Of a stretch of DNA of 64,000 nucleotides, positions 1 to 64,000 are shown piece by piece. The stretch is from a virus. The stretch spans positions 1 to 64,000 of IMG/VR virus record IMGVR_UViG_3300023179_000013; one strand, written 5' to 3'. Both the position numbers and the translations under genes were made by a program. The notes under the pieces are model-generated. The model ran no database searches. It was not told where the DNA came from and worked only from the letters and a program-made list of their open reading frames with translations. Each line of letters starts with the position of its first letter. Positions within the stretch are counted from its first letter, which is position 1.

Positions 1-22
1 GACGAACTATTAAGTTAAATTT

Positions 23-400
23 ATGGCATATAGCAGATGGAGTAACAGTTATTGGTATACATTTTGGAGTGGCAATTCAGCTAAAACCAAATTCAAATGG
101 CCAACTAAAAAACTTAAACGAAAACAGATATTTGAAATATGTGATATGAGACCATTTTTTATCTCATATGGTGATTTAGAAGATGAAGGAATGGGAAAAA
201 TAATCAATAAAGTAAAAAAGGTATTTAAAAAAACACATCCTAATAATCCACCAACAGAAGAACAGCTTCGTGAGTTAATGAGTTATATCAATGAATGGAG
301 AGAGGATGTGGATAGGCACTTTAAATTCAGTACATTTATGTTGTTCGAATGGTATTATCCAATTCGTAACAAAATAAAAAGGTTATGGAAAAAACATTAG
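23..400 (+). CDS. Conserved-looking hypothetical protein, aromatic N-terminus
   Basis: A 125-residue basic protein with a striking aromatic N-terminus rich in Trp, Tyr and Ser (residues 1-17) followed by a lysine-rich stretch near residues 22-34. No enzyme motif is visible and I do not recognise a family with certainty. It ends four codons inside the next gene, so the two are probably co-transcribed and translationally coupled. It lies at the window edge, so its own promoter is not visible; the first 22 bases hold only an A/T-rich leader. Function unknown. Confidence 0.75.
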   Translation: MAYSRWSNSYWYTFWSGNSAKTKFKWPTKKLKRKQIFEICDMRPFFISYGDLEDEGMGKIINKVKKVFKKTHPNNPPTEEQLRELMSYINEWREDVDRHFKFSTFMLFEWYYPIRNKIKRLWKKH

Positions 401-927
401 TAATACACCCCTACGATCCGACAACAGAGTTCCTCAGGCCCATATATTCGGGCCTTGAGGGGGCTGTTGTTCTAAGAGGTAATCATACAAAGGACTATGT
501 TAGACAAATGATTGAGGAATCAGATCGTGTCATAATGTTAGGACATGGTTCACCAAGTGGTTTGTTTGGTATTGGTAAATTTCAGTACTGCGGTAATGGT
601 TTAATCATTGATGAATCAATGGTTGCAGCATTAGGTAGAAAGAAAAACAACATGTACATTTGGTGTAATGCAGATCAGTTTGTTAATCGCTACCACCTAA
701 ATGGTTTCTACTCAGGTATGTTTATTTCAGAATATAGTGAAGCGAGTTATTGTAGAGTACATGCTGAACGAGGTGAAGTTGAATACTCAAACGATTTATT
801 TGCTGAGGTAGTAGGTAAAAATGTTTTAAAGGAAGCTAAACAGCTTTGTTTTACTGCAAAGGCAGATTATTATATTCCTGATAGTGAAGTAAATTATTAC
901 AATAACGAAAGATTATATTGGAGATGA
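385..927 (+). CDS. Caspase/CHAT-like putative cysteine peptidase
   Basis: A 180-residue protein. Seen: a hydrophobic strand ending in LGHGSPSG with His54, then a second hydrophobic strand ending in IWCNAD with Cys94, forty residues later. This His-Gly then Cys order and spacing is typical of the caspase/clostripain/CHAT fold, where the pair forms the catalytic dyad. Similar short proteins, usually called hypothetical, are known to me from Bacteroidetes and their phages, but a proven activity is not. The start follows the AAAAGGTT leader common in this region, and the stop overlaps the next start (ATGA). The dyad reading is inference from motif only; a non-peptidase relative is possible. Confidence 0.6.
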   Translation: MEKTLVIHPYDPTTEFLRPIYSGLEGAVVLRGNHTKDYVRQMIEESDRVIMLGHGSPSGLFGIGKFQYCGNGLIIDESMVAALGRKKNNMYIWCNADQFVNRYHLNGFYSGMFISEYSEASYCRVHAERGEVEYSNDLFAEVVGKNVLKEAKQLCFTAKADYYIPDSEVNYYNNERLYWR

Positions 928-1217
928 TAAATAACATCAATATACAATCAGATTATATTAGTGTAAAAACTACTACATTAGTTGAAACTGAAGAGTATTT
1001 TCAGGTACTTACTTTAGAGGGACCAATTGATTTCAAAGTTAAGATAACAGCTGATTTTGCTGATATACCTGAGCAATATCATGAGGTGGCTCTAAATATA
1101 ATTACATCAAAATATAATAATAAAGTATCGTTCGGTCATAATCCGTTTTCACAATGTAATCCACCTGTGAAACGTAAGTGGTATCAGTTTTGGAAATCAA
1201 AATACTTTTTGAAATGA
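924..1217 (+). CDS. Hypothetical protein
   Basis: A 97-residue protein of unknown function, moderately acidic in its first half and ending in a basic, aromatic tail rich in Lys, Trp and Phe. The ATG at 924 overlaps the upstream stop as ATGA, which is why it is preferred to the in-frame TTG six bases earlier. Its own stop again overlaps the next gene. It is the third member of a tightly packed run of five small genes (23-1689) that are probably one transcript. Confidence 0.65.
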   Translation: MINNINIQSDYISVKTTTLVETEEYFQVLTLEGPIDFKVKITADFADIPEQYHEVALNIITSKYNNKVSFGHNPFSQCNPPVKRKWYQFWKSKYFLK

Positions 1218-1423
1218 CACCTAAAGAAAAGGCAGAACAATTAGTTAGTAAGTATTATATATTCAATCATATAGGTAATGGTCATGCTAAGAAATGTGCA
1301 TTAATAGCAGTAGATGAAATACTACCAATAGTCCAAAGTTATGAGGAAGCACTAAGTCCATCTCAAACATCAGATGAATATGAATATTGGCAAGAAGTAA
1401 AACAAGAAATAGAAAAGCTATGA
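1214..1423 (+). CDS. Hypothetical protein, small helical
   Basis: A 69-residue protein, mainly helical by composition and acidic at the C-terminus, with no recognised domain. The ATG at 1214 overlaps the previous stop (ATGA); an upstream GTG in the same frame would lie deep inside the preceding gene and is less likely. It overlaps the next gene in the same way. Function unknown. Confidence 0.65.
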   Translation: MTPKEKAEQLVSKYYIFNHIGNGHAKKCALIAVDEILPIVQSYEEALSPSQTSDEYEYWQEVKQEIEKL

Positions 1424-1689
1424 TAATTATTCTCTCTATATTATTGGGAATCACAATGTTGTTTTTAGCTTCTGCTATCATTCACATTAGAAAAATACAG
1501 CAGGAACTAATTGAATTAGATAAAGAACAACATAACCAAAACACAGACATTATTGAATTAATGAAATATAGAGGCGAATCATCAATTATGTTAATACAAC
1601 ATACTCAAGTATTAGAATATCTTGCTGAACAGGATGCTATAAAAAATAAAAATAAGTATCCAATCCCTAGCATTATTGGCGAAGCGTAA
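1420..1689 (+). CDS. Small single-pass membrane protein
   Basis: An 89-residue protein with a clear N-terminal hydrophobic segment (about residues 2-22, rich in Ile and Leu) followed by a charged, probably coiled helical region and a short tail. This suggests insertion in the inner membrane with the rest on one side. No family is recognised. The start at 1420 forms an ATGA overlap with the upstream stop, and it closes the run of five overlapping genes beginning at 23. Confidence 0.65.
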   Translation: MIIILSILLGITMLFLASAIIHIRKIQQELIELDKEQHNQNTDIIELMKYRGESSIMLIQHTQVLEYLAEQDAIKNKNKYPIPSIIGEA

Positions 1690-1720
1690 TATATTTATCA
1701 ACAAAATAAACCCACACAAC

Positions 1721-1915
1721 ATGGCTATCCAAACAATGGATGATGCTCAATCAAAAGCAGACCGACGAGTAGACAGGTCATTTAAACAAAAAAATAAAAA
1801 ACGAATTCCATTAGGAGAAGAAAGTTGGGAAGATTTAGGTAGAAGAGGAGCGTCTTTGGCTGAGCAATTTGAGTGGATTAAATTACAAAAACAACGTAAA
1901 GACCGAATAAAATGA
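1721..1915 (+). CDS. Hypothetical basic protein
   Basis: A 64-residue, strongly charged protein with many Arg, Lys and Gln residues and no hydrophobic core, perhaps a nucleic-acid-binding or flexible peptide. The start at 1721 is preferred to the in-frame TTG at 1676 because TATATTTA (1690-1697) and an A-rich leader lie just before it. The stop overlaps the next start (ATGA at 1912). Function unknown. Confidence 0.6.
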   Translation: MAIQTMDDAQSKADRRVDRSFKQKNKKRIPLGEESWEDLGRRGASLAEQFEWIKLQKQRKDRIK

Positions 1916-2079
1916 GTGCACAAACCGAAATGAAAGTAATTGATGTATTGTTAAGTGAGGCAATGGATAATGGATTAGAATTAGAAGTAATCTACAGCGC
2001 CTTAAAAGCAATGCGTGAAGACGAAACATTAACACCAGCACAAGCATTTCAGGTGGCAATGGATGAATGGGTAAAGTAA
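1912..2079 (+). CDS. Small hypothetical acidic helical protein
   Basis: A 55-residue open frame starting with an ATGA overlap on the preceding stop and ending just before the promoter at 2087. It is acidic and helix-prone, and its codon use resembles its neighbours. Tight coupling upstream and the promoter immediately downstream support it as a real gene. No function can be assigned. Confidence 0.55.
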   Translation: MSAQTEMKVIDVLLSEAMDNGLELEVIYSALKAMREDETLTPAQAFQVAMDEWVK

Positions 2080-2084
2080 GGGGG

Positions 2085-2110
2085 AAGGCAAAACCTTATT
2101 TGTATATTTA
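2085..2110 (+). promoter_or_regulatory. Early-type promoter inside a small dyad
   Basis: Box GGCAAAA (2087-2093), nine-base spacer, TATATTTA (2103-2110), then an A-rich leader to the ATG at 2126. The box sits in a dyad AAGG-CAAAA-CCTT (2085-2097). The element recurs about twenty times in the window. Confidence 0.7.
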
Positions 2111-2125
2111 TGCAAATTAAAGGTT

Positions 2126-2479
2126 ATGATTATAGTAGCAGATAACAAAGCAGTAGTCCATAGTTTAATCGCTCCAATTATATTCGAATCAATTCAGGAG
2201 CCAGGTAAACGTTATATCATTGCAGATGGAAAATGGACTGAAATACATGATGGAATTAATAAAGACAACATCATTTGGTTTAAAAGACCATACGAAGGAG
2301 GTAAACATCATGCCTTCAAAAATACAGCTGAGTGGGAAGTAGATGGTTCTAAAGGTAAAAAATACACTGTAAAAGCAACTGAAGATAATTGGTCATGTAG
2401 TTGTCCTGCCTATGGGTGGTCAGGAGCGAAGCGCAGTTGCAAACATATCGAACAAATCAAGAAGGAAAATAATTGGTAG
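2126..2479 (+). CDS. SWIM zinc-finger protein
   Basis: A 117-residue protein whose C-terminal third carries the SWIM zinc-binding pattern C-x-C-x11-C-x-H, with Cys91, Cys93, Cys105 and His107. SWIM domains bind one zinc and mediate DNA or protein contacts. The first 70 residues show no known domain and look like a small beta-rich fold. It has its own promoter and is followed directly by a second promoter that overlaps its stop codon. A role in DNA binding or transcription is plausible but is inference. Confidence 0.75.
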   Translation: MIIVADNKAVVHSLIAPIIFESIQEPGKRYIIADGKWTEIHDGINKDNIIWFKRPYEGGKHHAFKNTAEWEVDGSKGKKYTVKATEDNWSCSCPAYGWSGAKRSCKHIEQIKKENNW

Positions 2480-2502
2480 GCAAAATTGCTTACCTATATT
2501 TA
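2475..2502 (+). promoter_or_regulatory. Early-type promoter fused to a perfect hairpin
   Basis: GGCAAAA (2479-2485), nine-base spacer, TATATTTA (2495-2502). The upstream box and spacer form a hairpin GGTAGGCAA / TTGCTTACC (2475-2494) with a two-base centre, allowing one G-T pair. It overlaps the stop of the SWIM gene and drives the ATPase gene at 2519. Confidence 0.75.
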
Positions 2503-2518
2503 ATTCAAATCAAAGGTT

Positions 2519-3328
2519 ATGAATACAAAACGTCGTGGTCGTCCTAAAAAAGAGCAACACGTTGCTCATGCTAAGCGTATTGACTTTTCTAAAGTTAAAA
2601 CGTTAAATCAACTTAACATCAACCCTAGAATGCTCGACACTATGGAGAGTGGATTGAGTATTGATGAGTTGTTTTCTGAAGAGGGAGGTATCCCTTGTGC
2701 TTCCAATTATATGATTATTGGTGATCCTGGAGTAGGTAAAACAACAATCCTACTTGATGTATTAGCATCAGTTCAACGTCGTGATAATACACTGAACTGT
2801 TTGTTTATCTCAGGTGAAATGGGGCGTAAACAGATGTTTAAATACACTGAACGTTTCCCTCAGTTCCGAAATGTCCAAACAATGTTTACAGCTGACTATA
2901 TGGAACACAATACTAAGGATGTAGTTGAGCAGTTGCTTGAAATTGGATGGGATTTAGTATTGATTGATAGCGCTGCTGAAATCATTGAAGGCGTTAGAGA
3001 TGATAATGGATGGGATAGAAAAACAGCTGAATCCTGGTTTGTTGATATGTGTATCAAGCATAACAAGGGTTCAAATGATAAAGACAAATATACTACGTTT
3101 CTTGCTATTCAACAAGTAACTAAACAGGGTGAGTTTGTAGGTTCAAACAAATTAAAACACCTGTTTGATGCAATGGGAGAGATGCGACGCAAGTCAAATC
3201 GTGAAGGTGGAGGTACCTATATGACATTCAGTAAGAATCGAAACGGGAATGTAGGTAAAGTATTCAACTACACACTATCAAATGATCAGATTGTATATGG
3301 AACTATTGAGGAAGAGGAAGTTGAATAG
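2519..3328 (+). CDS. RecA-fold ATPase (RadA/DnaB-core-like) with N-terminal AT-hook
   Basis: A 269-residue P-loop ATPase. Walker A GDPGVGKTT lies at residues 68-76 and Walker B LVLID at 146-150. A glutamine-ended strand near AIQQV follows, in the RecA/RadA/DnaB-core order. The N-terminus carries RRGRPKKE, an AT-hook-like DNA-binding tail. It is too short for a full UvsX or replicative helicase, so a single-domain recombination mediator or RadA-like protein is the best reading. It has its own promoter and the next gene another, so it is probably a single-gene unit. The exact role (recombination, repair or helicase loading) cannot be fixed from sequence. Confidence 0.75.
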   Translation: MNTKRRGRPKKEQHVAHAKRIDFSKVKTLNQLNINPRMLDTMESGLSIDELFSEEGGIPCASNYMIIGDPGVGKTTILLDVLASVQRRDNTLNCLFISGEMGRKQMFKYTERFPQFRNVQTMFTADYMEHNTKDVVEQLLEIGWDLVLIDSAAEIIEGVRDDNGWDRKTAESWFVDMCIKHNKGSNDKDKYTTFLAIQQVTKQGEFVGSNKLKHLFDAMGEMRRKSNREGGGTYMTFSKNRNGNVGKVFNYTLSNDQIVYGTIEEEEVE

Positions 3329-3351
3329 GCATTGTTTGGTTAGTATATTTA
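3328..3351 (+). promoter_or_regulatory. Early-type promoter, degenerate upstream box
   Basis: GGCATTG (3328-3334), nine-base spacer, TATATTTA (3344-3351), twenty bases before the ATG at 3371. Two bases of the upstream box differ from the usual GGCAAAG. Confidence 0.6.
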
Positions 3352-3370
3352 ATCATTAAAATAATTAGTT

Positions 3371-3559
3371 ATGAAATTGAAATTAGAAAAAGAAGTATGT
3401 TGGGAAAATGGTAAATCAGTTACTAAGTATTGGATTTATGTTGATGAACGAGTTATTGATATTGCTTGGACTGAAGAAGAAGCAATGGAAAAATATGAAA
3501 ACGTCAAAGCAAATTACATAGCTTCATCCAAACAAGTAATCAAAGAAGAAACACTATGA
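3371..3559 (+). CDS. Hypothetical protein
   Basis: A 62-residue protein with an N-terminal beta-like half (alternating charged and hydrophobic residues, one Cys, several Trp and Tyr) and a helical acidic middle. No family is recognised. It follows its own promoter, and its stop overlaps the start of the next small gene (ATGA). Function unknown. Confidence 0.65.
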   Translation: MKLKLEKEVCWENGKSVTKYWIYVDERVIDIAWTEEEAMEKYENVKANYIASSKQVIKEETL

Positions 3560-3711
3560 AACTAAAAACCTACACTGAATACAATAATTTCTACCCAATT
3601 CCAACAATACGAGTGTATTGGGATGAGTATTGGGAAGGTGGATTGTATAAGTTAAATATAGAATTTGTTTGGTTGAAATGGAATTTAGCATTAATATTAA
3701 TTGATAAATAA
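3556..3711 (+). CDS. Small aromatic-rich hypothetical protein
   Basis: A 51-residue open frame beginning with an ATGA overlap on the previous gene. It is rich in Tyr and Trp and ends in a hydrophobic stretch of Leu and Ile (about residues 37-49). The translational coupling supports it, but no homologue is recognised. It could be membrane associated. Confidence 0.5.
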   Translation: MKLKTYTEYNNFYPIPTIRVYWDEYWEGGLYKLNIEFVWLKWNLALILIDK

Positions 3712-3721
3712 AATAAAGGTT

Positions 3722-3961
3722 ATGAGCAAGAAAAAAACAACAACACCGAAACCACTTCCAAAACAGTACATTGCTATTGATACAAATCAAGATTCCATCA
3801 TAACAATTGGTGACCTAAAATATGTTTCAGATGAAGTTAATGAATACATTGAGATGGAAGAGTATGATGCAGATGATATTGAAAACAACATCAGAGTGTT
3901 TGAATTAGGTAACATGGTAGAGATGTTTACCGAAACAAAAACACGAGTTCATTTTAATTAA
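3722..3961 (+). CDS. Acidic hypothetical protein
   Basis: A 79-residue protein with a basic Thr/Pro-rich N-terminal tail (MSKKKTTTPKPLPK) and a strongly acidic body rich in Asp and Glu. The ATG at 3722 follows the AAAGGTT leader used by many genes here; an in-frame upstream ATG at 3701 lies inside the preceding gene and is less likely. Function unknown. The structured element at 3967-4083 lies just downstream in the same transcript. Confidence 0.6.
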   Translation: MSKKKTTTPKPLPKQYIAIDTNQDSIITIGDLKYVSDEVNEYIEMEEYDADDIENNIRVFELGNMVEMFTETKTRVHFN

Positions 3962-3966
3962 ATAAC

Positions 3967-4089
3967 TAATCCCCAACAACAGCCATCGCCTTCAAGCACA
4001 ATACTGCTGCGTGCTGAATACCTCCTACAAGGACGCTTAACTGTCCAGGACGAAAAGGTTATCCTAAGCAGGTGAGGGGATTATTTTTT
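3967..4089 (+). ncRNA. Candidate structured RNA closed by an 8-bp stem and T-run
   Basis: Non-coding stretch between two genes. Outer arms TAATCCCC (3967-3974) and GGGGATTA (4076-4083) are perfectly complementary and are followed by six T residues. Inside are TTCAAGCAC / GTGCTGAA (3991-4017, one bulge), a GGAC / GTCC hairpin (4031-4046) and AGGA / TCCT (4047-4065), the last two being mutually compatible. It is more GC-rich than its surroundings. It could be a 3' UTR element with terminator or a small RNA. I did not match it to a known class. Confidence 0.45.
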
Positions 4090-4093
4090 AAAA

Positions 4094-4117
4094 GGCAAAA
4101 TTCAAGTCATAGATTCA
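4094..4117 (+). promoter_or_regulatory. Early-type promoter
   Basis: GGCAAAA (4094-4100), nine-base spacer, TAGATTCA (4110-4117), then an A-rich leader to the ATG at 4138. It begins five bases after the T-run closing the structured element upstream. Confidence 0.65.
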
Positions 4118-4137
4118 TCTAAACAAAATTAAAGGTT

Positions 4138-4380
4138 ATGATAACATTTGAACAACTACGCGAAGCGGTATTTAACTACGAAGCATCATACATCCATTCA
4201 ATGATGGAAGATGAAGGACAGGACTCAACTGAACAGATCAAGGAAATGGAAGAACAAATAATGAATGCTGAGCATGTAGAAGAAATAGTTAATTACTATA
4301 CAGACCATGGATATGAAGAGTATGAAGGTTATGAAAATATCCTTAAAGCGTTGATGGCAAAAACAACTATCGTACATTAA
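4138..4380 (+). CDS. Acidic hypothetical protein
   Basis: An 80-residue, very acidic, helix-rich protein with many Glu, Tyr and Met residues and no zinc or catalytic motif. It follows a promoter and the AAAGGTT leader, and the next gene starts after a similar leader, so both may share the transcript. Small acidic phage proteins often inhibit host enzymes by mimicry of DNA, but nothing here shows that. Function unknown. Confidence 0.6.
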   Translation: MITFEQLREAVFNYEASYIHSMMEDEGQDSTEQIKEMEEQIMNAEHVEEIVNYYTDHGYEEYEGYENILKALMAKTTIVH

Positions 4381-4397
4381 TAATATAATTAAAGGTT

Positions 4398-4613
4398 ATG
4401 AAAAACAAAACAAACAGACAAGTCCTAACTAAGGCAATTAAGGAATTAAGTGATATGGATTTAGTATTCCTACGTGAGCGCATTTTAGAGGCATGTGATG
4501 CCGTATTAGAAAACGAAGCATACATTCGCGAACAAATGCAGCATCACATTATTAGCCCCGATTTATATCTTGAATCGATGCGCAATATTAAATCCAAAAT
4601 AGATTTCGAATAA
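4398..4613 (+). CDS. Hypothetical helical protein
   Basis: A 71-residue helical protein with an even mix of acidic and basic residues and one Cys. It has no recognised domain. The start follows AATTAAAGGTT, the standard leader of this region, seventeen bases after the previous stop. It probably belongs to the transcript started at 4094. Confidence 0.6.
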   Translation: MKNKTNRQVLTKAIKELSDMDLVFLRERILEACDAVLENEAYIREQMQHHIISPDLYLESMRNIKSKIDFE

Positions 4614-4662
4614 TAAGTTGCTATGTAAAATTAGCAAAGCTTTGGCAGTATACTACACCACT

Positions 4663-4690
4663 ACATCTATACGTATATACGATTAGATGT
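4663..4690 (+). repeat. Inverted repeat upstream of a promoter
   Basis: ACATCTA (4663-4669) and TAGATGT (4684-4690) pair perfectly around a fourteen-base A/T-rich loop. It ends five bases before the GGCAAAG box of the next promoter. It could terminate the upstream transcript or bind a regulator; no T-run follows. Confidence 0.4.
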
Positions 4691-4694
4691 GGAG

Positions 4695-4718
4695 GGCAAA
4701 GTAGAGATCGTAGATTGA
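4695..4718 (+). promoter_or_regulatory. Early-type promoter
   Basis: GGCAAAG (4695-4701), nine-base spacer, TAGATTGA (4711-4718). It drives the gene at 4739 through an A-rich leader ending in AAAAGGTT. Confidence 0.65.
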
Positions 4719-4738
4719 ATGTAATAAATTAAAAGGTT

Positions 4739-4957
4739 ATGATAAAAAGTAAAAAAGAAAAATCAGGTCCAATTGAAATTGACTTAACAGGTCCGGACGG
4801 AAATGCGTTTGTATTGCTTGGTATAGCAGGTAGACTTGCAAAACAATTAGGAAAAGACAAATCCAAGATTCAAGCCGAAATGACAAGTGGTGATTATGAG
4901 AATCTATTGAGCGTAATGGAACGTGAATTTGGCGACTACATTGTTATGTATCGCTAA
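4739..4957 (+). CDS. Conserved phage protein of unknown function
   Basis: A 72-residue protein with a basic start, then IEIDLTGPDGNAFVLLGIAG (about residues 12-31), which resembles a short conserved protein seen in several T4-like phages. The remainder is helical and acidic. The function of that family is not known to me. It has its own promoter and is followed by another, so it is probably monocistronic. Confidence 0.65.
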   Translation: MIKSKKEKSGPIEIDLTGPDGNAFVLLGIAGRLAKQLGKDKSKIQAEMTSGDYENLLSVMEREFGDYIVMYR

Positions 4958-4969
4958 TTGCGTTTGGAG

Positions 4970-4993
4970 GGCAAAGCAGTAGTTGTATATTTA
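4970..4993 (+). promoter_or_regulatory. Early-type promoter
   Basis: GGCAAAG (4970-4976), nine-base spacer, TATATTTA (4986-4993), close to the consensus. The gene starts at 5016. Confidence 0.7.
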
Positions 4994-5015
4994 ACGTAAT
5001 AAAAATTAATAAGTT

Positions 5016-5240
5016 ATGATAAAATCTCATTCAGTTATAGAGGGTAATTTAAGAGCAGATAAATGCTTAAGTGACTTTGGAGGTCCAAATCAATGGGATC
5101 TATATGTTAAAACAGTTGAGGGATATTGGGAAAACGTTCAATGGATGAACGTATATAGAATACAGGAACTCTTCAAAACGAAGTTACCAATATACAGAGA
5201 GGTAACAAAACAACAAGCCAAATACGAAGTGGTACAGTAA
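5016..5240 (+). CDS. Hypothetical protein
   Basis: A 74-residue protein, roughly neutral, with several Trp and Tyr residues and no recognised motif. It has its own consensus promoter. The next gene follows after 35 bases containing a TATATTTA-like box at about 5246 without a clear upstream box. Function unknown. Confidence 0.6.
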   Translation: MIKSHSVIEGNLRADKCLSDFGGPNQWDLYVKTVEGYWENVQWMNVYRIQELFKTKLPIYREVTKQQAKYEVVQ

Positions 5241-5275
5241 CTACATTATATTTACCATAATTAAAACGTAATAGT

Positions 5276-5539
5276 ATGACAAGACAGCAATTAGCACAGA
5301 TGGATCTAAACGATTTACGTTCACTACGCGATGCGGTTAAGAGTGAATTGGAAAGTCGAGCAGACAATATGCGATACACATTGAATCCAGGTGATCGAGT
5401 AAAAGTTAATCACAACAAAACAACAGGCAAAACGTTTGTAGTAGTTGAAATTAAACGTAAAAAGGCGTTGTTGGAAGATATTAATGATAGACGTACACGT
5501 TGGAACGTATCATTAGGTTTGATTGAGAAGGCAAAGTAA
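5276..5539 (+). CDS. Hypothetical protein, possible small beta-barrel
   Basis: An 87-residue basic protein with a helical N-terminus (residues 1-30) and a beta-rich middle containing PGDRVKVNHNKTTGKTFVVV. The last part resembles SH3-like or KOW-type barrels that bind nucleic acid or ribosomes. That likeness is weak and is inference. The promoter for the next gene overlaps its 3' end. Function unknown. Confidence 0.6.
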   Translation: MTRQQLAQMDLNDLRSLRDAVKSELESRADNMRYTLNPGDRVKVNHNKTTGKTFVVVEIKRKKALLEDINDRRTRWNVSLGLIEKAK

Positions 5540-5577
5540 TTGCGTTAGATTCACCATACACGATTGCATGATGCAAT
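5530..5577 (+). promoter_or_regulatory. Early-type promoter overlapping a stop codon, with downstream palindrome
   Basis: GGCAAAG (5530-5536) covers the last codons of the upstream gene, then nine bases and TAGATTCA (5546-5553). Ten bases further, ATTGCAT and ATGCAAT (5563-5577) form a perfect palindrome with a one-base centre. It lies in the untranslated leader of the gene at 5623 and is a candidate operator. Confidence 0.55.
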
Positions 5578-5622
5578 AGAGTGTAAAATAATTTAAATAA
5601 ACAAATAAATAAATCAAAGGTT

Positions 5623-6003
5623 ATGATTAAGTTTAATGCACCAAAAGACAGATATGATAAGTTTAGATTAAATAGCAAAAATCCAGCTATTCAGAAAATG
5701 GTCATTGATACGTTTAAAAGTAATGGTATTAATGTGTATAAAAATACAGTAGAATATGATCCGGAATTTCCATATTTGTATTGGGATGGAGATGAATTAA
5801 CACAAAGCCATGGTACGGAAAATCTATTGAGTTTGGAAAAATTCATGGCTAAATTTATTGCAAAGGAAAGTATTGAAGTGAAATTAAATGAATCATATAC
5901 CGCCATTGTTGATGAAGATGGTGTAAGAGTGGGATGTCAAAGTTTTCCACATAGCGTTATTGAGAAATTAGCAGAGGCAGTTAAAAAAATTAAAAATCAA
6001 TAG
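5623..6003 (+). CDS. Hypothetical protein
   Basis: A 126-residue protein of mixed alpha/beta composition with no recognised motif. The second half contains an ESYTAIVDEDGVRVGCQSF-like strand-turn-strand and a helical, lysine-rich C-terminus. It follows the AAAGGTT leader and is two bases upstream of the next start, so the two are co-expressed. Function unknown. Confidence 0.65.
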   Translation: MIKFNAPKDRYDKFRLNSKNPAIQKMVIDTFKSNGINVYKNTVEYDPEFPYLYWDGDELTQSHGTENLLSLEKFMAKFIAKESIEVKLNESYTAIVDEDGVRVGCQSFPHSVIEKLAEAVKKIKNQ

Positions 6004-6004
6004 T

Positions 6005-6247
6005 ATGAGTAAGTTAAAAAACTGGGAAATAATAGACTGTGCCGTGTATAAAACAACACACTGGCAAATCGAAACGCATCCTGAAGAGGGTGAGGGAGAT
6101 ATATATTATGTAAGGTGTGAAGAGGATGATTTTAGTAATATATGGTACGTGAATAGTAGAAATGAAGGAACAATTGATGATGATACGGAACTGTTCAATG
6201 AATTGATTGAAATATGTGAGCGAGCGGGAGATGATATAGTGGGGTAA
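6005..6247 (+). CDS. Acidic hypothetical protein
   Basis: An 80-residue, strongly acidic protein with scattered Cys, Trp and Tyr residues and no clear motif. It starts two bases after the previous stop with the AGTATG start context found at several genes here. The next promoter begins thirteen bases after its stop. Function unknown. Confidence 0.6.
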   Translation: MSKLKNWEIIDCAVYKTTHWQIETHPEEGEGDIYYVRCEEDDFSNIWYVNSRNEGTIDDDTELFNELIEICERAGDDIVG

Positions 6248-6259
6248 GAGGAATAGGAT

Positions 6260-6283
6260 GGCAAAATAGTAATCGTATATTTC
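6260..6283 (+). promoter_or_regulatory. Early-type promoter
   Basis: GGCAAAA (6260-6266), nine-base spacer, TATATTTC (6276-6283), followed by an A/T-rich leader to the ATG at 6307. Confidence 0.65.
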
Positions 6284-6306
6284 CAGTAAATAAAAAATTA
6301 AATAGT

Positions 6307-6453
6307 ATGGAAACGAATCAAAAAACTAAATATACCGTATATTATCGAAAAGGTAAATGGGTAATTGTTAGTAATACAACAAATAAAGTAATTAAACGCT
6401 TTTCAACACATATCGATGCTGGTAAATGTGCTAGAAAATTAGAAAAATGTTAA
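6307..6453 (+). CDS. Small basic hypothetical protein
   Basis: A 48-residue basic protein with an N-terminal beta-hairpin-like stretch (TVYYRKGKWVIV) and a lysine-rich C-terminus with two Cys. It resembles the short DUF-type 'repeat-like' proteins of phages only in general composition. It has its own promoter, which supports it as a gene. Function unknown. Confidence 0.55.
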   Translation: METNQKTKYTVYYRKGKWVIVSNTTNKVIKRFSTHIDAGKCARKLEKC

Positions 6454-6475
6454 TAAACATTAAATAACGTATCGT

Positions 6476-6715
6476 ATGGCTGAGTTTTCAAAACAATACT
6501 GTCAAACACACGACATGGGATTTGACGGTGATTTCGATATATTGGAGGAATGGAATAAATTGAAACCGGGCTATTGTGTAGCGTTGATATGTGAGGGTTA
6601 CGGATTTACTAATATATGTAAGAGCGAGGATGGCGAGGAATGTTTATTATATTTCCCTGATGGAGATGAATTCGGAACACATTGGGTTGATTATTTTAAG
6701 TTGGAGTTAATGTAA
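6476..6715 (+). CDS. Hypothetical protein
   Basis: A 79-residue acidic protein with four Cys residues spread through the chain and many aromatic residues, suggesting a compact fold, possibly metal binding. No CxxC pair is present. It follows 22 bases after the previous gene and probably shares its transcript. Function unknown. Confidence 0.6.
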   Translation: MAEFSKQYCQTHDMGFDGDFDILEEWNKLKPGYCVALICEGYGFTNICKSEDGEECLLYFPDGDEFGTHWVDYFKLELM

Positions 6716-6734
6716 ATAAATAAAACGTAATAGT

Positions 6735-6902
6735 ATGAAAATAGATTTTAAGGCGTTAGGTAAAGCAATTATGTGGACGGGTGGTGTAATGACGTTAGCA
6801 CTTGGTGTAGCGTTGTTGACGAAGTGGTTAGGTAGTGGTATTTTGTTGGTACTTAATGTGGTTTTTTTGACTGCGCTATTCTATTTTATATTGAAAGACT
6901 AG
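6735..6902 (+). CDS. Small two-helix membrane protein
   Basis: A 55-residue protein with two hydrophobic segments (about residues 11-29 and 33-52) separated by a short polar turn with Lys and Trp. It is probably an inner-membrane hairpin, holin-like in shape, but short, and nothing else ties it to lysis. The start follows the AGTATG context. Its stop lies at the base of the hairpin at 6902. Confidence 0.55.
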   Translation: MKIDFKALGKAIMWTGGVMTLALGVALLTKWLGSGILLVLNVVFLTALFYFILKD

Positions 6903-6934
6903 CGTTTTTTTGCGCGTTATATGCGCTAAAACGC
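6902..6934 (+). terminator. Hairpin with nested stems
   Basis: GCGTTTT (6902-6908) pairs with AAAACGC (6928-6934), and inside it GCGC (6912-6915) pairs with GCGC (6923-6926). It overlaps the stop codon of the membrane protein, and a T-rich run follows after five bases. Probable terminator. Confidence 0.5.
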
Positions 6935-6991
6935 AATTGTTTTTTGTTGCTGTGTAGTATAGTAAATGTGACAAACAAGAGTAATGTGTAA

Positions 6992-7021
6992 AAGCGATAT
7001 TTTTTGCTGCGCTTATTTTTT
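6992..7021 (+). terminator. Terminator-like hairpin with T-run
   Basis: AAGCG (6992-6996) pairs with CGCTT (7010-7014) across a thirteen-base loop and is followed by ATTTTTT. It is the second possible terminator after the membrane protein gene. Confidence 0.45.
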
Positions 7022-7143
7022 GTTGTGTCACTACATTTGTATGTGGAATAAATGATGAGTATGGGGTAGGTATAGTAGTGTTTAATCCACTTTTTTTCCT
7101 GCCCCTCCCCCTTCTTTTTTTAAATAAAAAATATATACGAACA

Positions 7144-7169
7144 CCCCCGTCCCCCTTGGGGGTGGGGGG
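7144..7169 (+). repeat. Strong C/G hairpin abutting a promoter
   Basis: Two runs of five C (7144-7148, 7151-7155), a TT loop, then runs of G (7158-7162, 7164-7169) form a hairpin of about ten G-C pairs. The G run ends on the first base of the promoter box GTCAAAG. It is a likely transcription barrier for read-through. Confidence 0.6.
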
Positions 7170-7192
7170 TCAAAGTTTTTGTTGTAAATTTA
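7169..7192 (+). promoter_or_regulatory. Early-type promoter
   Basis: GTCAAAG (7169-7175), nine-base spacer, TAAATTTA (7185-7192); the ATG of the gene is at 7207. Confidence 0.6.
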
Positions 7193-7206
7193 CATCAAAC
7201 ATTAAT

Positions 7207-7416
7207 ATGAAATACATTTTAAAAAATGAGTTTGTTGATAAGAAGGGTAATAAAAAAACCACATTTTTTGTTGATGCCTTTGACATACCTTTTTTTGGCC
7301 TTCAAGCGCAAATCACATCAAACCTTAACGAAGCTAAGCGATTCAAAACGATGAAAGATGCTGAGAAATGGCGTATGTTTTTTTCAAATGATGCAGTGAT
7401 AGATAAAGTTGATTAA
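7207..7416 (+). CDS. Hypothetical protein
   Basis: A 69-residue basic protein with a beta-like N-terminal half rich in Phe and a helical C-terminal half containing KRFKTMKDAEKW. The second half recalls the short phage proteins that end in an 'A(E/K)KW' helix. The ATG at 7207 is chosen because the promoter lies directly before it. Function unknown. Confidence 0.6.
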   Translation: MKYILKNEFVDKKGNKKTTFFVDAFDIPFFGLQAQITSNLNEAKRFKTMKDAEKWRMFFSNDAVIDKVD

Positions 7417-7424
7417 TTAGTTTT

Positions 7425-7448
7425 GGCAAAGTATTTGTTGTATATTTA
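7425..7448 (+). promoter_or_regulatory. Early-type promoter
   Basis: GGCAAAG (7425-7431), nine-base spacer, TATATTTA (7441-7448), a consensus example. The start codon follows at 7464. Confidence 0.7.
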
Positions 7449-7463
7449 CTAAAACAATTGGTT

Positions 7464-7679
7464 ATGTATTTATTAATGTATGAACATACGCTAACGTCAG
7501 GACAAGTAGCAATGCTTTTTTTGGCTTTTATTATAACACTTTTGGCGTATTTGTTTAAAGATATTCCAGTACTTGGTAAAGCATGGTACGTTATTAAGAT
7601 ATTTTGGATTGTGGTTTTTGGAACACTTTTGTTTAATTTTGCTAAGAAGGAAATTAAAGAATGGTGGAGGAAGGATTAA
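7464..7679 (+). CDS. Small membrane protein
   Basis: A 71-residue protein with two hydrophobic segments (about residues 14-31 and 42-60) and a basic, tryptophan-containing C-terminus (KEIKEWWRKD). This topology suggests an inner-membrane hairpin with a cytoplasmic tail. Holin or superinfection-exclusion roles are possible, but nothing proves either. The gene sits between its own promoter and a strong terminator, so it is monocistronic. Confidence 0.6.
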   Translation: MYLLMYEHTLTSGQVAMLFLAFIITLLAYLFKDIPVLGKAWYVIKIFWIVVFGTLLFNFAKKEIKEWWRKD

Positions 7680-7707
7680 TCAGAATGGGGTGAAATGGGT
7701 TGATATA

Positions 7708-7732
7708 GGGGTGCTTTTGCGCCCCGTTTTGT
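7708..7732 (+). terminator. Rho-independent terminator
   Basis: GGGGTGC (7708-7714), loop TTTT, GCGCCCC (7719-7725), then GTTTTGTT. Seven base pairs including one G-T pair. It ends the membrane-protein transcript. Confidence 0.7.
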
Positions 7733-7736
7733 TGCG

Positions 7737-7805
7737 TTAGATTTGTAAAATCTTAAGCAGCATACCTCTGATCTCTTCACCTATTTCATAAGGCGCCCGC
7801 ATCAT
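7737..7805 (-). CDS. Possible 22-residue minus-strand micropeptide
   Basis: A minus-strand frame of 22 codons with an amphipathic, helix-prone product (ATG codons at 7805 and 7802, stop at 7737-7739). What makes it notable is a consensus early-type promoter on the same strand eight bases before it. If the promoter works, the product is either this peptide from a very short leader or a small antisense or regulatory RNA running toward the terminator at 7708-7732. It is the only minus-strand unit I can support in the window. Confidence 0.3.
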   Translation of the reverse strand: MMRAPYEIGEEIRGMLLKILQI

Positions 7806-7813
7806 TTGCACCG

Positions 7814-7837
7814 TAAATTTATGTTTTTTTCTTTGCC
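7814..7837 (-). promoter_or_regulatory. Early-type promoter on the minus strand
   Basis: Read on the minus strand: GGCAAAG (7837-7831), exactly nine bases, TAAATTTA (7821-7814), then CGG. Spacing and sequence match the plus-strand promoters. It points at the 22-codon frame at 7737-7805. Confidence 0.45.
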
Positions 7838-7839
7838 AT

Positions 7840-7860
7840 CCAACATCATTTTTTTGTTGG
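7840..7860 (+). repeat. Small inverted repeat
   Basis: CCAAC (7840-7844) and GTTGG (7856-7860) flank an eleven-base loop containing seven T. It separates the minus-strand and plus-strand promoters, so it may insulate two divergent transcripts. Confidence 0.35.
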
Positions 7861-7864
7861 TGAG

Positions 7865-7887
7865 GGCAAAATACGGTCGTATATTTA
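7865..7887 (+). promoter_or_regulatory. Early-type promoter
   Basis: GGCAAAA (7865-7871), eight-base spacer, TATATTTA (7880-7887) followed by CGT. The gene starts at 7909. Confidence 0.7.
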
Positions 7888-7908
7888 CGTTAATTAAAAA
7901 TTAAAACA

Positions 7909-8052
7909 ATGACACAACAACAAGTTAATTCAGCTGTTGCTGAAGTAAAAGGATTAGTAGAAAATAGTGAATGGACAATTGATGATGTGGATGTGATGGA
8001 TGGTTTTGTTTATATTACTATTTGCAGACCACAAACAGAAAATGAAAAATAA
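7909..8052 (+). CDS. Small acidic hypothetical protein
   Basis: A 47-residue acidic protein with a helical N-terminus and a strand-like C-terminus with one Cys. It is bounded by its own promoter upstream and the next promoter immediately downstream, which supports it despite its size. Function unknown. Confidence 0.55.
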   Translation: MTQQQVNSAVAEVKGLVENSEWTIDDVDVMDGFVYITICRPQTENEK

Positions 8053-8055
8053 ATG

Positions 8056-8086
8056 TGATGGGGGCAAAACCCCATCATTATATTTA
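8056..8086 (+). promoter_or_regulatory. Early-type promoter embedded in a perfect hairpin
   Basis: TGATGGGG (8056-8063) and CCCCATCA (8070-8077) form a perfect 8-bp stem whose loop GCAAAA is the core of the promoter box GGCAAAA (8063-8069). TATATTTA (8079-8086) follows after nine bases. This is the clearest case of a promoter box inside a terminator-like hairpin. Confidence 0.75.
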
Positions 8087-8105
8087 CGTCAACAAAATTA
8101 TTAGT

Positions 8106-8762
8106 ATGAAAGTAATAGAAAAGCCGTTTATAATTCGTGATGAGCAAATAGGGACATTTTTGGCGTATGAGGAAATTGAGCCGGAACTGCTCGTCACTCC
8201 CCAAACAGAAAGATACTCGCGTGTGCTCCCAGCACCGTTTTTTTATGAAAAGCGTTTATATTTTGGTTTAATCAAGCGATATGAGCCAGGTGAAAAACCC
8301 TCTTTTCCTAACGGTGGATTTGAGGTACGAGATGAGAGTGGGGCTGTTCGCTCCTATGATCTGGATCAAGTTATTATCCATCCCCAGGTGATCAAGCACC
8401 GTAAAACATTAGATAAAATGGCTCGCCGCGCGGAGAAGGAAGCCAAGAAGCGCGAGCGTCAATGGAAAAAAGCAGCGCGCGAAGCCAAACCTAAAAACAA
8501 GACCGGTAAGCGTGGGCGTCCAGCTTTGGATCCGGCGGTTAAAGCCGCTCGAGAGACAGAGATGGCTGCTCGATCTTTGCGATCAGGTGGAAAGAGAGGA
8601 CGCCCTAAGAGTGGGGTGTCGACACCTAAGATCCCCAAGACCACTGGAGGAAAGCGGGGACGTCCCGCCCTCTCCCCTGAAGCGATAGCTGCGAAGGCGC
8701 AAGCGAAAGCGGTTATTCGCTCCAGATCAGGTGGGAAGAGAGGAAGACCTAAACGCAAATAA
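8106..8762 (+). CDS. AT-hook repeat DNA-binding protein
   Basis: A 218-residue protein. The first 100 residues form a small unknown domain. Residues 101-131 are a highly charged helix rich in Lys, Arg, Glu and Ala. The C-terminal 90 residues carry four KRGRP AT-hooks at about 135-139, 163-167, 183-187 and 211-215, spaced by Ala/Lys-rich linkers. AT-hooks insert into the minor groove of A/T-rich DNA. The coding DNA of the tail is clearly more GC-rich than its neighbours. A role in coating or organising phage or host DNA, or acting as a transcription regulator, is inferred. An upstream in-frame start at 8055 lies before the promoter and is rejected. Confidence 0.75.
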   Translation: MKVIEKPFIIRDEQIGTFLAYEEIEPELLVTPQTERYSRVLPAPFFYEKRLYFGLIKRYEPGEKPSFPNGGFEVRDESGAVRSYDLDQVIIHPQVIKHRKTLDKMARRAEKEAKKRERQWKKAAREAKPKNKTGKRGRPALDPAVKAARETEMAARSLRSGGKRGRPKSGVSTPKIPKTTGGKRGRPALSPEAIAAKAQAKAVIRSRSGGKRGRPKRK

Positions 8763-8772
8763 ATTTGGTCCA

Positions 8773-8795
8773 GGCAAAATCAAGTCGTAGATTTA
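8773..8795 (+). promoter_or_regulatory. Early-type promoter
   Basis: GGCAAAA (8773-8779), eight-base spacer, TAGATTTA (8788-8795), then a 34-base A-rich leader to the ATG at 8830. Confidence 0.6.
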
Positions 8796-8829
8796 AGTAT
8801 TAATAATTAAAACAAATAAAAAACAGGTT

Positions 8830-9075
8830 ATGTCAAATTCAGAAAAAAGCGCAAAGCGCGGTCGTCCAACAATTGAAGGTTCTGCTCGCCAAGCAAAACT
8901 CGCTGCTAAAGCAGCCAAATTGGCTAATGGTGAAAGCATTTCCCGTGGTCGTCCTTCAAACCCTCAGAGCAAAAGGCAAGCACGTCTTGCGGCTCAGCAA
9001 GCCCGTGCGGCTGCTGGTTTGGAGATTAAAGTAGGTCGCCCTAAAAAAGTGGCTACTGAGGCTGTAAACGCCTAA
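8830..9075 (+). CDS. Small AT-hook protein
   Basis: An 81-residue, very basic, Ala/Lys/Arg-rich protein with RGRP at residues 10-13 and 39-42 and GRP at 69-71. The three repeat units have the form (R/K)xGRP then an AR(Q/L)AAK-like helix. It is evidently related in design to the C-terminal tail of the preceding protein and has its own promoter. A histone-like or nucleoid-binding role on A/T-rich DNA is inferred. No other domain is present. Confidence 0.7.
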   Translation: MSNSEKSAKRGRPTIEGSARQAKLAAKAAKLANGESISRGRPSNPQSKRQARLAAQQARAAAGLEIKVGRPKKVATEAVNA

Positions 9076-9094
9076 TTTTCGACCACACAACCCC

Positions 9095-9165
9095 AAGATC
9101 CTGCTTTCAGTTCTTCTATCGTTATGAAACACTAACGCTCTAGTTGGAAGGCAGGATCTTTTTCT
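9095..9165 (+). terminator. Long-stem terminator or small structured RNA
   Basis: AAGATCCTGC (9095-9104) pairs perfectly with GCAGGATCTT (9151-9160). The stem extends four more pairs to 9108/9147, and TTTCTT follows. The loop of about 38 bases is unusually large for a simple terminator and may carry further structure. The right arm contains GGCAGGA, a degenerate promoter box for the gene at 9194. Confidence 0.6.
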
Positions 9166-9173
9166 TATCTTTA
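9150..9173 (+). promoter_or_regulatory. Weak early-type promoter in a terminator arm
   Basis: GGCAGGA (9150-9156, two differences from consensus), nine-base spacer, TATCTTTA (9166-9173). It overlaps the right arm of the long-stem terminator. Confidence 0.45.
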
Positions 9174-9193
9174 TGGTAATTAAAAATTAAAAT

Positions 9194-9403
9194 ATGAAAT
9201 TAGTATCAAAATTAACTCAGACAATTAACGATTACCAGTTAGAAATTAACGGTAAAGAGTATTATTACAAAGAGTATTTGGATGATAGTGGGAAAGTGAT
9301 CGATGACGAATTGTCAGATGGAGACAGTTTAGTGATTGAGGATGAAAATCTTATCGAGCAAGTGAGAGAGTTTGTTGATCAAAATACTTCCTATTATCTT
9401 TAA
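9194..9403 (+). CDS. Acidic hypothetical protein
   Basis: A 69-residue acidic protein with strand-like segments and several Tyr residues. The pattern of YQLEINGKEYYYKEYLDDSG suggests a small beta-sheet fold. No family is recognised. The next gene starts twenty bases after its stop behind an A-rich leader. Function unknown. Confidence 0.6.
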   Translation: MKLVSKLTQTINDYQLEINGKEYYYKEYLDDSGKVIDDELSDGDSLVIEDENLIEQVREFVDQNTSYYL

Positions 9404-9423
9404 TCAAATAAAATTAAAAGCAA

Positions 9424-9627
9424 ATGAAAAACTATTTAGAAGCAATTTTGGATTTAATTACACTTGTTTGGTTTGGTGAGCGTGTACCTGGAGAACCAGT
9501 TAAACCACCCACCTTCAAAACCACCGTCCCAGACGATCAGCCCAGCGAGTATGAGTGGAATCAGATGTTTCGAGTGAGTTCACTTCATGGAGTGAATCAA
9601 AGAGTGTTTTTTGAGTCAAGACGATAA
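9424..9627 (+). CDS. Hypothetical protein
   Basis: A 67-residue protein with a short hydrophobic helix near the N-terminus (residues 5-18) and a proline-rich middle. Its 3' end overlaps the next promoter. No family is recognised; membrane association is possible. Function unknown. Confidence 0.55.
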   Translation: MKNYLEAILDLITLVWFGERVPGEPVKPPTFKTTVPDDQPSEYEWNQMFRVSSLHGVNQRVFFESRR

Positions 9628-9638
9628 TTGTATCTTCA
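9615..9638 (+). promoter_or_regulatory. Early-type promoter overlapping a coding end
   Basis: GTCAAGA (9615-9621) within the last codons of the upstream gene, nine-base spacer, TATCTTCA (9631-9638). It drives the gene at 9662. Confidence 0.55.
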
Positions 9639-9661
9639 CTTAAACAAAAAATTAAAAAGTT

Positions 9662-10078
9662 ATGGCTACAAGATCTTACATCGGAGTTAGAAACACAGAC
9701 GGAACAGTTGATTATATCTATTGCCACTTTGATGGCTATCCAGAGCACAACGGTGAAATTCTCACTGAATATTATACTAATATGGATAAGGTCAAGAAGT
9801 TAATGGGATTGGGTGATTTGAGTATATTGGGAATTGAGATTGGTGAGAAGCAGGATTTTGAAGATTGGAATAATAGAAATAAGAATTGGTGTTTGGCTTA
9901 TGGGCGTGATAGAGGTGAAAGTGGAGTTGAGGTAAAGACAGTTGATTATAGTGAGTTGATTAAGAATCAGAGTGTTGATTATGTGTATGTGTTTGATGGT
10001 GATTATTGGGAGTGTTTTAATACTTATGATCCCAACAAACTTATTGATTTATATAATTCAGTATCTTCGGGTACGTAA
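9662..10078 (+). CDS. Conserved phage/plasmid hypothetical protein
   Basis: A 138-residue acidic protein beginning MATRSYIGVRNTDGTVDYIY and continuing with HFDGYPEHNG. It belongs to a widespread family of phage and plasmid proteins with this N-terminal signature and a later LG(D/E)LSxLG motif, present here around residue 49-58. The family function is not established to my knowledge. It is bounded by its own promoter and a strong terminator. Confidence 0.7.
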   Translation: MATRSYIGVRNTDGTVDYIYCHFDGYPEHNGEILTEYYTNMDKVKKLMGLGDLSILGIEIGEKQDFEDWNNRNKNWCLAYGRDRGESGVEVKTVDYSELIKNQSVDYVYVFDGDYWECFNTYDPNKLIDLYNSVSSGT

Positions 10079-10108
10079 AGACGGTTCATACTTTTAATTT
10101 TTAATTTC

Positions 10109-10136
10109 GGCCTGGGGTTTCCACCCCGGGCCTTGT
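10109..10136 (+). terminator. Strong GC hairpin terminator
   Basis: GGCCTGGGGT (10109-10118), loop TTCC, ACCCCGGGCC (10123-10132), ten pairs with one G-T, then TTGTTTG. The promoter box of the next gene starts seven bases later. Confidence 0.7.
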
Positions 10137-10138
10137 TT

Positions 10139-10162
10139 GTCAAGACTAACAGCGTATATTCA
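10139..10162 (+). promoter_or_regulatory. Early-type promoter, TATATTCA class
   Basis: GTCAAGA (10139-10145), nine-base spacer, TATATTCA (10155-10162) followed by CGTTATAAAATTAA. The same -7 and leader recur at 10704, 11075 and 11306. Confidence 0.65.
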
Positions 10163-10181
10163 CGTTATAAAATTAATAAGT

Positions 10182-10457
10182 ATGAATAAGAAAGAAATTA
10201 GAAACGCAATTAACAAAGCAGCCTATCAGTTCGCTGAATCATTAGGCTATCAGATAGCAGACGATAATGATGGTTCCTCAGTTACGTTCTATAAAGATGG
10301 CTCCGGTGTAGACAATACAATTGAATGGGCTCGCTCGTATCATGAGACATGTGTCTTGAACTGGGCGGACGCTCAGACCAAAGCAGATGCTGATGCTATA
10401 GACGCCCATATGAAACCAATAATCGAACATTATAAGGGTCAGTACGTGGCAAGATAA
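10182..10457 (+). CDS. Hypothetical protein
   Basis: A 91-residue protein with helical ends and a central beta-like stretch. The centre contains SSVTFYKDGSG and a conserved-looking WARSYHETC segment. No enzyme motif is recognised. The ATG at 10182 directly follows the promoter leader; a longer upstream frame would include the promoter itself. Function unknown. Confidence 0.6.
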   Translation: MNKKEIRNAINKAAYQFAESLGYQIADDNDGSSVTFYKDGSGVDNTIEWARSYHETCVLNWADAQTKADADAIDAHMKPIIEHYKGQYVAR

Positions 10458-10471
10458 GCCACTTACATTTA
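10446..10471 (+). promoter_or_regulatory. Early-type promoter within a hairpin
   Basis: GGCAAGA (10448-10454), nine-base spacer, TACATTTA (10464-10471). GTGGC (10446-10450) and GCCAC (10458-10462) form a stem around the box and the stop codon of the upstream gene. Confidence 0.6.
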
Positions 10472-10490
10472 CGGTATAAAATTAAAGCAT

Positions 10491-10682
10491 ATGAATATAA
10501 GACAGTACAGAGAAATGGAACGTCAAGCCGAAGTGGTGACACTGGTAGACGACAAGTTGAAGGAATTGAAGTGTGTGGATGGATTCTATTACATAGGGGA
10601 TCTGATAGATGTGGATGGAAACCCGTGGGTGGAGAGAGATCAAGCGATCCAGATTATCAGACAGGTAAATAAGAAATATTGA
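10491..10682 (+). CDS. Hypothetical protein
   Basis: A 63-residue protein with charged helical ends and a short strand-turn region in the middle (residues 31-46). It has its own promoter before it and another just after it. No family is recognised. Function unknown. Confidence 0.55.
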   Translation: MNIRQYREMERQAEVVTLVDDKLKELKCVDGFYYIGDLIDVDGNPWVERDQAIQIIRQVNKKY

Positions 10683-10687
10683 GGCGG

Positions 10688-10711
10688 GTCAAAACATGGC
10701 TCATATATTCA
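10688..10711 (+). promoter_or_regulatory. Early-type promoter, TATATTCA class
   Basis: GTCAAAA (10688-10694), nine-base spacer, TATATTCA (10704-10711), then the leader CGTTATAAAATTAAAACGT to the ATG at 10731. Confidence 0.65.
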
Positions 10712-10730
10712 CGTTATAAAATTAAAACGT

Positions 10731-11048
10731 ATGAAAAAGTATTTAACACCAGAATCCATTTACAAACAAGAACGTCAAATCAAAGACGCAGTATGGGTAA
10801 ACAAACAGTTTATCTTAACCCAACAAGAAGTATTAGATATACTTAATGCATCTAAATGTAGATATAGAAAACAAACATTAATGAGAACCAAAGCATTAGA
10901 ACTTATAGAGCAATTTAAAGTATTAGTTACTCCTAAGGTATGGAAAGATTGGGTTAACTGGAATGAGGGAGATGATAGAATATCTAACATAATAAACCTA
11001 TTCCATGAAATGTATAGTAATGGAAATTTATTAAAATTGAATAAATAA
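10731..11048 (+). CDS. Hypothetical basic protein
   Basis: A 105-residue basic, helical protein. The middle region, with LTQQEVLDIL then KCRYRKQTLMRTKALELIEQ, has the look of a helix-turn-helix, which would make it a small DNA-binding regulator. That is a tentative reading by eye. It is monocistronic between two early promoters. Confidence 0.55.
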   Translation: MKKYLTPESIYKQERQIKDAVWVNKQFILTQQEVLDILNASKCRYRKQTLMRTKALELIEQFKVLVTPKVWKDWVNWNEGDDRISNIINLFHEMYSNGNLLKLNK

Positions 11049-11053
11049 AGCAA

Positions 11054-11082
11054 GGCGAGTCAAAACTCGCCTCATATATTCA
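11054..11082 (+). promoter_or_regulatory. Early-type promoter embedded in a perfect hairpin
   Basis: GGCGAG (11054-11059), loop TCAAAA, CTCGCC (11066-11071). The loop is the promoter box GTCAAAA (11059-11065) and TATATTCA (11075-11082) follows after nine bases. Confidence 0.7.
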
Positions 11083-11101
11083 CGTTATAAAATTAAAACG
11101 T

Positions 11102-11275
11102 ATGAATACAGAAACAACCCCGTTATTTATTGCAATTAGTAATTTTAATATTAATAACCCACTGGCTGAGAAGCGAATCCCATTCACAGGTACGTGGAGT
11201 GAAGCACGGGAGGAGGTATTAAAGATCAGAGCTGAAAACCCAAAGTGGCATGTAGGAATAGTGATGCCATGTTAA
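11102..11275 (+). CDS. Small hypothetical protein
   Basis: A 57-residue protein with a strand-like N-terminus and a C-terminal half containing TWSEAREEVLKIRAENP and a WHVGIVMP end. Its promoter leader (AAAACGT before ATG) is identical to those of its neighbours, which supports it strongly. Function unknown. Confidence 0.6.
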   Translation: MNTETTPLFIAISNFNINNPLAEKRIPFTGTWSEAREEVLKIRAENPKWHVGIVMPC

Positions 11276-11285
11276 AATAAATAGG

Positions 11286-11313
11286 GCGGGGCATAGCCCC
11301 GCTCGTATATTCA
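11286..11313 (+). promoter_or_regulatory. Early-type promoter embedded in a perfect hairpin
   Basis: GCGGGGC (11286-11292), ATA, GCCCCGC (11296-11302) form a 7-bp stem covering the degenerate box GGCATAG (11290-11296). TATATTCA (11306-11313) follows after nine bases. Confidence 0.65.
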
Positions 11314-11335
11314 CGTCATAATAAAATTAAAACGT

Positions 11336-11560
11336 ATGACAGTTAAAGCACAGCAGTTTATCGATTTGCAAACCCGAGTAAATAACCTGATCGAGTCCCT
11401 CGATGCACCGAATGATCAACTGGTACAGTTGACTGGTGAGCTCGAGTTATTGGGCGATAGCCTGAATGAAGACGAGATCCATGAGGTGTGTGAGTGGTAC
11501 AGCGCAAATAATAATGATAGCGAGATGTACTATGAAGATGTCGAGTGGATGGTCAATTGA
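11336..11560 (+). CDS. Acidic hypothetical protein
   Basis: A 74-residue acidic helical protein with few aromatic residues until the C-terminus, which is rich in Tyr, Trp and Asp. No family is recognised. It is the last gene before the GC-rich non-coding block at 11583-11726. Function unknown. Confidence 0.6.
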   Translation: MTVKAQQFIDLQTRVNNLIESLDAPNDQLVQLTGELELLGDSLNEDEIHEVCEWYSANNNDSEMYYEDVEWMVN

Positions 11561-11589
11561 TCCAGATCCCACGTATGTACAAAAAAGGG

Positions 11590-11618
11590 CGCGCGGCACA
11601 AAAAGCCGCGCGTCTTTT
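11590..11618 (+). terminator. GC-rich terminator
   Basis: CGCGCGGC (11590-11597), loop ACAAAAA, GCCGCGCG (11605-11612), then TCTTTT. Perfect 8-bp stem, closing the transcript of the gene at 11336. Confidence 0.7.
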
Positions 11619-11619
11619 A

Positions 11620-11704
11620 GTCGATGTCGGGCCGCGCGCGGACGATGGCGATATGATGGCGATCTGATCGCGGTCTGCTCCCACGCCAATTGCGGTCCAT
11701 CGAC
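11620..11704 (+). repeat. Long inverted repeat enclosing short tandem repeats
   Basis: GTCGATG and CATCGAC enclose about 70 bases of GC-rich DNA with three degenerate direct repeats (GATGGCGATAT, GATGGCGATCT, GATCGCGGTCT). Direct repeats inside a stable fold recall replication origins or protein-binding arrays. Confidence 0.45.
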
Positions 11705-11875
11705 GGGGCGGCAAAAAAATTTTTGCACTATATGTATTCTCAACACGAACACGACCTTTACCCATCGACAGTATATACGCATATCCCCCACAACATAATC
11801 ACATTTTCGACTTAACCCTTTTGCGTATAAATTGTAAAGCTCCAACCCCTCCTCTTAACACATCTTTTTTGTATA

Positions 11876-11899
11876 GGCAAAGTATATACAATATCTTCG
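11876..11899 (+). promoter_or_regulatory. Early-type promoter
   Basis: GGCAAAG (11876-11882), nine-base spacer, TATCTTCG (11892-11899). It drives the pair of genes at 11918 and 12097 and is the last early-type promoter before the tail module. Confidence 0.6.
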
Positions 11900-11917
11900 T
11901 GTTGAATATGTATTGAT

Positions 11918-12100
11918 ATGGAACAGAAAAAATATATACCAGACTCATTAATGTTAACCAAAGAGGCACTCGAACAATATGCGCGTGATTTACGTGAACA
12001 ACGTGCTAAAGAATATGGTATAACATTAGAACAATGGGAAGCCGCTATCGTTAGTGGTAGTATTGTACAAACCCCTAACCCTAATACACAACAACAATGA
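11918..12100 (+). CDS. Small helical hypothetical protein
   Basis: A 60-residue protein, mostly helical with a Pro/Asn/Gln-rich end. The stop overlaps the next start, so the two genes are translationally coupled. No family is recognised. Confidence 0.6.
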   Translation: MEQKKYIPDSLMLTKEALEQYARDLREQRAKEYGITLEQWEAAIVSGSIVQTPNPNTQQQ

Positions 12101-12600
12101 GTGTTCGCGAAATTATCCGCATTACTCAGGAACAAGCACATTATTATCAACCGCTAATTAGTAGTCGATATACCTCAGAACAACTATGTGAAAAAGCTAC
12201 TGCTTTTACACTTACATCGGACCCAGATGATCCTCGCTGGGATGTTGTTACTTATTATCAAGATTCTCCATTCTCCCAAGACGGTTCTCTTCTCCCCACC
12301 GAATTCGTCTATGTACTCGTTAATGCTTCTTGCCCCGGAATGGTAAAGATTGGTATGACAGTGCGAGATGTCGATACACGAGCAAAAGAAGTCTCAGGTG
12401 CTACGGGCGTTCCTACACCATGGGTTCCGATTTATTCATTTAAATGTTTTAATTCATATAAATTAGAGCAAGAATTACACGAATATCTTGATTCTGTACG
12501 TGTAAGTGGCAATCGTGAGATGTTTTATATGACATCAATTGATGCTGTTAAAATTGTTGAACAATTAGGCGCTAAATATACTATTCACTCAAACGATTAA
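12097..12600 (+). CDS. T5orf172/MUG113-type GIY-YIG-like protein
   Basis: A 167-residue protein. From about residue 69 the order is VYVLVN, GMVKIGMT, DVDTRAKEVS, TGVPTPWVP, then E-x-x-LHEYLDSVRVSGNREMF. This is the pattern of the T5orf172/MUG113 branch of the GIY-YIG nuclease superfamily. Many such proteins occur in phages and may cut DNA or bind it as part of a regulator. The first 65 residues are specific to this protein. It starts inside the end of the gene at 11918 (overlap of four bases). Confidence 0.75.
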   Translation: MSVREIIRITQEQAHYYQPLISSRYTSEQLCEKATAFTLTSDPDDPRWDVVTYYQDSPFSQDGSLLPTEFVYVLVNASCPGMVKIGMTVRDVDTRAKEVSGATGVPTPWVPIYSFKCFNSYKLEQELHEYLDSVRVSGNREMFYMTSIDAVKIVEQLGAKYTIHSND

Positions 12601-12611
12601 AATTAAATAAA

Positions 12612-12848
12612 ATGAAAAGGTTTTCGATCAATCAACTTATCCACTTTATGTTTACAATCGCAATTTTTGTTCTTTTTTGCGTTTCTATCACTCGTTTTAC
12701 TAAGTACCTAACGTACGATCAAGATGCTTATAATGTTATTTCATTATGGGTATTGACTGCTGTGTCATATGTTGTTGCTTTTAAGTATTTTGTTCGCCAT
12801 ATGGTTGGTATATACGTAGGTATGGATGCTACGGAGGGTCACTCGTAA
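12612..12848 (+). CDS. Small two-helix membrane protein
   Basis: A 78-residue protein with two hydrophobic helices (about residues 10-26 and 42-60) and short polar ends. It follows twelve bases after the GIY-YIG-like gene, so it may share its transcript. A holin or envelope-modifying role is possible but not shown. Confidence 0.6.
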   Translation: MKRFSINQLIHFMFTIAIFVLFCVSITRFTKYLTYDQDAYNVISLWVLTAVSYVVAFKYFVRHMVGIYVGMDATEGHS

Positions 12849-12870
12849 TTTAAACGGGTTGTTTCTTTGT

Positions 12871-12880
12871 TATATTTATA
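12871..12880 (+). promoter_or_regulatory. Possible late promoter box
   Basis: TATATTTATA directly before the start at 12882, with no GGCAAA box upstream. It resembles the late-class core but lacks the following GGTA. Confidence 0.35.
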
Positions 12881-12881
12881 C

Positions 12882-13124
12882 ATGATGAAAACCTACAAAA
12901 TTAAACTCGAAGATAAAGCTGCATTTCTTAACCGCCTCGATAAAGTAGGTGTTAAGGTTGACAGCTATGAAATTACTGATGATAAGTTAAAAGGTTATTT
13001 TGAATTTACTACTACTGATCCAGTTACGGATAATATTGTAAAAACTATTTTAAAGCAATCTCCTAAGATTAATCAGTTAAAAGAATTGTTACGTAAAATT
13101 GTTCGTGAAGAACTCTTAAAGTAA
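12882..13124 (+). CDS. Hypothetical protein, beta-alpha fold
   Basis: An 80-residue protein with an alternating strand-helix-strand N-terminal part and a C-terminal charged helix (LKELLRKIVREELLK). That helix resembles the charged helices seen at the ends of many late proteins in this phage. The first of two adjacent ATG codons is used here. It lies just before the sigma-factor operon. Function unknown. Confidence 0.6.
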   Translation: MMKTYKIKLEDKAAFLNRLDKVGVKVDSYEITDDKLKGYFEFTTTDPVTDNIVKTILKQSPKINQLKELLRKIVREELLK

Positions 13125-13155
13125 ATTTGGAAGTATGAAATTTTTCCTGTAACTT

Positions 13156-13181
13156 CAACCTACGAGCGGTTTGAAAGGTTG
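13156..13181 (+). repeat. Inverted repeat, possible terminator
   Basis: CAACCT (13156-13161) and AGGTTG (13176-13181) flank a fourteen-base loop in the 125-base gap after the gene ending at 13124. No T-run follows. Confidence 0.35.
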
Positions 13182-13225
13182 AGGGGAAAAGAGAAATAAA
13201 ATAGGTGGGGGAACGGAAAGAATCA

Positions 13226-13242
13226 TATATTTATATATAAAC
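13226..13242 (+). promoter_or_regulatory. Possible late promoter box
   Basis: TATATTTATATATAAAC, without an upstream GGCAAA box, eight bases before the ATG at 13250. A very similar sequence precedes the terminase gene (50481-50496). Confidence 0.4.
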
Positions 13243-13249
13243 ATATATT

Positions 13250-13450
13250 ATGCGTTATAAAAACAACGTTTTAGACAAGTTAAATCAAGCAGATGCTTTA
13301 ATTAATCGTTTGGCTGTTCAATTAAATAGAAATGTATCACGTGAAGAAGTTCTTGAAACTCTTACTTCATTAAAAGAGCAAATTGAAACTACTCGTGAAA
13401 TGGTTTCTATTGAATTTGATGATTTTGCACAACAATTTTCGGGACAATGA
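13250..13450 (+). CDS. Small coiled-coil protein
   Basis: A 66-residue helical protein with heptad-like spacing of Leu, Ile and Val through residues 8-55. It overlaps the next gene by four bases. It is probably a small oligomeric protein; function unknown. It and its partner lie just upstream of the late sigma-factor gene. Confidence 0.6.
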   Translation: MRYKNNVLDKLNQADALINRLAVQLNRNVSREEVLETLTSLKEQIETTREMVSIEFDDFAQQFSGQ

Positions 13451-13725
13451 GTATAGTAATTTGGGTTATAATAGTACATTTAATTGAACTTGCTTTAATA
13501 GGTGGTTATCTACTTATTAGAAAAAACAATGCACTTGAAAAAGTAGTAGCTAATCAACAACAATACATCAATGCTATTAGTATTGTAATTAATGACTCAA
13601 GTGAAACTATTAAACAACTAGATGCTCAAGGTGCATTTGAAGCTGATGATGAAGTAGGTACTTTCTTTAGAAATTTAAAAGAAATACAAACCATCTTAGA
13701 CCAATTTAATACTAACAAAAACTAG
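13447..13725 (+). CDS. Single-pass membrane coiled-coil protein
   Basis: A 92-residue protein with an N-terminal transmembrane helix (about residues 2-24), a short basic stop-transfer region and then a helical, acidic coiled-coil body. It begins in an ATGA overlap with the previous gene. This i-spanin-like topology is common, but nothing else places it in lysis. Function unknown. Confidence 0.6.
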   Translation: MSIVIWVIIVHLIELALIGGYLLIRKNNALEKVVANQQQYINAISIVINDSSETIKQLDAQGAFEADDEVGTFFRNLKEIQTILDQFNTNKN

Positions 13726-13776
13726 TTTGGTTACGATATTTTTTGTTTTTATATTGGATATTAAACATTAAATATC

Positions 13777-14559
13777 ATGTCACATCACTACGATACCGAT
13801 TTAGATACATACTTAGATAGTGAATTAGGTAAAGTTGCTTTAACTAAGCGTGGTCAACCACGTAAACGCAAACCTAAAGAACCCCGCATTTATTTTACTC
13901 AAGATACTGAGGATGCTATTATTGAATATTTAGCTTCTGAAGATCAAGACTTCCGTAATCGACTTTATAAGGACCGTGTTGAATATGCCTTTTATAAATT
14001 GGCTGAAAATATTATTCATACATTTAAGTTCTACTATACCGATTCAGATACGATTGAGGAGTTAAAACACGAAGTAGTTACCTTCTTACTTGAAAAGCTT
14101 CACCTTTATGATCAATCTAAGGGTAAAGCTTATTCTTATTTTGGCACTATTGCCAAACGCTATCTTATCATCTATAATAATAATAACTACAAGAAACTAC
14201 AAGAGCGTGCTGATGTAGAAGAAATAGATGAAGATAAAAACATATTATACGAAACCGTTCGTGAAGCTGAAGAACAAACAGACCCTAATACTTTTATTGA
14301 TCAGTATGTACGTTATGTAGATAAACACCTATATCATTTATTTCCTAAAACTCAGGATGCTAGAACGGCTGATGCTATTATGGAATTATTTCGCAAACGC
14401 GAAACATTAGAAATTTTTAATAAAAAAGCATTATATATCTATATTCGTGAAATTACTGATACTACCACCCCCCAGATTACTAAGGTAACTAAGAAGTTGG
14501 ATACATTGCGTACTAAATTATACAATGAATATTATCAGCACGGATATATAAGGATTTAG
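13777..14559 (+). CDS. 55: Late-transcription sigma factor, gp55-like
   Basis: A 260-residue protein. The central part (about residues 75-140) resembles sigma-70 region 2 as found in T4-type gp55. It has an acidic helix pair, then YDQSKGKAYSYFGTIAKRYL, where the aromatic and basic residues contact the core promoter and core polymerase. The N-terminus is basic and disordered; the C-terminal helices may serve as the flap-binding part. T4 gp55 directs host RNA polymerase to late promoters that lack a -35 box. A matching class of sites (ATATTTATNGGTA) is found before late operons here. Assignment is by motif and context. Confidence 0.75.
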   Translation: MSHHYDTDLDTYLDSELGKVALTKRGQPRKRKPKEPRIYFTQDTEDAIIEYLASEDQDFRNRLYKDRVEYAFYKLAENIIHTFKFYYTDSDTIEELKHEVVTFLLEKLHLYDQSKGKAYSYFGTIAKRYLIIYNNNNYKKLQERADVEEIDEDKNILYETVREAEEQTDPNTFIDQYVRYVDKHLYHLFPKTQDARTADAIMELFRKRETLEIFNKKALYIYIREITDTTTPQITKVTKKLDTLRTKLYNEYYQHGYIRI

Positions 14560-14565
14560 GGACAT

Positions 14566-14578
14566 ATATTTATTGGTA
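14566..14578 (+). promoter_or_regulatory. Late promoter motif, exact copy
   Basis: ATATTTATTGGTA, ten bases before the ATG at 14589. This is one of five exact matches to ATATTTATNGGTA, all before late operons; no GGCAAA box lies upstream. Confidence 0.65.
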
Positions 14579-14588
14579 AACGCGATTT

Positions 14589-14984
14589 ATGGCTAATTTT
14601 GACGATATAAAACTATTCGGTGATACATCATTATCGGATATTTTTAAGCAAGCCCACAAACGTACTAAAGATACTGATAGGCAAATTAATGATCTTATTG
14701 AAACATTAAAACCTCTTGCATCATCTAACGCGGGTTCTGCTGTTATGCTTATGCCTACTGTTAAGGATTTAATTGATGTTAACGTAAAAAATAACGAGCA
14801 GTTAATTAAAATGGCAGGTATAGCACAACGTGCTGCTACTTCTAATGCTAGTAATAATCCTAGTGATTTCTTTGATCCATCTGAAATTCAACAATTAATT
14901 GAGGAGCAACGTATTATTCAAATAGACGGGCAAAAATTAATTGAACAAACTGAAACTATTCAACACCAAATTAAGAATAAATAA
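14589..14984 (+). CDS. Hypothetical structural-operon protein
   Basis: A 131-residue helical protein, rich in Gln, Asn and Ile at its C-terminus and without Cys. It is the first gene after a late promoter and overlaps the hub gene by one base. A tail or baseplate assembly role fits the position only. No family is recognised. Confidence 0.65.
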   Translation: MANFDDIKLFGDTSLSDIFKQAHKRTKDTDRQINDLIETLKPLASSNAGSAVMLMPTVKDLIDVNVKNNEQLIKMAGIAQRAATSNASNNPSDFFDPSEIQQLIEEQRIIQIDGQKLIEQTETIQHQIKNK

Positions 14985-16150
14985 TGGCTAGGATCAGAGA
15001 AAATTTAGGTTTACTCACAGCTGCTTCTACTAAAACTGCTCCTGTTACTTCTCCTCGTCCCCAAATAGGAAAAGTATATGGTGTTGTATTAGATGAAAGT
15101 ACTCCTTCAAAAGAAGATTTTGATAGAGTAGGAGGATGGACAGGAATAGGTACAGTTTTTTATTTACCTTATGAACAATCAAAGAATATAGATAGTATTG
15201 ATTTAAAAAAATGTAAAATAGCTCGTCCTTTTTTCGCTAGTACACAAGATTATCCTCTAATAGGAGAATTAATATTATTAACAGAAGGTCCAACTGCTAT
15301 AAGTCAACTTGCTAGTAATTTATCACAGAAATATTATATAGGAGTAGTTAATATATGGAATAATAATCAACAAAATTCCCCCTCAACTTCTCTACTAGGA
15401 AAAACATTTTCTGAAAACTCAGATATAAGACCTTTACTTGCTTTTGAAGGAGACAGAATACATCAAGGTAGAAAAGGAAATGGTATTAGATTTGGAAGCA
15501 CAGTAAAACTTAAATCTAATATAAATGAGTGGAGTAGTATAGGCAATGATGGTGATCCTATTACTATTATGGTAAATGGATATGTTACTACAGATACGAA
15601 TTCTTTGGCTCCTAATATTGAAGAAATAAATAAAGAGATGTCTTCTATTTATATGACATCTACTCAAACTATCCCTTTAATTCCGGGAGCTAGTATAATT
15701 AATCCAATAAATCCTTCTTTAGCACCTAGTAAATATGTTGATTCTCAAGTAATATTAAATAGTGATAGAGTAACTATTAATTCTAAAAAGGATGAAGTAT
15801 TATTATTTGCTAAAACAAATTTAGAACTTAATACTGACAATATTATTAATTTAAATGCAGGTCAATATATTCATCTTAATACAGGAAAAATATTATTAGG
15901 TACAAAATCAGATAATACAGTACCCGATGAACCTGTGTTATTAGGTGGTCAAACACATGATTTATTACTAGAAGTGTGTAATACACTACAACGATTAGCA
16001 GGATATCTCGCCTCAGCTACTGCTGTGAGCTCAGATGGAGCACTACCTATACCAGCTGTTAATGATGGGGGAACTCAATTATTTAATGATGTAACTAATT
16101 TAATAGATAAATTAGGAACTATCCAATCAGATAAAGTATTTACAGTATAA
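14984..16150 (+). CDS. Baseplate hub / tail-tip protein, gp5-like
   Basis: A 388-residue protein. The N-terminal 120 residues resemble the OB-fold part of T4-type gp5 hub proteins. Near residues 255-305 there is a run of short strands with repeating hydrophobic-polar spacing (NLELNTDNIINLNAGQYIHL). That pattern is typical of the beginning of the gp5/VgrG beta-helix needle. No lysozyme domain is present, unlike T4 gp5. The stop and next start overlap by one base. Its position just before gp25 and gp6 homologues supports a baseplate hub role. The homology is by pattern and could instead be a baseplate spike-like protein. Confidence 0.65.
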   Translation: MARIRENLGLLTAASTKTAPVTSPRPQIGKVYGVVLDESTPSKEDFDRVGGWTGIGTVFYLPYEQSKNIDSIDLKKCKIARPFFASTQDYPLIGELILLTEGPTAISQLASNLSQKYYIGVVNIWNNNQQNSPSTSLLGKTFSENSDIRPLLAFEGDRIHQGRKGNGIRFGSTVKLKSNINEWSSIGNDGDPITIMVNGYVTTDTNSLAPNIEEINKEMSSIYMTSTQTIPLIPGASIINPINPSLAPSKYVDSQVILNSDRVTINSKKDEVLLFAKTNLELNTDNIINLNAGQYIHLNTGKILLGTKSDNTVPDEPVLLGGQTHDLLLEVCNTLQRLAGYLASATAVSSDGALPIPAVNDGGTQLFNDVTNLIDKLGTIQSDKVFTV

Positions 16151-17472
16151 TGGCAGACACAATATCACCTATATCATCCCCTACTCCACCAGCAATACCA
16201 GGTAATGTATCTACTTTAGTATCACCTAGTATATTAGCTAATTTAAAAACCGCTAAACCACCACAAACGTTTGGAGATCAATTATTAGCAGCCGGTTTAG
16301 CTGCAGGAATAAATGCTACTTTAAATTCTACTATAGGAAAATTATATAAACAAAAAGCAGATTTAATTAAAGAAGGAATTCAATTAGATATTGATCATCA
16401 AAAGAAATTAAATCAATTAGAAAAACAACATACACCTGCTAAAAAAGTAGTTAATGGTCAAGTTCAAGATATTCCACCTCAATTAACGGATGAAGAATAT
16501 AATAGAGCGGTTGCTATTGAAGAAGCAAATTATAAAGCAGCTCAAGTAAACCTACAAGAAAGAAAGGATAAAAATAAAAAAGATATTGATGATTATTTAA
16601 AAGATCCTTTTGCAAAACAAAAAGAAAAAAGAAAAAAACGTAAAGAAGCTAGAGCAAAAGCAAAACAAAGAACTAAAAAAGAAAAACAAGCAGCTAGAAA
16701 ACAAAAAAGAAAAGCCGTTTTAAAAAATATTAAAAAAACAATAGTTCCAATTTTAACTTTATTATTAACAGATAAGATAGCTGAAGTTATTTCTCAAAAT
16801 GATGTAATAAAAGAATTAGTAGACAAAACCAATGCTATAATTGAAGATGCTAATATTTCAAATGACCCAACAAAATTAGAAAATGCTAAAGTAGTAAGAG
16901 ACAATGCTATACGAGTAATACAAAGTAATGAAGATAAAATAATTAAAATTAATGACCAAATAAAAAGAATAACAATTTACATTACTATATTCAGTACTAT
17001 AATCTCAATATTAACTGCTATTCCTATTCCTACTGCTGTTCCTCCTGGTATTGGTATACCCGTAAATGTTATTACAAAAATAGTAGTAATATTAGAAAAG
17101 GCAAATAAAATAGTACTTGCTTTAAGTGCATTATTACCAACAATAATTGTTAGTTTAGAAAAAGCAATACAAATATTGGAAGAATATAAAGCACAATTAT
17201 TACTAATAAATGGCGAATTAGAATCAAATTTACCACCAACATCAATTACTTTAGGCACAGCAGATTATGGAGAATATAAAGGATTTAAATTTGCTTTACG
17301 TGAAGAAAATAATCCTAAATTTGAAGTAAGAGGCAATAAACGCCACTATGCTGTAGCTATTAATAAACAAAATGTTGAACAATTAAAAAGTGATTCATCC
17401 TTTACATTAGATCCAAATAATTTAATAGAGCAATTAAAATTAATAATAGATCGACAAAATTTACAAGGTTAA
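16150..17472 (+). CDS. Tail-module protein with hydrophobic segments and coiled coil
   Basis: A 440-residue protein. Residues 1-70 are Pro/Ala-rich. Residues 75-195 form a long, Lys/Glu/Gln-rich coiled coil ending in a very basic stretch. Two hydrophobic regions follow (about 195-212 and 275-340, the second rich in Ile, Pro and Val), and a mixed C-terminal domain ends the chain. Membrane-interacting or pore-forming behaviour during infection is possible. It could be a short tail-length or plug protein. I do not recognise the family; its place between hub and gp25 suggests a virion part. Confidence 0.6.
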   Translation: MADTISPISSPTPPAIPGNVSTLVSPSILANLKTAKPPQTFGDQLLAAGLAAGINATLNSTIGKLYKQKADLIKEGIQLDIDHQKKLNQLEKQHTPAKKVVNGQVQDIPPQLTDEEYNRAVAIEEANYKAAQVNLQERKDKNKKDIDDYLKDPFAKQKEKRKKRKEARAKAKQRTKKEKQAARKQKRKAVLKNIKKTIVPILTLLLTDKIAEVISQNDVIKELVDKTNAIIEDANISNDPTKLENAKVVRDNAIRVIQSNEDKIIKINDQIKRITIYITIFSTIISILTAIPIPTAVPPGIGIPVNVITKIVVILEKANKIVLALSALLPTIIVSLEKAIQILEEYKAQLLLINGELESNLPPTSITLGTADYGEYKGFKFALREENNPKFEVRGNKRHYAVAINKQNVEQLKSDSSFTLDPNNLIEQLKLIIDRQNLQG

Positions 17473-17484
17473 ATATTTATTTAT

Positions 17485-17847
17485 ATGAACATTAAATTAT
17501 TTAAAAAATTAATTAAAGAAGCAGTAACTGAGGCTATTTATGAAGAATTGCCTGATTTAATTGAAGAAGCATTAGCTAAGCACAACAAACAACCATTGAA
17601 CGAAAACAGAACAATGAGTTTTACTAGTGCTGATGTAGCTCCGTTATCTAAAGATGTACGTAGCTCATTAATGGCTAAAATGGGTGCTGAATTTGGGTTT
17701 CAACAACCACAACGCAATGATTTAAAAGTAATCGATGCTGTTGATCCATCAACAGGAGATAAAGTAAATCCTTACTTAGCATTTATCAATGATGCTGCTA
17801 ATAATATGACTGCACATGATAGATCAGGATTAAGAAATTTAGATTAA
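17485..17847 (+). CDS. Virion-associated hypothetical protein upstream of gp25
   Basis: A 120-residue protein. Its N-terminal 33 residues are a charged amphipathic helix (LFKKLIKEAVTEAIYEELP). Its C-terminal part has conserved-looking polar loops, including DPSTGDKVNPYLAF. Similar genes sit before gp25 in other T4-like phages, where they are virion proteins of unknown role. It ends two bases before gp25. An ATATTTATTTATATG sequence directly at its start may contain a late promoter core. Confidence 0.6.
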   Translation: MNIKLFKKLIKEAVTEAIYEELPDLIEEALAKHNKQPLNENRTMSFTSADVAPLSKDVRSSLMAKMGAEFGFQQPQRNDLKVIDAVDPSTGDKVNPYLAFINDAANNMTAHDRSGLRNLD

Positions 17848-17848
17848 T

Positions 17849-18262
17849 ATGCCAATACCTCAAACAGTACGTGTCAACCCGCTAGATTTGCAAGGAAACA
17901 TTGCTATTGGGGTATCTTTACCTTTTAATGGCCCTTCAGGCCCATTTAATAGTACATATAGTACTAAAGATCAGATTAAATCTAATTTAATTAATCTTTT
18001 ACTTACTAATAAAGGTGAAAGGGTAATGAATCCTGAATTTGGTGCTGATTTAGGTACAGTATTATTTGAGGGTATTACAGAAGATACTTCTTCTCTAATA
18101 AAAACTTTAATTAGAACTAATGTTAATTTGTTTGTTCCTGAAGTAATATTAACAGACATAATTATAGATTCATCTCCTGATACTTACAAAATTTCTATTA
18201 CTGTGAAGTATAGATTAAAAATATCACAAAATGCTGATCAAGTAACTGTACAATTTATATAA
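17849..18262 (+). CDS. 25: Baseplate wedge protein gp25
   Basis: A 137-residue protein with the GPW/gp25 fold signature. The chain has a loop with SLPFNGPSGPFNSTYST, then helix 1 with NLINLLLTNKGERVMNPEFG, and G-x-x-LFE, ending in two hydrophobic strands. In T4 gp25 is part of the wedge and forms the platform for sheath assembly. Length matches the family. It sits directly before the gp6-like gene, as in other T4-like phages. Confidence 0.9.
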   Translation: MPIPQTVRVNPLDLQGNIAIGVSLPFNGPSGPFNSTYSTKDQIKSNLINLLLTNKGERVMNPEFGADLGTVLFEGITEDTSSLIKTLIRTNVNLFVPEVILTDIIIDSSPDTYKISITVKYRLKISQNADQVTVQFI

Positions 18263-18263
18263 A

Positions 18264-20084
18264 ATGGCTGATAATAACGTATCATATTTAAATAAAACTT
18301 TTAGTGATTTTAAGAGTAATCTTATAAATTATGCTAAAACCTATTTCCCAACATCATACAATGACTTCTCAGAATCAACTCCTGGAGGATTATTTATAGA
18401 AATGTCATCCTATGTGGGTGATGTAATGTCATTTTACTTGGATACTCAAACTCAAGAAAATTTCTTATTATACGCTAAAGAAAGAGAAAATTTATTTGCT
18501 TTATCTTATATGTTAGGATATCGCCCTAAAGTATCATACGCTTCTAATACAAATGTAGATATTTATCAATTAATACCTACATCAGGTTCTGGAGGTAATT
18601 TATCTCCTGATTATAGTTACGCCTTAATTATTCCTGAAAATACTTCTCTTACTTCTAATAGTAATAATACTAAATTTTTAACTACTGAAAAAATAGATTT
18701 TAGAGATACAGGAAGTATGGAAATTACTTTTGTAAATAATAATTATTTTTTACTTAAAAAAAGCAGCAAAGCAATTTCAGCCGAAATAAAATCTACTACT
18801 TTATCTTTTTCCACCCCTGAAAAGTTTAATATAGCTACTATATCAGATACAAATATTTTACAAATATTAGATGCTACTGATACTCAAGGTAATAAATGGT
18901 ATGAAGTACCTTATTTAGCCCAATCCACTATATTTGATAAAATTGAAAATCCAACTTCAGGTAGTGATGGTGTACCTTATTTAGTACAATTAAGAAGAGT
19001 ACCTCGTCGTTATGTGTCTCGTTTCTTATCAGACAATTCATTACAATTAGAATTTGGAGCAGGTGTTTCTAATAAATCTGATAATATTATTCTTCCTAAT
19101 CCTGATAATATTCAACTTGGATTAGTTCCTGGTATATCTAATTTATATAATAATTTTAATAAAGCTTCTGTATTTTATACACAAGAATATGGTTTAGCTC
19201 CAAGTAGTAATATTACTATTAGATATCTTGTTGGAGGTGGAATAACTTCTAATGTTGCTTCAAATACTATAACTACTATAGATAACTCATTAGCCTACTT
19301 TCCTAGTGGTGTTACTGGTCCTTTAGCTACTACTATTTTAAATAGCGTAGCCTCTAATAACCCCGGAGTAGCATCAGGAGGTAGAAATGGAGATCAAGTT
19401 GAAGAAATTCGTAATAATGCTTTATATGCTTATCAATCTCAATTACGTGCTGTGACTAGAGAAGATTATATGGTAAGAGCATTATCTTTACCTACAGATT
19501 ATGGTTCAATATCTAAAGTATATGTTACACAAGATGTAGCTCAAGAAATAATACCTACCTCTACAGTAGCAACTACTGAGGGTCGTAATCCATTATCATT
19601 AGATATGTACATATTAGGTTATGATATTAATAAAAATCTAATAACAGCTTCTACTACATTAAAATCTAACTTAGCAACTTATATTAACCAATTTAGAATG
19701 GTTACAGATGCTATTAATATTAAAGATGCTTTCTATATTAATATAGGTGTTAATTTTGATATTGTAGTAGCTAGTGGATATAGTAATAATGATGTTGTAA
19801 CTAATTGTATTTTAGCTTTACAAGACCATTTTAATATTGATAAATGGAATATTAATCAACCAATTGTATTGTCAGATATTACCTCTCGTTTATTGCAGGT
19901 TAAAGGTGTACAAAATGTAATTAAGGTTGAAATTGTAAATAAACAAGGAGGAAATTATTCTCAATATGCTTATGATATTCCTGGAGCTACAAGACAAGGT
20001 AATATTTATCCGTCATTAGATCCAAGTATATTTGAAGTTAGGTTCCCTAACACAGATATTCAAGGCCGAGTTGTACCATTTTAA
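18264..20084 (+). CDS. 6: Baseplate wedge protein gp6 (baseplate J-like)
   Basis: A 606-residue protein. The N-terminus has the gp6 signature NKTFSDFKSNLINYAKTYFP followed by a hydrophobic segment with TPGGLFIEMSSYVGDVMSFY. Later parts contain the baseplate J-like motifs, including a TREDY box near residue 395-399. gp6 forms the ring that links wedges and drives the change of baseplate shape. Length is close to T4 gp6. It starts two bases after gp25, and the GH19 gene follows fourteen bases later. Confidence 0.9.
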   Translation: MADNNVSYLNKTFSDFKSNLINYAKTYFPTSYNDFSESTPGGLFIEMSSYVGDVMSFYLDTQTQENFLLYAKERENLFALSYMLGYRPKVSYASNTNVDIYQLIPTSGSGGNLSPDYSYALIIPENTSLTSNSNNTKFLTTEKIDFRDTGSMEITFVNNNYFLLKKSSKAISAEIKSTTLSFSTPEKFNIATISDTNILQILDATDTQGNKWYEVPYLAQSTIFDKIENPTSGSDGVPYLVQLRRVPRRYVSRFLSDNSLQLEFGAGVSNKSDNIILPNPDNIQLGLVPGISNLYNNFNKASVFYTQEYGLAPSSNITIRYLVGGGITSNVASNTITTIDNSLAYFPSGVTGPLATTILNSVASNNPGVASGGRNGDQVEEIRNNALYAYQSQLRAVTREDYMVRALSLPTDYGSISKVYVTQDVAQEIIPTSTVATTEGRNPLSLDMYILGYDINKNLITASTTLKSNLATYINQFRMVTDAINIKDAFYINIGVNFDIVVASGYSNNDVVTNCILALQDHFNIDKWNINQPIVLSDITSRLLQVKGVQNVIKVEIVNKQGGNYSQYAYDIPGATRQGNIYPSLDPSIFEVRFPNTDIQGRVVPF

Positions 20085-20097
20085 AATTTAAAAATAT

Positions 20098-20697
20098 ATG
20101 AATCTAGACAAATTAAAAGGACACGTACCTGATGCTGTTATAGCTCAGTTACCAGACACAATTGCAAAATTCGAACTAAATACTCCATTACGTTTAGCAC
20201 ATTTCTTAGCTCAAGCTGGACACGAAAGTGGTGGTTTTAAAGTATTAAATGAGAATTTAAATTATAGTGCTAAAGGTTTACTAGGAGTATTTAAAAAATA
20301 TTTCCCTGATGGAACTAAAGCCGCTTTATACGAGCGCAAACCAGAAAAAATTGCTAACCTAGTTTATGGTGGCCGTATGGGTAATGGTCCTGAAGCATCA
20401 GGAGATGGATATAAGTTCCGTGGTCGTGGTTACATTCAATTAACTGGAAAAGATAATTATAAAGCATTCGATGCTGTAGTCCCTGAAAATTTAATTGAAT
20501 CACCAGATTTAGTAGCTACTAAATATCCATTATTATCCGCTGCTTGGTTTTTTCATAAAAACGGATTACATAAAATTGCAGATCAAGGTGCTACTGATGC
20601 TGTTGTAACCTCTATTACTAAACGTGTCAATGGTGGTACAATTGGCCTACCAGATCGAATCAAACATTTCAAGGAATACTACGCCTGTTTGGCCTAA
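20098..20697 (+). CDS. GH19 endolysin (chitinase-like muramidase)
   Basis: A 199-residue protein with glycoside hydrolase 19 motifs. AHFLAQAGHESGGF carries the catalytic Glu43; NENLNYS and the substrate-cleft motif GYKFRGRGYIQLTG follow (about residues 105-117). Such phage proteins cut peptidoglycan during lysis or entry. There is no signal peptide or membrane helix, so a holin or virion placement would be needed. It sits in the baseplate operon rather than near a lysis cassette. That suggests a tail-associated peptidoglycan hydrolase, possibly replacing the lysozyme absent from the hub protein. Confidence 0.88.
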   Translation: MNLDKLKGHVPDAVIAQLPDTIAKFELNTPLRLAHFLAQAGHESGGFKVLNENLNYSAKGLLGVFKKYFPDGTKAALYERKPEKIANLVYGGRMGNGPEASGDGYKFRGRGYIQLTGKDNYKAFDAVVPENLIESPDLVATKYPLLSAAWFFHKNGLHKIADQGATDAVVTSITKRVNGGTIGLPDRIKHFKEYYACLA

Positions 20698-20701
20698 AAA
20701 G

Positions 20702-20727
20702 ACAATAGTTTGTCATATTTATATGTA
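20702..20727 (+). promoter_or_regulatory. Hairpin and late promoter-like site
   Basis: GACAA and TTTGTC pair around TAG (about 20701-20713), followed at once by ATATTTATATGTA (20715-20727), one base away from the late consensus. It precedes the gene at 20743. Confidence 0.45.
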
Positions 20728-20742
20728 GTAATCATGTAAATT

Positions 20743-21852
20743 ATGGCAATTTATAAAATATTTCCTGAAAAGAGTGCTACTCTCTATTCTTATTATCCTT
20801 CCCTTAACACAGGTTTGGATGAAATACTTGAACTTAGCACTTTTGAATCTACTGAAGGTACTAATGAGGTATCTCGCCCTATTATTAAATTCCCATCAAG
20901 TGAAATTAGTGATGTACTTACTAATAAAGTAGGTACAGCTAGTTTTGATTGCTATTTAAAATTATATTTAGCTAACGCTTCATCAATTCCATTAAGTTAT
21001 AATATATTTTGTCACCCATTATCATTAGATTGGAATATGGGTACAGGTAGAGCTGCTAATTTACCTATTACAACAGACGGTGCTAGTTGGGGATATACAC
21101 AAAAAAGTGGAAGTGGTGCATGGTTTAACCCATTAGCATTTCCTAGTGGACAAACAGGTTCATATAACTCTGGGTCAAACATTGGAGGTGGATTATGGTA
21201 TACTGCATCAGCATATGTTGCTACTCAATCGTTTACCTTCACATCAACAGGTGATATTGAATTAAAAGTAACCAACACGGTTAGCGCTAGTTATACTAAT
21301 ATAATACCAAACTATGGTTTCATTTTAAAACACAGTAGTTCAATAGAATTTACTACTGCTTCTAAATTTGAAACAAAATATTTTTCAGGAAATACTCATA
21401 CTATTTATCCCCCATGTTTAGAAATTAGATGGGATGATTTTACATATAATACTGGTTCTCAATCAGTAATGGATTCTGATTTATATTACGCTAGTTTAGG
21501 TAATAATAAAAATTATTATCAACAAGATTCAGTACAGCGTTTTAATGTTAAAGTTAGAGCAAAATATCCTCCTAGAACATTCCAAACATCTTCGTTTAAC
21601 TATGCTTTAGTAAATTATGCTTTACCTTCTTCTTCATATTGGTCAATAATAGATTTGGATAGTGAAGAAACTGTCGTAGATTACGATACAACATATACTA
21701 AAATTAGCTGTAGCCCAAGTGGTAGCTATTTTAATGTATATATGAATGGTTTAGAACCAGAACGTTATTATAAATTATTATTTAAATCTGTATTAAGTAA
21801 TGGTGAAATAATAGTGTTTGATGAAAATTATTATTTTAAAGTTGTTAGATAA
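20743..21852 (+). CDS. Tail/baseplate structural protein, beta-sandwich-rich
   Basis: A 369-residue protein rich in Ser, Thr, Tyr and Asn, with many short strands. The first 240 residues resemble the DNRLRE-type repeat-containing structural proteins seen in phage tails (IFPEKSATLYSYYPSLNTG at the start). The C-terminal 100 residues look like an Ig-like domain. It overlaps the next gene by one base. Its place between gp6 and the 1553-residue protein suggests a baseplate or fibre part. Confidence 0.65.
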   Translation: MAIYKIFPEKSATLYSYYPSLNTGLDEILELSTFESTEGTNEVSRPIIKFPSSEISDVLTNKVGTASFDCYLKLYLANASSIPLSYNIFCHPLSLDWNMGTGRAANLPITTDGASWGYTQKSGSGAWFNPLAFPSGQTGSYNSGSNIGGGLWYTASAYVATQSFTFTSTGDIELKVTNTVSASYTNIIPNYGFILKHSSSIEFTTASKFETKYFSGNTHTIYPPCLEIRWDDFTYNTGSQSVMDSDLYYASLGNNKNYYQQDSVQRFNVKVRAKYPPRTFQTSSFNYALVNYALPSSSYWSIIDLDSEETVVDYDTTYTKISCSPSGSYFNVYMNGLEPERYYKLLFKSVLSNGEIIVFDENYYFKVVR

Positions 21853-22193
21853 TGTCTCAAATTCCTATAGAGAAACAAGTATTTGATAAAAATCAATATG
21901 GAAAAGTAATTGATACCCAATTTCATCAATTATTAAACCAGCAACAAGAGGAACCTACTCCTACATTTACTCTTGAAGATTTTTTTGAATTATATGATCA
22001 ATTGTTTTATCAAATACCAAAAGAAGGAGATGTGGATTCACATAGATTTATTTTGCAAAGAGAAGCAGAATATTTAGGAGTAATTATAGATCAAGAAGAC
22101 ATTCAAGCTTTACTTGATGAAATTACTTCATTAAGACAACAAGTATTAGATACTCAGACATCTTTAAATGAAGTAAACCAAACTATTAAATAA
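21852..22193 (+). CDS. Small helical tail-module protein
   Basis: A 113-residue acidic, helical protein with a likely C-terminal coiled coil (residues 80-112). It starts in a one-base overlap with the upstream gene and ends two bases before the large structural gene, so it is part of the same operon. It may be an assembly chaperone or connector. No family is recognised. Confidence 0.6.
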   Translation: MSQIPIEKQVFDKNQYGKVIDTQFHQLLNQQQEEPTPTFTLEDFFELYDQLFYQIPKEGDVDSHRFILQREAEYLGVIIDQEDIQALLDEITSLRQQVLDTQTSLNEVNQTIK

Positions 22194-22195
22194 CA

Positions 22196-25100
22196 ATGGC
22201 TGATAATATTAAAATAATAGGTAATATTGTTAATACAAGTATAACTTCTCGTTATTCTTTAAAGGACACTAATTTAATTGAATCTAAAAAGTTACAAGAA
22301 TTTTTTGGCGGAGATGGAGATTATATTGAATATTACTCATATGATATAGCAGGAAATATTTTAGGAATAGACTATGATTATATTAATTATAAACTTCCTC
22401 CCTCTAGTAATCTTAAACCAGGAGCTCAATCTCTTCCTAATACAAGAGGGCGTATTCAAACTAACAATGTAGGAATAGATGCTACTTTAGCTCCCCAAAC
22501 TAGTTCATTATATCCTATTATTGAAATAGATCCTGTTAATGATTTAAAAAATTCAGGGTATTCATCTGGGGAATTTCAAATAAAATATAATTTTTTTCAA
22601 AATAAAATATCTAATCCTTTTGAAAGAGGATTATTTGTTAAAGAAATATCTCAAGATAGAACTGAGATAAGATTAGCTTCTACTATATTAACAAATGAAC
22701 AAATCGAAAGTGGTTCATTAGCATTAATTGAAAAAATAAATACCTCTAACTATTATGTAGATTATTTATTAAATTTTGGTAATAATGAACAATATGTAGC
22801 TGTTAATGTTGCTTTAAATAAAGATCCTGGTGGATATGAAATTTTATTTAAATTATATCAACCTTTACCTTTAAATGTACAAGAAAAACAAACATTATGG
22901 GTTGTTGAGGAAAAAGTAAATCCATATGTGTTTGATGTAAATTTAGATAAATTAATTCTTCCTCCACCTGCCCCTACTTTAAGAGGACCTAATTTTAATA
23001 TTCCTATTGAAAATCAAGGTACTATATCTACTGCTTATGGTAATTATTCTGGTTTAATAACTAATCTTCAATCTTTACAAAGCTCATCATATAACCAGAT
23101 TCAAAGTTTACTTGCTACGCAAAGTATAGATATAAATGTAGATTATACTGATTTTAATAATTTTATATTTTTTGGTTCAGCTAAACAGCGTGTAGTTAAT
23201 TTCTATACTAAAGTTAAGGAAATAGAAGATTATAGAAATTTTATAAATCAATATACTCCATTTGTTGCTACAACAGCTAGTTTACAAACAACCATAAACC
23301 AATACTCAGCAAGCATTAATACTACCATATCTCAATTTGATGGATATGAATATTATTTATATTTTGAATCTAGTTCATATGCTTGGCCTAAATCAGGTTC
23401 ATTAAAACCATTTAGTTTACTTTCAACGGGGTCTGCTACTGTAGTTAGCTGGTATAATGCTCTAACTGGGTCTGCCGAAGACTATGATGAAACTAACTAT
23501 GATAATTTAGAATTTGCTGTTCCTACTTTTATTCGTGATGATGGAAATAATCAACCATTCTTGACATTCTTGAATATGGTTGGACATTATTTCGATAACA
23601 TTTGGGTTTATTTAAAAGCAGTTACTGATATTAATTTAGCAAACAATAATTTAGATTATGGTATATCTAGAGATTTAGTATACCAACAATTAAAATCTTT
23701 AGGTGTTAAGTTATATAATAGCCAAGCTGGTGATAGTGTAGATGGATATTTACTTGGTGCTAATACAGGTAGTAGCATATTTGATAATAATTTTACTATT
23801 ACTGGAAGTTATTTAAATAATATTCCTCGTGCTGACTTAGTAGCAGAATTATATAAACGTATTTATCATAACTTACCTTTATTATTAAAAACAAAAGGTA
23901 CTGTTGCTGGTTTAGATTACTTAATGACTACATTTGGTATTCCAAACCAAACATACTATATGATCACTAGTGGATCTATTAGTAGTTCATTTTATACCCC
24001 AACTGGTAGCAATTCCACCTCCAGTATATTAAATGTTAAAGAATTTGGAGGATCACTTAAAAAAGACTTAATTAAAGGATACAACAATGATAAAGTAAGA
24101 ATTGTATCTAATACCATAACAGGTAGTGTATTATCATCTGAATTAAGCCTTCAAACATTTCCTACAGCATCTTCCCAGTTTAGAGATGATGACTTGAATT
24201 ACATAGATATATCTTTTAGCCCACAAAACCAAATAGATACTTACATATCTAAGTCTATTTCCTCTAATAATCCTACTTGGAGTTTAGATGATTTTATTGG
24301 AGACCCAAGACAACAATACAGTGCATCTTATATTGATTTAGATACCCAACGCAAACTATATTTTCAAACAGGAGTACCAGGATATCCTGGTTTTACTGGT
24401 TCACTTTTAGATTATAATGGATTCATCAGATTAATTGAATATTTTGATAATTCATTATTTAAAATGTTAAATGATTTTGTTCCTGAAAGAACAAGTCTAT
24501 CTACAGGTGTTACTATTAATTCTCCTGTACTTGAAAGAAATAAAGCTGTTTATTCTGTACCTAGTGCTAATAATCAAACAGTATATGAGGCCGAATATCA
24601 AACATCTTCAATTGCTGGACAATATGGTCAACTTTATACTGCTTTACAAGGTGATAAAAAACCATTCTTTACTGGTGAATTAAGTGGAAGTGTAATTGAT
24701 GTTAATCAATATTTTGAAGATGATTTCAATCCATACGATGGAGATTGGAATGTATGGAACTTACAACATACTATTAGTGAAAGTATTAACCTAAATTCAT
24801 TCCTCCACTCAGATTGGAATGTATTATTAAATAATGTTTCTCAAAGTGTAACATCTAATATAAGAAAACGCATTGAATATATATATGGCACCACAGGTAG
24901 TATTACAAGTAGTGCTCAATTACAAGATTCATATTTAACTTTAAGATCATATAATACCTCTCGTTATGATGGTTCTAAAGTAACAAGTTTATTGTACAAT
25001 ACTTATACTAGTGGATCTTATACCGGTTCCGATGGTCGTACTATTGTAACAGGAGATAAATCATTTGGTAAAACAGCAGCTATTGATCGTAATTCTTACA

Positions 25101-26857
25101 AAGTAGCTTGGGTTAAAAACATTCCATCTCAAAGTTTAAATTTCTACGATAAAACATCTATTAATTTAAAATATTTAGTAGATGCTAATAACAATTTAAT
25201 TGAACTATCCAGAGGTAATTTAAACCTACCAGAAGTTCAAAGAACATTTCGATCTGGAGACCCAGTAATATTATCTATTTCTGATGTTAAAAACCCATCT
25301 AATCAAACAACTTTAGATGGTACTAAAAATATTTGGAAAGGTGGATATTCATTTGATCCTATATTATTTAGAGAAAACAATGAACCCTTATATTTTATAC
25401 ATGATAATTTTATAAGTTCATCCATTGCTCGTTTAGGTATAAAAGCTTTTAGTAGAGATGCTTTTAGATATTTTTCATTCCACCCTGCTGGTACTGGTAA
25501 TGACGGTATAAATGCCCCACCTACAGTTGTAGCTAATGGAAATGCTTCTACAGGAAATACTGGAGGATATGTTTTTACTATAAATAATGTATCTAATACT
25601 ACTGATCCTATGTCTTATAGATCTTTTACCTATAATGAATGGACACAGTTTTTTGTTAACCCTGCCCCAACTTCTATCCCACGCCCCCTAATTAATTTTA
25701 CCCTCCCACCAGGAGACTGGAATGCAAGAAATTATGATCGAAGTACCTTTCTTCCTAACAATTTAATAAATACTAATATTGCATTTGTGTATGCTTTTGA
25801 TTTATTAAATTTTAATGATTTTAATTTTGGAGGATACAACACAGAACCAGATAGATCAGTTTATTCCCCACTAGGTAATTCAACTTATAATTATTATAAA
25901 GTACCAAGAACAAGTACTTATAAAGTATCAGGATCAATTCCTATTGATCTTCGCATTGATGATTATCGTTTTCAAGGAGCCGCTATTAAATTAGTAGGAC
26001 TAGTAATGACTTCTACTAATCCTACTTCTCAAAACCCATCAGATTGGTCTATAAAAGCTGCTACTCAAATTTCTGTTGTTAATTTAAACAATGGAACACA
26101 GGTCCCTAATATTGGTTATAATTTTGTATTAAGTGATAACCCAGGACCTTTTGCTCCAAGTGCATTTTCTTCTTTTAATTTAAAATTAAACGATACATTA
26201 TCTTTAACTACTGGAGAATATGTAAGATTTCAACTTTATTTAATAGATGGAAGTAACATATTTGGAAACGGAGGAAGTGAAGGAACAACAGGAATTAACT
26301 TTTTAATAAATCCATCTAATCTTTCTAATAGAGCTTATTTTGAAATATTTGATACTTCTTTAAATACAATTCAATATCAATTTACTTCTTCGTATTCTCA
26401 ACCTGTTCCTTTCTTTACTGCTAGTTCATCAAATACTTTAGTATTTAATTCTTCGGCTTCTTATTTATTTACAACAGCTTCAACATTTATTCCTCAACCC
26501 CCAGCTGCTAATTATTATTCACCAGTAATAGATTACTTTAGAATACAGAAATATGATATATTAAGGATAGGAAGTTTTAATTCTCCTATATACTCTTATT
26601 ATGAAGTAACAAACGTAAGTGCTTCTTCTACCCAATATTACGTAACATTAGATAGAAATATAGAGTCTTCTTCATATAATAATGCTGTTGGATTTGCCTT
26701 TTTAAGACCAAAACCAGATGAAACCTCAGTAATAGTTAATTTTAAGAAATCTCCTGGAGAGGTTTCTCAAACTATCTTAGTACCATACGATGCTAATGGT
26801 GCTATTAAGGGTTCATTAGGTAATATATTCAAAACTCTTAATACTGATCTACAATAA
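22196..26857 (+). CDS. Giant baseplate/tail structural protein
   Basis: A 1553-residue protein, the largest in the window. A central segment near residues 545-585 reads LVAELYKRIYHNLPLLLKTK followed by GTVAGLDYLMTTFGIP. That recalls a motif in large baseplate-wedge proteins of marine T4-like phages, possibly in the place of gp7. The remainder is rich in Ser, Thr, Asn and Tyr with many short strands, like fibre or wedge proteins. It overlaps the next gene by one base. Residues 1050-1553 may carry receptor-facing domains. The gp7 equivalence is inference from size and position. Confidence 0.7.
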   Translation: MADNIKIIGNIVNTSITSRYSLKDTNLIESKKLQEFFGGDGDYIEYYSYDIAGNILGIDYDYINYKLPPSSNLKPGAQSLPNTRGRIQTNNVGIDATLAPQTSSLYPIIEIDPVNDLKNSGYSSGEFQIKYNFFQNKISNPFERGLFVKEISQDRTEIRLASTILTNEQIESGSLALIEKINTSNYYVDYLLNFGNNEQYVAVNVALNKDPGGYEILFKLYQPLPLNVQEKQTLWVVEEKVNPYVFDVNLDKLILPPPAPTLRGPNFNIPIENQGTISTAYGNYSGLITNLQSLQSSSYNQIQSLLATQSIDINVDYTDFNNFIFFGSAKQRVVNFYTKVKEIEDYRNFINQYTPFVATTASLQTTINQYSASINTTISQFDGYEYYLYFESSSYAWPKSGSLKPFSLLSTGSATVVSWYNALTGSAEDYDETNYDNLEFAVPTFIRDDGNNQPFLTFLNMVGHYFDNIWVYLKAVTDINLANNNLDYGISRDLVYQQLKSLGVKLYNSQAGDSVDGYLLGANTGSSIFDNNFTITGSYLNNIPRADLVAELYKRIYHNLPLLLKTKGTVAGLDYLMTTFGIPNQTYYMITSGSISSSFYTPTGSNSTSSILNVKEFGGSLKKDLIKGYNNDKVRIVSNTITGSVLSSELSLQTFPTASSQFRDDDLNYIDISFSPQNQIDTYISKSISSNNPTWSLDDFIGDPRQQYSASYIDLDTQRKLYFQTGVPGYPGFTGSLLDYNGFIRLIEYFDNSLFKMLNDFVPERTSLSTGVTINSPVLERNKAVYSVPSANNQTVYEAEYQTSSIAGQYGQLYTALQGDKKPFFTGELSGSVIDVNQYFEDDFNPYDGDWNVWNLQHTISESINLNSFLHSDWNVLLNNVSQSVTSNIRKRIEYIYGTTGSITSSAQLQDSYLTLRSYNTSRYDGSKVTSLLYNTYTSGSYTGSDGRTIVTGDKSFGKTAAIDRNSYKVAWVKNIPSQSLNFYDKTSINLKYLVDANNNLIELSRGNLNLPEVQRTFRSGDPVILSISDVKNPSNQTTLDGTKNIWKGGYSFDPILFRENNEPLYFIHDNFISSSIARLGIKAFSRDAFRYFSFHPAGTGNDGINAPPTVVANGNASTGNTGGYVFTINNVSNTTDPMSYRSFTYNEWTQFFVNPAPTSIPRPLINFTLPPGDWNARNYDRSTFLPNNLINTNIAFVYAFDLLNFNDFNFGGYNTEPDRSVYSPLGNSTYNYYKVPRTSTYKVSGSIPIDLRIDDYRFQGAAIKLVGLVMTSTNPTSQNPSDWSIKAATQISVVNLNNGTQVPNIGYNFVLSDNPGPFAPSAFSSFNLKLNDTLSLTTGEYVRFQLYLIDGSNIFGNGGSEGTTGINFLINPSNLSNRAYFEIFDTSLNTIQYQFTSSYSQPVPFFTASSSNTLVFNSSASYLFTTASTFIPQPPAANYYSPVIDYFRIQKYDILRIGSFNSPIYSYYEVTNVSASSTQYYVTLDRNIESSSYNNAVGFAFLRPKPDETSVIVNFKKSPGEVSQTILVPYDANGAIKGSLGNIFKTLNTDLQ

Positions 26858-27504
26858 TGAGAACATTATATTATACGCCTGCCTCATCGTCTTTAGTTTC
26901 TATAGAAGAAAATGGTACTACTCTATATTGGTATAATGTAACAAATGTATTTATATCTGCTAGTTCATATAGTGTTCCAGATAGTGGATCTTCTGATTTT
27001 GGAGCTACTGTAGGAGATATTAGAATAACAGCATATAGCGGTAGCACATTACTTGCTACTTTTCCTGTATATGAAACTACTTTATATTATCCCCCATTTC
27101 CATTATCTTCAAACATAAGTAGTTCTTTTGTTTCTTCTTCTGCCCCTCCTATTACATATAATCAACTATCATGGTACTTTAACTTTGATTCATCTTCCTT
27201 TACACCAGGAGAAGCATTGGGGATTATAAGTACTATAAATAATACAACAACAACATCCTCTGTCTTATATGTAGCCGGGGAAACAGGGTCAGGAATAATT
27301 AGAATTTTAACAAATAATTCACATTCTTTATTTGTATCAGGAAGTGGAAGTTATGATGCTTATATATATGTTAATAATACAACATTAGGATCATCATCTG
27401 TTGCTGTATCTTCCTCAGCAAGCACACCATTATCAGCATCGTTTATTCCTTTATCTTATTATAATTATGAAGTAACATTTTCTGTTGCTTATACAGCTCC
27501 ATAA
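26857..27504 (+). CDS. Ser-rich beta structural protein
   Basis: A 215-residue protein rich in Ser, Thr, Tyr and Gly, without Cys and with many predicted short strands. The serine-run pattern resembles the C-terminal half of the preceding giant protein. It is probably a small tail or fibre component. The next gene has its own late-like promoter. Confidence 0.6.
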   Translation: MRTLYYTPASSSLVSIEENGTTLYWYNVTNVFISASSYSVPDSGSSDFGATVGDIRITAYSGSTLLATFPVYETTLYYPPFPLSSNISSSFVSSSAPPITYNQLSWYFNFDSSSFTPGEALGIISTINNTTTTSSVLYVAGETGSGIIRILTNNSHSLFVSGSGSYDAYIYVNNTTLGSSSVAVSSSASTPLSASFIPLSYYNYEVTFSVAYTAP

Positions 27505-27520
27505 TTAAAAACAAATTTTT

Positions 27521-27540
27521 AATATATTTATAGTATATAC
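27521..27540 (+). promoter_or_regulatory. Late promoter-like site
   Basis: AATATATTTATAGTATATAC in a 51-base gap, 16 bases before the gene at 27556. It differs from ATATTTATNGGTA by one missing G. Confidence 0.5.
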
Positions 27541-27555
27541 AACAAATAGTAAACA

Positions 27556-28221
27556 ATGGCAATATTAAACCCTACAGTAGTAACAGTAGATGCAGTTTTA
27601 ACCACGAAGGGCCGCGAATTATTGGCTCGTAACGATGGTTCTTTTCAAATTACACAATTCTCACTTGCAGATGATGAAATTGATTATACTTTGTATAATC
27701 CAAATCACCCATCAGGATCTGCATTTTATGGTGAAGCAATTGAAGCAATGCCTATTATTCAGGCATTTCCTAATGATACGCAAATTATGCGTTATAAATT
27801 AGTAACACTTCCTCGTGGTACTTCACGTTTACCTGTTGTTAGCTTAGGTTACAACACAATCACATTGAAACAAGGTGCTTCATTAACAATTACACCTCAA
27901 ACATTGAACTACTTAGGTGCTACTTCAACATTTGAAGCAAACGGATACGTTGCTACTATTTCTGATATAAGATTATTATCTGCTTTCCAGGGTACAGGTA
28001 TTACTGTAACTACAGTAGGCACCCCAGGATTAAATACAACTACAGGTACTGTGTTGTCTAAATCTGAAATTGGTACATCATTCACTTTAACCGGTACTAC
28101 TGTTAATACATTGTTTGGTTCTTCATTAACAACATTAGCTACTACAATTACTGTAATTGGTAGAGATAGTGGTGCTAGAATTACAATTCCTGTTAATATT
28201 CAAAAGGTATCAACCATCTAA
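27556..28221 (+). CDS. Virion structural protein
   Basis: A 221-residue protein with an N-terminal part AVLTTKGRELLARNDGSFQI followed by TQFSLADDEIDYTLYN. That is a pattern I know from virion proteins of T4-like phages of Bacteroidetes. The C-terminal half is Thr-rich and strand-like. Its own promoter-like site suggests a well expressed protein. The exact virion role is unknown. Confidence 0.65.
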   Translation: MAILNPTVVTVDAVLTTKGRELLARNDGSFQITQFSLADDEIDYTLYNPNHPSGSAFYGEAIEAMPIIQAFPNDTQIMRYKLVTLPRGTSRLPVVSLGYNTITLKQGASLTITPQTLNYLGATSTFEANGYVATISDIRLLSAFQGTGITVTTVGTPGLNTTTGTVLSKSEIGTSFTLTGTTVNTLFGSSLTTLATTITVIGRDSGARITIPVNIQKVSTI

Positions 28222-28240
28222 AATTTAAAATAAACTAAAA

Positions 28241-29212
28241 ATGTCATTTGTAAGATATAATCCCGAAGATTCAGTAATAAGTGCCGAAAGCATAATTAGA
28301 CCTATGTGGACTAACGATGCTTATACTTTAGCTACTTTCTTCACAGCTAGCGGATACACAGAATATTATTTAGATGTGTATAACCTAAACCCTTCAGCCA
28401 CAGGTTCAGAAGTACAATTTGATATCCAATATGGTCACATTTATGGATCTGGATCTGCACCTATTAATACATCTGTACAAGGATATTCTCCATCACGTAT
28501 TGTATATGGTCAATATAGAAATTTAGTTTATGGTACTGAAACTGATAATTTTAGCTTTGATAATGGTGTTTCAACAGCAGAACAAATTTATGTAATCAAT
28601 ATTGCTAGAAACCGTTATAAAGAATCATTACAACCTGGTTCTTTAAATTTATCTTTAAAAAGCGGAAGTGCTACTATTCAATTAACAGATGATAGTAATA
28701 CTACTTCATTAACTCGTTTCATTGGAGAAAATAGAATATATTATATAATCAGTGGAAGTAATGGTACACCATATACATCAGCTGCTTCAGCTTCTTACTA
28801 TGGTATAATGTTACCAGATTTAGGATTTATTGTCTTAAATGCTTCTGGATCATTAACCCCATATATTCAAGTAGCTAGTTTAACTACTTCTTCAGTAAAT
28901 AACCATTTAAAACTATTTAATGCTATTTCAGCAAGTGGTAACTTCCAATTACGTTCACAAGAAACAGTATCATCTCGTTTCTTCTTCACACGTGTTAAAA
29001 ATAGTGAATTTAACTATACAACCAACCCATCTATTATAGATGCAAATGGTAACTTATTATATACTACATTAATTAACAACCCACAAACATACGTTACCAC
29101 AGTTGGTATGTATAATGATAATAATGAGTTGTTAGCTGTAGCTAAATTGAGTAAACCATTAGTTAAAGATTTTACTAAAGAAGCTCTAATTAGAATCAAA
29201 TTAGATTATTAA
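28241..29212 (+). CDS. Tail structural protein with shared C-terminal domain
   Basis: A 323-residue Ser/Thr/Tyr-rich protein. Its C-terminal 80 residues contain NSEFNYTTNP, then YVTTVGMYNDNNELLAVAKL, then SKPL. The same domain recurs as the 103-residue protein at 30692. This suggests a joining domain by which different tail proteins attach. The next gene starts four bases after its stop. A fibre or baseplate role is inferred. Confidence 0.7.
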   Translation: MSFVRYNPEDSVISAESIIRPMWTNDAYTLATFFTASGYTEYYLDVYNLNPSATGSEVQFDIQYGHIYGSGSAPINTSVQGYSPSRIVYGQYRNLVYGTETDNFSFDNGVSTAEQIYVINIARNRYKESLQPGSLNLSLKSGSATIQLTDDSNTTSLTRFIGENRIYYIISGSNGTPYTSAASASYYGIMLPDLGFIVLNASGSLTPYIQVASLTTSSVNNHLKLFNAISASGNFQLRSQETVSSRFFFTRVKNSEFNYTTNPSIIDANGNLLYTTLINNPQTYVTTVGMYNDNNELLAVAKLSKPLVKDFTKEALIRIKLDY

Positions 29213-29215
29213 TGC

Positions 29216-30679
29216 ATGTCGTCATTCAAAAAATTAAGCAAAGCTGATGTAACTACGGTTCCGTATGCTGCTAATAAGCAGTGGGTTTTGCCATATAGTT
29301 GTCCTTCAATTAGTAATAATTATTTTAATATATATAAAGGTACTTATATAACAGGTACCTTTTCACCTAATAATTTTATTACTGATCCTATTACTAATGG
29401 TCAATATGAACGATTAATATATGATTCTATAAACCACTTGTTTTATCAAAAATACAGTGGAAGTCTAGATACAGGATCATTAATGTTTGATATTAATACT
29501 TATCAATCTGCTTCTCAGCAACGCCCAACAAGCTCTTATTTTGATTATAATATTAATCCTAATCTAGTAAAAAATTTCCCTACAGGAGTAGGTGATGGAA
29601 TAAGAGTATTAGCTATTAATCAAGATATTTACGGTTCTAAAATATTACCTTATAGCTTTAATCTATCATCATCCGCTTACTATATAACAGATGATGGTAA
29701 TGGTAACATATATAGTGGAAGCACCCACATAGGAAATGTATTTTATGCCCATGGATTAGCAGTAATTACTAATCCTGATTATCAAAACATGTTTCCTCTT
29801 CCTCCAATAGCTGTAAACGATGTAGCTACTTTCCTTACATCAAATACTGGTTCTAATATAATTAGAGTATTAGATAATGACATTTCTAGGTCATGTGCTT
29901 TAGATACAGGTTCTATTGTTTTATCAGGTAGTAATTCTGTTTATTATACTGTATTAGGAAATGGTACTATAAGATTAAATGCTTCTGCCTCTGGTAATTA
30001 TGATGTTTATTATACTGTAAATAGTATTTGTAATAATGGATGTGGATTAACAAGTAACAAAGCTAAAGTTACAACAAATGTAATACAAGTAAATCCTCCT
30101 CCATGTATATCAGTTGAATTTTATGGTAGTAAAGGTGATACTAATACTTTCTGGTATAAACTTTGTGGTTCTACTAATATTGATAGCGTAACATTAAGTG
30201 ATTATGACCCACCAGTTCAAAGATGTATTGATGGTACCTTTGGTGTGTCTGGTAGCTCACAATATTCTTATATAGGAGCTTGTACTTCGGGTTCTGTAAT
30301 AACAGGCTCTTCTTATAGTGTTAATATATATGGAAAAGTAGGGGGTAGTTTAAATGCAGACTATAGTACTGAAATATATTATGCTATAGGAACAGGCTCA
30401 TCTACATATCTTAATTATTTAGATTCAACAGATGAAGCAGCATGTAATTATAAAGGTTCAGTAAGTGTACCTTCTGGTTCTACTTTAAGTGTATGGTTAG
30501 CAAAAACATATCCTGTTGCTTACTACAACTCATATAATGCAGTATCATCATCAACTTGCCCTACAAACCTAGCGGCATATTGTGGTAATAGTCCATTCAC
30601 AGTAACAGTAGGATCTAGTATGAATATATCATTAACAGCGTATGTATCATCATCAGGTACATTTAAAATTTGCCCATAA
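29216..30679 (+). CDS. Putative tail adhesin with Ig-like and Cys-rich domains
   Basis: A 487-residue protein. The first 190 residues are a tail-protein-like part rich in Tyr and Ser. Residues about 195-300 look like an Ig/cadherin-like domain of the kind common in Bacteroidetes surface proteins, with AVNDVATF and RVLDNDIS. The last 180 residues hold ten Cys residues, some in pairs within short loops, suggesting a disulphide-linked adhesion domain. It is therefore a receptor-binding candidate. The start at 29216 is chosen over the out-of-frame ATG at 29212. Confidence 0.6.
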   Translation: MSSFKKLSKADVTTVPYAANKQWVLPYSCPSISNNYFNIYKGTYITGTFSPNNFITDPITNGQYERLIYDSINHLFYQKYSGSLDTGSLMFDINTYQSASQQRPTSSYFDYNINPNLVKNFPTGVGDGIRVLAINQDIYGSKILPYSFNLSSSAYYITDDGNGNIYSGSTHIGNVFYAHGLAVITNPDYQNMFPLPPIAVNDVATFLTSNTGSNIIRVLDNDISRSCALDTGSIVLSGSNSVYYTVLGNGTIRLNASASGNYDVYYTVNSICNNGCGLTSNKAKVTTNVIQVNPPPCISVEFYGSKGDTNTFWYKLCGSTNIDSVTLSDYDPPVQRCIDGTFGVSGSSQYSYIGACTSGSVITGSSYSVNIYGKVGGSLNADYSTEIYYAIGTGSSTYLNYLDSTDEAACNYKGSVSVPSGSTLSVWLAKTYPVAYYNSYNAVSSSTCPTNLAAYCGNSPFTVTVGSSMNISLTAYVSSSGTFKICP

Positions 30680-30691
30680 TAAATTAAAATA

Positions 30692-31003
30692 ATGCCCACA
30701 ATAACACATACAGGATCTTTTACATTATCATTTCAGAATGAACATATCATTCATGAAAATGAAGTACGCTGTATTGTTAAGGAAAGCGAATTTAATTTAT
30801 CATACAACCCAACCTTAGTAACAGGTAGCTATGCTAGTGGATCATTAAGAGGATTTGCTACATCAGCTTCATTTGAACCTTATGTTACTACAGTTGGGTT
30901 ATATAATGATGAAAATCAACTTTTAATGGTTGCAAAACTAGGAAAACCAATAGTCATATCTCAAGATACAGATATGACTTTTATAGTACGTTATGACACA
31001 TAA
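30692..31003 (+). CDS. Small tail protein, stand-alone copy of a shared domain
   Basis: A 103-residue protein that matches the C-terminal domain of the protein at 28241. Shared are a KESEFNLSYNP region, YVTTVGLYNDENQLLMVAKL and a following GKP. It probably arose by duplication and may cap or trimerise a fibre. Its end overlaps the next gene by eleven bases in another frame. Confidence 0.7.
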   Translation: MPTITHTGSFTLSFQNEHIIHENEVRCIVKESEFNLSYNPTLVTGSYASGSLRGFATSASFEPYVTTVGLYNDENQLLMVAKLGKPIVISQDTDMTFIVRYDT

Positions 31004-31424
31004 ATGGAAGTATTGGGATACTATAAATCCCGAAGACAATTTAGGTTTTGTTTATAAAATTACAAACCTAACAAACGGCAGATATTACGTTGGTAAAAAA
31101 GTGTTTTGGAATAATAAGAAACACAAATTAACCAAAAAACAATTAGCCGAACAATCTGGCCCTGGCCGTAAACCAACCCATGAAGTTATCCGCACTGAAA
31201 GCGATTGGAAAACATATTGGGGCTCAAACAAACAACTTCTCACTGATGTTAAGGAATTAGGCGAAGATCATTTTGAATGTTTAATTTTAAAAGTTTGTAA
31301 AACTAAAAAACAACTCACATACTGGGAAATGCACTACCAGTGTAAATTTGAATGTTTAACTTCACCTACAATATCTTACAACGATAATATATTAGGTAAG
31401 TTCTTTACTAAAGATTTGTTTTAG
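30993..31424 (+). CDS. GIY-YIG endonuclease
   Basis: A 143-residue protein with a GIY-YIG core. FVYKITNLTNGRYYVGKK lies at residues 19-36, then a long basic insert (KHKLTKKQLAEQSGPGRKP), a TYWGSNK segment and an E-containing helix (LTYWEMHYQCKF). This is the order of Seg-type phage homing or repair nucleases. It overlaps the end of the upstream tail gene by eleven bases, as a mobile gene could. It lies directly before the replication pair. Confidence 0.8.
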   Translation: MTHKWKYWDTINPEDNLGFVYKITNLTNGRYYVGKKVFWNNKKHKLTKKQLAEQSGPGRKPTHEVIRTESDWKTYWGSNKQLLTDVKELGEDHFECLILKVCKTKKQLTYWEMHYQCKFECLTSPTISYNDNILGKFFTKDLF

Positions 31425-31446
31425 TCAAAACATCTTTGTACATTCG
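31424..31446 (+). promoter_or_regulatory. Early-type promoter in the late half
   Basis: GTCAAAA (31424-31430), eight-base spacer, TACATTCG (31439-31446), five bases before the AGGTT-ATG start at 31452. It leads into primase and nuclease genes, so replication genes carry the early class even inside the late region. Confidence 0.55.
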
Positions 31447-31451
31447 AGGTT

Positions 31452-32393
31452 ATGGAAAATGCTGCTCTACTAGTTTTATTGGAATCTGTACTGGGTGCTG
31501 GTCACAAGACTAGCCGCGGCAACCATGCTTTTAAATGTCCTTTTTGTCAACACCATAAAAATAAACTCGAAATCAACGTCGTAACAAACGAAAAAAGCGA
31601 GAATCCTTGGCATTGTTGGGTATGTGAGGCAAAAGGAAAAACCATTAGATCTCTTTTTAAAAGCATTAAAGTTCCCGCTAATAAAGTAGCGGAACTAAAC
31701 ATGATCGTTGTTCCTGGTAAAAAGGAATTCAAACAACATCTCGATGTAATATCATTACCTAAAGAATTTATTTCATTAATTAATATTGATAAATTAGATA
31801 AAGTAACATCACTTGAGGCACGTCGTGCTCTTCGTTTTCTTAAAAAACGAGGTATAACACAAGAAGATATTGTCAAATATAATATTGGATTTTGTTATGA
31901 TGGGCCTTACAAAAATCGAGTTATAATTCCATCATACGATGAAACTGGTTCTATAAATTATTTTATAGCTAGAGCATTTATTGATGAAATGACAAAATAT
32001 AAAAACCCTCCGACTGATGCTAAATCAGCTATTGGTTTGGAGTTATTTATAAATTGGAATGCACCAATCATCCTTATTGAAGGAATGTTTGATGCATTGA
32101 CCGTTAAACGAAACGTAATTCCCCTGTTTGGGAAAATTATTCACGAGAAGTTACTAGCAAAACTAGTACGCTCAACAGTTAATAGGATTTACATTGCACT
32201 TGATCCTGATGCTATTAAAAATGCTTTAAAACATGCTGAGATGTTAATGTCGTATGGTAAAGAAGTATATTTAGTAGAATTAGATGGTAAAGACGCTAAT
32301 GAAATAGGGTTTGAGAGGTTTTTAAACACGATTGAACAATCGCAACCTCTTACATTCCAATCCCTATTGACTAAAAAACTACAATTAATATGA
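31452..32393 (+). CDS. DNA primase (CHC2 zinc finger plus Toprim)
   Basis: A 313-residue protein with the two-part primase order. The zinc finger has CPFC at residues 29-32 and a C-x2-C pair HCWVC at 54-58. The Toprim part has LIEGMFDALT with Glu210, and ALDPDA with Asp252 and Asp254. It makes RNA primers for lagging-strand synthesis and would act with a replicative helicase not present in this window. Length is close to T4 gp61. It has an early-type promoter and overlaps the following nuclease gene by four bases. Confidence 0.85.
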   Translation: MENAALLVLLESVLGAGHKTSRGNHAFKCPFCQHHKNKLEINVVTNEKSENPWHCWVCEAKGKTIRSLFKSIKVPANKVAELNMIVVPGKKEFKQHLDVISLPKEFISLINIDKLDKVTSLEARRALRFLKKRGITQEDIVKYNIGFCYDGPYKNRVIIPSYDETGSINYFIARAFIDEMTKYKNPPTDAKSAIGLELFINWNAPIILIEGMFDALTVKRNVIPLFGKIIHEKLLAKLVRSTVNRIYIALDPDAIKNALKHAEMLMSYGKEVYLVELDGKDANEIGFERFLNTIEQSQPLTFQSLLTKKLQLI

Positions 32394-33178
32394 TTGACAA
32401 AAATGCAAACGTAATCAAAGATCCAAAAATTAAAAGGATTGTTGAATACACAGAAGACAATAAACAAATCAATGTATTAGACTCTCGTTTTTATAGGAGA
32501 AATGGCAAATACTACCCCTCAGTAACTTCTATCTTAAATTATTTCCCTAAAAATCAATTCTTCCATTCCTGGCTTAAAGATGTAGGACACAACAGCGATA
32601 TCATTGCTCAAAAAGCAGCTGGTGAAGGTACTCAAGTACACAATGCTGTAGAAGCATTTTTAAATGGAGAAGAAATTACATGGATTGATGAATACGGAAA
32701 TGCCAAATATAATTTAGATGTTTGGAGAATGATTTTACGCTTTGCTGAATTTTGGAACACTCATAAACCAGAATTAATAGCAACCGAATATCATTTATTT
32801 TCAGATGAACATGAATTTGCAGGTACTGCAGACTTTATTGTTCGATTTCAAGGCAGTTTGTGGTTAATGGATCTTAAAACATCCAACTCATTACACACCA
32901 GTTATGATTTGCAATTAGCAGCCTATGCGACGGCATGGAACGAAACGCATAACGAAAAAATTACACACACTGGTATATTGTGGGTTAAAGCAAATACCCG
33001 CGGTGAAGGTAAAAAGGATAAAATCCAAGGTAAAGGTTGGGAATTAAGAACAATTAGCGATATTGAAACCAACTTTAAGATGTTTAAAAATATCCAAGAA
33101 ATTTATAAATTAGAAAATCCTGACCATAAACCATTTACCGAGCTATTACCAACATCGATTAAGATAGAAAAAGAGTAA
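32390..33178 (+). CDS. PD-(D/E)xK nuclease, RecB/Cas4-like
   Basis: A 262-residue protein with RecB-family motifs in order. His84 stands in GTQVH, Glu133 in ATEYHLF, Asp148 in GTADF, Asp161-x-Lys163 in LMDLKTS, and Gln175 and Tyr179 in YDLQLAAYA. These form a metal-dependent single-strand or exonuclease site. It is coupled to the primase, so a role in replication, repair or host DNA degradation fits. There is no Fe-S cysteine cluster. The late promoter at 33178 starts within its last codons. Confidence 0.85.
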   Translation: MIDKNANVIKDPKIKRIVEYTEDNKQINVLDSRFYRRNGKYYPSVTSILNYFPKNQFFHSWLKDVGHNSDIIAQKAAGEGTQVHNAVEAFLNGEEITWIDEYGNAKYNLDVWRMILRFAEFWNTHKPELIATEYHLFSDEHEFAGTADFIVRFQGSLWLMDLKTSNSLHTSYDLQLAAYATAWNETHNEKITHTGILWVKANTRGEGKKDKIQGKGWELRTISDIETNFKMFKNIQEIYKLENPDHKPFTELLPTSIKIEKE

Positions 33179-33190
33179 TATTTATAGGTA
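33178..33190 (+). promoter_or_regulatory. Late promoter motif, exact copy
   Basis: ATATTTATAGGTA, fourteen bases before the ATG at 33205. It overlaps the stop of the nuclease gene and opens the block of leader-peptide proteins. Confidence 0.65.
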
Positions 33191-33204
33191 GTCATTTTCT
33201 ACTT

Positions 33205-33960
33205 ATGATAAAATTAATTGATTTACTGCTCGAAGCAGCAACCCAACCCAAAGCCATATTTTTAGCTGGTCCTGCTGGGTCTGGTAAATCTTATATATCT
33301 AAGCAATTAATCCCATCAGGATTAACTGTAATTAATGTAGACGATACTTACGAAGAATTATTAAAAGCAGCTGGTTTAGGTACAAAAATTGCTGACTTTA
33401 GTCAAGACCAATTATCGCAAGCAGCTAAATTAATGGGTCAAGCTCAAAAAGCTACTAAAGAAAAATATGCACAATTATCTGCTGCTAAAAATAATATTGT
33501 AATAGATGGTACTGGTGCTGCTCCTAAGCCACTATTAAAGAAAAAAGCAGAATTAGAAGCATTGGGATATGACACAATGATGATTATGATTTGGGTTTCG
33601 CCTTATACATCATTAGAGCGCAATGCACAACGTGATCGTGCTTTACCTCCTGCTATTGTACTTCGTACGTGGCGTGATGTAAATAAAAATATTGAAACAT
33701 ATAGATCAGCTTTTGATAAAGATTTTATATTAGTCGATAATGATCCTGAAGCTAGATTTGAATATAACCCTGAATATGTTAAACAACAATTTTTCAAAAC
33801 AGTAAAGGGTAGTGGTAAGAAATACTCACCAGAGGAATTAGTTAAAAAGAAAGAAGAAATAGATGCTATGAATCAAGAAATAGCTAGTTTACTTACTAAT
33901 GTTCCTGACTTTATGACTATTGAAGATGCAAAATCTAAAATAAATAATTTTTTAAAATGA
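33205..33960 (+). CDS. Zeta-toxin-like P-loop kinase with capsid-targeting-like leader
   Basis: A 251-residue protein. Residues 1-11 read MIKLIDLLLEA, with a possible prohead protease site after LLE (residue 10). Walker A GPAGSGKS is at 22-29, followed by a VINVDDTYE loop and the NNIVIDGTGA motif. This is the order of zeta-toxin/AAA_33 kinases, which phosphorylate small molecules such as UDP-sugars or RNA ends. A DRALPP loop may form the lid. The C-terminus is helical and charged. It opens a late operon. If the leader works as in T4, the kinase is delivered into the host; that is inference. Confidence 0.75.
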   Translation: MIKLIDLLLEAATQPKAIFLAGPAGSGKSYISKQLIPSGLTVINVDDTYEELLKAAGLGTKIADFSQDQLSQAAKLMGQAQKATKEKYAQLSAAKNNIVIDGTGAAPKPLLKKKAELEALGYDTMMIMIWVSPYTSLERNAQRDRALPPAIVLRTWRDVNKNIETYRSAFDKDFILVDNDPEARFEYNPEYVKQQFFKTVKGSGKKYSPEELVKKKEEIDAMNQEIASLLTNVPDFMTIEDAKSKINNFLK

Positions 33961-34649
33961 TTAGGTTAGTAGACATATTGAAAGAAGCTTATGTTGATAA
34001 ACAAGGAAATCTTATAAGTAATGCTGAATTTGTGGTTAAACAAAATGGATATTTTGATTTAATATTGGTAGATAAAGAAAAAATAAATATTAATAATTAT
34101 ATTAATTTTCAATCAAACCAAAGTGAATGGAATAATCAAAAAGTTGCAAATAGTATTTTTAATCAAATAATAGAATTATATAAAGGAACAGCACTTGAAA
34201 AATATAATAATATAGTTGGATTCACTCCCACAAAGAAAATAAATAGAGACAGTAATGTGTTTGATACTCCTTCATTAAGTTTATACTTTATGGAAGGTAT
34301 TGATAAAGTTGAAAATGGTGAATGGAAAGGATGGTTATTATCTCCACTATATATTGAAACTCCTATTGATAAAGAAGAATATTCTTTAAAAGGTAGAACA
34401 TTTCCTAGTATTCCTGGTTTTACTAATGAACCTGTTACTATAGGTTCTGGTGAAAAAGCAAAAACCACTACTAATCAAGAAGACATTAAAAATAAATTAA
34501 TGTATCTGAATATAATATATATACCTTTTATTCACATACCAAAATACAAAAAATCTTCCCCTAATATTGAAATTGAAACAAAATCAGATATTATTGATAT
34601 GTTTAATGAAGTAGGATTAGAGGCTCTTTCTTATAATAAATCAAAATAA
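33957..34649 (+). CDS. Leader-peptide protein of unknown function
   Basis: A 230-residue protein beginning MIRLVDILKEA, the same leader form as its neighbours, with a possible cut after KE (residue 10). The rest is mixed alpha/beta, rich in Asn, Lys and Ile, with no recognised motif. It starts in an ATGA overlap with the kinase gene, so both are made together. Cargo status is inferred from the leader alone. Confidence 0.6.
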   Translation: MIRLVDILKEAYVDKQGNLISNAEFVVKQNGYFDLILVDKEKININNYINFQSNQSEWNNQKVANSIFNQIIELYKGTALEKYNNIVGFTPTKKINRDSNVFDTPSLSLYFMEGIDKVENGEWKGWLLSPLYIETPIDKEEYSLKGRTFPSIPGFTNEPVTIGSGEKAKTTTNQEDIKNKLMYLNIIYIPFIHIPKYKKSSPNIEIETKSDIIDMFNEVGLEALSYNKSK

Positions 34650-34662
34650 ATAACTTTTTACA

Positions 34663-36066
34663 ATGAACTTAGGAGAATATTTAGCACAACAATTACTTGA
34701 AGCAGGAGAAGATAAACAAACTATTGCTTTATTCCCAGGCGCTTTCAAACCACCTCATAAAGGTCACTTTGATGTAGTTGAAAAATTATTAAAAGCAGCT
34801 GATCAAGTAGTAGTACTTGTATCACCTAAAATACGTGATGGAGTTTCTGCTGATGAATCTGTTGCTGTATGGAATTTATATAAGACCAAATTTAATGGTC
34901 CTGTCGAAATTAGAGTTGCTGCTGAATCTCCTGTTGGTGAAACATATGATGTTGTTAAAAACAACCCCGATACTGACTTTATTGTAGCGTTTGGAAAAGG
35001 TGAAATGGATCGTTATAAAAGCATGGAAAAACATCCTAATGCTAAAGTATTTGATGCTGGTGCTGTTGAAGGTGCTAATGCTACTAATTTAAGAATGGCT
35101 TTAGTTTCTAAAAATGAAGAAGAAATAGCAAAATATCTTCCTGATGGTATTAGTGTAACTGAATTTTTAACTGCAATTCAACAACCAATAGAATCAGAAC
35201 CAGAACCTGTTGCTGAGCCGGCTCCTACTACTCCTGAACAACCAGTACAAGAATCATCTCCTAATCAAGACGAAAATGATGATTACTACGATTATGTTCA
35301 AGCAAATCGTGATAAAGTAGAAAGAGTAGCTCAAGTATTTAATTATCCTATTGAGGATATGATACTTGCTTTCAACGGAGGTACACCAATGATAATGTCT
35401 GATGATATGTGGAGTGCTTTGGAAAATAGTGAATCACATAAAATTAAAGATTTAGAAAGTGCTATTTCGCATGCTTTAAAATTAGGTATCAATCCTAGAC
35501 CATATATTGATCAAATCAAGAAGAAAAAAGAAATGCCTTTACCTCTCGTACTACAATATGGTCCTAACCAATATTATTTAGTAGGAGGTGAAGTAGTATT
35601 ATCTATACTCAAAGCACTGGGTGCTATTCCTAATGTATTAGTAGGTAATATTACACCTAAAAGAGCAACATTATCCGAACCAATATTTGAAGTTTTAGAT
35701 ACTAAAAACGACAAACATAAACAAATATTAAAAAAGTTTATAGCATTTGCTATTAAAGAATTAGATATTCAAAAACCACCAAGTGGTCTTACATTATCTA
35801 AAGACAATACTAAAGCTAGATCTCGTCATACATTTGGTACTTTTAGTCCTGATAATGATAAAATTTGGCTCTATGTTAGTAATAGAAATATAGCTGATTC
35901 TTTACGTACATTAGCTCATGAGTTAGTACATCGTAAACAAGCTGAAGATAATAGATTAGATCTTACTAGCGGAGAAACAGGAAGTGAAATTGAAAATGAA
36001 GCAAATGCTCAAGCAGGAATATTATTAAGAAAATTCGGCAAACAAAACGAAGAAATATATCAATAA
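34663..36066 (+). CDS. Nucleotidyltransferase fused to a zinc metallopeptidase, with leader
   Basis: A 467-residue fusion. The leader MNLGEYLAQQLLE is followed by an (N/C)MP-transferase domain: FPGAFKPPHKGH (HxGH, residues 32-35) and the second motif GANATNLRMAL near residue 145. This domain joins a nucleotide to a phosphorylated small molecule. A Pro/Glu-rich linker lies at about 177-203. The last 100 residues carry HELVH (419-423), a gluzincin-type zinc motif, with an acidic helix SEIENEANAQA as a possible third ligand. The pairing of a nucleotidyltransferase and a protease suggests an effector acting on the host. The fusion and domains are seen; the target is unknown. Confidence 0.75.
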   Translation: MNLGEYLAQQLLEAGEDKQTIALFPGAFKPPHKGHFDVVEKLLKAADQVVVLVSPKIRDGVSADESVAVWNLYKTKFNGPVEIRVAAESPVGETYDVVKNNPDTDFIVAFGKGEMDRYKSMEKHPNAKVFDAGAVEGANATNLRMALVSKNEEEIAKYLPDGISVTEFLTAIQQPIESEPEPVAEPAPTTPEQPVQESSPNQDENDDYYDYVQANRDKVERVAQVFNYPIEDMILAFNGGTPMIMSDDMWSALENSESHKIKDLESAISHALKLGINPRPYIDQIKKKKEMPLPLVLQYGPNQYYLVGGEVVLSILKALGAIPNVLVGNITPKRATLSEPIFEVLDTKNDKHKQILKKFIAFAIKELDIQKPPSGLTLSKDNTKARSRHTFGTFSPDNDKIWLYVSNRNIADSLRTLAHELVHRKQAEDNRLDLTSGETGSEIENEANAQAGILLRKFGKQNEEIYQ

Positions 36067-36069
36067 GTT

Positions 36070-36537
36070 ATGTATACTATTTTTTGTGACATGGACGGTG
36101 TCCTTGTTGACTTTGACAAAGGTTATTATGATTTAACAGGTAATCATACATCTCAATTTCCTCATGGAGATAGTGATTTTTGGAAACCACTTGAAGAAGA
36201 AGGAGCACTTTTTTGGGCTACTTTACCCTGGATGCCTGATGGACAAGATTTATGGCGTTTTATTAAACGTTATAAACCTTATATTTTATCTGCCCCATCT
36301 CAAGACCCTGCCTCTAGAATAGGAAAAGAAGCATGGTGTAAAATGCATATCAATAATCAATATAGAAAGCTATATTTTAAACCAGCTAAATTTAAATCAG
36401 ATTTTGCTGGTCAAAATAAAATTCTTATTGATGATAGGGAAGATACAATTGCGAGCTGGAACGCTAAAGGTGGAATAGGAATCCACCATACATCAGCTGC
36501 TAATACAATTAAAGAATTGAAAAAACTAGGTTTATGA
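36070..36537 (+). CDS. HAD-superfamily 5'-nucleotidase-like phosphatase
   Basis: A 155-residue protein with the HAD motif DMDGVLVDFD at residues 7-16 and a second acidic motif ILIDDRED near 117-124. This matches the small deoxyribonucleotidase group that removes phosphate from nucleoside monophosphates. It lacks the leader peptide of its neighbours. It overlaps the next gene by four bases. A role in tuning nucleotide pools during infection is the usual explanation. Confidence 0.8.
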   Translation: MYTIFCDMDGVLVDFDKGYYDLTGNHTSQFPHGDSDFWKPLEEEGALFWATLPWMPDGQDLWRFIKRYKPYILSAPSQDPASRIGKEAWCKMHINNQYRKLYFKPAKFKSDFAGQNKILIDDREDTIASWNAKGGIGIHHTSAANTIKELKKLGL

Positions 36538-37118
36538 GTGATAACATGCTAAAAAAAGAATTTAATACGCGTGATGTACAACGCATGCGTAATATTATTA
36601 CTAAAGATTATAGTGCAAAAACAGGTGTACAAGTAGGATATTCTAAAGGATACGTTGAACGTAAAGAGGGAGACGTGTGGGAGGAAAATAAAAAAACTTG
36701 GACTATTAAGAATGGTATCAAAATGACTATTACTAAACTTGATAAAGTAAAACAAGCCTTACAGATGCCTTTAATATGCCCTATCTGCCATCAACCAATG
36801 AATAAAGGTAGATTAGATAAAATAATGTATTCTATCCATAAACAATGTTCTGATTGTGTAATTAAACATGAAACTGAATTAAAACGTTTAGGTAAATTTG
36901 AAGAATACCAACAAAACATCAACAAACAAAGTATAGTTTATCATATCAAGGAGATGGAAAATGTATTACTTGAATTAGTTATGGAACAATCCGATGAATC
37001 ATTTGTAACTGAAGCAGGAGATATTGAAACTTGGAAAGGAAAAGGTTTTGATAAACAAAAAGTGGTCGAGGATATACAAGAATACATCAAAAAGCTTAAA
37101 GATGTGGTGAATTCCTAA
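36534..37118 (+). CDS. Zinc-ribbon-like hypothetical protein
   Basis: A 194-residue protein with two cysteine pairs, CPIC at residues 82-85 and CSDC at 105-108, spaced to bind one zinc. The N-terminal 78 residues are basic and beta-like, and the C-terminal 80 are helical. It overlaps the nucleotidase gene (ATGA). A DNA- or RNA-binding role is plausible. A late promoter begins at its stop codon. Confidence 0.65.
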   Translation: MSDNMLKKEFNTRDVQRMRNIITKDYSAKTGVQVGYSKGYVERKEGDVWEENKKTWTIKNGIKMTITKLDKVKQALQMPLICPICHQPMNKGRLDKIMYSIHKQCSDCVIKHETELKRLGKFEEYQQNINKQSIVYHIKEMENVLLELVMEQSDESFVTEAGDIETWKGKGFDKQKVVEDIQEYIKKLKDVVNS

Positions 37119-37130
37119 TATTTATTGGTA
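37118..37130 (+). promoter_or_regulatory. Late promoter motif, exact copy
   Basis: ATATTTATTGGTA, overlapping the stop region of the upstream gene and 27 bases before the ATG at 37158. Confidence 0.65.
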
Positions 37131-37157
37131 ATGAACATTTTAATCTTTTAACTAATA

Positions 37158-37439
37158 ATGGATAGCATTTACACAGTACTAATCACAGCAATTACAGTTT
37201 TAGGAGGTTCTACAGCTTTTAGATTTTACGAAAAACGTGCATTGCATAGAGAACGCGATGAAGATTTTATCCGTCACGATTGTAAAGATCGTATTTCTAA
37301 ATTAGAAGCATTATTAGAAGAATCAGCCAAAGAAAAAGACGAAATGCGTAGTTTAATTTTAAAGCTTACATCAGAAGTAGCTGAATTACGTGTTAAAGTT
37401 GAGTATTTAACTACTGAAAATAAAAAATTATCTAAGTGA
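37158..37439 (+). CDS. Single-pass membrane coiled-coil protein
   Basis: A 93-residue protein with an N-terminal hydrophobic helix (residues 3-21), a short basic loop and a long coiled coil with heptad Leu/Val spacing (residues 44-92). This is the shape of an inner-membrane spanin subunit or a small membrane anchor. The partner for a spanin pair is not adjacent. It overlaps the next gene by four bases. Confidence 0.6.
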   Translation: MDSIYTVLITAITVLGGSTAFRFYEKRALHRERDEDFIRHDCKDRISKLEALLEESAKEKDEMRSLILKLTSEVAELRVKVEYLTTENKKLSK

Positions 37440-37666
37440 TAAAGCTCACCGAACTACTTATAAACGAAGGACCAGCAGAATACCCAGCTAACCACCAACC
37501 AGGAATGCGCGTAACTAAAGGTGGTTCAATGTGTGCTAATTGTGAATATTGGATTGCTGAAGGTAACAAATGTAATAATGAATATTGGTTAACTTGGCAT
37601 GATGGGAATGAAAATATTCCTTATCCTGCTGATGAATATTGTTGTAATTGGTGGCATAAAAAATAA
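37436..37666 (+). CDS. Cys-rich leader-peptide protein (GTG start)
   Basis: A 76-residue protein. It is read from a GTG at 37436 that overlaps the upstream stop as GTGA. The leader MIKLTELLINEGPAE has a site after INE (residue 11). The body has five cysteines (33, 36, 46, 69, 70), with CANC and a C-terminal CC next to tryptophans. It could hold a rubredoxin- or HiPIP-like iron centre or zinc. Similar small Cys/Trp-rich proteins occur in the virion gene regions of T4-like phages. The function is not established. Confidence 0.6.
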   Translation: MIKLTELLINEGPAEYPANHQPGMRVTKGGSMCANCEYWIAEGNKCNNEYWLTWHDGNENIPYPADEYCCNWWHKK

Positions 37667-37672
37667 ATAACT

Positions 37673-38092
37673 ATGAAATTATCAGAATTAAGACATTTAG
37701 TTAAAGAAACCCTTAAAGAGGCATTCTTTATTGGTGAAGATGATATTGAGGAATATGATGTAAAAAATGCACAAGATATAAAAGAATTTGTTGAATTCAT
37801 GCGTGAATATCAACAACAGTTAAATGAAGCTGATTGTGATTGTTTACTTGAAGCTAAATATCAAGGTCGCACTGTACCTTTAGGTAAACCAATGCGCGGT
37901 GATAGTAAGAAATTCAAGGTGTATGTTAAAAACCCTAAAACAGGTAAAGTTGTAAAAGTTAACTTTGGTGCTAAGGGAATGAATATAAAGAAAAACAATC
38001 CTATTAGACGCCGAGCCTTTAGAGCAAGACACAATTGCGCAAACCCAGGACCCCGTACTAAAGCTAGATACTGGTCTTGTAGAAAATGGTAA
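37673..38092 (+). CDS. Leader-peptide protein with C-terminal WSCRKW module
   Basis: A 139-residue protein. The leader MKLSELRHLVKETLKEA has a possible site after LKE (residue 16), followed by an acidic part containing AFFIGEDD. The last 80 residues are basic and resemble a widespread phage domain that ends in a WSCRKW motif, with YVKNPKTGKVVKVNFG and RARHNCANPG as key parts. I believe this is a DUF5872-type module, but cannot check it. It has no known activity. Confidence 0.6.
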   Translation: MKLSELRHLVKETLKEAFFIGEDDIEEYDVKNAQDIKEFVEFMREYQQQLNEADCDCLLEAKYQGRTVPLGKPMRGDSKKFKVYVKNPKTGKVVKVNFGAKGMNIKKNNPIRRRAFRARHNCANPGPRTKARYWSCRKW

Positions 38093-38093
38093 T

Positions 38094-38888
38094 ATGATTA
38101 AATTAACTGACTTATTAATTGAGATGCTGTTAGAAGATCGCTGCAAGCGCATCGCTGACCGCCGTTACTCAAAACCATCTGCCTATAAATCAGGTGCTAT
38201 TGTTCGTTGCCGTAAAGGTAATATTTGGAAAGGTATTAAATCTGAAGCATTTTTCATTGGTGAAGATGATCCTGAAACCCCACAACCAGGAGAATCTAGT
38301 GGAGCAGCAGCCAAATTTAAACCAGGAACAGAACCAAAAAAAATAGAATTTTTAACACTATCTGAAATAATTCAAAAAATACCTAGTATTCCTTATTACA
38401 AGGAAGTATTAGATGACATAAAGAAGGGAGATGAAAGTTGGGGAGTAACTAAAAAAGTTAAAGAATATGCGGAATATATGATGAAAAATCCTTCATCATT
38501 AAAAAATTTACCTCCAATTATAGTAATTGATGGAAAAATACAAGATGGAGCCCATAGAATTTCAGCTATATATTTATTACAAAATTTATTAGATCCAGAA
38601 AACAATTTTTGGAAGACTTTAAAACTTAAAGTTGAATTTTGGAATAAAGAAAATTTAAACGAAAAACAAAAAGAAACCCTTCGCACTTGGTTTAAACGCA
38701 AAGGTGCTCCTGGTAAAACAGGTGGATGGGTTGATTGTAATACATGCCGCGAAGTAGATGGTAAAACCAAATGCAAACCTTGCGGCAGACAAAAAGGTGA
38801 AAAGCGAGCAAAATATCCATCTTGTCGTCCAACACCATCACAATGTAAACAACCAGGTAAAGGTACTAAATGGGGTAAAACAAAATGA
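38094..38888 (+). CDS. ParB-like protein with Cys-rich tail and leader peptide
   Basis: A 264-residue protein. Leader MIKLTDLLIEM (site after LIE, residue 10) is followed by a small Cys/Arg module and then AFFIGEDD, as in the neighbouring gene. In the centre, PPIIVIDGKIQDGAHRISAI is the ParB/Srx-type nuclease-like motif with a GxHRI core. The last 80 residues carry a Cys-rich module (WVDCNTCR, CKPCGRQKGEKRAKYPSCRP) also common in T4-like phages. A DNA nicking or NTP-binding role is inferred. It overlaps the next gene by four bases. Confidence 0.65.
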   Translation: MIKLTDLLIEMLLEDRCKRIADRRYSKPSAYKSGAIVRCRKGNIWKGIKSEAFFIGEDDPETPQPGESSGAAAKFKPGTEPKKIEFLTLSEIIQKIPSIPYYKEVLDDIKKGDESWGVTKKVKEYAEYMMKNPSSLKNLPPIIVIDGKIQDGAHRISAIYLLQNLLDPENNFWKTLKLKVEFWNKENLNEKQKETLRTWFKRKGAPGKTGGWVDCNTCREVDGKTKCKPCGRQKGEKRAKYPSCRPTPSQCKQPGKGTKWGKTK

Positions 38889-41596
38889 GACCAATATACA
38901 AATTCATATTACACGTAGTACACAATTTAAGTCCTTTGTTTGAATATGACCAAAAACAAATGGATGCTATTATAAATCATTATAAAGAAGAAGCAGATGA
39001 TCTAAATATTCAAATTACAGATCAACAACTTAAAAAATATATTGAACGTTTTGATCAATTAAAATCAAAGCTTATTTCTAGCGGTGGGACTGATTTAATT
39101 AAACAGATAAAAAAACCAGTTCAAATAACAACACCCTCAGGAGAGATTGTTACTAAAACAAAAAATGAATATGAAATTATAGTTCCTTTATCTAAACTAA
39201 TAAAACTTGTTACTGCATCTAAAGGTGCTGAAACAGCAGAGGATGAAGAAGATAAAACACCGGATGTAGTATACCAAAATAATGGTATTACTATATGGAA
39301 TGGTTCTAAAGAAGGTAATTGCATTACATATGGTCAAGGTGAAAGATGGTGCATTACTAGAGGATCATATGGTAATTATCGTTATTCCTCAGGTAGAGGT
39401 TATCCTACATTTTATTTAGCTAAAAACTCTAATTTATCTGATAGCGACAAATTAAGTTTTGTTGCTATACAAGTTAGAGATGCAGATGAGGATGAAAAAT
39501 ATGTTTATACTAACAGACAAAATTCACCTCATGAATCTAATTCAATGTCTTTTAGTGAATTAACATCTGAAGTTCCTTGGTTAAACGATGTTCCTAACAT
39601 TAAAAACATTTTAAAATACATTCCTTTATCTAACACAGAAAAAGTAACTCAACTTTACAAAAATAAAAGTATTAGTATTAGAGAATGGATGAAACTTCCA
39701 TTCGAAACTAAAAAACAGTATTTAGTTGTTAGAAAAGATAAAGATGAATTATTTGACGACATTGATAATAGTGTCTTTATATCTAAATACCTTCCACAAT
39801 ATCCTCAAATAGCTAATTTTATTGCTATTACTCCTGATATTATTAATTCCGAAATATTATTAGCAAACTTAGATAAATTTGATAACCAAGATAGGAAATC
39901 AATTACTGCTAATTTAAGAAAAAAAATAAGTACTAATTATCTAGATAGGGATACATTTTCATTTGATGCTAAAAAATTATTAACCTATTTGAATAAGTGG
40001 GATCTTAACTCTAACGAACGTTTATATGTTACTAAAGATGGTTCTACTATCGTTAGATTAAAACTAGGAGATACTATATCTGTTGGTTTATACCAAGCAG
40101 AAGATGATTATCCTAATATCAAATTAAATCAACGCACATCAAAATATCTATTAGACTATCCAGAATTAGATAAAATTCCTTTAAGGAATATCATTAAATT
40201 ATCTGATGATGGTGTTATTGATAAACAAGTAATTAAAAAAGTATTAGATGGTGCTAAAAAAGATCCTAATTCTGCTATTGCTGTTAAAGATGTAGATGGT
40301 AAAGAAATTGTTCTAGATTCAAACTCATTTGCTTCTTATCAAATAGATGAAGAAGGTAATTTAGTAATTGTTCCTTTTGATGATGAAAATGTGCAAAAAG
40401 CTTTTGCTGAGGAAAAAGATAATGAATCATTCCAACAAAATGCTATTAATCTTGTTAAAACATCAGTAGATGAACGCGAAAATCTTCCTTCTACAATAGA
40501 TAAAAATGCTTTTATATCTATACTTAAAGCATCTCCTTACGATAAGAGAAAAATTGAAGCACAGGGTGAAGAACATATTATATTACCATTAATATCTTCT
40601 GATGGTAATGATGTACGTATAGTAATAAAAAGCACAAATAAAAATAGCCCAACAGCTGTTACTATAGGTGGAACAGGTAATACTTGGAGAAGATATAATG
40701 TTTATTACTCATTAGGAGAAAAAGCTTGGAAAGAGTATTTTGCTTATATGAGAAATGAAAACCAAATTTATAGTGATGAAGAATTAATATCTCTTCTTAA
40801 AAGAACATACGGTTTTTCTAGTGAGTCTAAAATAGACTTTATTAAAGCAATACCACCCTTAAACCCAACAGGTCGTTATGCTGTTGCTTTTTATAATCCT
40901 AGCAATACTGCTTATATAGTTAATAAACAAAACCCAAGAGAAAGTTTTAAAGTATCTGACAGAACAGGTAAATTAGTAAAAGCAAATATATCTCCAGTAC
41001 TAGCTCGTCAATTAACCGGTGCTACACCAGACGAAGCTACACCTGTAGTTACTCCTAGAAGAGGTAGACCAGGTGGAGGAAGACGTGATGTTACTGCTCC
41101 ACGAGTTACTCCAGTTGCTAATGGTGATGTAAACGTATCTGCAAGAATGAGAGAGGCTGGATTAGAAACAGCATTTTTACGTTTACCAAGACCAGATTTT
41201 AGAAGAATAAATGTAACTAATGCTACGGGTGTTCTCCCAATTAATGATAGAGGTGCTACTCGCCGTAACAATACATTAAATGGAAGAGGCCGTGTTACCT
41301 CAGTATTATCTATAGGTGCAAGTAAAATTTATTTTATTAGATTAAATAACGGCCAAACAGTTGCTTCTATTAACATCCAACCAGGTAACAGAAACTATTT
41401 GTTAACTGGAAACGAAAACGGTAATGTAGCAGTACCAATGAATTCACCAAGTGAATTATTACAGGTATTACAAAATCGTAACTTAGCAGAAATGCGCCGT
41501 TACTTAACACAAGAATACTTAGCTAATAATCCTGAACATTTAGAAGAAGTGCGTGGATTGTTGCAACAACACATAGCTGAAACCAGAAACCAATAA
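38885..41596 (+). CDS. Large putative internal protein with WC-type domain
   Basis: A 903-residue protein. The N-terminal 20 residues end in PLFEY, a possible prohead site after LFE. Residues 130-200 carry GNCITYGQGERWCITRG and then a YPTFYLAKN part. This Gly-x-x-Trp-Cys type domain is found in large virion or internal proteins of other phages. The middle is mixed alpha/beta. Near residue 720 is a basic RRGRPGGGRRD AT-hook-like stretch, and the C-terminus is a charged helix. It may bind packaged DNA. No enzymatic motif is certain. Confidence 0.6.
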   Translation: MRPIYKFILHVVHNLSPLFEYDQKQMDAIINHYKEEADDLNIQITDQQLKKYIERFDQLKSKLISSGGTDLIKQIKKPVQITTPSGEIVTKTKNEYEIIVPLSKLIKLVTASKGAETAEDEEDKTPDVVYQNNGITIWNGSKEGNCITYGQGERWCITRGSYGNYRYSSGRGYPTFYLAKNSNLSDSDKLSFVAIQVRDADEDEKYVYTNRQNSPHESNSMSFSELTSEVPWLNDVPNIKNILKYIPLSNTEKVTQLYKNKSISIREWMKLPFETKKQYLVVRKDKDELFDDIDNSVFISKYLPQYPQIANFIAITPDIINSEILLANLDKFDNQDRKSITANLRKKISTNYLDRDTFSFDAKKLLTYLNKWDLNSNERLYVTKDGSTIVRLKLGDTISVGLYQAEDDYPNIKLNQRTSKYLLDYPELDKIPLRNIIKLSDDGVIDKQVIKKVLDGAKKDPNSAIAVKDVDGKEIVLDSNSFASYQIDEEGNLVIVPFDDENVQKAFAEEKDNESFQQNAINLVKTSVDERENLPSTIDKNAFISILKASPYDKRKIEAQGEEHIILPLISSDGNDVRIVIKSTNKNSPTAVTIGGTGNTWRRYNVYYSLGEKAWKEYFAYMRNENQIYSDEELISLLKRTYGFSSESKIDFIKAIPPLNPTGRYAVAFYNPSNTAYIVNKQNPRESFKVSDRTGKLVKANISPVLARQLTGATPDEATPVVTPRRGRPGGGRRDVTAPRVTPVANGDVNVSARMREAGLETAFLRLPRPDFRRINVTNATGVLPINDRGATRRNNTLNGRGRVTSVLSIGASKIYFIRLNNGQTVASINIQPGNRNYLLTGNENGNVAVPMNSPSELLQVLQNRNLAEMRRYLTQEYLANNPEHLEEVRGLLQQHIAETRNQ

Positions 41597-41612
41597 TATT
41601 TATACATATAAA
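41593..41612 (+). promoter_or_regulatory. Possible late promoter core
   Basis: ATAATATTTATACATATAAA in the 26-base gap before the gene at 41623. It shares the ATATTTAT core but not GGTA. Confidence 0.35.
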
Positions 41613-41622
41613 TTAACCAATC

Positions 41623-42180
41623 ATGAATGATTTTCAAATTCGCGCCTTTGTTCGTCAATTAATTTCTGAAGCTAAGGCTAAAAAAACTGACAAAAAAGAC
41701 GATAAAAAAGCTGAAAAGAAAGCTGACAAAAAAGAACCAAAAACCGTGAAAAGTTCCGGTAAATTGATGGATCTTAAAAAAGAAGTAGCCTATTTAAAAG
41801 AAATGGCATCACAACTCCATGCAACTGGTCTTACTGAGGCTGAAGAAGTTACTGAAGTTGAATTTGCTAACTTACAGAAATTCGTTAACGAATTATCTAA
41901 AGTTAAAGCCGCTAGTGCTGATTTGAAAAAGAAACTTGACGAAGAAATCACAGCTACTGAAGCTAAAATTAAAGATGAAAAAGCCAAGATTAAAGAAATG
42001 ATTGGTTTAGTTTCTGAAACTGAAGAATTAGACGAAGCACGCTTTAAAAAAGGTACCGATATTGGTAAGCCAGGTAAAGGATTTGAAAAAATCGCTAAAT
42101 CTGCTGCTAAAAAATACGGCTCAGAAGAAGCTGGTAAAAAAGTTGCCGGCGCTATATTAAAAAAAGTAGTTAAAAAATAA
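41623..42180 (+). CDS. Lys-rich coiled-coil leader-peptide protein
   Basis: A 185-residue protein. The leader MNDFQIRAFVRQLISEA has a site after ISE (residue 16). It is followed by a Lys/Asp-rich low-complexity region (residues 18-48), a coiled coil (about 50-135), a second LSETEELDEARF section with further L-x-E sites, and a Lys-rich C-terminus. This fits an internal or prohead-core protein. Function is inferred from composition. Confidence 0.65.
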   Translation: MNDFQIRAFVRQLISEAKAKKTDKKDDKKAEKKADKKEPKTVKSSGKLMDLKKEVAYLKEMASQLHATGLTEAEEVTEVEFANLQKFVNELSKVKAASADLKKKLDEEITATEAKIKDEKAKIKEMIGLVSETEELDEARFKKGTDIGKPGKGFEKIAKSAAKKYGSEEAGKKVAGAILKKVVKK

Positions 42181-42184
42181 AATA

Positions 42185-42571
42185 ATGATAGTAGTAGAAA
42201 GCAATCCCTTAATAGGCCAATTTGTATCTACCTTGTTTGCGTCTCGCACACAAGCCCATGTATTTCATCTTCAAACCCCTTCATTTGCTGCTCACAAAGC
42301 ATTAAATGATTATTATGATGAAATCGTAGGTTTAACTGATGGATTAGTAGAATCTTATCAAGGTAAATATGGTATTATTACTGGATACAGTAATGTTGCT
42401 TTACAAGAATACCAAAGCTGCGAAGCTATAATTGTATATTTTGAAACACTTTTGATGTATGTTGAAAAAAGCAGACAATTAATTTGTCAAGATTCATACA
42501 TTCAGAATCAAATTGACGAAGTTGTTGCTTTAATTAATTCTACTATCTATAAACTACGCTTTTTAAAATGA
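42185..42571 (+). CDS. Hypothetical DNA-protecting-protein-like helix bundle
   Basis: A 128-residue protein with several long helices and conserved His, Asp and Glu residues ([20 protein letters not shown] near residues 29-48). The pattern is like that of ferritin-like Dps proteins, but the full set of metal ligands cannot be confirmed by eye. It overlaps the next gene by four bases. It has no leader peptide. Confidence 0.6.
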
Positions 42572-43011
42572 TAAAGTTACTTGATTTATTAGAAAAAAAG
42601 ATGACACCTGCTCAAAAGAAAAAGCGTGGTGAAATATTTGATAAATTAGTAGCAGGTGGAATGGCTAAAGATAAAGCTGGAGCTATTGCAACCTCAAAAG
42701 CTATGGCTGAAAAATTAGATCCTGTAGGAAAAGAAGATGACGATATTAATAACGATGGTAAAGTAGATAAGACAGATAAGTATTTAGCTACCCGTCGCAA
42801 AGCAATAGCTGCTAATCTTAAAGAAGATCATGAAGTATCCATGGCTCAAGCTAGTTTAAAATCTATTATTAAATCTTCAATTACTTTATTAAACAAATTA
42901 GGTAATGAGGAGCGTGATATTCCAGGATGGATTCAAGACCATATCACAAACGCTGAAAACTATATTGACCAAGCGGCTCAAGGTTTTCATGAATTAAAAA
43001 ATGATGAATAA
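42568..43011 (+). CDS. Leader-peptide protein with EF-hand-like loop
   Basis: A 147-residue protein. The leader [12 protein letters not shown] has a site after LLE (residue 9). It is followed by a basic helix, then [17 protein letters not shown] (about residues 57-73), which matches a calcium-binding EF-hand or dockerin loop. The C-terminal 65 residues form helical hairpins. It overlaps both neighbours. The Ca-binding loop may be structural; cargo status is inferred. Confidence 0.6.
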
Positions 43012-43552
43012 AGAATTATTATTAGAAAAATATATTAAGGTAGCTGTTAAAAAGGCACTTAAAGAAGCCGAAGAACAACAGCGAAAAGCGGAAAAAGCGA
43101 TGTACCTAGTATATCGCTTTCCTGGGTTAAAAAAAGTAATGGAAGAAGTTATGTCTCCTGCTTTTGGTCGTTACATTAGTGGTATTAATATTGTTGCCCC
43201 TAAACCAACTACATTTAATGTAAGTTTAGTTAATGGTCAAGAATTTAGTGTTAAATATCTTGGCAATAAAAATTTTAGTGTTAAAGTAGCAGGTAAAAAA
43301 TATAATCCAATTAATTTAGGAGAAGCAGAACGTTGTTCACAAGCAATAGCAGATTTATTAGAATTAAATTATGCCCCTGCTGAAGGTAAAGAACAACCAG
43401 GTGCTGCTCCTGAAACAGGAGGAGCTGAAACACCACCTGCTGAACCAACAGGACCAGGAGCCTCTGAATTAGGACCTGAATTAGCTGCTGCTGAAACACC
43501 ACCAGCTGAAACACCTGCTCCTGAAGAAGAAACACCACCAGCTGAAGCTTAA
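43001..43552 (+). CDS. Protein with Pro/Ala/Glu-rich C-terminal tail
   Basis: A 183-residue protein. The N-terminal 25 residues form a charged helix with [20 protein letters not shown]. The core (about 30-115) is a mixed domain with strand-rich [15 protein letters not shown]. The C-terminal 65 residues are low complexity with repeated ETPPAE units, probably unfolded. The first of two adjacent in-frame ATG codons (43001, 43004) overlaps the previous gene. A capsid-internal role is possible. Confidence 0.6.
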
Positions 43553-43555
43553 AAT

Positions 43556-44542
43556 ATGAAAGTTATAGATCAAATATTACTTGAGTGGGCTTATCGCTGC
43601 CCAGATGGAATTGTTGATATAAACAATCCTAAAAAGAAAGCTATATTAGACGAAATATTAAAAGAATATAATATAGACGAAATAAATCTTAATGAAGGAA
43701 GTGATAAATATGACGAAACTATTTCTTTAAAGTTAGGAGGAAATATTCCTAAAGTTAAAGGTAGATATAACTTAGAAAAAAAGAACGGAACTATAAAAAT
43801 AACAGATCCTGATGATTTAGAAATATTTAAAAAATTATTTTCTGTTGTTCCTTCTAAAGCAGGAAGAGGAGTTGAAGAAGAAGGTACCAAGGGATCAGGA
43901 AATGGAGAAATATCAATATATTGGTTGTTTGCCCATCAATCTGGCCACACTGCAGAAGATACTAGGGGAGGAGGAAATCCAGACTTACTTATTGATGGAG
44001 TAGGAGTTGAAATTAAATCTTTAGAAAGTAAAAAAATAGCAATAGGTAGAATAGGAAGTTATACAACTAGTTTAAATGATTTAAATGTAGTATTAGGAAT
44101 AGATGCCTTAATAACAGAATTTCAACCAAAAGGAAAAAAACAAACTCCTCCAAATGCTTTTAATGCTACTGTAGAAGATTTAAATCAGGCTTGTACAAAT
44201 GCTTTAACAGTATATGAAAATGATGAATTAAGAGAAATTGGAAGTGTATTTAATATTGATTTCATATCTTCTTTATATACCAAACTAGACAAATTAATAG
44301 AAAAATACTCACCAAAATCTGCACAACATTTTACATCAGATTTACTTAAAGGATTTATATTACAAAAATTCAAACAAAAACCAGGAATACCAGGATATAT
44401 TATAAATGTTTCTAGAGAGGGAATATTGGATTATACTTATATTAATCAAAGTAAAATAGATGAATTAAGCAGAGAGAATATATTGAAAAATGCTGAATTA
44501 AAACAAGGAACATTAGTGTTTAAATCTGATTTGTTTGGATAA
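43556..44542 (+). CDS. PD-(D/E)xK nuclease with leader peptide
   Basis: A 328-residue protein. The leader MKVIDQILLEW has a possible site after LLE (residue 10). At residues 142-154 GNPDLLIDGVGVEIKS gives the nuclease pattern P-D-x(8)-E-x-K, with Asp143, Glu152 and Lys154. It lies in a setting typical of restriction-type endonucleases (a preceding Gly-rich GRGVEEEG loop and HTAEDTRGGG). A phage-borne, possibly capsid-delivered nuclease would need to spare its own DNA. The motif is seen; target and delivery are inferred. Confidence 0.7.
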   Translation: MKVIDQILLEWAYRCPDGIVDINNPKKKAILDEILKEYNIDEINLNEGSDKYDETISLKLGGNIPKVKGRYNLEKKNGTIKITDPDDLEIFKKLFSVVPSKAGRGVEEEGTKGSGNGEISIYWLFAHQSGHTAEDTRGGGNPDLLIDGVGVEIKSLESKKIAIGRIGSYTTSLNDLNVVLGIDALITEFQPKGKKQTPPNAFNATVEDLNQACTNALTVYENDELREIGSVFNIDFISSLYTKLDKLIEKYSPKSAQHFTSDLLKGFILQKFKQKPGIPGYIINVSREGILDYTYINQSKIDELSRENILKNAELKQGTLVFKSDLFG

Positions 44543-44599
44543 ACATATAGAACAGATTCATTGCCTGTTCGCCCCATAGAGGTATAAATAATTGGAGTA

Positions 44600-44632
44600 G
44601 TGGCCCACCCAAAAAGGTGGGCCACCTTAATT
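44600..44632 (+). terminator. Strong terminator
   Basis: GTGGCCCACC (44600-44609), loop CAAAAA, GGTGGGCCAC (44616-44625), a perfect 10-bp stem, followed by CTTAATTT. It ends the long operon of leader-peptide genes. Confidence 0.7.
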
Positions 44633-44638
44633 TGAAAT

Positions 44639-44661
44639 GTCAAAGTAAAATCGTACATTTA
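44639..44661 (+). promoter_or_regulatory. Early-type promoter in the late half
   Basis: GTCAAAG (44639-44645), eight-base spacer, TACATTTA (44654-44661), only five bases before the ATG at 44667. The mRNA would be nearly leaderless. Confidence 0.6.
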
Positions 44662-44666
44662 ATCAT

Positions 44667-45995
44667 ATGCAAAAGAAAATTGTAATTGTAGGAGCAGGCG
44701 TTGCTGGAATTAACGCTGCAACAAAATTAGTAGATAACGGCTATCCTGGTGAACTGATCACTATCATAGACAAAGGAAATGATCCACATAACCGCTTACC
44801 TGAAGAAGTAATGACAGGCATGCTTGGTGCTGGTGGTTGGAGTGATGGTAAATTAACTTATCACACATCAATTGGTGGTCAACTATCAAAATACTGTGGT
44901 GAAGAAAAAGCAATGGAATTGATGAAACAAGTAGTAGATAATTTTACTCGTTTCCATCCTAAACCAGATGAAATCTTTATGTCTGATCCACAAGAAGAAC
45001 CTGAATTTATTAAACCATACTTTGGTTTAAGAATGTTTCCTGTATGGCATATTGGTTCTAATTTCTTACATGAAATTGCTAAAACATGGTATCAATATTT
45101 GTTAGATAAAGGTATTAATTTTTGGTGGAATACAGAAGTATCAAGTATTGATTTTACAAACAATACAATATTATTTAATCCACTTAGTATAGCAGGTCCT
45201 ACTGATACTAAACATACTCTATATGATGAACTAATATTTGCAGTAGGTAAATCCGGTATTGATTTTGCTCAACAATTATCAGACGAATATGAATTCCCTA
45301 CTGAACCTAAATCAGTACAAATTGGCGTTCGATTTGAAGCACCACAAAAATACTTCCAAAAACTAATTGATGTATCCTATGACTTTAAATTATATCAAAA
45401 ATTCGATAATGTTAGTTTACGTTCATTTTGTACTAACAATAACGCTGCATATGTGGCTGTTGAAGAAACTTATGGTGACATCAGTTACAATGGTCACGCC
45501 AAAAAAGGTAAGGAATTTGAAAACCAAATGACTAACTTTGGTATCTTAATGGAAATCAAAGGTATTGAGGATCCATTTAAGTGGTCACGTGATGTAGTTT
45601 CTAAACTACAAATTAATGGTAAAGGATTATATTACTCACCAAACATGACTCGCCAACCAGGATTAACATCTGAAGGTACAACAGTAACTGCTCACCAAAT
45701 CAGTATGGATACACTGGCTCATGTTGTTGAACCAACAATGGATGGATACATGAAATATGTTATGAATTTCATCAGTGATATGAATAAAGTGTTTGAGTTT
45801 GGTGATGATTGGGGTATGTATATTCCTGAGGTAAAATATCTTAGCCCTGAACCACTGGTAAACTATGATAGTTTAGCATTAGCTCCTTTTCCTAATGTGC
45901 ATTTTGTAGGTGATGCCTTAAGTGCACGTGGTATTACAGTTAGTGGTGCTCATGGAATTTATGTTTCTGAATATTTATTGTCAAATGGACAATAA
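44667..45995 (+). CDS. FAD-dependent oxidoreductase (COG2509-like)
   Basis: A 442-residue protein with an N-terminal dinucleotide-binding motif VGAGVAGINA (GxGxxG at residues 9-14) and a downstream GMLGAGGWSDGKLTYH. It ends with FVGDALSARGITVSGAHG, a typical FAD-binding end. It resembles bacterial FAD-dependent dehydrogenases of the COG2509 group, whose substrates are poorly known. It is an auxiliary metabolic gene candidate with an early-type promoter after a strong terminator. It overlaps the next gene by one base. Confidence 0.8.
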   Translation: MQKKIVIVGAGVAGINAATKLVDNGYPGELITIIDKGNDPHNRLPEEVMTGMLGAGGWSDGKLTYHTSIGGQLSKYCGEEKAMELMKQVVDNFTRFHPKPDEIFMSDPQEEPEFIKPYFGLRMFPVWHIGSNFLHEIAKTWYQYLLDKGINFWWNTEVSSIDFTNNTILFNPLSIAGPTDTKHTLYDELIFAVGKSGIDFAQQLSDEYEFPTEPKSVQIGVRFEAPQKYFQKLIDVSYDFKLYQKFDNVSLRSFCTNNNAAYVAVEETYGDISYNGHAKKGKEFENQMTNFGILMEIKGIEDPFKWSRDVVSKLQINGKGLYYSPNMTRQPGLTSEGTTVTAHQISMDTLAHVVEPTMDGYMKYVMNFISDMNKVFEFGDDWGMYIPEVKYLSPEPLVNYDSLALAPFPNVHFVGDALSARGITVSGAHGIYVSEYLLSNGQ

Positions 45996-46423
45996 TGACT
46001 AAACAACAATTAATCGAAACAATTCGCCGTGTTATAAAGCAGGAGTTAAATGAAGCTACTAATGAGCCGAAGGATGATTTTGAAATAAAATACAGAATAG
46101 TAAGTATTGATAATAGAGGTCGTATATTGGATTATAATTATTATAATACAATGGATGATGCAAGAGAAGCAGCACGTAAAATTCGTCAAGATGCTAAAAT
46201 TGTAAAAATAAAAAAACCAAAAAAGATATCAGAAAATGCGCCATCAAAACCACAAGAAAAACCAGATGTAGCTGAACCACCAGTAAAATCTCCTGGTAAA
46301 CCAAAACCACGTCGTCCATTAGGTAACCCTGATGTAAAGCCTAAACCAAAGGCTACTATGACTGAAGCTGAAATGTTAGCGAAAATTGTTAAACGTTTTA
46401 AAGCCGCAAAGAAAAATGGCTAA
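45995..46423 (+). CDS. Leader-helix protein with Pro/Lys-rich tail
   Basis: A 142-residue protein starting MTKQQLIETIRRVIKQELNEA, a charged helix with a site after LNE (residue 20). A small strand-rich domain follows (about 30-70), then a long Pro/Lys-rich unfolded region and a basic helix at the end. The makeup is like other internal proteins here. It overlaps the next gene by eight bases. Confidence 0.6.
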   Translation: MTKQQLIETIRRVIKQELNEATNEPKDDFEIKYRIVSIDNRGRILDYNYYNTMDDAREAARKIRQDAKIVKIKKPKKISENAPSKPQEKPDVAEPPVKSPGKPKPRRPLGNPDVKPKPKATMTEAEMLAKIVKRFKAAKKNG

Positions 46424-47438
46424 GCTTTTAGAAGTAGAATACGAAAAAATATTTTCACCTAAAACAATGACTGCCTTAAAAGGCAAATCTGGTGAATCAT
46501 TACGCCAGATGCTTGGTGACAAAAATTTGATGCAAACTTTAATGAAATCCAAAACAATATTGGATGAAATTATAGATGCTGAGGAAGGATACCGTGATGA
46601 ACTTGAAATGGTAGCTGCTCAAATGGTGACTGATGCTTATCCAATTATTGATTATGCAAATATTAAGATTGATGCTAAAATAGTAGGAACGGATGATTTA
46701 GATATTCCTAATCCTCCACCAAATGAGGATCCAACTTTACCTAATTTTGGTGAAGGTGATCCTGAAAAATTGAAAGCCAAACGCCGCATCATAAATGGCA
46801 TTACACAAGGTGCCTCAATTAGAGGCGCCTTTGGCTTTATGCTCTTCAAAGAATATTTAGACGCTATCAATCCAGCATTAGTAGACAAATACAACGAAAT
46901 TTTAAAATTAGCATTTGGGATTTATGATGATGAAAATGCTATTGCTATGATGTTAGCTGCCTTAGCTCAAGGACAAAAAATGCAAGGTGGTGAAAGTGAA
47001 ATGGAATATGATGAGGAAAACGAGCAATTCGTTATTAAAGCTAAAGCAATTTGTTTTCCAATGCTCGTACACGAAATCGTAAAAGGACTTTACGAAATCG
47101 TTGGTACAGAAGGATTTGGTGCTGATAAAGAAAAAAACCAAGCTATTGTTGGTGCTGTAGATAAATTATCAAACGAACCAAACGATTTACGTTTTGGTAA
47201 GTTTTTATATGATGCTATCAATAAATTATATGCTGAAAGCAATGTAGAAGATGCTCGCGTTCGCGAATTATTTTTTGCTGAATTATACAAATTAGAAGAA
47301 GATGAGTTTTTGTCGTTTGTAGAAAACGCTGTTAATGATGAATTAACAAACGATGAAAAACAATGGGCTGTTAATACAATGAAGGATATAGAAAAAGATC
47401 TTCGCAAAGACGATACCGGATTAGAGGATTTGGATTGA
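46416..47438 (+). CDS. Hypothetical virion/assembly protein
   Basis: A 340-residue protein. The start at 46416 overlaps the previous stop. The first 70 residues are helical, the centre has a DDLDIPNPPPNEDPTLPNFG linker, and the C-terminal 200 residues are helix-rich and acidic. Proteins of this kind occur upstream of the terminase in several T4-like phages; their function is unknown to me. An early-type promoter-like site lies just after its stop. Confidence 0.6.
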   Translation: MAKLLEVEYEKIFSPKTMTALKGKSGESLRQMLGDKNLMQTLMKSKTILDEIIDAEEGYRDELEMVAAQMVTDAYPIIDYANIKIDAKIVGTDDLDIPNPPPNEDPTLPNFGEGDPEKLKAKRRIINGITQGASIRGAFGFMLFKEYLDAINPALVDKYNEILKLAFGIYDDENAIAMMLAALAQGQKMQGGESEMEYDEENEQFVIKAKAICFPMLVHEIVKGLYEIVGTEGFGADKEKNQAIVGAVDKLSNEPNDLRFGKFLYDAINKLYAESNVEDARVRELFFAELYKLEEDEFLSFVENAVNDELTNDEKQWAVNTMKDIEKDLRKDDTGLEDLD

Positions 47439-47460
47439 TAAAGATTCTTTCGTATCTTTA
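47437..47460 (+). promoter_or_regulatory. Early-type promoter, degenerate upstream box
   Basis: GATAAAG (47437-47443), nine-base spacer, TATCTTTA (47453-47460), twelve bases before the ATG at 47473. Confidence 0.45.
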
Positions 47461-47472
47461 CAACCAAAAACG

Positions 47473-47718
47473 ATGGAAACTAGAAAAATAGTTACAGGTG
47501 ATGGTACTATTGCTTATTATTTGAATGTAGATGGTACTAATAAACTTCACAACATTGATGGCCCAGCATTAATTCCTCAAGGCAATAAGCGCCAATCCGA
47601 ATATTGGTTATTTGGTTTTAAATATTCTAAAACAGATTGGGAAGATAGAAAAAAAGATACTAACGGAGTGCCTTGGTATAAAACAGCAGCTGGTAAAGCA
47701 GCAGGCGCAAGAGTATAA
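47473..47718 (+). CDS. MORN-like repeat small protein
   Basis: An 81-residue protein with the pattern KLHNIDGPALIPQGNKRQSE followed by YWLFG. That resembles the short MORN-like or 'HxDGPA' repeats found in phage and bacterial proteins of unknown role. It has its own promoter-like site and a terminator. It is probably non-virion. Function unknown. Confidence 0.6.
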   Translation: METRKIVTGDGTIAYYLNVDGTNKLHNIDGPALIPQGNKRQSEYWLFGFKYSKTDWEDRKKDTNGVPWYKTAAGKAAGARV

Positions 47719-47740
47719 GGATCGTCAAGATCCTTTTCTT
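47717..47740 (+). terminator. Terminator
   Basis: AAGGATC (47717-47723), GTCAA, GATCCTT (47729-47735), then TTCTT. It starts on the stop codon of the MORN-like gene. Confidence 0.7.
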
Positions 47741-47751
47741 AATTTCATGTT

Positions 47752-48009
47752 ATGATAGAAAGAAGAGGAAGAATAAAAGAACAAACAGCAGAAGATAAAC
47801 CACGTAAATTTACTCGTGTTTATGAGGATGAAGACACAATTGAAACATGGACATTTAATTTAGATAAATTTGCTCGTGGTCCAATTGATGTTGATATCAA
47901 ATATAAAGCTGGTGCTGAAAAACGTATTAAAGAACGTGTTAAAGAGGCTAAGCAAATTAAGAAGAATGAACGCCAAATGAACAAAATTAATAAACGTAAT
48001 AAAAAATGA
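47752..48009 (+). CDS. Hypothetical charged protein
   Basis: An 85-residue, very basic protein with an N-terminal RRGRIKEQ stretch, a strand-rich centre (about 20-50) and a Lys/Arg/Asn-rich C-terminal helix. It overlaps the kinase gene by four bases. It could bind nucleic acid. Function unknown. Confidence 0.6.
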   Translation: MIERRGRIKEQTAEDKPRKFTRVYEDEDTIETWTFNLDKFARGPIDVDIKYKAGAEKRIKERVKEAKQIKKNERQMNKINKRNKK

Positions 48010-48527
48010 GAATAGGATTAGTTGGTACAATGTCTGTAGGTAAAACTACATTAGCTAAGGCGCTAGGCGAGACAGAACAATTTAAAGATTATCCTGTACA
48101 AACAGAGCGTAGTAAATATTTGCGTGATTTAGGTATTCCATTGAATACTGATTCTACACTGCGTGGTCAATTTGTATTTTTAGCTGAACGTGCTACTGAA
48201 TTGTTAGTAGATAATATCATTACAGATCGTACAATTTGGGATGTGTGTGCTTTTACATTATCAGCGAAATCAATTGCTGATTGGGAAAAACGTGACTTTG
48301 TAACAGCAGCGATGCATTTGAAAGATTATTATGATTTAGTAATTTATGTTTCACCAGAAGGTGTTAATATAGAAGATAATGGTGTTCGTGAAACTGATGA
48401 AGTATATCGCAAAAAGATTGATCTAGTTATTCAAATGTCATTAATTGAATATAAACCTAAAAAATTAATAACTGTTAAGGGTAGTACGGAGGAACGTATT
48501 GCTACTATTATTTCCAATCTAAACTAA
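48006..48527 (+). CDS. P-loop kinase, NadR/deoxynucleoside-kinase-like
   Basis: A 173-residue protein with Walker A GTMSVGKTT at residues 7-15, then TERSKYLRD, and a DRTIWD motif near residue 74-79. This is the order of AAA_28/NadR-type kinases, which act on nucleosides or ribosyl nicotinamide. It has no leader peptide. It overlaps the previous gene and is followed by a leader-peptide gene. A role in nucleotide or NAD supply during infection is inferred. Confidence 0.75.
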   Translation: MRIGLVGTMSVGKTTLAKALGETEQFKDYPVQTERSKYLRDLGIPLNTDSTLRGQFVFLAERATELLVDNIITDRTIWDVCAFTLSAKSIADWEKRDFVTAAMHLKDYYDLVIYVSPEGVNIEDNGVRETDEVYRKKIDLVIQMSLIEYKPKKLITVKGSTEERIATIISNLN

Positions 48528-48532
48528 TATTT

Positions 48533-49633
48533 ATGGACATCACACTAAACGAATTGAAAGTAATGAAAGCTAAACAACTCCGCAGAATTATTCGCGAAGC
48601 AATACAAGAAATATTAACTGAAGGCCCGGCAGAAGATAAAAAAGCACAAGATACTGAAAAACAGGCAACTCAAGCTCAAATAGCTGCTTTGCAGAAGAAA
48701 AAATCAGAATTAAATACTGCTACTCCATCAGCTGCTGACAAACCAGCTCACGATGCTGAAAAAGTAGCTGTTGACAAAAAAATAGCATCTCTAGGTAAAA
48801 AAATGCAAAAATTAAATAAACCTGGTATTTCTGCTCTCGAATTGGATGAAATGGCTCGTACCCCTAAAGGATTCCGTTTAGCTGATGAAAATATAGATAC
48901 TGCTCAATATGCTAACAAACGCGTTAGTGGAACTTCATTACAAGACATTATCAACTACTTCCGCGAAAACCCAGGTGCTGATAAAAAATCATTACAATCA
49001 CAATTTAATTTTGCTCGCCCACAAATCGCCAATGCTGTAGTAAACGCATTGCTTGATGCTGGTGTGTTAGTTAAATTAGGTGCTGGAGGTGAAGTTGAAG
49101 CTACACCTGAACCAGGTGAAGAAGTAGCACCACAAGCTACTGAACCAGAAGATTTGTTTATGGGTGGTGCTGATAATCCTCTCGCAATGTATTTTGATGA
49201 TAAACCAAATGATGATGGTTCTGAAGACTTTACTGATAGTACTGAACCAGAAGCTGGTGAACTTGAAAAAGCAGAACCTGCTGCCGGCTCAATGTCAGAT
49301 GAAGATTATAATACCTGGATGAAATATGATGATTTATCTCAACGCTTAGCTGCTACTAAATCTAATATCTTAAAATTAAGAAAATCTAGAACAACAGCTG
49401 GTGATATCTCAGATAAACCATCAACTGAATTACAACGTTTACGTGATTTAAAAAAATCACTTGAAGATAGAATTAATGATTTAGTTGCAGGTTCAGATTA
49501 TTTAAAAAATAAAATTGCAAAACAAACTGGCAAACCAGTTGAACCAATTGAAACACCTGAAGAAGAAACAGAAGAACCATTAGATGAATGGACAATTGGA
49601 AAAATGCAATATTACGCTGGTATTAAAAAATAA
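48533..49633 (+). CDS. Leader-helix protein, modular
   Basis: A 366-residue protein. The leader helix (residues 1-34) ends in IREAIQEILTEGPAE, with a site after LTE (residue 31). A Lys/Ala/Gln coiled coil follows (to about residue 100), then a small winged-helix-like section (LQDIINYFRENPGADKKSLQ, NALLDAGVLVKLG), an acidic Pro-rich linker and a second coiled coil. It could be a DNA-binding internal protein. The similarity to a winged helix is tentative. Confidence 0.6.
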   Translation: MDITLNELKVMKAKQLRRIIREAIQEILTEGPAEDKKAQDTEKQATQAQIAALQKKKSELNTATPSAADKPAHDAEKVAVDKKIASLGKKMQKLNKPGISALELDEMARTPKGFRLADENIDTAQYANKRVSGTSLQDIINYFRENPGADKKSLQSQFNFARPQIANAVVNALLDAGVLVKLGAGGEVEATPEPGEEVAPQATEPEDLFMGGADNPLAMYFDDKPNDDGSEDFTDSTEPEAGELEKAEPAAGSMSDEDYNTWMKYDDLSQRLAATKSNILKLRKSRTTAGDISDKPSTELQRLRDLKKSLEDRINDLVAGSDYLKNKIAKQTGKPVEPIETPEEETEEPLDEWTIGKMQYYAGIKK

Positions 49634-49636
49634 TTT

Positions 49637-50032
49637 ATGGTAAAGAAAAAAACAGTTACAAAGGCTGAACTTATCGATTTTATTAATAAAAATAAAAGTA
49701 AAGGTAAAATTGGTCTTTATATTATTGGTGGAATATTAGTATTATTAGGATTATTGTGGGTTACCACTCGTCAACCACAAATGCCTGCTGATATTAAAGC
49801 AACAATCGATTCATTAACTAATGTTAATAAACAATTAATTGAACATCAAAAACAAATTGATAGTACAATTAATGCTTATGAAACAGAAGTTAAGCAAATT
49901 GATTTTCAAGTAGATCACATTAAGGAAAAAACTACTATTGTTCGTGAATATTATCATGAAGCAAGTCAACAAGCAGAACAATATACTCCAACTCAAGTTG
50001 ATTCATTCTTTAAAGCAAGATACAATTACTAA
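49637..50032 (+). CDS. Membrane coiled-coil protein, possible inner spanin
   Basis: A 131-residue protein with a Lys-rich start, one transmembrane helix (about residues 25-45, rich in Ile, Leu and Gly) and a long coiled coil in the periplasm (residues 57-115). This topology fits an inner-membrane spanin. It overlaps the next gene by one base, which encodes a secreted coiled-coil protein, so the two could be an i-spanin/o-spanin pair. That is inference. Confidence 0.6.
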   Translation: MVKKKTVTKAELIDFINKNKSKGKIGLYIIGGILVLLGLLWVTTRQPQMPADIKATIDSLTNVNKQLIEHQKQIDSTINAYETEVKQIDFQVDHIKEKTTIVREYYHEASQQAEQYTPTQVDSFFKARYNY

Positions 50033-50427
50033 TGAAATACCTTTTAATTATATTAGCGTTTTTACCTTTATTTGGTAACGCTCAAACACAAGATACAGTT
50101 CATATTCCTGCACCTGTTGCTAAACTAATTGTTAAAGATTTAGTTAGTGGTGATAGTGCTAAAGCTGAATTAAAATTAGCAAATGAGCATGTTACACTTT
50201 TAGAATCAAAAATAACACTAAAAGACAGTATCATTTCAGGACACGTTCAAAAAGGCATTATATACGAAGAGCGTATCAAAAATGAACAAGCTAAATTTGA
50301 TGCTCAAGGATTATGGGTTAAAGACTTACAAAAACAAAACAAGAAACTTAAAGTTAAACTTGCTTTCCTTAAAATAACTGGAACCGCTATTGTTGGTGGT
50401 TTAACATATTTATATTTTACAAAATAA
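50032..50427 (+). CDS. Secreted coiled-coil protein with C-terminal membrane helix
   Basis: A 131-residue protein with a signal-peptide-like start (MKYLLIILAFLPLFGNAQ, cut probably after GNA), a coiled-coil body and a C-terminal hydrophobic segment (about residues 108-128). It has no lipobox Cys, so if it is part of a spanin pair it would be anchored by the C-terminal helix. It is the last gene of the block before the packaging operon. Confidence 0.6.
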   Translation: MKYLLIILAFLPLFGNAQTQDTVHIPAPVAKLIVKDLVSGDSAKAELKLANEHVTLLESKITLKDSIISGHVQKGIIYEERIKNEQAKFDAQGLWVKDLQKQNKKLKVKLAFLKITGTAIVGGLTYLYFTK

Positions 50428-50451
50428 CCCCTTGCAATCCCATGCACTGAG

Positions 50452-50480
50452 GCCTAACCACAACGGTTGGGCTTCTTTTA
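50452..50480 (+). terminator. Terminator before packaging operon
   Basis: GCCTAACC (50452-50459), ACAAC, GGTTGGGC (50465-50472), then TTCTTTTA. One G-T pair. It separates the possible spanin genes from the terminase promoter. Confidence 0.65.
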
Positions 50481-50496
50481 TATATTTATATATAAC
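50481..50496 (+). promoter_or_regulatory. Possible late promoter core
   Basis: TATATTTATATATAAC, fourteen bases before the ATG at 50511. It shares a TATATTTATATATAA core with 13226-13240. Confidence 0.4.
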
Positions 50497-50510
50497 CAAT
50501 AGTGTTATAT

Positions 50511-52094
50511 ATGGCTAATCAAGCAGACATTAAAGAAATAATTAAGCAGGAGTACATCAAATGTGCTATGGATCCTGTGCATTTCTTTAGAAAATATTGT
50601 TACATTACACACCCAGTAAAAGGTAGAGTATTATTTCATCTATACCCATTTCAGGAAACAACATTAGGTGATTTTAGACAGCATCGTTTCTCCATAGTAA
50701 ATAAATCTCGTCAGTTAGGTATCTCTACTCTTGTAGCAGGATATGCTTTGTGGACAATGTTGTTTCAAAAAGATAAAACAGTATTGTGTATAGCTACTAA
50801 ACAAGAAACAGCTAAAGGAATGGTTGAAAAGGTACAATTTATGTATAATAACTTACCTTCCTGGTTACGTGGTAACCAAAAACCAATTTCAGATAATAAA
50901 TTATCACTAAAATTAGCTAATAACTCTCAAATTGTAGCTACATCCGCTGCCTCAGATGCTGGTCGATCCTACGCCGTATCCTTATTATTAATAGATGAGG
51001 CCGCGTTTATTGAAGGTATTGATCGCATTTACACCAGTATTAAACCTACCATTGCTACGGGTGGAGGAATCATAGCATTATCCTCTCCAAATGGTATTGG
51101 TAACTGGTTTCACAAAATGTATACTGAAGCTCAAATTGGCAAGAATGACTTCTGGCCAATAGAGCTAAAATGGAATTTACATCCTGATAGAGATGAGGCT
51201 TGGGAAGAACGTGAACGTGCAAACATGTCACCACGTGAATTTGCCCAAGAATATGACTGTGACTTCCTTGGTTCTGGAAACTCAGTAATTGAACCTGACA
51301 ATCTATCCTTTTATGAACAAACATTTATCCAAGATCCTGTGGAACGCCGCTTTATGGGTGGTGATTTTTGGATTTGGCAGTATCCTGATTATAGTAAGTC
51401 TTATATTTTATGTGCTGACGTTGCTCGCGGAGATGGCTCGGACTACTCAGCGTTTCATGTTATCGATGTGGAAACATGTGAACAAGTAGCTGAATATAAG
51501 TCGCAAATAGATACTAGAACATATGGTAATATGCTTGTTTCTGTTGCTTCTGAATATAATAATGCTTTACTTGTAGTTGAAAATGCAAACGTAGGATGGG
51601 ATGTAGTAAACACAATTATAGAAAAAGGTTATAGAAACTTATATTATTCACCTCGTGCTTATGGTGAAATGCATGTAGATAAATGGATGGCTAAAATGGA
51701 TAGTGAACAAACAGTTCCTGGATTCACTACATCAGTCAAAACAAGACCACTTGTTATCTCCAAAATGGAGGCGTATATTCGAGATAGAGTATTTACTTTT
51801 AGGTCTAAACGCTTACTTGAAGAATTACGTGTATTCGTTTGGCAAAATGGTAAAGCTCAAGCCCAAAATGGATATAATGACGACTTAGTTATGGCCTTAG
51901 GAATTGGATTATTTACTAGAGACACTGGTGTTAAATTCCATCAACAAGGGTTAGACATGACTAGGATGGCTTTGGGTGGTATATCTAGAACTGGTGGTGG
52001 ACCAGGTGACATGCCTATGTTACCAAGCGGAACACCAAATCCATATATAATGGATACACCCCACGGCCCTGAAGATTTTACATGGATACTATAA
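50511..52094 (+). CDS. 17: Terminase large subunit gp17
   Basis: A 527-residue DNA-packaging motor. The ATPase has a deviant Walker A KSRQLGIST (residues 65-73, with lysine at the start rather than before Ser-Thr) and Walker B LLLIDEAA (158-165). A C-terminal RNase-H-like nuclease follows, with ADVARGDGSDYSAF (Asp303 and neighbours) and NDDLVMALG near the end. It drives DNA into the head and cuts it. Length is slightly under T4 gp17. The in-frame start at 50502 lies in the promoter leader and is not used. The small subunit is not in the window. Confidence 0.9.
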   Translation: MANQADIKEIIKQEYIKCAMDPVHFFRKYCYITHPVKGRVLFHLYPFQETTLGDFRQHRFSIVNKSRQLGISTLVAGYALWTMLFQKDKTVLCIATKQETAKGMVEKVQFMYNNLPSWLRGNQKPISDNKLSLKLANNSQIVATSAASDAGRSYAVSLLLIDEAAFIEGIDRIYTSIKPTIATGGGIIALSSPNGIGNWFHKMYTEAQIGKNDFWPIELKWNLHPDRDEAWEERERANMSPREFAQEYDCDFLGSGNSVIEPDNLSFYEQTFIQDPVERRFMGGDFWIWQYPDYSKSYILCADVARGDGSDYSAFHVIDVETCEQVAEYKSQIDTRTYGNMLVSVASEYNNALLVVENANVGWDVVNTIIEKGYRNLYYSPRAYGEMHVDKWMAKMDSEQTVPGFTTSVKTRPLVISKMEAYIRDRVFTFRSKRLLEELRVFVWQNGKAQAQNGYNDDLVMALGIGLFTRDTGVKFHQQGLDMTRMALGGISRTGGGPGDMPMLPSGTPNPYIMDTPHGPEDFTWIL

Positions 52095-52101
52095 TTGATA
52101 A

Positions 52102-52114
52102 ATATTTATTGACA
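52102..52114 (+). promoter_or_regulatory. Possible late promoter core
   Basis: ATATTTATTGACA, fourteen bases before the portal start at 52128. It matches the first eight bases of the late motif but then diverges. Confidence 0.35.
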
Positions 52115-52127
52115 TAATAAAACACAA

Positions 52128-54017
52128 ATGGCTGAACAAAATACAGGCTTATTTAGTAGATTAAGACGCCTATTCTCCACAGATGTTATCATCAGAAATG
52201 TAGGAGGCAATCAGTTAAAAACGGTAGACGTTGACAGAATTCAAGCTTACGGAAACGTAAAAACAAATGCTTTAATTGATAGATTCACCAAGTTGCACCG
52301 CTATGGCGCTAATATGCCATACAACCCAACAATGAACTACCAAACACTTCGTATTCAGTTATATACTGACTATGAAGCAATGGATACAGAATCAATTGTT
52401 GCCTCTGCTCTTGATATTGTTGCTGATGAATCAACATTAAAGAATGAAGCTCAAGAAGTAGTACAAATCAGAAGTGCTGACGAAAATGTTCAACGCATTT
52501 TATATAATTTATTCTATGATGTTTTAAACATAGAATTTAACTTATGGTTATGGATTCGCAATATGTGTAAATATGGCGACTTTTATTTACACCTTGAAAT
52601 TGCAGAAAAATTTGGTATTTACAGCGTAACACCATTATCAGTTTATGATATGGTTCGTGAAGAAGGTACAGATCCTACTAATCCATCTTATGTGTGTTTT
52701 AAGATTGATCCAATGGTAATTGCCGCTGGTGGTATCAACTCACGTGTTAAAGATAGAGATGGTAAGATTAAATTTGAAAATTATGAAATAGCGCATTTTA
52801 GACTATTAACTGACGCTAACTACTTGCCTTACGGACGTTCTTATATTGAGCCTGCTCGTAAGTCTTATAAGCAATATGTGTTGATGAAAGATGCTATGTT
52901 GTTACATCGCATCACCCGTGCCCCAGAAAAACGTATCTTCTACGTTGATATTGGAAACTTACCTCCGAATGAAGTTGATGGATACATGGAGCGTTTAAAG
53001 CAAAAAATGCAAAAAACTCCATTCATCGACAAAAATACTGGCGAATATAACTTACGTTATAACATGATGAACGTAATGGAGGACTTCTATATTCCACAAC
53101 GTGGCGCTAATAGCAATACTAAAATCGATACCTTAAAAGGTTTAGAGTATAATGCTATTGATGACGTAAACTTCCTCCGCGATGAAATGTTAGCAGCACT
53201 TAAAGTACCTAAAGCTTTCTTCGGATTTGAAAAAGACTTAACAGGTAAGGCTACATTAGCTGCTGAAGATATTCGTTTTGCTCGCACCGTTGAACGCATT
53301 CAACGTATTGTTGTTAGTGAATTGTATAAAATAGCCTTAGTACACTTATACGTTCAAGGATATGATGGTGAATCATTGACTAATTTCGAATTATCATTGA
53401 CTACTCCATCAATCATCTATGAACAGGAAAAAGTAGCATTATGGAAAGAAAAAATAGCATTAGCTAAAGATATCCAAGATACCAAATTATTACCTTCAGA
53501 TTGGATTTATGATAATGTATTCCAATTCAGCGAAGATCAATATGATGAATATCGTGATTTAGTACTTGAAGATATGAAACGTACCTTCCGCTTATCCCAG
53601 CTTGAAAACGAAGGTAACGACCCAGCTAAATCTGGTAAATCTTATGGTACACCACACGATCTTGCTTCATTGTATGGTAAAGGAAGAAATGGTGTTGGTG
53701 ATACAGGTGCTATCCCTCCTGGATATGACGAAAAACGTCCTGTTGGTCGTCCTGAAGAGAAATCTTCTATTGTAGGTACACAAAAAGACCCATTAGGTAA
53801 AGATAGATTAGGTAGTATTGAAAATGGTACATTATATACTGCTAATATTCCTGATGAAGGAAGCAGTACACCAAAAGGTGGTTCACCATTAGCATTAGCT
53901 GAATCTAAAAAGCATAAAGGCTTACTTGAAGGAATGAGTGCCTTCCGTAAAGAATTAGCTATTAAACCTGAACAGGAATCTACACTATTGGACGAAAAAA
54001 ATATCAAGGACGTATAA
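52128..54017 (+). CDS. 20: Portal protein gp20
   Basis: A 629-residue protein with portal signatures. These include the start LFSRLRRLFSTDVIIRNVGG, the DYEAMDTESIVASALDIVADE segment split across two helices, and a C-terminal half with the channel helix before NEGNDPAK. It forms the dodecameric ring through which DNA enters. Length matches the gp20 family (over 500). The last 110 residues, rich in Gly, Pro and Ser, look unfolded and include an RPVGRPEEK stretch. It follows the terminase by 33 bases. Confidence 0.9.
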   Translation: MAEQNTGLFSRLRRLFSTDVIIRNVGGNQLKTVDVDRIQAYGNVKTNALIDRFTKLHRYGANMPYNPTMNYQTLRIQLYTDYEAMDTESIVASALDIVADESTLKNEAQEVVQIRSADENVQRILYNLFYDVLNIEFNLWLWIRNMCKYGDFYLHLEIAEKFGIYSVTPLSVYDMVREEGTDPTNPSYVCFKIDPMVIAAGGINSRVKDRDGKIKFENYEIAHFRLLTDANYLPYGRSYIEPARKSYKQYVLMKDAMLLHRITRAPEKRIFYVDIGNLPPNEVDGYMERLKQKMQKTPFIDKNTGEYNLRYNMMNVMEDFYIPQRGANSNTKIDTLKGLEYNAIDDVNFLRDEMLAALKVPKAFFGFEKDLTGKATLAAEDIRFARTVERIQRIVVSELYKIALVHLYVQGYDGESLTNFELSLTTPSIIYEQEKVALWKEKIALAKDIQDTKLLPSDWIYDNVFQFSEDQYDEYRDLVLEDMKRTFRLSQLENEGNDPAKSGKSYGTPHDLASLYGKGRNGVGDTGAIPPGYDEKRPVGRPEEKSSIVGTQKDPLGKDRLGSIENGTLYTANIPDEGSSTPKGGSPLALAESKKHKGLLEGMSAFRKELAIKPEQESTLLDEKNIKDV

Positions 54018-54024
54018 CAACTAC

Positions 54025-54037
54025 ATATTTATAGGTA
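54025..54037 (+). promoter_or_regulatory. Late promoter motif, exact copy
   Basis: ATATTTATAGGTA, sixteen bases before the ATG at 54054. One of the five exact late motifs. Confidence 0.65.
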
Positions 54038-54053
54038 GTGCATACTATTTTAT

Positions 54054-54908
54054 ATGAAAATTAAACATAGCAAATTCAAAAATACTGGTATATTATTTGA
54101 ACTATTGGTTCGCCAAATCGCGTCAGATACAGTATCCGGTAAGGATTCAGCTGCTATTAATTTAGTAAAGAAATATTTTTCTAAATCTGAATTAACTAAA
54201 GAACATAAGTTATATCAGGCTTTAACTAATACTAAAGCATTAACTGAAAGTAAAGCCGAATCATTAATCACAGCAACACTTGAAATATCTTCACGTTTAA
54301 ATCGTTCTGCGTTACGTAAAGAAAAATATAATTTAATCAAAGATATTCGTGAAGCTTATGATATTGAAGAGTTCTTCAAATCAAAAATCAATAACTATTC
54401 ACAATACGCTGCTGCGTATAATTTAATTGAGGCTCATAACTCACTAGAGTTTGTTGAACCTGCTCAAGTTATTGAAAATAAAGTAACATTATTAGAGCAT
54501 ATTACTCGTAAAGAGGTAAATAAAGCTAATGTTACAGATCGCGTGTTAGAAGAGTATGCTAAAATGGACAAAGGTACTCGTATCTTAGCCTACAAAATGT
54601 TGCTTGAAAAATTCAACGAAAAATATGGTGATATGTCCCCAGCACAAAAATCTGTGTTGAAAGAATATATTAATAATATTTCTAATACTGTTAAATTACG
54701 TGAATTTGTAAATGAAAGCACTACCGCTATTAAAGCACAAATTGCACAATTAAGTAAAACAGTAGTTGATAAAACAACTCAAATTAAATTGACTGAAATA
54801 GTTAATTTATTAAAACCACTTGATAAAAATCAAAGCGTAAAGGATGATAACATCATTGCTTTACTGCAGTTTCACCAATTAATTGACGAATTAAAATCTG
54901 TAAAATAA
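54054..54908 (+). CDS. Conserved T4-like hypothetical protein between portal and head genes
   Basis: A 284-residue helical protein beginning MKIKHSKFKNTGILFELLVR, a start I have seen in proteins located between gp20 and gp21 in marine T4-like phages. It is rich in Leu, Lys and Glu with heptad-like segments. It is probably a head assembly factor, but the function has not been established to my knowledge. It has its own late promoter and leads the head-core genes. Confidence 0.7.
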   Translation: MKIKHSKFKNTGILFELLVRQIASDTVSGKDSAAINLVKKYFSKSELTKEHKLYQALTNTKALTESKAESLITATLEISSRLNRSALRKEKYNLIKDIREAYDIEEFFKSKINNYSQYAAAYNLIEAHNSLEFVEPAQVIENKVTLLEHITRKEVNKANVTDRVLEEYAKMDKGTRILAYKMLLEKFNEKYGDMSPAQKSVLKEYINNISNTVKLREFVNESTTAIKAQIAQLSKTVVDKTTQIKLTEIVNLLKPLDKNQSVKDDNIIALLQFHQLIDELKSVK

Positions 54909-54915
54909 AAATAAA

Positions 54916-55476
54916 ATGGCACAATTAATCAACGAAGCAAAAAGAATGCAATTTTTAGCAGGTCTTATTACTGAATCACAATTAAATGAAGAAAGTATTA
55001 AGTCTTTATTAAAACAAAAAGAAGATGTAGTTAAAATATTATCACCTTTAAAAGGAACTACATTAAACTTAGTAGGGTTAAGTGAAGATAACAAACCAAA
55101 CGGATGCACAGCTACAGCTACTGTATCTAATATAAATAATGAATATTATCCACAAGGGTCTAATAGTGATCCAGATTATTTTCAAATAAGCCCAGAACTT
55201 ACTTTTACTATTTCTAATGAAAAATTAGGTAGTGATCAAGAAGAAAATAATAAATTTAAAAAAACTTTAGAAGATATCAAATCAACACCATGTACTATTT
55301 CTGGTGGTGGAAGTAATAAATTAAAAGTTATTATGGATGCTAATAGTGGTTTTTTAAGTGGCTATGAAATAGGAGCTACTAAAGAAAGTACATTCTTTAA
55401 AAAACTTGAAGAAATACTTAAAGCAGATATACAGTGGCAAAGTAAAGGTGGCGATTTATTAGCACTTGGAGCATAA
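54916..55476 (+). CDS. Leader-peptide protein of the head-core region
   Basis: A 186-residue protein. The first 31 residues hold two possible prohead sites, after INE (MAQLINEAKRMQFLAG) and after ITE (LITESQLNE). A basic helix follows, then a strand-rich domain with two Cys residues (CTATATVS, CTISGG). A nearly identical leader design occurs on the protein after gp21 (58928). It may be an internal head protein. Confidence 0.6.
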   Translation: MAQLINEAKRMQFLAGLITESQLNEESIKSLLKQKEDVVKILSPLKGTTLNLVGLSEDNKPNGCTATATVSNINNEYYPQGSNSDPDYFQISPELTFTISNEKLGSDQEENNKFKKTLEDIKSTPCTISGGGSNKLKVIMDANSGFLSGYEIGATKESTFFKKLEEILKADIQWQSKGGDLLALGA

Positions 55477-55486
55477 TATAAAAATA

Positions 55487-56278
55487 ATGAATTTAAAAGA
55501 ATACATAAAATCATTAGTACGTAAACAATTAGAAGAAGAATCTGCATCTGGAGATGCTGGTGGGTATTTAACACCACGTGCTTTTTCTTCTAAAGGACAA
55601 AAGAAAAATACTGCAACTAAATATGCTGAAAAAGAAGGATGGAAAGTAACCAAAGGAATGCCTAAGCATTCTAAAATGCTTGACTATAAAGAACTATGGA
55701 AAGGTAAAAAATCAGCAATGAACGAACTTTTAAACGAATTAGCTGAAGCTTCGATTCCTGTATCTGAAATAAAAAAAATTATCAAGTTATACGCTGAAAC
55801 TGATGGTATGACGGGGGCACAACTTTTTAATGCTTTAAAAGATTTATTAAGTAAATATAAATCTATAAGCGAGCGTAGTAATTATGATGCCCCTAGTGGT
55901 TATACTGCAGCTAGTGGATATACTGGTCCTAGTTTAGCTACTAAAGGAGGTGGATATTATGCATCTACAAAAGAAAATCAAATGAAAGAATCATTAAACA
56001 ACATTATTGAAAAAGAATTAATTAACGAAGTAACCTATAATAAGTTTAAAACTGAAGTTAAATTCAGAACTAAATCTGAACAACTTCATAAAGCAATTCG
56101 TGAGGTAAAACGTAAATTACAAGAAATTGATCGTATTGTTGAGTATACTTCTCGCATGAAACAAGAATTAAGTGAAGATGGAGGTATTAATTATTGGAAA
56201 GCTACCCAAAAGAATGTAGGTCAAATTTCTGAAATGATCAACCAATTAAATAATAAGATTAAAAACTTAAATCAATAA
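55487..56278 (+). CDS. Head-region coiled-coil protein
   Basis: A 263-residue protein with a leader-like start MNLKEYIKSLVRKQLEEE, a Gly/Ser/Tyr-rich loop section near residues 130-160 (PSGYTAASGYTGPS and relatives), and coiled-coil segments in the last 90 residues. The upstream in-frame ATG at 55466 overlaps the previous stop and is less likely. It overlaps the tiny basic gene. Function unknown; a prohead core or connector role is possible. Confidence 0.6.
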   Translation: MNLKEYIKSLVRKQLEEESASGDAGGYLTPRAFSSKGQKKNTATKYAEKEGWKVTKGMPKHSKMLDYKELWKGKKSAMNELLNELAEASIPVSEIKKIIKLYAETDGMTGAQLFNALKDLLSKYKSISERSNYDAPSGYTAASGYTGPSLATKGGGYYASTKENQMKESLNNIIEKELINEVTYNKFKTEVKFRTKSEQLHKAIREVKRKLQEIDRIVEYTSRMKQELSEDGGINYWKATQKNVGQISEMINQLNNKIKNLNQ

Positions 56279-56406
56279 TGGCAAAAGCAACTGGTAGAGG
56301 TGAGTCACGTAAAGTAACATTCGGTACACGCAAAGGTGGTAAAGCTGCTAAATCACGTGGACCTAAAGATAAAAAAGTATCAAAATATAAAGGCCAAGGC
56401 CGCTAA
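56278..56406 (+). CDS. Small very basic head protein
   Basis: A 42-residue peptide, MAKATGRG at the start and KYKGQGR at the end, with fifteen Lys or Arg residues and no hydrophobic core. It is translationally coupled to the gene before it (TAATG overlap). Tiny basic genes of this type lie in the prohead-core clusters of T4-like phages (compare gp67/gp68 in T4, different in sequence). A DNA-neutralising or core-filling role is inferred. Confidence 0.55.
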   Translation: MAKATGRGESRKVTFGTRKGGKAAKSRGPKDKKVSKYKGQGR

Positions 56407-56418
56407 ATTACAATACAA

Positions 56419-58299
56419 ATGAAAAGTATAAAGCAACAATTCATTGATTTGAAAGAAGGTAGAATGTCACAACAAAATTTCATGAGAAATTTACGTATGG
56501 CTATGCCTCATTATGTAACTAATGTAACATCATTTGGCGATGCTGTTAAAATTCTTCGCAATAAGGGTATTTTAAATGAAGCTTTAATTGAAGGAAATCT
56601 TGACGTTGATCAAGAAGAATTAAAAAAAGGCATCAAAGTTGAAATGGAACATACTAAAGATCGTATTAAAGCTGAAGAAATTGCTTTAGATCATTTACAA
56701 GAAGATCCTAAATATTATACTAAATTAGATAAAGCTGGTTTAGAAGAGAATGATGGTGATGATGATGAAATCCAAGCTATGATTGATAAATACGAAAAAG
56801 AAAAAAAAGGTGAAGAAGCTGTAATGAGCCAATATGATGAAAATCTAAATGAGGCTAAAGCTAAATGGGAAAATGCTAATGGAAAATCAATGTATGCTCA
56901 ATTTAAAGAAATTGACAATTTAAATGGTCAAGAAGTATTGATTGGTATTGATTTGGAAATGGAAAAAGACGAAGATTTATCTAAAATTGAAGCTGCCAAG
57001 ATTGTCCTTAAAAACCTAAAGAAAAACCCAATCTACTATACAGCTATGTTATTAGCTGGTGGTAAAGAAATGACTGAAATTCCAACTATTGGTAAATTAA
57101 AGCCTGGCTCTGACAAAATGAAAGAAGTCAAAGGTGAAGATAGCTTGGTTGATAAAGATAATGGAATGAAGCCGGTTAAAGATATTGAAAAAGTAAAAGC
57201 ATCATCTAATAAAGCTTCTAAAGAAACTAACAAACCAGAAAAAGGCATTTCATTGATGTCATTAGTTGCTAAAGCATCTCGTGGTGTTCAAAAAATGAAT
57301 GCTACTGGTGAAAAAATGAAAGTAGTAAAAGAAGATTTAGAGCGTGATTTTGATCCTGAAATTGAAGGCAAACCATCATCAGCATATATGCAGTTTTTAG
57401 CACAAAAGAAAGGTGAAGAAGCAGCTGCTGAAATACATAATGGCCTTAAAAGAGGAGATAAAGTAAAAGTTAATTCTGAAGCTGCAAAAGCATTAAAAAT
57501 TAATCCTAACGAAACCTTTACTATCACTTCATTTAAAACAAACCGTCCAGGTTCTTTATTACAAAGTATTGATGTAGAATTAGCAAATAAAGTTGGTCAA
57601 AGTGTTGGATATGTTAATGTAGAATATGTGTATGAAGCTGGTAGTGAAACACCAAAAGTTGATAATGGTAGTGTTCCATCAACTATATTTAGCAGAAACG
57701 CTGGTATTTCTCAAAAATTAAAATCATTGTCTAAAGACGATTTAATGGAAATAATTCGTGAAGAATTATCTGAATATTTTGATGGTCGTGATAATTTAAC
57801 TGACACTGCTGGTCATCAAAATGAAGGAATAGTATCTGGAGCTTTAGCTAAAGTTAAAGATAAAATTGTTAATTCTTCTTTATTTAAAAAACTTATAGAT
57901 ACAATTGTATCTAAAATGTCTGACAAAGATATAGCTGCTTTTAAAGCTAAATTTAATATTTCTGAAGCAGAAGGTGGTCCGTCTTTAGAAGATATTATGT
58001 CTAAAGTAGATGCTATTAATCCTGATAAAACTGCTAAAACTCCTGAAGATTTAAAAGAAGCACTTGATGAAGATACACTTGAGGGAAAAATAGCTGGTTT
58101 GGTTAGAAGCATAGCTGGGATTAATTTATTAGCTTTAGGTGGTGCTCCATTAGGTATTTTTATTAATTCTTTATTAGGAATTGCTACGTGGGGATTTGGA
58201 GCTTTTATAGGTCCCGTGATTAGTTTAGTAGCTTCTCTTATTATTCATGGAATATCTAGTAGACTTTTAGGAAAAACAGGTGATGACGAGTTAGTTTAA
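56419..58299 (+). CDS. Large head-region protein with DUF5661-like repeats
   Basis: A 626-residue protein. Two related segments, ELKKGIKVEMEHTKDRIKAE then HLQEDPKYYTKL (about 67-105) and GIDLEMEKDEDLSKIEAAKI then NPIYYT (about 170-205), resemble the small phage domain DUF5661. Three LSKDDLMEIIREELSEYF-like helices follow later. The C-terminus holds a hydrophobic, Gly-rich region (about 555-620). It could be a prohead core or internal protein with a membrane-active end. Its own promoter is not visible. Confidence 0.6.
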   Translation: MKSIKQQFIDLKEGRMSQQNFMRNLRMAMPHYVTNVTSFGDAVKILRNKGILNEALIEGNLDVDQEELKKGIKVEMEHTKDRIKAEEIALDHLQEDPKYYTKLDKAGLEENDGDDDEIQAMIDKYEKEKKGEEAVMSQYDENLNEAKAKWENANGKSMYAQFKEIDNLNGQEVLIGIDLEMEKDEDLSKIEAAKIVLKNLKKNPIYYTAMLLAGGKEMTEIPTIGKLKPGSDKMKEVKGEDSLVDKDNGMKPVKDIEKVKASSNKASKETNKPEKGISLMSLVAKASRGVQKMNATGEKMKVVKEDLERDFDPEIEGKPSSAYMQFLAQKKGEEAAAEIHNGLKRGDKVKVNSEAAKALKINPNETFTITSFKTNRPGSLLQSIDVELANKVGQSVGYVNVEYVYEAGSETPKVDNGSVPSTIFSRNAGISQKLKSLSKDDLMEIIREELSEYFDGRDNLTDTAGHQNEGIVSGALAKVKDKIVNSSLFKKLIDTIVSKMSDKDIAAFKAKFNISEAEGGPSLEDIMSKVDAINPDKTAKTPEDLKEALDEDTLEGKIAGLVRSIAGINLLALGGAPLGIFINSLLGIATWGFGAFIGPVISLVASLIIHGISSRLLGKTGDDELV

Positions 58300-58322
58300 G
58301 AATTAATTTATAAATAACAAAA

Positions 58323-58934
58323 ATGAGTAAATCATTATTAATAGATCACACCCCCTTTCAATCAGCTAAGCTTACTTTAGTTGAAGGTAAAGATACTAAA
58401 GCTGGTTTAGTTGAATTAGTAGGTAAACTACAAGCCGCTGACCAAGAAAATGGTAACAATCGTAAATATCCTTTTAAAGTTCTTAAACGTGAAGTAGACA
58501 AATATTTAGAAGGTCCTGTTAAAACACGTACTGCTTTAGGCGAATTAGATCATCCTGAAGCATCTGTTGTAAATTTAGCAAATACTTCACATGTTGTCAC
58601 TGATGTTTGGTGGGATGGAAATAACGTTATGGGTAAAATCCAATTATTACCTACACCATCAGGCAATATTGCTAAAGCATTAATTTTATCAGGTATTCCA
58701 CTTGGTATTTCATCTCGTGGTATGGGTTCAGTTAAACAGTTAGGTGAAACTGTAGAGGTACAAGACGATTTCGAATTATTATGTTGGGATTTAGTATCAG
58801 TACCATCAACCCCACAAGCATATATGCAATTAGCTGAATCTAAGAAATTTGCTTCAGTTAAAGATTATAGTAAAGTAAATGAATTAATTACCGAAATTAT
58901 TTGCGCACAAACAGGAGTATGTCCACTATGTTAA
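58323..58934 (+). CDS. 21: Prohead core protease gp21
   Basis: A 203-residue protein with the gp21 serine-protease signature. His77 stands in TALGELDHPEAS and the serine in PLGISSRGMGS (about residues 126-136), with Gly-rich strands between. In T4 it is activated inside the prohead and cuts scaffold and internal proteins after (L/I)-x-E. The many leader peptides in this window fit its substrates. Length matches T4 gp21 (about 212). It overlaps the next gene. Confidence 0.9.
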   Translation: MSKSLLIDHTPFQSAKLTLVEGKDTKAGLVELVGKLQAADQENGNNRKYPFKVLKREVDKYLEGPVKTRTALGELDHPEASVVNLANTSHVVTDVWWDGNNVMGKIQLLPTPSGNIAKALILSGIPLGISSRGMGSVKQLGETVEVQDDFELLCWDLVSVPSTPQAYMQLAESKKFASVKDYSKVNELITEIICAQTGVCPLC

Positions 58935-59518
58935 TACAAGAAGCAAAAAGACTACAGCAATTAGCTGGTATTATAACTGAAGCTGAAGATGCTAAAGCTG
59001 AACAAGCTGTTGAAAAAGGATTAAAATCTTTTTTAAATATTTTACAATCAGCGGAACAACAGGTTAAAGTATCTCCTAATGATGGAAAACAAAATGAAAT
59101 TTTTGTAACTCTAGCATCTATTATAATAGGAGCACCAGGATTATTAAATTTACTTGGGAAAGGAGCAGATCTTATAGGACAATATTTTTCACAAGGTGCT
59201 GTTAATAAAACAAAAATAGGTGATTTGTTAAAAACTGCAGGTCATAATTTAGAAAACCAATATATAGGTTCTTTAGCAGGATGGATTAAAGCAGCTTATC
59301 CTAAAAGTTATGGAGATCAAGATCCTTTTGACAAAACATCAGAATTACATGATTTAGCTCATGGAGCTTACGCTTCTTTATTAGTTGGAGCTGCTATTGG
59401 ATCTGGACTTGAAGCAGGCCATGCTATAAATGCTGTTGTTAAAGGGCTCGAAGGGGGTGCTGCTGCTTTTAAAACATCTGAAGTAGCAGATTTAGCTAAA
59501 AAAATAGTAGCTGCTTAA
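58928..59518 (+). CDS. Leader-peptide head-core protein
   Basis: A 196-residue protein. The start MLIQEAKRLQQLAGIITEAE carries two (I)-x-E sites, after IQE and ITE, very like the protein at 54916. The rest is helical with hydrophobic, Gly/Ala-rich segments (about residues 55-80 and 150-175), so it may interact with membranes after delivery. ATG 58928 overlaps the gp21 stop; ATG 58919, three codons longer, is an alternative. Confidence 0.65.
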   Translation: MLIQEAKRLQQLAGIITEAEDAKAEQAVEKGLKSFLNILQSAEQQVKVSPNDGKQNEIFVTLASIIIGAPGLLNLLGKGADLIGQYFSQGAVNKTKIGDLLKTAGHNLENQYIGSLAGWIKAAYPKSYGDQDPFDKTSELHDLAHGAYASLLVGAAIGSGLEAGHAINAVVKGLEGGAAAFKTSEVADLAKKIVAA

Positions 59519-59547
59519 AAATAATTCGCGGTTTTTAATATCTACAT

Positions 59548-59560
59548 ATATTTATGGGTA
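59548..59560 (+). promoter_or_regulatory. Late promoter motif, exact copy
   Basis: ATATTTATGGGTA, upstream of the scaffold gene. Unlike other copies it is 111 bases before the start codon, leaving a long leader with hairpins. Confidence 0.65.
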
Positions 59561-59662
59561 GCCTACAATAGCTACCCACTTCTATTTATGGTAGCTTGGT
59601 TAATCAATTAACCCCCATTAAGCTTCTCTAATAAGCTTATTTCCGAAAACAAATTTAAGGAG
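59556..59662 (+). promoter_or_regulatory. Structured 5' leader of the scaffold-capsid operon
   Basis: GGGTAGC (59556-59562) pairs with GCTACCC (59571-59577), GGTTAA with TTAACC (59598-59613), and AAGCTT occurs twice in hairpin order (59621-59639). It ends with AAGGAG (59657-59662), a clear Shine-Dalgarno sequence nine bases before the ATG at 59672, the only strong one I saw. Confidence 0.6.
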
Positions 59663-59671
59663 AAAAACAAA

Positions 59672-60952
59672 ATGAGTAACAAAAACTTATTCAAAGAGGC
59701 TATCGCCGACGCCAAAGCCGTTCGCGAAGCTGCGTTAGCAAACGCAAAAGCCGCTCTTGAAGAAGCTTTAACTCCAAAACTTCAATCCATGTTAGCTGCA
59801 AAGTTACAAGAAATGGATGGTGAAGAAGAAGTTGAAGAAGCTAAAAAGAGCGAAAAAGAAATGGAAGAAGGATTCGACACTGAAACTTTTGGTTGGGACA
59901 AAGAAGACACTACTTCCCTCAACGAAGAAGATTTAGAAGAAGACTTCGATTTATCTGAAATTTTAGCTGAGTTAAACGAAGCTGAAAAAGAAGAAGCTGG
60001 TGAAGAAGCAGAAGGCGAATCTGAAGAAGAAGAAGCCACTGAAAAAGAACCAACTGGAGAAGAAGGTGAAGAAGAAGTAGAGGTAAAAGATATGACTATC
60101 GAAGACCTCAAAGATCTTATCAAAGACATCGTATCTCAAGAAATGGGTGGTGAAGCTCCTGAAATGGGTGCTGAAGAACCTACAGACATGGGTGGTGAAG
60201 AAACCGGCGGTGCTGAAGATGAGATTGATTTAGAAGAATTGTTAGCTGAATTGGATTCTTTAGATGAATCAGAAGAGCTTGAAGAAGCTAAAAAGAAAAA
60301 AGATAAAGAAAACAAAAAAGAAGACAAAAAAGACAAGAAAATGGTAAAAGAAAATTACGAAGAAGAAGAACTTGAAGAAGGTATCTTTGGTGACTTAGGT
60401 AACAAACTTTCCGCTTGGGCTTATGACACAGATCTTGATACTATCAAATCTTGTAAAGACCAAACTAAAGGAAAAGGAATTGCTGCCTTCCAAGATTGCT
60501 TGAAAAGCAAAGGTGTTAAAATGTCTACTATTGGTACTGAACCAGGCGCTAGCGCTATGGGCGGTAACTGGAAGCAATTCGGTAAAACTACAGGTGAATT
60601 CAAAGAAGAACTTGAAGAAGCTATCGAAACTATCAACACTCTTCGTAATGAGTTAAACGAAGTTAATTTGTTAAACGCTAAGTTACTTTATGTTAATAAA
60701 ATCTTCAAAGCTAAGAATTTGACTGAATCACAAAAAGTAAAAGTAATTGCTTCATTCGATAAAGCAACTAATGTTAAAGAAGCTAAAGTAGTATTTGAAT
60801 CTCTTCAAACTGCTTTAACTGCTGCCCCTAAAAATCAAATCAAAGAAAGTCTTGGATTTGCTTCTAAAGCAGCTGGTATAGCTCCTAACAAAACTATTGT
60901 TGAGTCTAATGATGTGATTGCACGTATGCAAAAACTTGCAAACATCAAATAA
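59672..60952 (+). CDS. 22: Prohead scaffold core protein, gp22-like
   Basis: A 426-residue, extremely acidic protein with Glu-rich low-complexity segments (about residues 50-215). A Lys/Asp/Glu section follows, then a helical C-terminal part with coiled coil (about 310-360). It sits directly before gp23, as gp22 does in T4. Many (L/I/V)-x-E sites are present, fitting proteolysis during maturation. It is larger than T4 gp22 (about 270 residues). Its strong ribosome site and structured leader suggest high expression. Confidence 0.75.
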   Translation: MSNKNLFKEAIADAKAVREAALANAKAALEEALTPKLQSMLAAKLQEMDGEEEVEEAKKSEKEMEEGFDTETFGWDKEDTTSLNEEDLEEDFDLSEILAELNEAEKEEAGEEAEGESEEEEATEKEPTGEEGEEEVEVKDMTIEDLKDLIKDIVSQEMGGEAPEMGAEEPTDMGGEETGGAEDEIDLEELLAELDSLDESEELEEAKKKKDKENKKEDKKDKKMVKENYEEEELEEGIFGDLGNKLSAWAYDTDLDTIKSCKDQTKGKGIAAFQDCLKSKGVKMSTIGTEPGASAMGGNWKQFGKTTGEFKEELEEAIETINTLRNELNEVNLLNAKLLYVNKIFKAKNLTESQKVKVIASFDKATNVKEAKVVFESLQTALTAAPKNQIKESLGFASKAAGIAPNKTIVESNDVIARMQKLANIK

Positions 60953-60984
60953 TTAAAAAAAAACAAAACAAAATTTTAAACAAA

Positions 60985-62652
60985 ATGAACATTCAATCAT
61001 TATTAGAGTCATCAAACCAATACAAGGTTATTGCTGATGACGCCAAAAAACTCTCCGCTAAGTGGACCAAATCTGGTCTCTTAGAAGGATTAAAAAGCGA
61101 GAACGATCGCAATACAATGGCGATGTTACTCGAAAACCAAGCTAAGCAGTTAGTAACTGAAGCTTCATCTACTGGTAACCAATCTGGTGGTGCTGGTGCT
61201 TACAACGGTGAAAGCTGGAACGGTGTTGCCCTTCCATTAGTACGCCGTGTATTCGGTGAAATCGCTGCTAAAGAATTCGTTTCTGTACAGCCGATGAACT
61301 TACCTTCTGGTCTCGTATTCTACTTGGACTTCAAGTATGGTACTGGTGTTAAACCATTTGCCTCTGGTGGTTCTTTATATGGAGCTAATGCTTCTACAAA
61401 CGTAACTGATATTGCTTCAGCTTCATTATATGGTGCTGGTAAATTCGGTTATTCTATCAACCAATTCTCATCTTCTATTGCTGCTATCACATCATCTGCT
61501 GGTGGTGCAACTGGTGCTGCTACTTGGTTAGATTTTAACTTAGACGCTGCTTACTCTTCTTCTTTTACTAGCTTTAAAAAGATCCTTGTTCCATTACCTG
61601 CTAACTTCGATGTTAACGGTGTTCGTGCTTTCCAAGTTCTTTCAGGTTCTACTAACATTGACTTACAAGTATTGTCTGCGTTTACAACTGTATCTAACAA
61701 TACTGGTTCCTTTATCGTTACTGGTTCCTTAATTCCAGTTGCTGCTATTGGTGCTGGTGGTACTTTAGGTAATGTAACTTTATTGTATAACGTAGCTCCT
61801 TTAGCAACATCTCGTGGTGACTTTGAAGATGCTAATAACCTTAACTCTCCAGGTACTAACCCAGGTGGTTATCCAAATAACCAATCACAAACTGCAATTG
61901 CTATTCCAGAAGTTAACGTTCAGTTAAAATCTGAAGCAATCGTTGCTAAAACTCGTAAGTTGAAAGCTCAGTGGACTCCAGAATTCGCTCAAGACTTAAA
62001 CGCTTACCATAGCGTAGATGCTGAAGCTGAATTAACTGGTATCTTATCTCAGTACATCTCTATGGAGATTGACCTCGAGTTGTTAGATATGTTAATCCAG
62101 AACGCTTTCACAGTTGATTACTGGTCTGCTACTAACAACACTGCTTACAGTGTTTCTGGTACTACTGTTACTACTTCTGCATTAGCTTTCTATAACACCC
62201 AAGGTGGTTGGTTCCAAACTTTAGGAACTAAACTCCAGAAAGTTTCTAACAAAATTCACCAGTTAACTTTACGTGGTGGTGCTAACTTCTTAGTTTGCTC
62301 TCCAACTGTAGCTACTATCATCGAATCAATCCCAGGATTTGCTTCTGATGGTGATGGTGATAAAATGGAATTCAACTTCGGTATCCAAAAGGTTGGTTCT
62401 CTTAACAGTCGTTACAAGGTTTACAAGAACCCATATATGACTGAGAACGTAATCTTAATGGGTTACAAAGGTGCTCAATTCCTTGAGTGTGGTGCTGTAT
62501 TTGCTCCATACGTTCCGTTAATCATGACTCCACTTCTTTACGATCCAACAACCTTCACTCCACGTAAAGGTTTGATGACTCGTTACGCTAAGAAGATGAT
62601 CCGTCCTGACTACTACGGTAAGATCTATGTTGCTGGTTTAGATACTATCTAA
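60985..62652 (+). CDS. 23: Major capsid protein gp23, copy 1
   Basis: A 555-residue protein. The N-terminal 60 residues contain L-x-E sites and LVTEASSTGN, where cutting after Glu59 would give mature protein, as in T4 gp23. The core has GESWNGVALPLVRRVFGEIA and VQPMNLPSGLVFYLDF, strong gp23 signatures. The ending PRKGLMTRYAKKMIRPDYYG is also typical. It forms the shell. It follows the scaffold gene and ends at a strong terminator. A second copy follows directly. Confidence 0.93.
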   Translation: MNIQSLLESSNQYKVIADDAKKLSAKWTKSGLLEGLKSENDRNTMAMLLENQAKQLVTEASSTGNQSGGAGAYNGESWNGVALPLVRRVFGEIAAKEFVSVQPMNLPSGLVFYLDFKYGTGVKPFASGGSLYGANASTNVTDIASASLYGAGKFGYSINQFSSSIAAITSSAGGATGAATWLDFNLDAAYSSSFTSFKKILVPLPANFDVNGVRAFQVLSGSTNIDLQVLSAFTTVSNNTGSFIVTGSLIPVAAIGAGGTLGNVTLLYNVAPLATSRGDFEDANNLNSPGTNPGGYPNNQSQTAIAIPEVNVQLKSEAIVAKTRKLKAQWTPEFAQDLNAYHSVDAEAELTGILSQYISMEIDLELLDMLIQNAFTVDYWSATNNTAYSVSGTTVTTSALAFYNTQGGWFQTLGTKLQKVSNKIHQLTLRGGANFLVCSPTVATIIESIPGFASDGDGDKMEFNFGIQKVGSLNSRYKVYKNPYMTENVILMGYKGAQFLECGAVFAPYVPLIMTPLLYDPTTFTPRKGLMTRYAKKMIRPDYYGKIYVAGLDTI

Positions 62653-62668
62653 TCTGGCTTCTAAATAA

Positions 62669-62702
62669 AAACGACCAGGTGTAAAAGCCTGGTCGTTTAT
62701 TA
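62669..62702 (+). terminator. Strong terminator between the two capsid genes
   Basis: AAACGACCAGG (62669-62679), loop TGTAAAAG, CCTGGTCGTTT (62688-62698), an 11-bp perfect stem. Its position lets the first capsid gene be expressed more than the second. Confidence 0.75.
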
Positions 62703-62726
62703 AAAAACAATTTAAAACATTCTTAA

Positions 62727-64000
62727 ATGAATATTCAATCTCTGTTAGAGTCATCTAATCAATACAAAGTTATTGCTGATGACGCAAAAAAGCTTACCCA
62801 AAAGTGGGTTAAGTCTGGCCTTTTAGAAGGCATTAAGAGTGAGAATGAGCGTAATACGTTATCCATATTATTGGAAAACCAAGCTAAACAATTAGTAACC
62901 GAAGCATCTTCCACAGGTAACCAAGCTGGTGGTGCAGGTGCTTACAATGGTGAAAGCTGGAACGGTGTAGCTTTACCATTAGTACGTAGAGTATTTGGTG
63001 AGATTGCTGCTAAAGAATTCGTTAGTGTTCAACCAATGAATTTACCTTCTGGTCTTGTGTTTTATTTGGATTTTAAGTACGGTACTAATGATGTGCATTT
63101 TACCCAAAATGCTTCATTATATGGTGCTAACGCTACCACAAACGTAACTGACATTACATCTGAATCTCTTTATGGTCCTGGACAATTTGGTTATTCTATC
63201 AATAACTTCTCAGCTTCTGTTTCAAATGCACTTACAGGTGCTCTTGCCACATGGGCTGACTTTAACTTAAATGCAGATTATTCTGCTTCTGCAGCAGCTA
63301 ATTTGTATAGAAAGTTATTAGTTCCATTACCAGCAAACTCTGACGTAAATGCAGTTCGTTCATTTTTTATTAGTGGTAGTACAATATCTGGTTCAGGAGC
63401 TAATGCTTGGGAAGCTATTGGAAGTTATACTATATCTAATATCTTACAAGAATTTACTACTGTAGCAAATAATACTGCTTCATTCTTATTACCTTCATCT
63501 TCATTTGTTAAGATTGTAGGAACAGCTCCAACCAGTTCTAATGGTGTTCAAACAGCAGTATTGTACTACACAGTACAACCTTTAGCAACATCACGTGGTG
63601 ATTTTGAAGACGCTAGCAACTCTAACTCCCCAGGTACTAATCCTGGTGGTTATCCTAGTAATTTAAGTCAAACCACAATTTCAATTCCTGAAGTTAATGT
63701 TCAGTTAAAATCTGAAGCTATTGTAGCTAAAACTCGTAAGTTGAAAGCACAATGGACACCTGAATTTGCCCAGGATTTGAATGCTTATCATTCAGTAGAC
63801 GCTGAATCTGAATTAACAGGAATTTTATCTCAATACATTTCTATGGAAATTGATCTTGAGTTATTAGACATGTTAATCCAAAACGCCTTTACTGTTGATT
63901 ATTGGTCTGCTACTAACAACACTGCTTATGGTGTTTCTGGTACTACTGTTACTACTACTAACTTAGCCTTTTACAATACTCAAGGTGGTTGGTTCCAAAC
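62727..64000 (+). CDS. 23: Second major capsid protein gp23 copy (partial)
   Basis: An open frame of 424 codons that runs off the window end. The first 119 residues match copy 1 with about nine differences by eye. Residues about 120-290 are strongly divergent, including a region with longer loops. The part from ATSRGDFEDA onward is again nearly identical. It keeps the LVTEASS cleavage site. It is a recent duplication: either a second shell protein or a vertex (gp24-like) protein in the making. The stop is outside the window. Confidence 0.9.
   Translation, partial: MNIQSLLESSNQYKVIADDAKKLTQKWVKSGLLEGIKSENERNTLSILLENQAKQLVTEASSTGNQAGGAGAYNGESWNGVALPLVRRVFGEIAAKEFVSVQPMNLPSGLVFYLDFKYGTNDVHFTQNASLYGANATTNVTDITSESLYGPGQFGYSINNFSASVSNALTGALATWADFNLNADYSASAAANLYRKLLVPLPANSDVNAVRSFFISGSTISGSGANAWEAIGSYTISNILQEFTTVANNTASFLLPSSSFVKIVGTAPTSSNGVQTAVLYYTVQPLATSRGDFEDASNSNSPGTNPGGYPSNLSQTTISIPEVNVQLKSEAIVAKTRKLKAQWTPEFAQDLNAYHSVDAESELTGILSQYISMEIDLELLDMLIQNAFTVDYWSATNNTAYGVSGTTVTTTNLAFYNTQGGWFQ

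Follow-up and report, generated by a model that had tools for sequence, protein, structure and literature searches.

Intergenic elements in this phage genome and its relatives combine a hairpin with the promoter of the next gene, and we think it probable that they represent intrinsic-type terminators of the upstream gene fused into the next gene's promoter. In such a composite stop-start signal, one element of ~35 bases would probably do both jobs. The first-pass annotation of this DNA had raised the same idea, that one short element could end the upstream transcript and start the next, and it gains support from the enrichment of the hairpins, the covariation of their stems, an asymmetry between G-U and A-C mismatches, and linkage to the upstream gene. 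From these observations we infer actual termination, its efficiency and the initiation (and start site) of the next transcript.

The window analyzed covers the opening 64 kb of an IMG/VR virus record of 168,946 bases. The source genome is that of a T4-like myovirus (portal, terminase and major head protein genes are present) with Bacteroidota-type bacteria as its host. Among cultured phages its nearest relative is Flavobacterium phage vB_FspM_immuto_2-6A (immuto), with a major capsid protein 58.5% identical, and a megablast search of known phages with 24 kb of DNA from the window gave no match. The data set comprised the rest of the source genome and 40 relatives (including the near-duplicate contig pairs G033/G034 and G036/G037), with ORFs called mechanically. 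No Rfam family scored above its gathering score.

Promoter motif and hairpins in the source genome

The promoters comprise a G[GT]CAAA box, 10 bases, and a −7 box (TATATTTA or TATATTCA); the G[GT]CAAA box recurs 16 bases (15–17) before the −7 box, and the start codon lies downstream of the latter. The corresponding pattern, GKCAAA-N9-11-TANATTYA, is found about 20 times per near-complete genome in the relatives, nearly always on the coding strand, while a reversed-pattern control gave near-zero matches. On this sequence evidence, the G[GT]CAAA boxes are promoter elements. The promoter recognized by the Bacteroidota primary sigma factor is TTTG / TAnnTTTG (PMC7366714). The phage −7 box is similar to TAnnTTTG but departs from that consensus in its final base, which is A rather than G. 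The main upstream box also differs: G[GT]CAAA is found consistently 16 bases before the −7 box, unlike the Bacteroidota TTTG, and a TTTG near −33 is present in only part of the phage promoters, especially late ones.

Six dyads around such boxes had been reported in the first-pass annotation. All are present at about the positions given there, and when each was folded as RNA and compared with 200 dinucleotide shuffles, five folded clearly better than their shuffles (z −3.4 to −6.5); the dyad at 2085 did not. We refer to elements in which the box forms the loop, or the stem end plus the loop (8056, 11054 and 11286), as type A, and to a 20-base palindrome that holds half of the box in its left arm and directly abuts the −7 box (2475) as type B. 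The features are as follows.

1912–2079, + strand: 55-aa ORF, with a hairpin-bearing promoter past its 3′ end in 7/7 clade-1 relatives
2084–2110, + strand: promoter with the weak dyad AAGG-CAAAA-CCTT (2086–2098); −2.3 kcal/mol, z +0.6
2475–2502, + strand: type B fused element, the 20-base near-perfect palindrome GGTAGGCAAAATTGCTTACC (one G-U); −11.1 kcal/mol, z −3.4
8055–8086, + strand: type A fused element, stem GTGATGGGG/CCCCATCAT; −16.1 kcal/mol, z −3.9
10111–10162, + strand: for contrast, an ordinary terminator, GGCCTGGGG-TTTCCA-CCCCGGGCC-TTGTTTG, then a separate promoter
10446–10471, + strand: fused element GTGGC-AAGATAA-GCCAC; −10.3 kcal/mol, z −3.7
10679–10711, + strand: promoter GTCAAA/TATATTCA with a degenerate hairpin (TGAG/CTCA); weak, z −1.7
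11053–11082, + strand: type A fused element AGGCGAG-TCAAAA-CTCGCCT; −12.7 kcal/mol, z −6.5
11284–11313, + strand: fused element GGGCGGGGC-ATA-GCCCCGCTC; −18.7 kcal/mol, z −4.1

The palindrome at 2475, with the box half in its left arm, adjoins the −7 box TATATTTA (2495–2502); palindromes of this type also occur in G001, G003, G004, G006, G033, G035 and G039, with covarying stems. In the 8055–8086 element the box GGCAAA spans the end of the stem and the loop, which reads GCAAAA, and is followed by the −7 box TATATTTA (8079–8086), while the 11053–11082 element forms 8 bp with an inner T-A pair, places the box GTCAAA in the loop, and continues into TATATTCA (11075–11082). The 11284–11313 element, to which elements in G002 and G035 are related, places its box GGCATA across the stem end and loop; TATATTCA (11306–11313) follows. 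The loop of the 10446 element holds the stop codon TAA of the upstream gene; the −7 box is TACATTTA (10464–10471), and the ortholog in G032 reads GTACGTGGCGAAGTAAGCTACGTAC. The dyad at 2085 is at chance level in the source genome and a hairpin is unsupported there; a hairpin is found at the orthologous 3′ ends in 7 relatives. In the contrast case, the promoter GTCAAG/TATATTCA (10155–10162) is distinct from its upstream terminator, which is kept after the same gene in 9 relatives.

Beyond the window, a further strong example is found at 168.54 kb (−15.4 kcal/mol, z −3.9), and the source genome as a whole has only five or six solid elements. The candidate at 10676–10711 was absent from the earlier list, and the protein encoded at 10731–11048 had no relatives in our scan.

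The accompanying claim that the loop position is kept among these hairpins proved wrong as worded, since the position of the box differs between elements: it is the loop at 11054, at 168.5 kb and at 8056 (there together with the stem end), the stem end plus loop at 11286, and half within the stem at 2475 and 10446. The fixed feature is the register to the −7 box, with stems ending 0–5 bases before it.

Frequency and placement of the hairpins

A lack of enrichment over random spacing, or of covariation in relatives, had been named as grounds for refuting the idea; neither refuted it. Hairpins centered on the box show positional enrichment over arm-swapped sequences. Among 146 non-redundant clade-1 promoters with the box at 16 (near-duplicates removed, unselected for structure), stems of at least 6 bp centered at −12/−12.5 were observed 9 times, against 0.26 expected from arm swaps. 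Across all relatives, GC-containing stems of at least 6 bp numbered 75 versus about 9 (summed over centers −12 to −15 and −17/−18), and the excess is confined to those centers. When 21 genomes were scanned one by one, nearly all displayed an excess (2–8 hairpins versus 0.2–2.3); in two small contigs (G002 and G007) the count was not above the largest control. A loose early test on G000 alone gave a non-significant 7 versus 3.9 because many false −7 sites were included, and the signal is clear only when the specific promoter motif and the relatives are used.

It could be argued that chance and base composition, in the form of G-rich left flanks and C-rich spacers in the GC-richer early intergenic regions, generate these stems, as the behavior of the 2085 dyad (no better than shuffles) and the occurrence of some 6-bp stems in the arm-swap controls might suggest. 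However, the arm swaps keep composition and still give 0.26 versus 9, and orthologous sites show compensatory changes (see below). For the set as a whole we reject this explanation, whose probability is negligible.

The 226 clade-1 promoters divide into 22 with a fused hairpin, 11 with a separate upstream hairpin and 193 with none. The hairpin is an optional add-on and not a property of the promoter, and the fact that ~10% of promoters carry a fused hairpin indicates that it is not needed for promoter activity. Stop codon and −7 box are separated by a median of 30.5 bases with a fused hairpin, 72 with a separate hairpin and 16 without a hairpin, indicating that fusion occurs where the room fits exactly a stop codon and a hairpin.

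These counts also bear on the idea that the hairpin acts as DNA, either extruded or as a palindromic operator in initiation, as in the early promoters of phage N4. While the fixed register to the −7 box and the placement of the box in the loop would suit such a role, 193/226 promoters with the same boxes lack a fused or separate hairpin, which is therefore not required in the manner of N4, and the stem sequences of the fused hairpins have no consensus. The excess of G-U over A-C pairs and the linkage to the upstream gene, both described below, are likewise not what a DNA structure would lead one to expect. A DNA-hairpin promoter is disfavored on these four grounds and appears extremely unlikely.

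Covariation, RNA strand and linkage to the upstream gene

Compensatory changes in relatives had been named as the mark of selection on the structure, and orthologous sites do keep their stems by covariation. Across 13 type-B sequences, 98% of the 8 pairs are formed, and covariation scores 0.449 versus 0.193 ± 0.035; 0/500 shuffles reach that score, and slid versions reach at most 0.22. Because the type-B members had been picked as palindromes, a separate scan anchored only on the GG...CC ends carries particular weight: 12/27 matches formed at least 5 of the 6 inner pairs, against a background of about 10%. In seven orthologous 3′-end families, each sequence's own arms fold 4–8 kcal/mol better than two-ortholog mosaics. 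Mosaic folding replaced column-wise covariation for the alignment of 3′ ends of the DUF932 gene, where stems slide in register.

Single non-Watson-Crick pairs comprised 34 G-U and 6 A-C, compared with 2.9 to 2.5 (about 1:1) in the control (p about 1e-5). This excess points to selection on sense-strand RNA rather than on DNA and, given that the hairpin precedes the −7 box, that RNA must be the transcript of the upstream gene.

Comparison of orthologous gene ends indicates that the hairpin is tied to the upstream rather than the downstream gene. Where only the upstream gene is conserved, a hairpin is found at 151/201 orthologous ends; where only the downstream gene is conserved, the figure is 24/121, with a background of 61/800. 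These unweighted counts lean on the DUF932 family. Family-weighted means are 0.57 and 0.22, respectively (p 0.006), and for fused hairpins alone 0.33 and 0.16, a difference that is not significant (p 0.10). The DUF932 gene lies near the end of the record:

167,733–168,521: DUF932 gene, with a hairpin past its 3′ end in 12/12 clade-1 genomes

The hairpins that follow it mostly precede a −7 box, have differing stems and loops (GTCAA, GAAA, GCAA, TTCC and others), and are kept although the next gene differs between clade-1 genomes.

Regulation of the downstream gene by the hairpin, such as masking of that gene's ribosome site when transcripts read through, would have a precedent in T4 gene e and I-TevI, whose late promoters lie within the 5′ arm of structures that sequester the RBS (PMC3014915). 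As in those cases, promoter sequence and RNA hairpin share bases here; in T4, however, it is the gene's own ribosome site that the hairpin occludes on early RNA (PMC3014915), whereas in these phages the hairpin precedes the start and goes with the previous gene. The entire stem lies upstream of the −7 box, the start codon is usually about 20–45 bases beyond and outside it, and conservation of the hairpin does not follow the downstream gene (24/121 versus 151/201). An RBS-sequestering leader is rejected for these reasons, and downstream regulation in general seems very unlikely.

Terminator-like character, proposed mechanism and related systems

In 22/22 fused elements, the stop codon of a co-directional gene lies within 140 bases (quartiles 26–37 before the −7 box). 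The 8 bases after the stem contain 4.61 T in fused elements, 4.82 in other gene-end hairpins and 2.55 in the background; after fused stems this T-richness is supplied partly by the −7 box, and the first 5 bases hold only 2.93 T. Many fused elements lack a T run right after the stem (type B continues with TATCTTTA, others with CATATATT), and at these termination could be weak, or the hairpin could serve in protecting or processing a 3′ end generated at another site. The elements resemble intrinsic terminators in having a GC-containing hairpin right after the stop codon, a stem that is free to vary and, less clearly, a T-rich tail, and differ from them in that the loop or stem houses the upstream box of the next promoter, the tail is partly that promoter's −7 box, and the U-run is often poor.

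The lack of a strong U-tract in type-B elements would also fit a hairpin that is a 3′-end feature other than a terminator, such as a stabilizing cap that remains once exonucleases have trimmed the RNA, or a site at which read-through RNA is processed or its synthesis pauses, with the promoter overlap a packing effect. The sense-strand RNA signature and the upstream-gene linkage fit this alternative equally well. However, other gene-end hairpins in the same genomes look like ordinary terminators and are equally T-rich, and in other clades many of the fused elements have the form of a textbook terminator (in G004, AAGGGCTTGGTTTTCCAAGCCCTT-TTTT-GTATATTCA; in immuto, GCCTAGTTTTTACTAGGCTTTTTT). We regard a non-terminator feature as unlikely, although it deserves some weight.

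In the fused terminator-promoter that we favor, the upstream box G[GT]CAAA would be reused as the hairpin loop or inner stem, the otherwise free promoter spacer would supply the right arm, and the terminator U-tract would end in the T-rich −7 box TATATTTA. A polymerase arriving from upstream would make the hairpin, slow over the −7 box and release its RNA, and the next round of transcription would begin a few bases downstream. The probable benefit is independent control of single early genes, together with protection of the next promoter against read-through, for a probable cost of about 15 extra bases.

These elements might further act as a general stop-start punctuation, in which the terminated polymerase is handed over, without leaving the DNA, to the promoter that forms the loop and U-tract. 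Recycling termination and re-initiation at adjacent promoters has been described for E. coli RNA polymerase in vitro (PMC11347151). As in that system, a terminator near a promoter could pass polymerase on directly, although terminator-promoter spacing is about zero here, unlike there. We consider such a handover unlikely; if it does take place, neighboring single-gene units would be coupled by polymerase recycling. In either case the phages offer a natural system in which to ask if polymerase, once terminated, starts again at a promoter that overlaps the terminator.

Single terminator-promoter overlaps are already known elsewhere. The E. coli frd/ampC overlap, in which a terminator/attenuator is common to neighboring transcription units, is a single locus, and its geometry differs from that of the phage elements. 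What is new is the systematic overlay, with a promoter box housed in a hairpin loop and a −7 box doubling as a U-tract; the literature covered here, which was incomplete and so cannot establish absence, contained no account of terminators being systematically fused to promoters in this lineage. A compact genome would here repeatedly overlay RNA-folding and promoter-DNA signals on the same bases, with covariation as the proof of selection. Standard annotation would call such a site a terminator or a promoter, and transcription units would be mis-drawn in these phages.

The same design is found with different boxes in other clades, including the cultured immuto. In G008 and G028 hairpins have their center at −17.5 and contain TTTGG in the left arm, in G013, G027 and L037-type loci they fill the spacer after an AAGGAA box, and immuto (MW353175) has AAAAGGCTTG...CAAGTCTTTT-TTCG-TATATTTA or stems with UUCG loops. 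Examples of immuto stems are those at 22,092, 33,345, 67,985 and 130,566. A similar arrangement, in that a hairpin directly precedes a promoter box, occurs in T4 near 125,538, before alt, where the UUCG hairpin ATTAAAGGCCTTCGGGCCTTTAAT-TT-TATAAATA abuts a late −10 box. Since the −10 box suffices for a T4 late promoter, there is no further box that a hairpin would have to hide, and a hairpin abuts the promoter in 1/15 T4 late promoters tested.

A counterpart in phage T4

The late promoter of phage T4 (NC_000866) that lies near 125538 on the minus strand, between alt.1 and alt (TATAAATA), is directly preceded by a UUCG hairpin, so that T4 itself carries a fused element, with a terminator-like hairpin adjoining the next gene's promoter. 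In the late regions of the genome studied here (64,473) and of its relatives, a GTAA loop (of the GNRA class) recurs in ordinary late-gene terminators such as GACCCCGTAAGGTC, with conservation across genomes.

Promoter architecture and a candidate sigma factor

Some promoters outside the early region contain an inverted repeat formed by the TTTG element and the CAAA box (TTTGACTTCGTCAAA), perhaps a site for a dimer or a pair of −33 elements that overlap:

Genome positions 114856, 117699, 122092 and 44654: promoters with the TTTG/CAAA inverted repeat

A 260-residue protein (window 13777-14559) gave a weak match to Sigma70 region 2 (18 bits, below the cut-off) and a weak match to a PHROG sigma factor. 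It is a candidate phage sigma factor resembling T4 gp55.

Other features of the window

Two further proteins were annotated:

2519-3328: RecA/KaiC-like AAA ATPase
12097-12600: T5orf172/MUG113-domain protein, from a family of GIY-YIG-type nucleases

The ATPase, which served as the anchor for the relatives, is kept in most of those fetched (58-75% identity).

The intergenic, non-coding stretch at 3965-4090 is GC-richer and ends in a hairpin arm and T-run just upstream of a promoter; it is possibly a structured RNA, and an Rfam search of it returned no match. Positions 11590-11700 are very GC-rich, conspicuously so against the AT-rich genome, and are laid out as a GGCGCGCGGC...GCCGCGCGTC-TTTTAG terminator followed by GGGCCGCGCGCGGACGATGGCG.

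Follow-up and report, generated by a model that had tools for sequence, protein, structure and literature searches.

The question raised by this locus was whether the open reading frame (ORF) at 43556–44542 encodes a nuclease that is loaded into the phage head together with the genome, as had been proposed from its short leader and its restriction-type active site. The window, namely the whole stretch of DNA that was analysed, covers positions 1–64,000 of a virus record that is 168,946 bp long. By its gene content the phage is T4-like, encoding a large terminase, a portal protein, a gp21-family protease, and a gp23-family capsid protein. Among named phages, Flavobacterium phage immuto (host Flavobacterium sp. 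LMO8) is the closest to it, which makes a Bacteroidota bacterium the probable host. In our judgement, the protein is quite probably a nuclease member of a T4-type internal-protein system, which would deliver polymorphic, restriction-like nucleases.

Predicted nuclease and its fold

The ORF proved intact, with an ATG at 43556 and a stop codon ending at 44542, and the restriction-type site was found where it had been predicted. The features of the gene are as follows.

43556–44542, + strand: module-plus-nuclease gene, 328 aa (ORF; more than 100 relatives in IMG/VR)
43556–43696, + strand: loading module, residues 1–47, proposed cleavable propeptide (conservation, model, and junction-site statistics)
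43556–43585, + strand: residues 1–10, MKVIDQILLE, like the short T4-type leaders MIKLxDLLxE elsewhere in the genome
43703–44539, + strand: predicted nuclease domain, residues 50–328, restriction-endonuclease-like (conservation, model, and structural matches)
43907–44017, + strand: active-site core (read from the sequence; invariant in alignments)
43907–43909, + strand: E118
43982–43984, + strand: D143
44009–44011, + strand: E152
44015–44017, + strand: K154

Searches of Pfam, PHROGs, NCBIfam, and PADLOC assigned no family to the ORF beyond CdiA_C, its sole Pfam match, which lay below the cut-off, and a sequence search of solved structures gave a chance-level match only. Querying IMG/VR directly with just the window protein returned no match because the short exact seeds missed divergent relatives; the relatives were reached stepwise, first via immuto gp078 and then via alignments. 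Among bacterial genomes, neither a relative of the whole protein or nuclease domain nor a donor was found, which is weak evidence because the search seeds were few.

The site reads GGGNPDLLIDGVGVEIKS, i.e., P142-D143-x8-E152-I-K154, and a scan of all called ORFs in the record (53,677 aa) gave P-D-x8-E-x-K a single time, in this ORF. An alignment of 11 class members, which are 30–42% identical to the window protein, shows E118, D143, E152, and K154 without variation, and the pattern GE...D-x8/9-E-x-K was matched by 61 of 62 relatives; the remaining one (L132) keeps the E, the D, and E-V-K with a longer spacing. Therefore, the motif is not due to chance. Loss of the active-site residues in homologues, named in the original prediction as evidence against it, did not occur. 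In class A (an 18-member alignment with 31% mean identity), the equivalent catalytic residues E178, D196, E205, and K207 are likewise invariant, the only other invariant columns being N-module residues, G175, G195, and P354. Classes A and W also align by profile across the active-site core (93% probability, E 3e-7). In these alignments, the homologues keep both the acidic D...(D/E)-x-K residues of the active site and a Glu in an upstream helix, and the identification of the payload as a predicted PD-(D/E)xK nuclease with catalytic E118/D143/E152/K154 is well supported.

The AlphaFold model of the window protein had a mean pLDDT of 84. Its best matches in VIA-align were HinP1I (Z 5.5 and 5.2) and MspI (Z 5.1), the HinP1I alignment at Z 5.5 covering 156 aligned residues with an rmsd of 4.2; a splicing endonuclease and a Holliday resolvase came next, and the top rows were all nucleases. 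Foldseek searches of PDB and BFVD returned nothing significant. A restriction-endonuclease-like fold, closest to type II restriction enzymes, is therefore supported for the modelled payload but not settled by the structural match alone, because Z values of 5.1–5.5 are middling. The sequence-unrelated payload of L032, which follows the same module (model pLDDT 63), matched BglI (Z 8.2), SfiI (8.0), NaeI (7.0), SwaI, Sau3AI, EcoRV, and others, the first thirty rows being all type II restriction enzymes. Based on both models, two or more payload types that are unrelated in sequence have a restriction-like appearance. The nuclease identity proposed originally is well supported by the conserved catalytic residues and by restriction enzymes as the best structural matches.

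Proposed loading module and its head-gene neighbourhood

Concerning the leader, MKVIDQILLEW is present as had been described, but it is the start of a longer conserved unit of about 40–47 residues (consensus M-x-V-x-D-x-I-x-x-E-W-[AS]-[FY]-R-C-x-x-G-x-x-D-x-N-N-P...), and the likely cut was relocated to its end. The unit is modelled as two helices (residues 3–14 and 25–37) followed by a disordered linker (42–49), which carries L45-N46-E47↓G48 (the arrow marks a putative cut), fitting the L/I-X-E motif of T4 gp21. A junction site at residues 37–58 was found in 22 of 33 non-redundant class relatives, compared with a mean of 3.3 and a maximum of 10 in 2000 shuffles; about one third of the class members have no obvious junction site, and the true fraction is slightly above 22/33 because the 33 include L116, a short-leader form without a site in this range. 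Residues 10 and 11 are probably not separated, since W11 and the following residues (W11-A-Y-R-C) are conserved. The prohead-protease site therefore likely lies between residues 47 and 48, at the module end, judging from its position, its conservation, and the phage's own gp23-type site. Residues 1–10 alone as the cleaved leader were rejected, as the conservation runs on through the module.

The same nuclease was found behind short leaders in other phages, namely behind MIKLS[KN]ILKE↓V in ten loci and behind MNFKEHFHLYE↓A (L104) and MNFREYHELYE↓A (L108); these short-leader homologues are L103, L106, L111–L113, L116, L117, L127, L128, L131, L104, and L108. MKTYQEFIAE, the leader of the T4 internal proteins, is similar to the latter two leaders. 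A targeting sequence of about ten residues was found in some homologues only; the window module, of about 45 residues compared with 10 in T4, resembles over its whole length no proven targeting sequence. In T4, the 10-residue capsid targeting sequence goes with the L/I-X-E motif of gp21 (PMC9026906). As an observation apart, LR756508, a 484-kb uncultured, unrelated huge phage, carries the module on a strongly acidic protein that is not a nuclease (L024, 4989–6065).

The surroundings of the gene were then compared with the rest of the genome, and the relevant features are as follows.

33205–38888, + strand: upstream genes with T4-type leaders read from the sequence, namely MIKLIDLLLE↓A, MIRLVDILKE↓A, MNLGEYLAQQLLE↓A, MIKLTELLINE↓G, MKLSELRHLVKETLKE↓A, and MIKLTDLLIE↓M
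43001–43552, + strand: conserved partner gene (gp43001), adjoining the nuclease gene on its upstream side; it has a leader of its own and an acidic tail rich in Pro and Glu
50502–52094, + strand: large terminase (PF03237, E 1.4e-10)
52128–54017, + strand: portal protein (phrog_213, E 1e-60)
58323–58934, + strand: prohead core serine protease, gp21 family (PF03420, E 8e-35; phrog_207)
60985–62652, + strand: major capsid protein, gp23 family (PF07068, E 5.8e-77)

Leaders of the form [LI]-x-E↓[AGS] at positions 6–24 were found in 17 of the 41 ORFs within 33–69 kb (shuffled expectation 1.9, maximum 6 in 500 trials) and in 7 of 155 ORFs elsewhere in the genome (4.7 expected). The window nuclease is not among the 17, because W follows its first L-L-E and its second site lies further in. 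With the deposited gene calls of immuto, 10 of 32 ORFs near the head genes bore leaders (1.9 expected, maximum 7 in 1000 trials). The capsid protein of the window carries LVTE↓A at residues 56–60, and that of immuto carries IVSE↓A, both at the position where T4 gp23 is cut; the former is likely a site for the same prohead protease.

Several other genes in this neighbourhood deserve mention in their own right. Two tandem gp23-type capsid genes with near-identical N-termini are present (60985–62652, and 62727 to the window end, reaching 64433 in the record). The product of 34663–36066, an NMN adenylyltransferase-related (NadR-like) nucleotidyltransferase, starts with MNLGEYLAQQLLE↓A; of 78 loci, 41 have a NadR-like gene on the upstream side of the nuclease slot, and in L132 a similar enzyme downstream of the nuclease starts with MKTFKQFFNE↓Q, near the T4 leader. 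Such an enzyme might be packaged in the head and restore NAD. A zeta-toxin-like P-loop kinase (33205–33960; PF06414, E 6.6e-10) with the leader MIKLIDLLLE↓A is a candidate packaged kinase. L111 encodes, at 5709–6785, a protein with the leader MIKLIDILKE↓V and, by eye, a possible ADP-ribosyltransferase-like start recalling T4 Alt, with no Pfam match. An (L)INEAKRMQxLAGLITE-like N-terminal motif on three otherwise different proteins (window 54916–55476 and 58901–59518; record 152021–152419) is possibly another targeting leader.

The originally proposed capsid loading gains support from convergent comparative evidence: the leader swap, the L/I-x-E junction, the cluster of leader-bearing genes, the gp21 and gp23 homologues, and the terminase/portal neighbourhood all argue for capsid targeting and prohead-protease processing of the window protein. 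An ordinary infection-stage nuclease for host-DNA breakdown or recombination, never packaged and with the module as a fold or interaction domain, is an unlikely explanation. It would be in keeping with a module longer than the T4 targeting sequence and with the frequency of PD-(D/E)xK enzymes in phages (immuto gp183 is annotated as one); however, short T4-like leaders can take the place of the module in front of this nuclease, and the module ends in a protease motif and belongs to a gene lying among leader-bearing genes that adjoin the head genes.

One slot with exchanged payloads

A gp43001 homologue lies directly upstream of the nuclease in 73 of 78 distinct loci larger than 8 kb, and terminase follows the slot in 60 of these loci, all on one strand. 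As selection by the nuclease was to be avoided, the slot census was seeded with gp43001 homologues, which gave 66 distinct readable loci. The slot next to gp43001 held a module protein in 26 of them (gap −1 to +3 bases) and another gene in the other 40. Represented among the 26 module proteins are the window class as well as classes A/C, D, and E; ten others had no BLAST match to any earlier class.

These counts bear on a possible role in head completion or packaging like that of T4 gp4, a virion-associated REase-fold nuclease needed for packaging (PMC7824862). In addition to this precedent, the position of the gene upstream of terminase is consistent with such a role, and a search of these genomes for a gp4 of the TnsA_N type at other loci gave none, although its controls matched weakly, so that a diverged gp4 was possibly missed. 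Nevertheless, 40 of the 66 loci have the neighbour gene but a slot that is free of module proteins, and unrelated sequences take the place of payloads, which would not be expected of an essential packaging enzyme; we therefore regard the gp4-like role as very unlikely and return to a head-loaded, exchangeable payload.

The exchange was evaluated in 24 close-relative loci, representing 22 distinct contigs. The FAD-oxidoreductase flank was 70–82% identical in most of the 24 loci, gp43001 52–77%, and the module 59–82%; by comparison, payload similarity was undetectable in 17 of the 22 contigs and the payloads were 34–38% identical in 5. The cleanest swap was L058, with terminase at 82%, the module at 82%, and an unrelated payload. 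A housekeeping enzyme would not be swapped at one locus among close relatives, and the module is common to unrelated payloads, both of which argue further against the ordinary nuclease discussed above. In L226 the module carries only a different domain, starting with HFxxRxxxRG, and in L159 (607 aa) the same domain follows a class-A nuclease; therefore, payloads can be stacked or non-nuclease.

A fixed site with a variable nuclease that is missing from some relatives would also be expected of a homing or otherwise selfish endonuclease moving among phage genomes. We give this explanation only a slim chance, since the variable part is fused to a conserved phage module, its reading frame lies within a few bases of the upstream gene, the payload alone changes while flanks and module are kept, and the payload is predicted to fold like type II restriction enzymes.

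The conserved N-terminal delivery part with variable C-terminal domains would also fit a polymorphic toxin of the classical kind, paired with its own immunity gene as in the MuF toxins of temperate phages, and the sub-threshold CdiA_C match points in the same direction. This explanation is nonetheless quite improbable: the gene downstream of the payload tracks the phage lineage and not the payload class, the N-terminal part has no MuF match, and the genomes are T4-like, not those of temperate phages. No payload-linked immunity gene was seen at these loci. The downstream gene was rejected as a candidate on the lineage pattern, and gp43001 (at least 582 relatives) was rejected as a payload-specific immunity protein, being conserved across payload classes; gp43001 could be a loading partner or a general inhibitor.

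Payload swapping behind a conserved module, together with the lack of a payload-specific neighbour, suggests an arms race in which cleavage specificity or inhibitors are at stake. The rapid turnover of payloads would suggest selection on specificity or inhibitor escape, for which rival phages, satellites, plasmids, or resistant hosts are a better fit than simple nucleotide recycling.

Possible self-protection and delivery, and comparison with known systems

The original prediction held that a packaged nuclease must be kept from acting on the packaged DNA, perhaps by DNA modification or metal starvation, and genes for a modification were found elsewhere in the genome: homologues of FolE, QueD, QueE, and QueC, and a protein homologous to immuto gp206, annotated as the DNA guanine transglycosylase DpdA (E 1e-40; the NCBIfam DpdA match was weak). 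By these preQ0 synthesis genes and DpdA, the phage is, in gene content, of the 7-deazaguanine-modified kind. 7-Deazaguanines shield phage DNA from many restriction enzymes (PMC6884629), and the pathway predicted here could protect the phage's own DNA from the payload. QueC was found in 6 of the 13 records carrying the nuclease gene and a DpdA-like protein in 10 (three weak), some of the records being fragments; since four records of 157–166 kb have no QueC, other means of protection, such as metal limitation, must exist. Engineered T4 heads with staphylococcal nuclease are infectious until calcium is added (PMC9026906), so that a silent nuclease inside a head is physically possible. A type II restriction-modification system was rejected on the methylase test, which covered PF01555 and PF00145 and gave no match to either family in the 13 records.

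Based on this evidence, the pathway may be outlined. The N-terminal module would recruit the precursor to the prohead scaffolding core, and the gp21-type protease would cut after E47, so that a 281-residue nuclease is retained in the head with the DNA. The released payload, of predicted PD-(D/E)xK fold and nearest in shape to type II restriction enzymes, would be harmless there because the DNA probably contains 7-deazaguanine and/or metal is limited. After ejection, the nuclease would enter the host with the DNA and cut unmodified DNA. Its target may be the chromosome, defence plasmids, prophages, or a rival phage, which is the least certain step.

A broader reading can be put forward tentatively and at somewhat less than even chance: lytic Bacteroidota T4-like phages may deliver a restriction-modification function from the virion, in that they load restriction-type endonucleases into their heads by way of a detachable module, swap them among phages like cartridges, mark their own DNA genome-wide with 7-deazaguanine, and cut unmarked host, plasmid, prophage, or rival phage DNA at entry, before expression. 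If true, the T4 internal-protein pathway also delivers offensive DNA-cutting enzymes, and a large, mostly uncultured phage group trades its payloads at a single hot spot. The locus would be a source of new restriction-like nucleases and possibly of a natural tag for loading phage heads with enzymes, and it would allow the coexistence of a nuclease and a packaged genome to be tested directly. Keyword searches limited to the open literature turned up no natural family of head-packaged restriction-like nucleases; subscription papers may differ.

Among known systems, the closest are IPI–III and Alt of T4 (PMC9026906, PMC3012670, PMC12373910), which likewise go with a gp21-family protease, a gp23 capsid, a targeting part ending in L/I-x-E, a variable mature part, and gene polymorphism. 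The T4 internal proteins have only the leader in common and inhibit type IV restriction enzymes (PMC3012670, PMC12373910). The differences are that Ip1–3 are such inhibitors and Alt is an ADP-ribosyltransferase, whereas the window payload looks like a restriction enzyme, and that the window module is several times longer than the T4 targeting sequence. In engineered T4, EcoRI or Ca-activated staphylococcal nuclease was packaged as an IPIII fusion, likewise a nuclease behind a capsid-targeting propeptide (PMC9026906); those heads are man-made, whereas the arrangement predicted here from genes appears natural, widespread, and polymorphic.

The MuF polymorphic toxins (PMC5576092) are similarly phage-borne, with swapped C-terminal nucleases behind a conserved N-terminal delivery part, but a MuF head protein, temperate phages, and small downstream immunity ORFs, none of which was seen here, characterize those systems. 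In predicted fold and PD-(D/E)xK active site, the window class is like HinP1I and MspI, and the L032 class is like BglI and SfiI; unlike type II systems, the payload has no PF01555/PF00145 methyltransferase partner, for which the 7-deazaguanine pathway may substitute. The phage shares homologues of FolE, QueD, QueE, QueC, and DpdA with 7-deazaguanine-modified phages (PMC6884629), in which the modification is described as a means to withstand restriction by the host; in the present phage it may, in addition, guard against its own payload.
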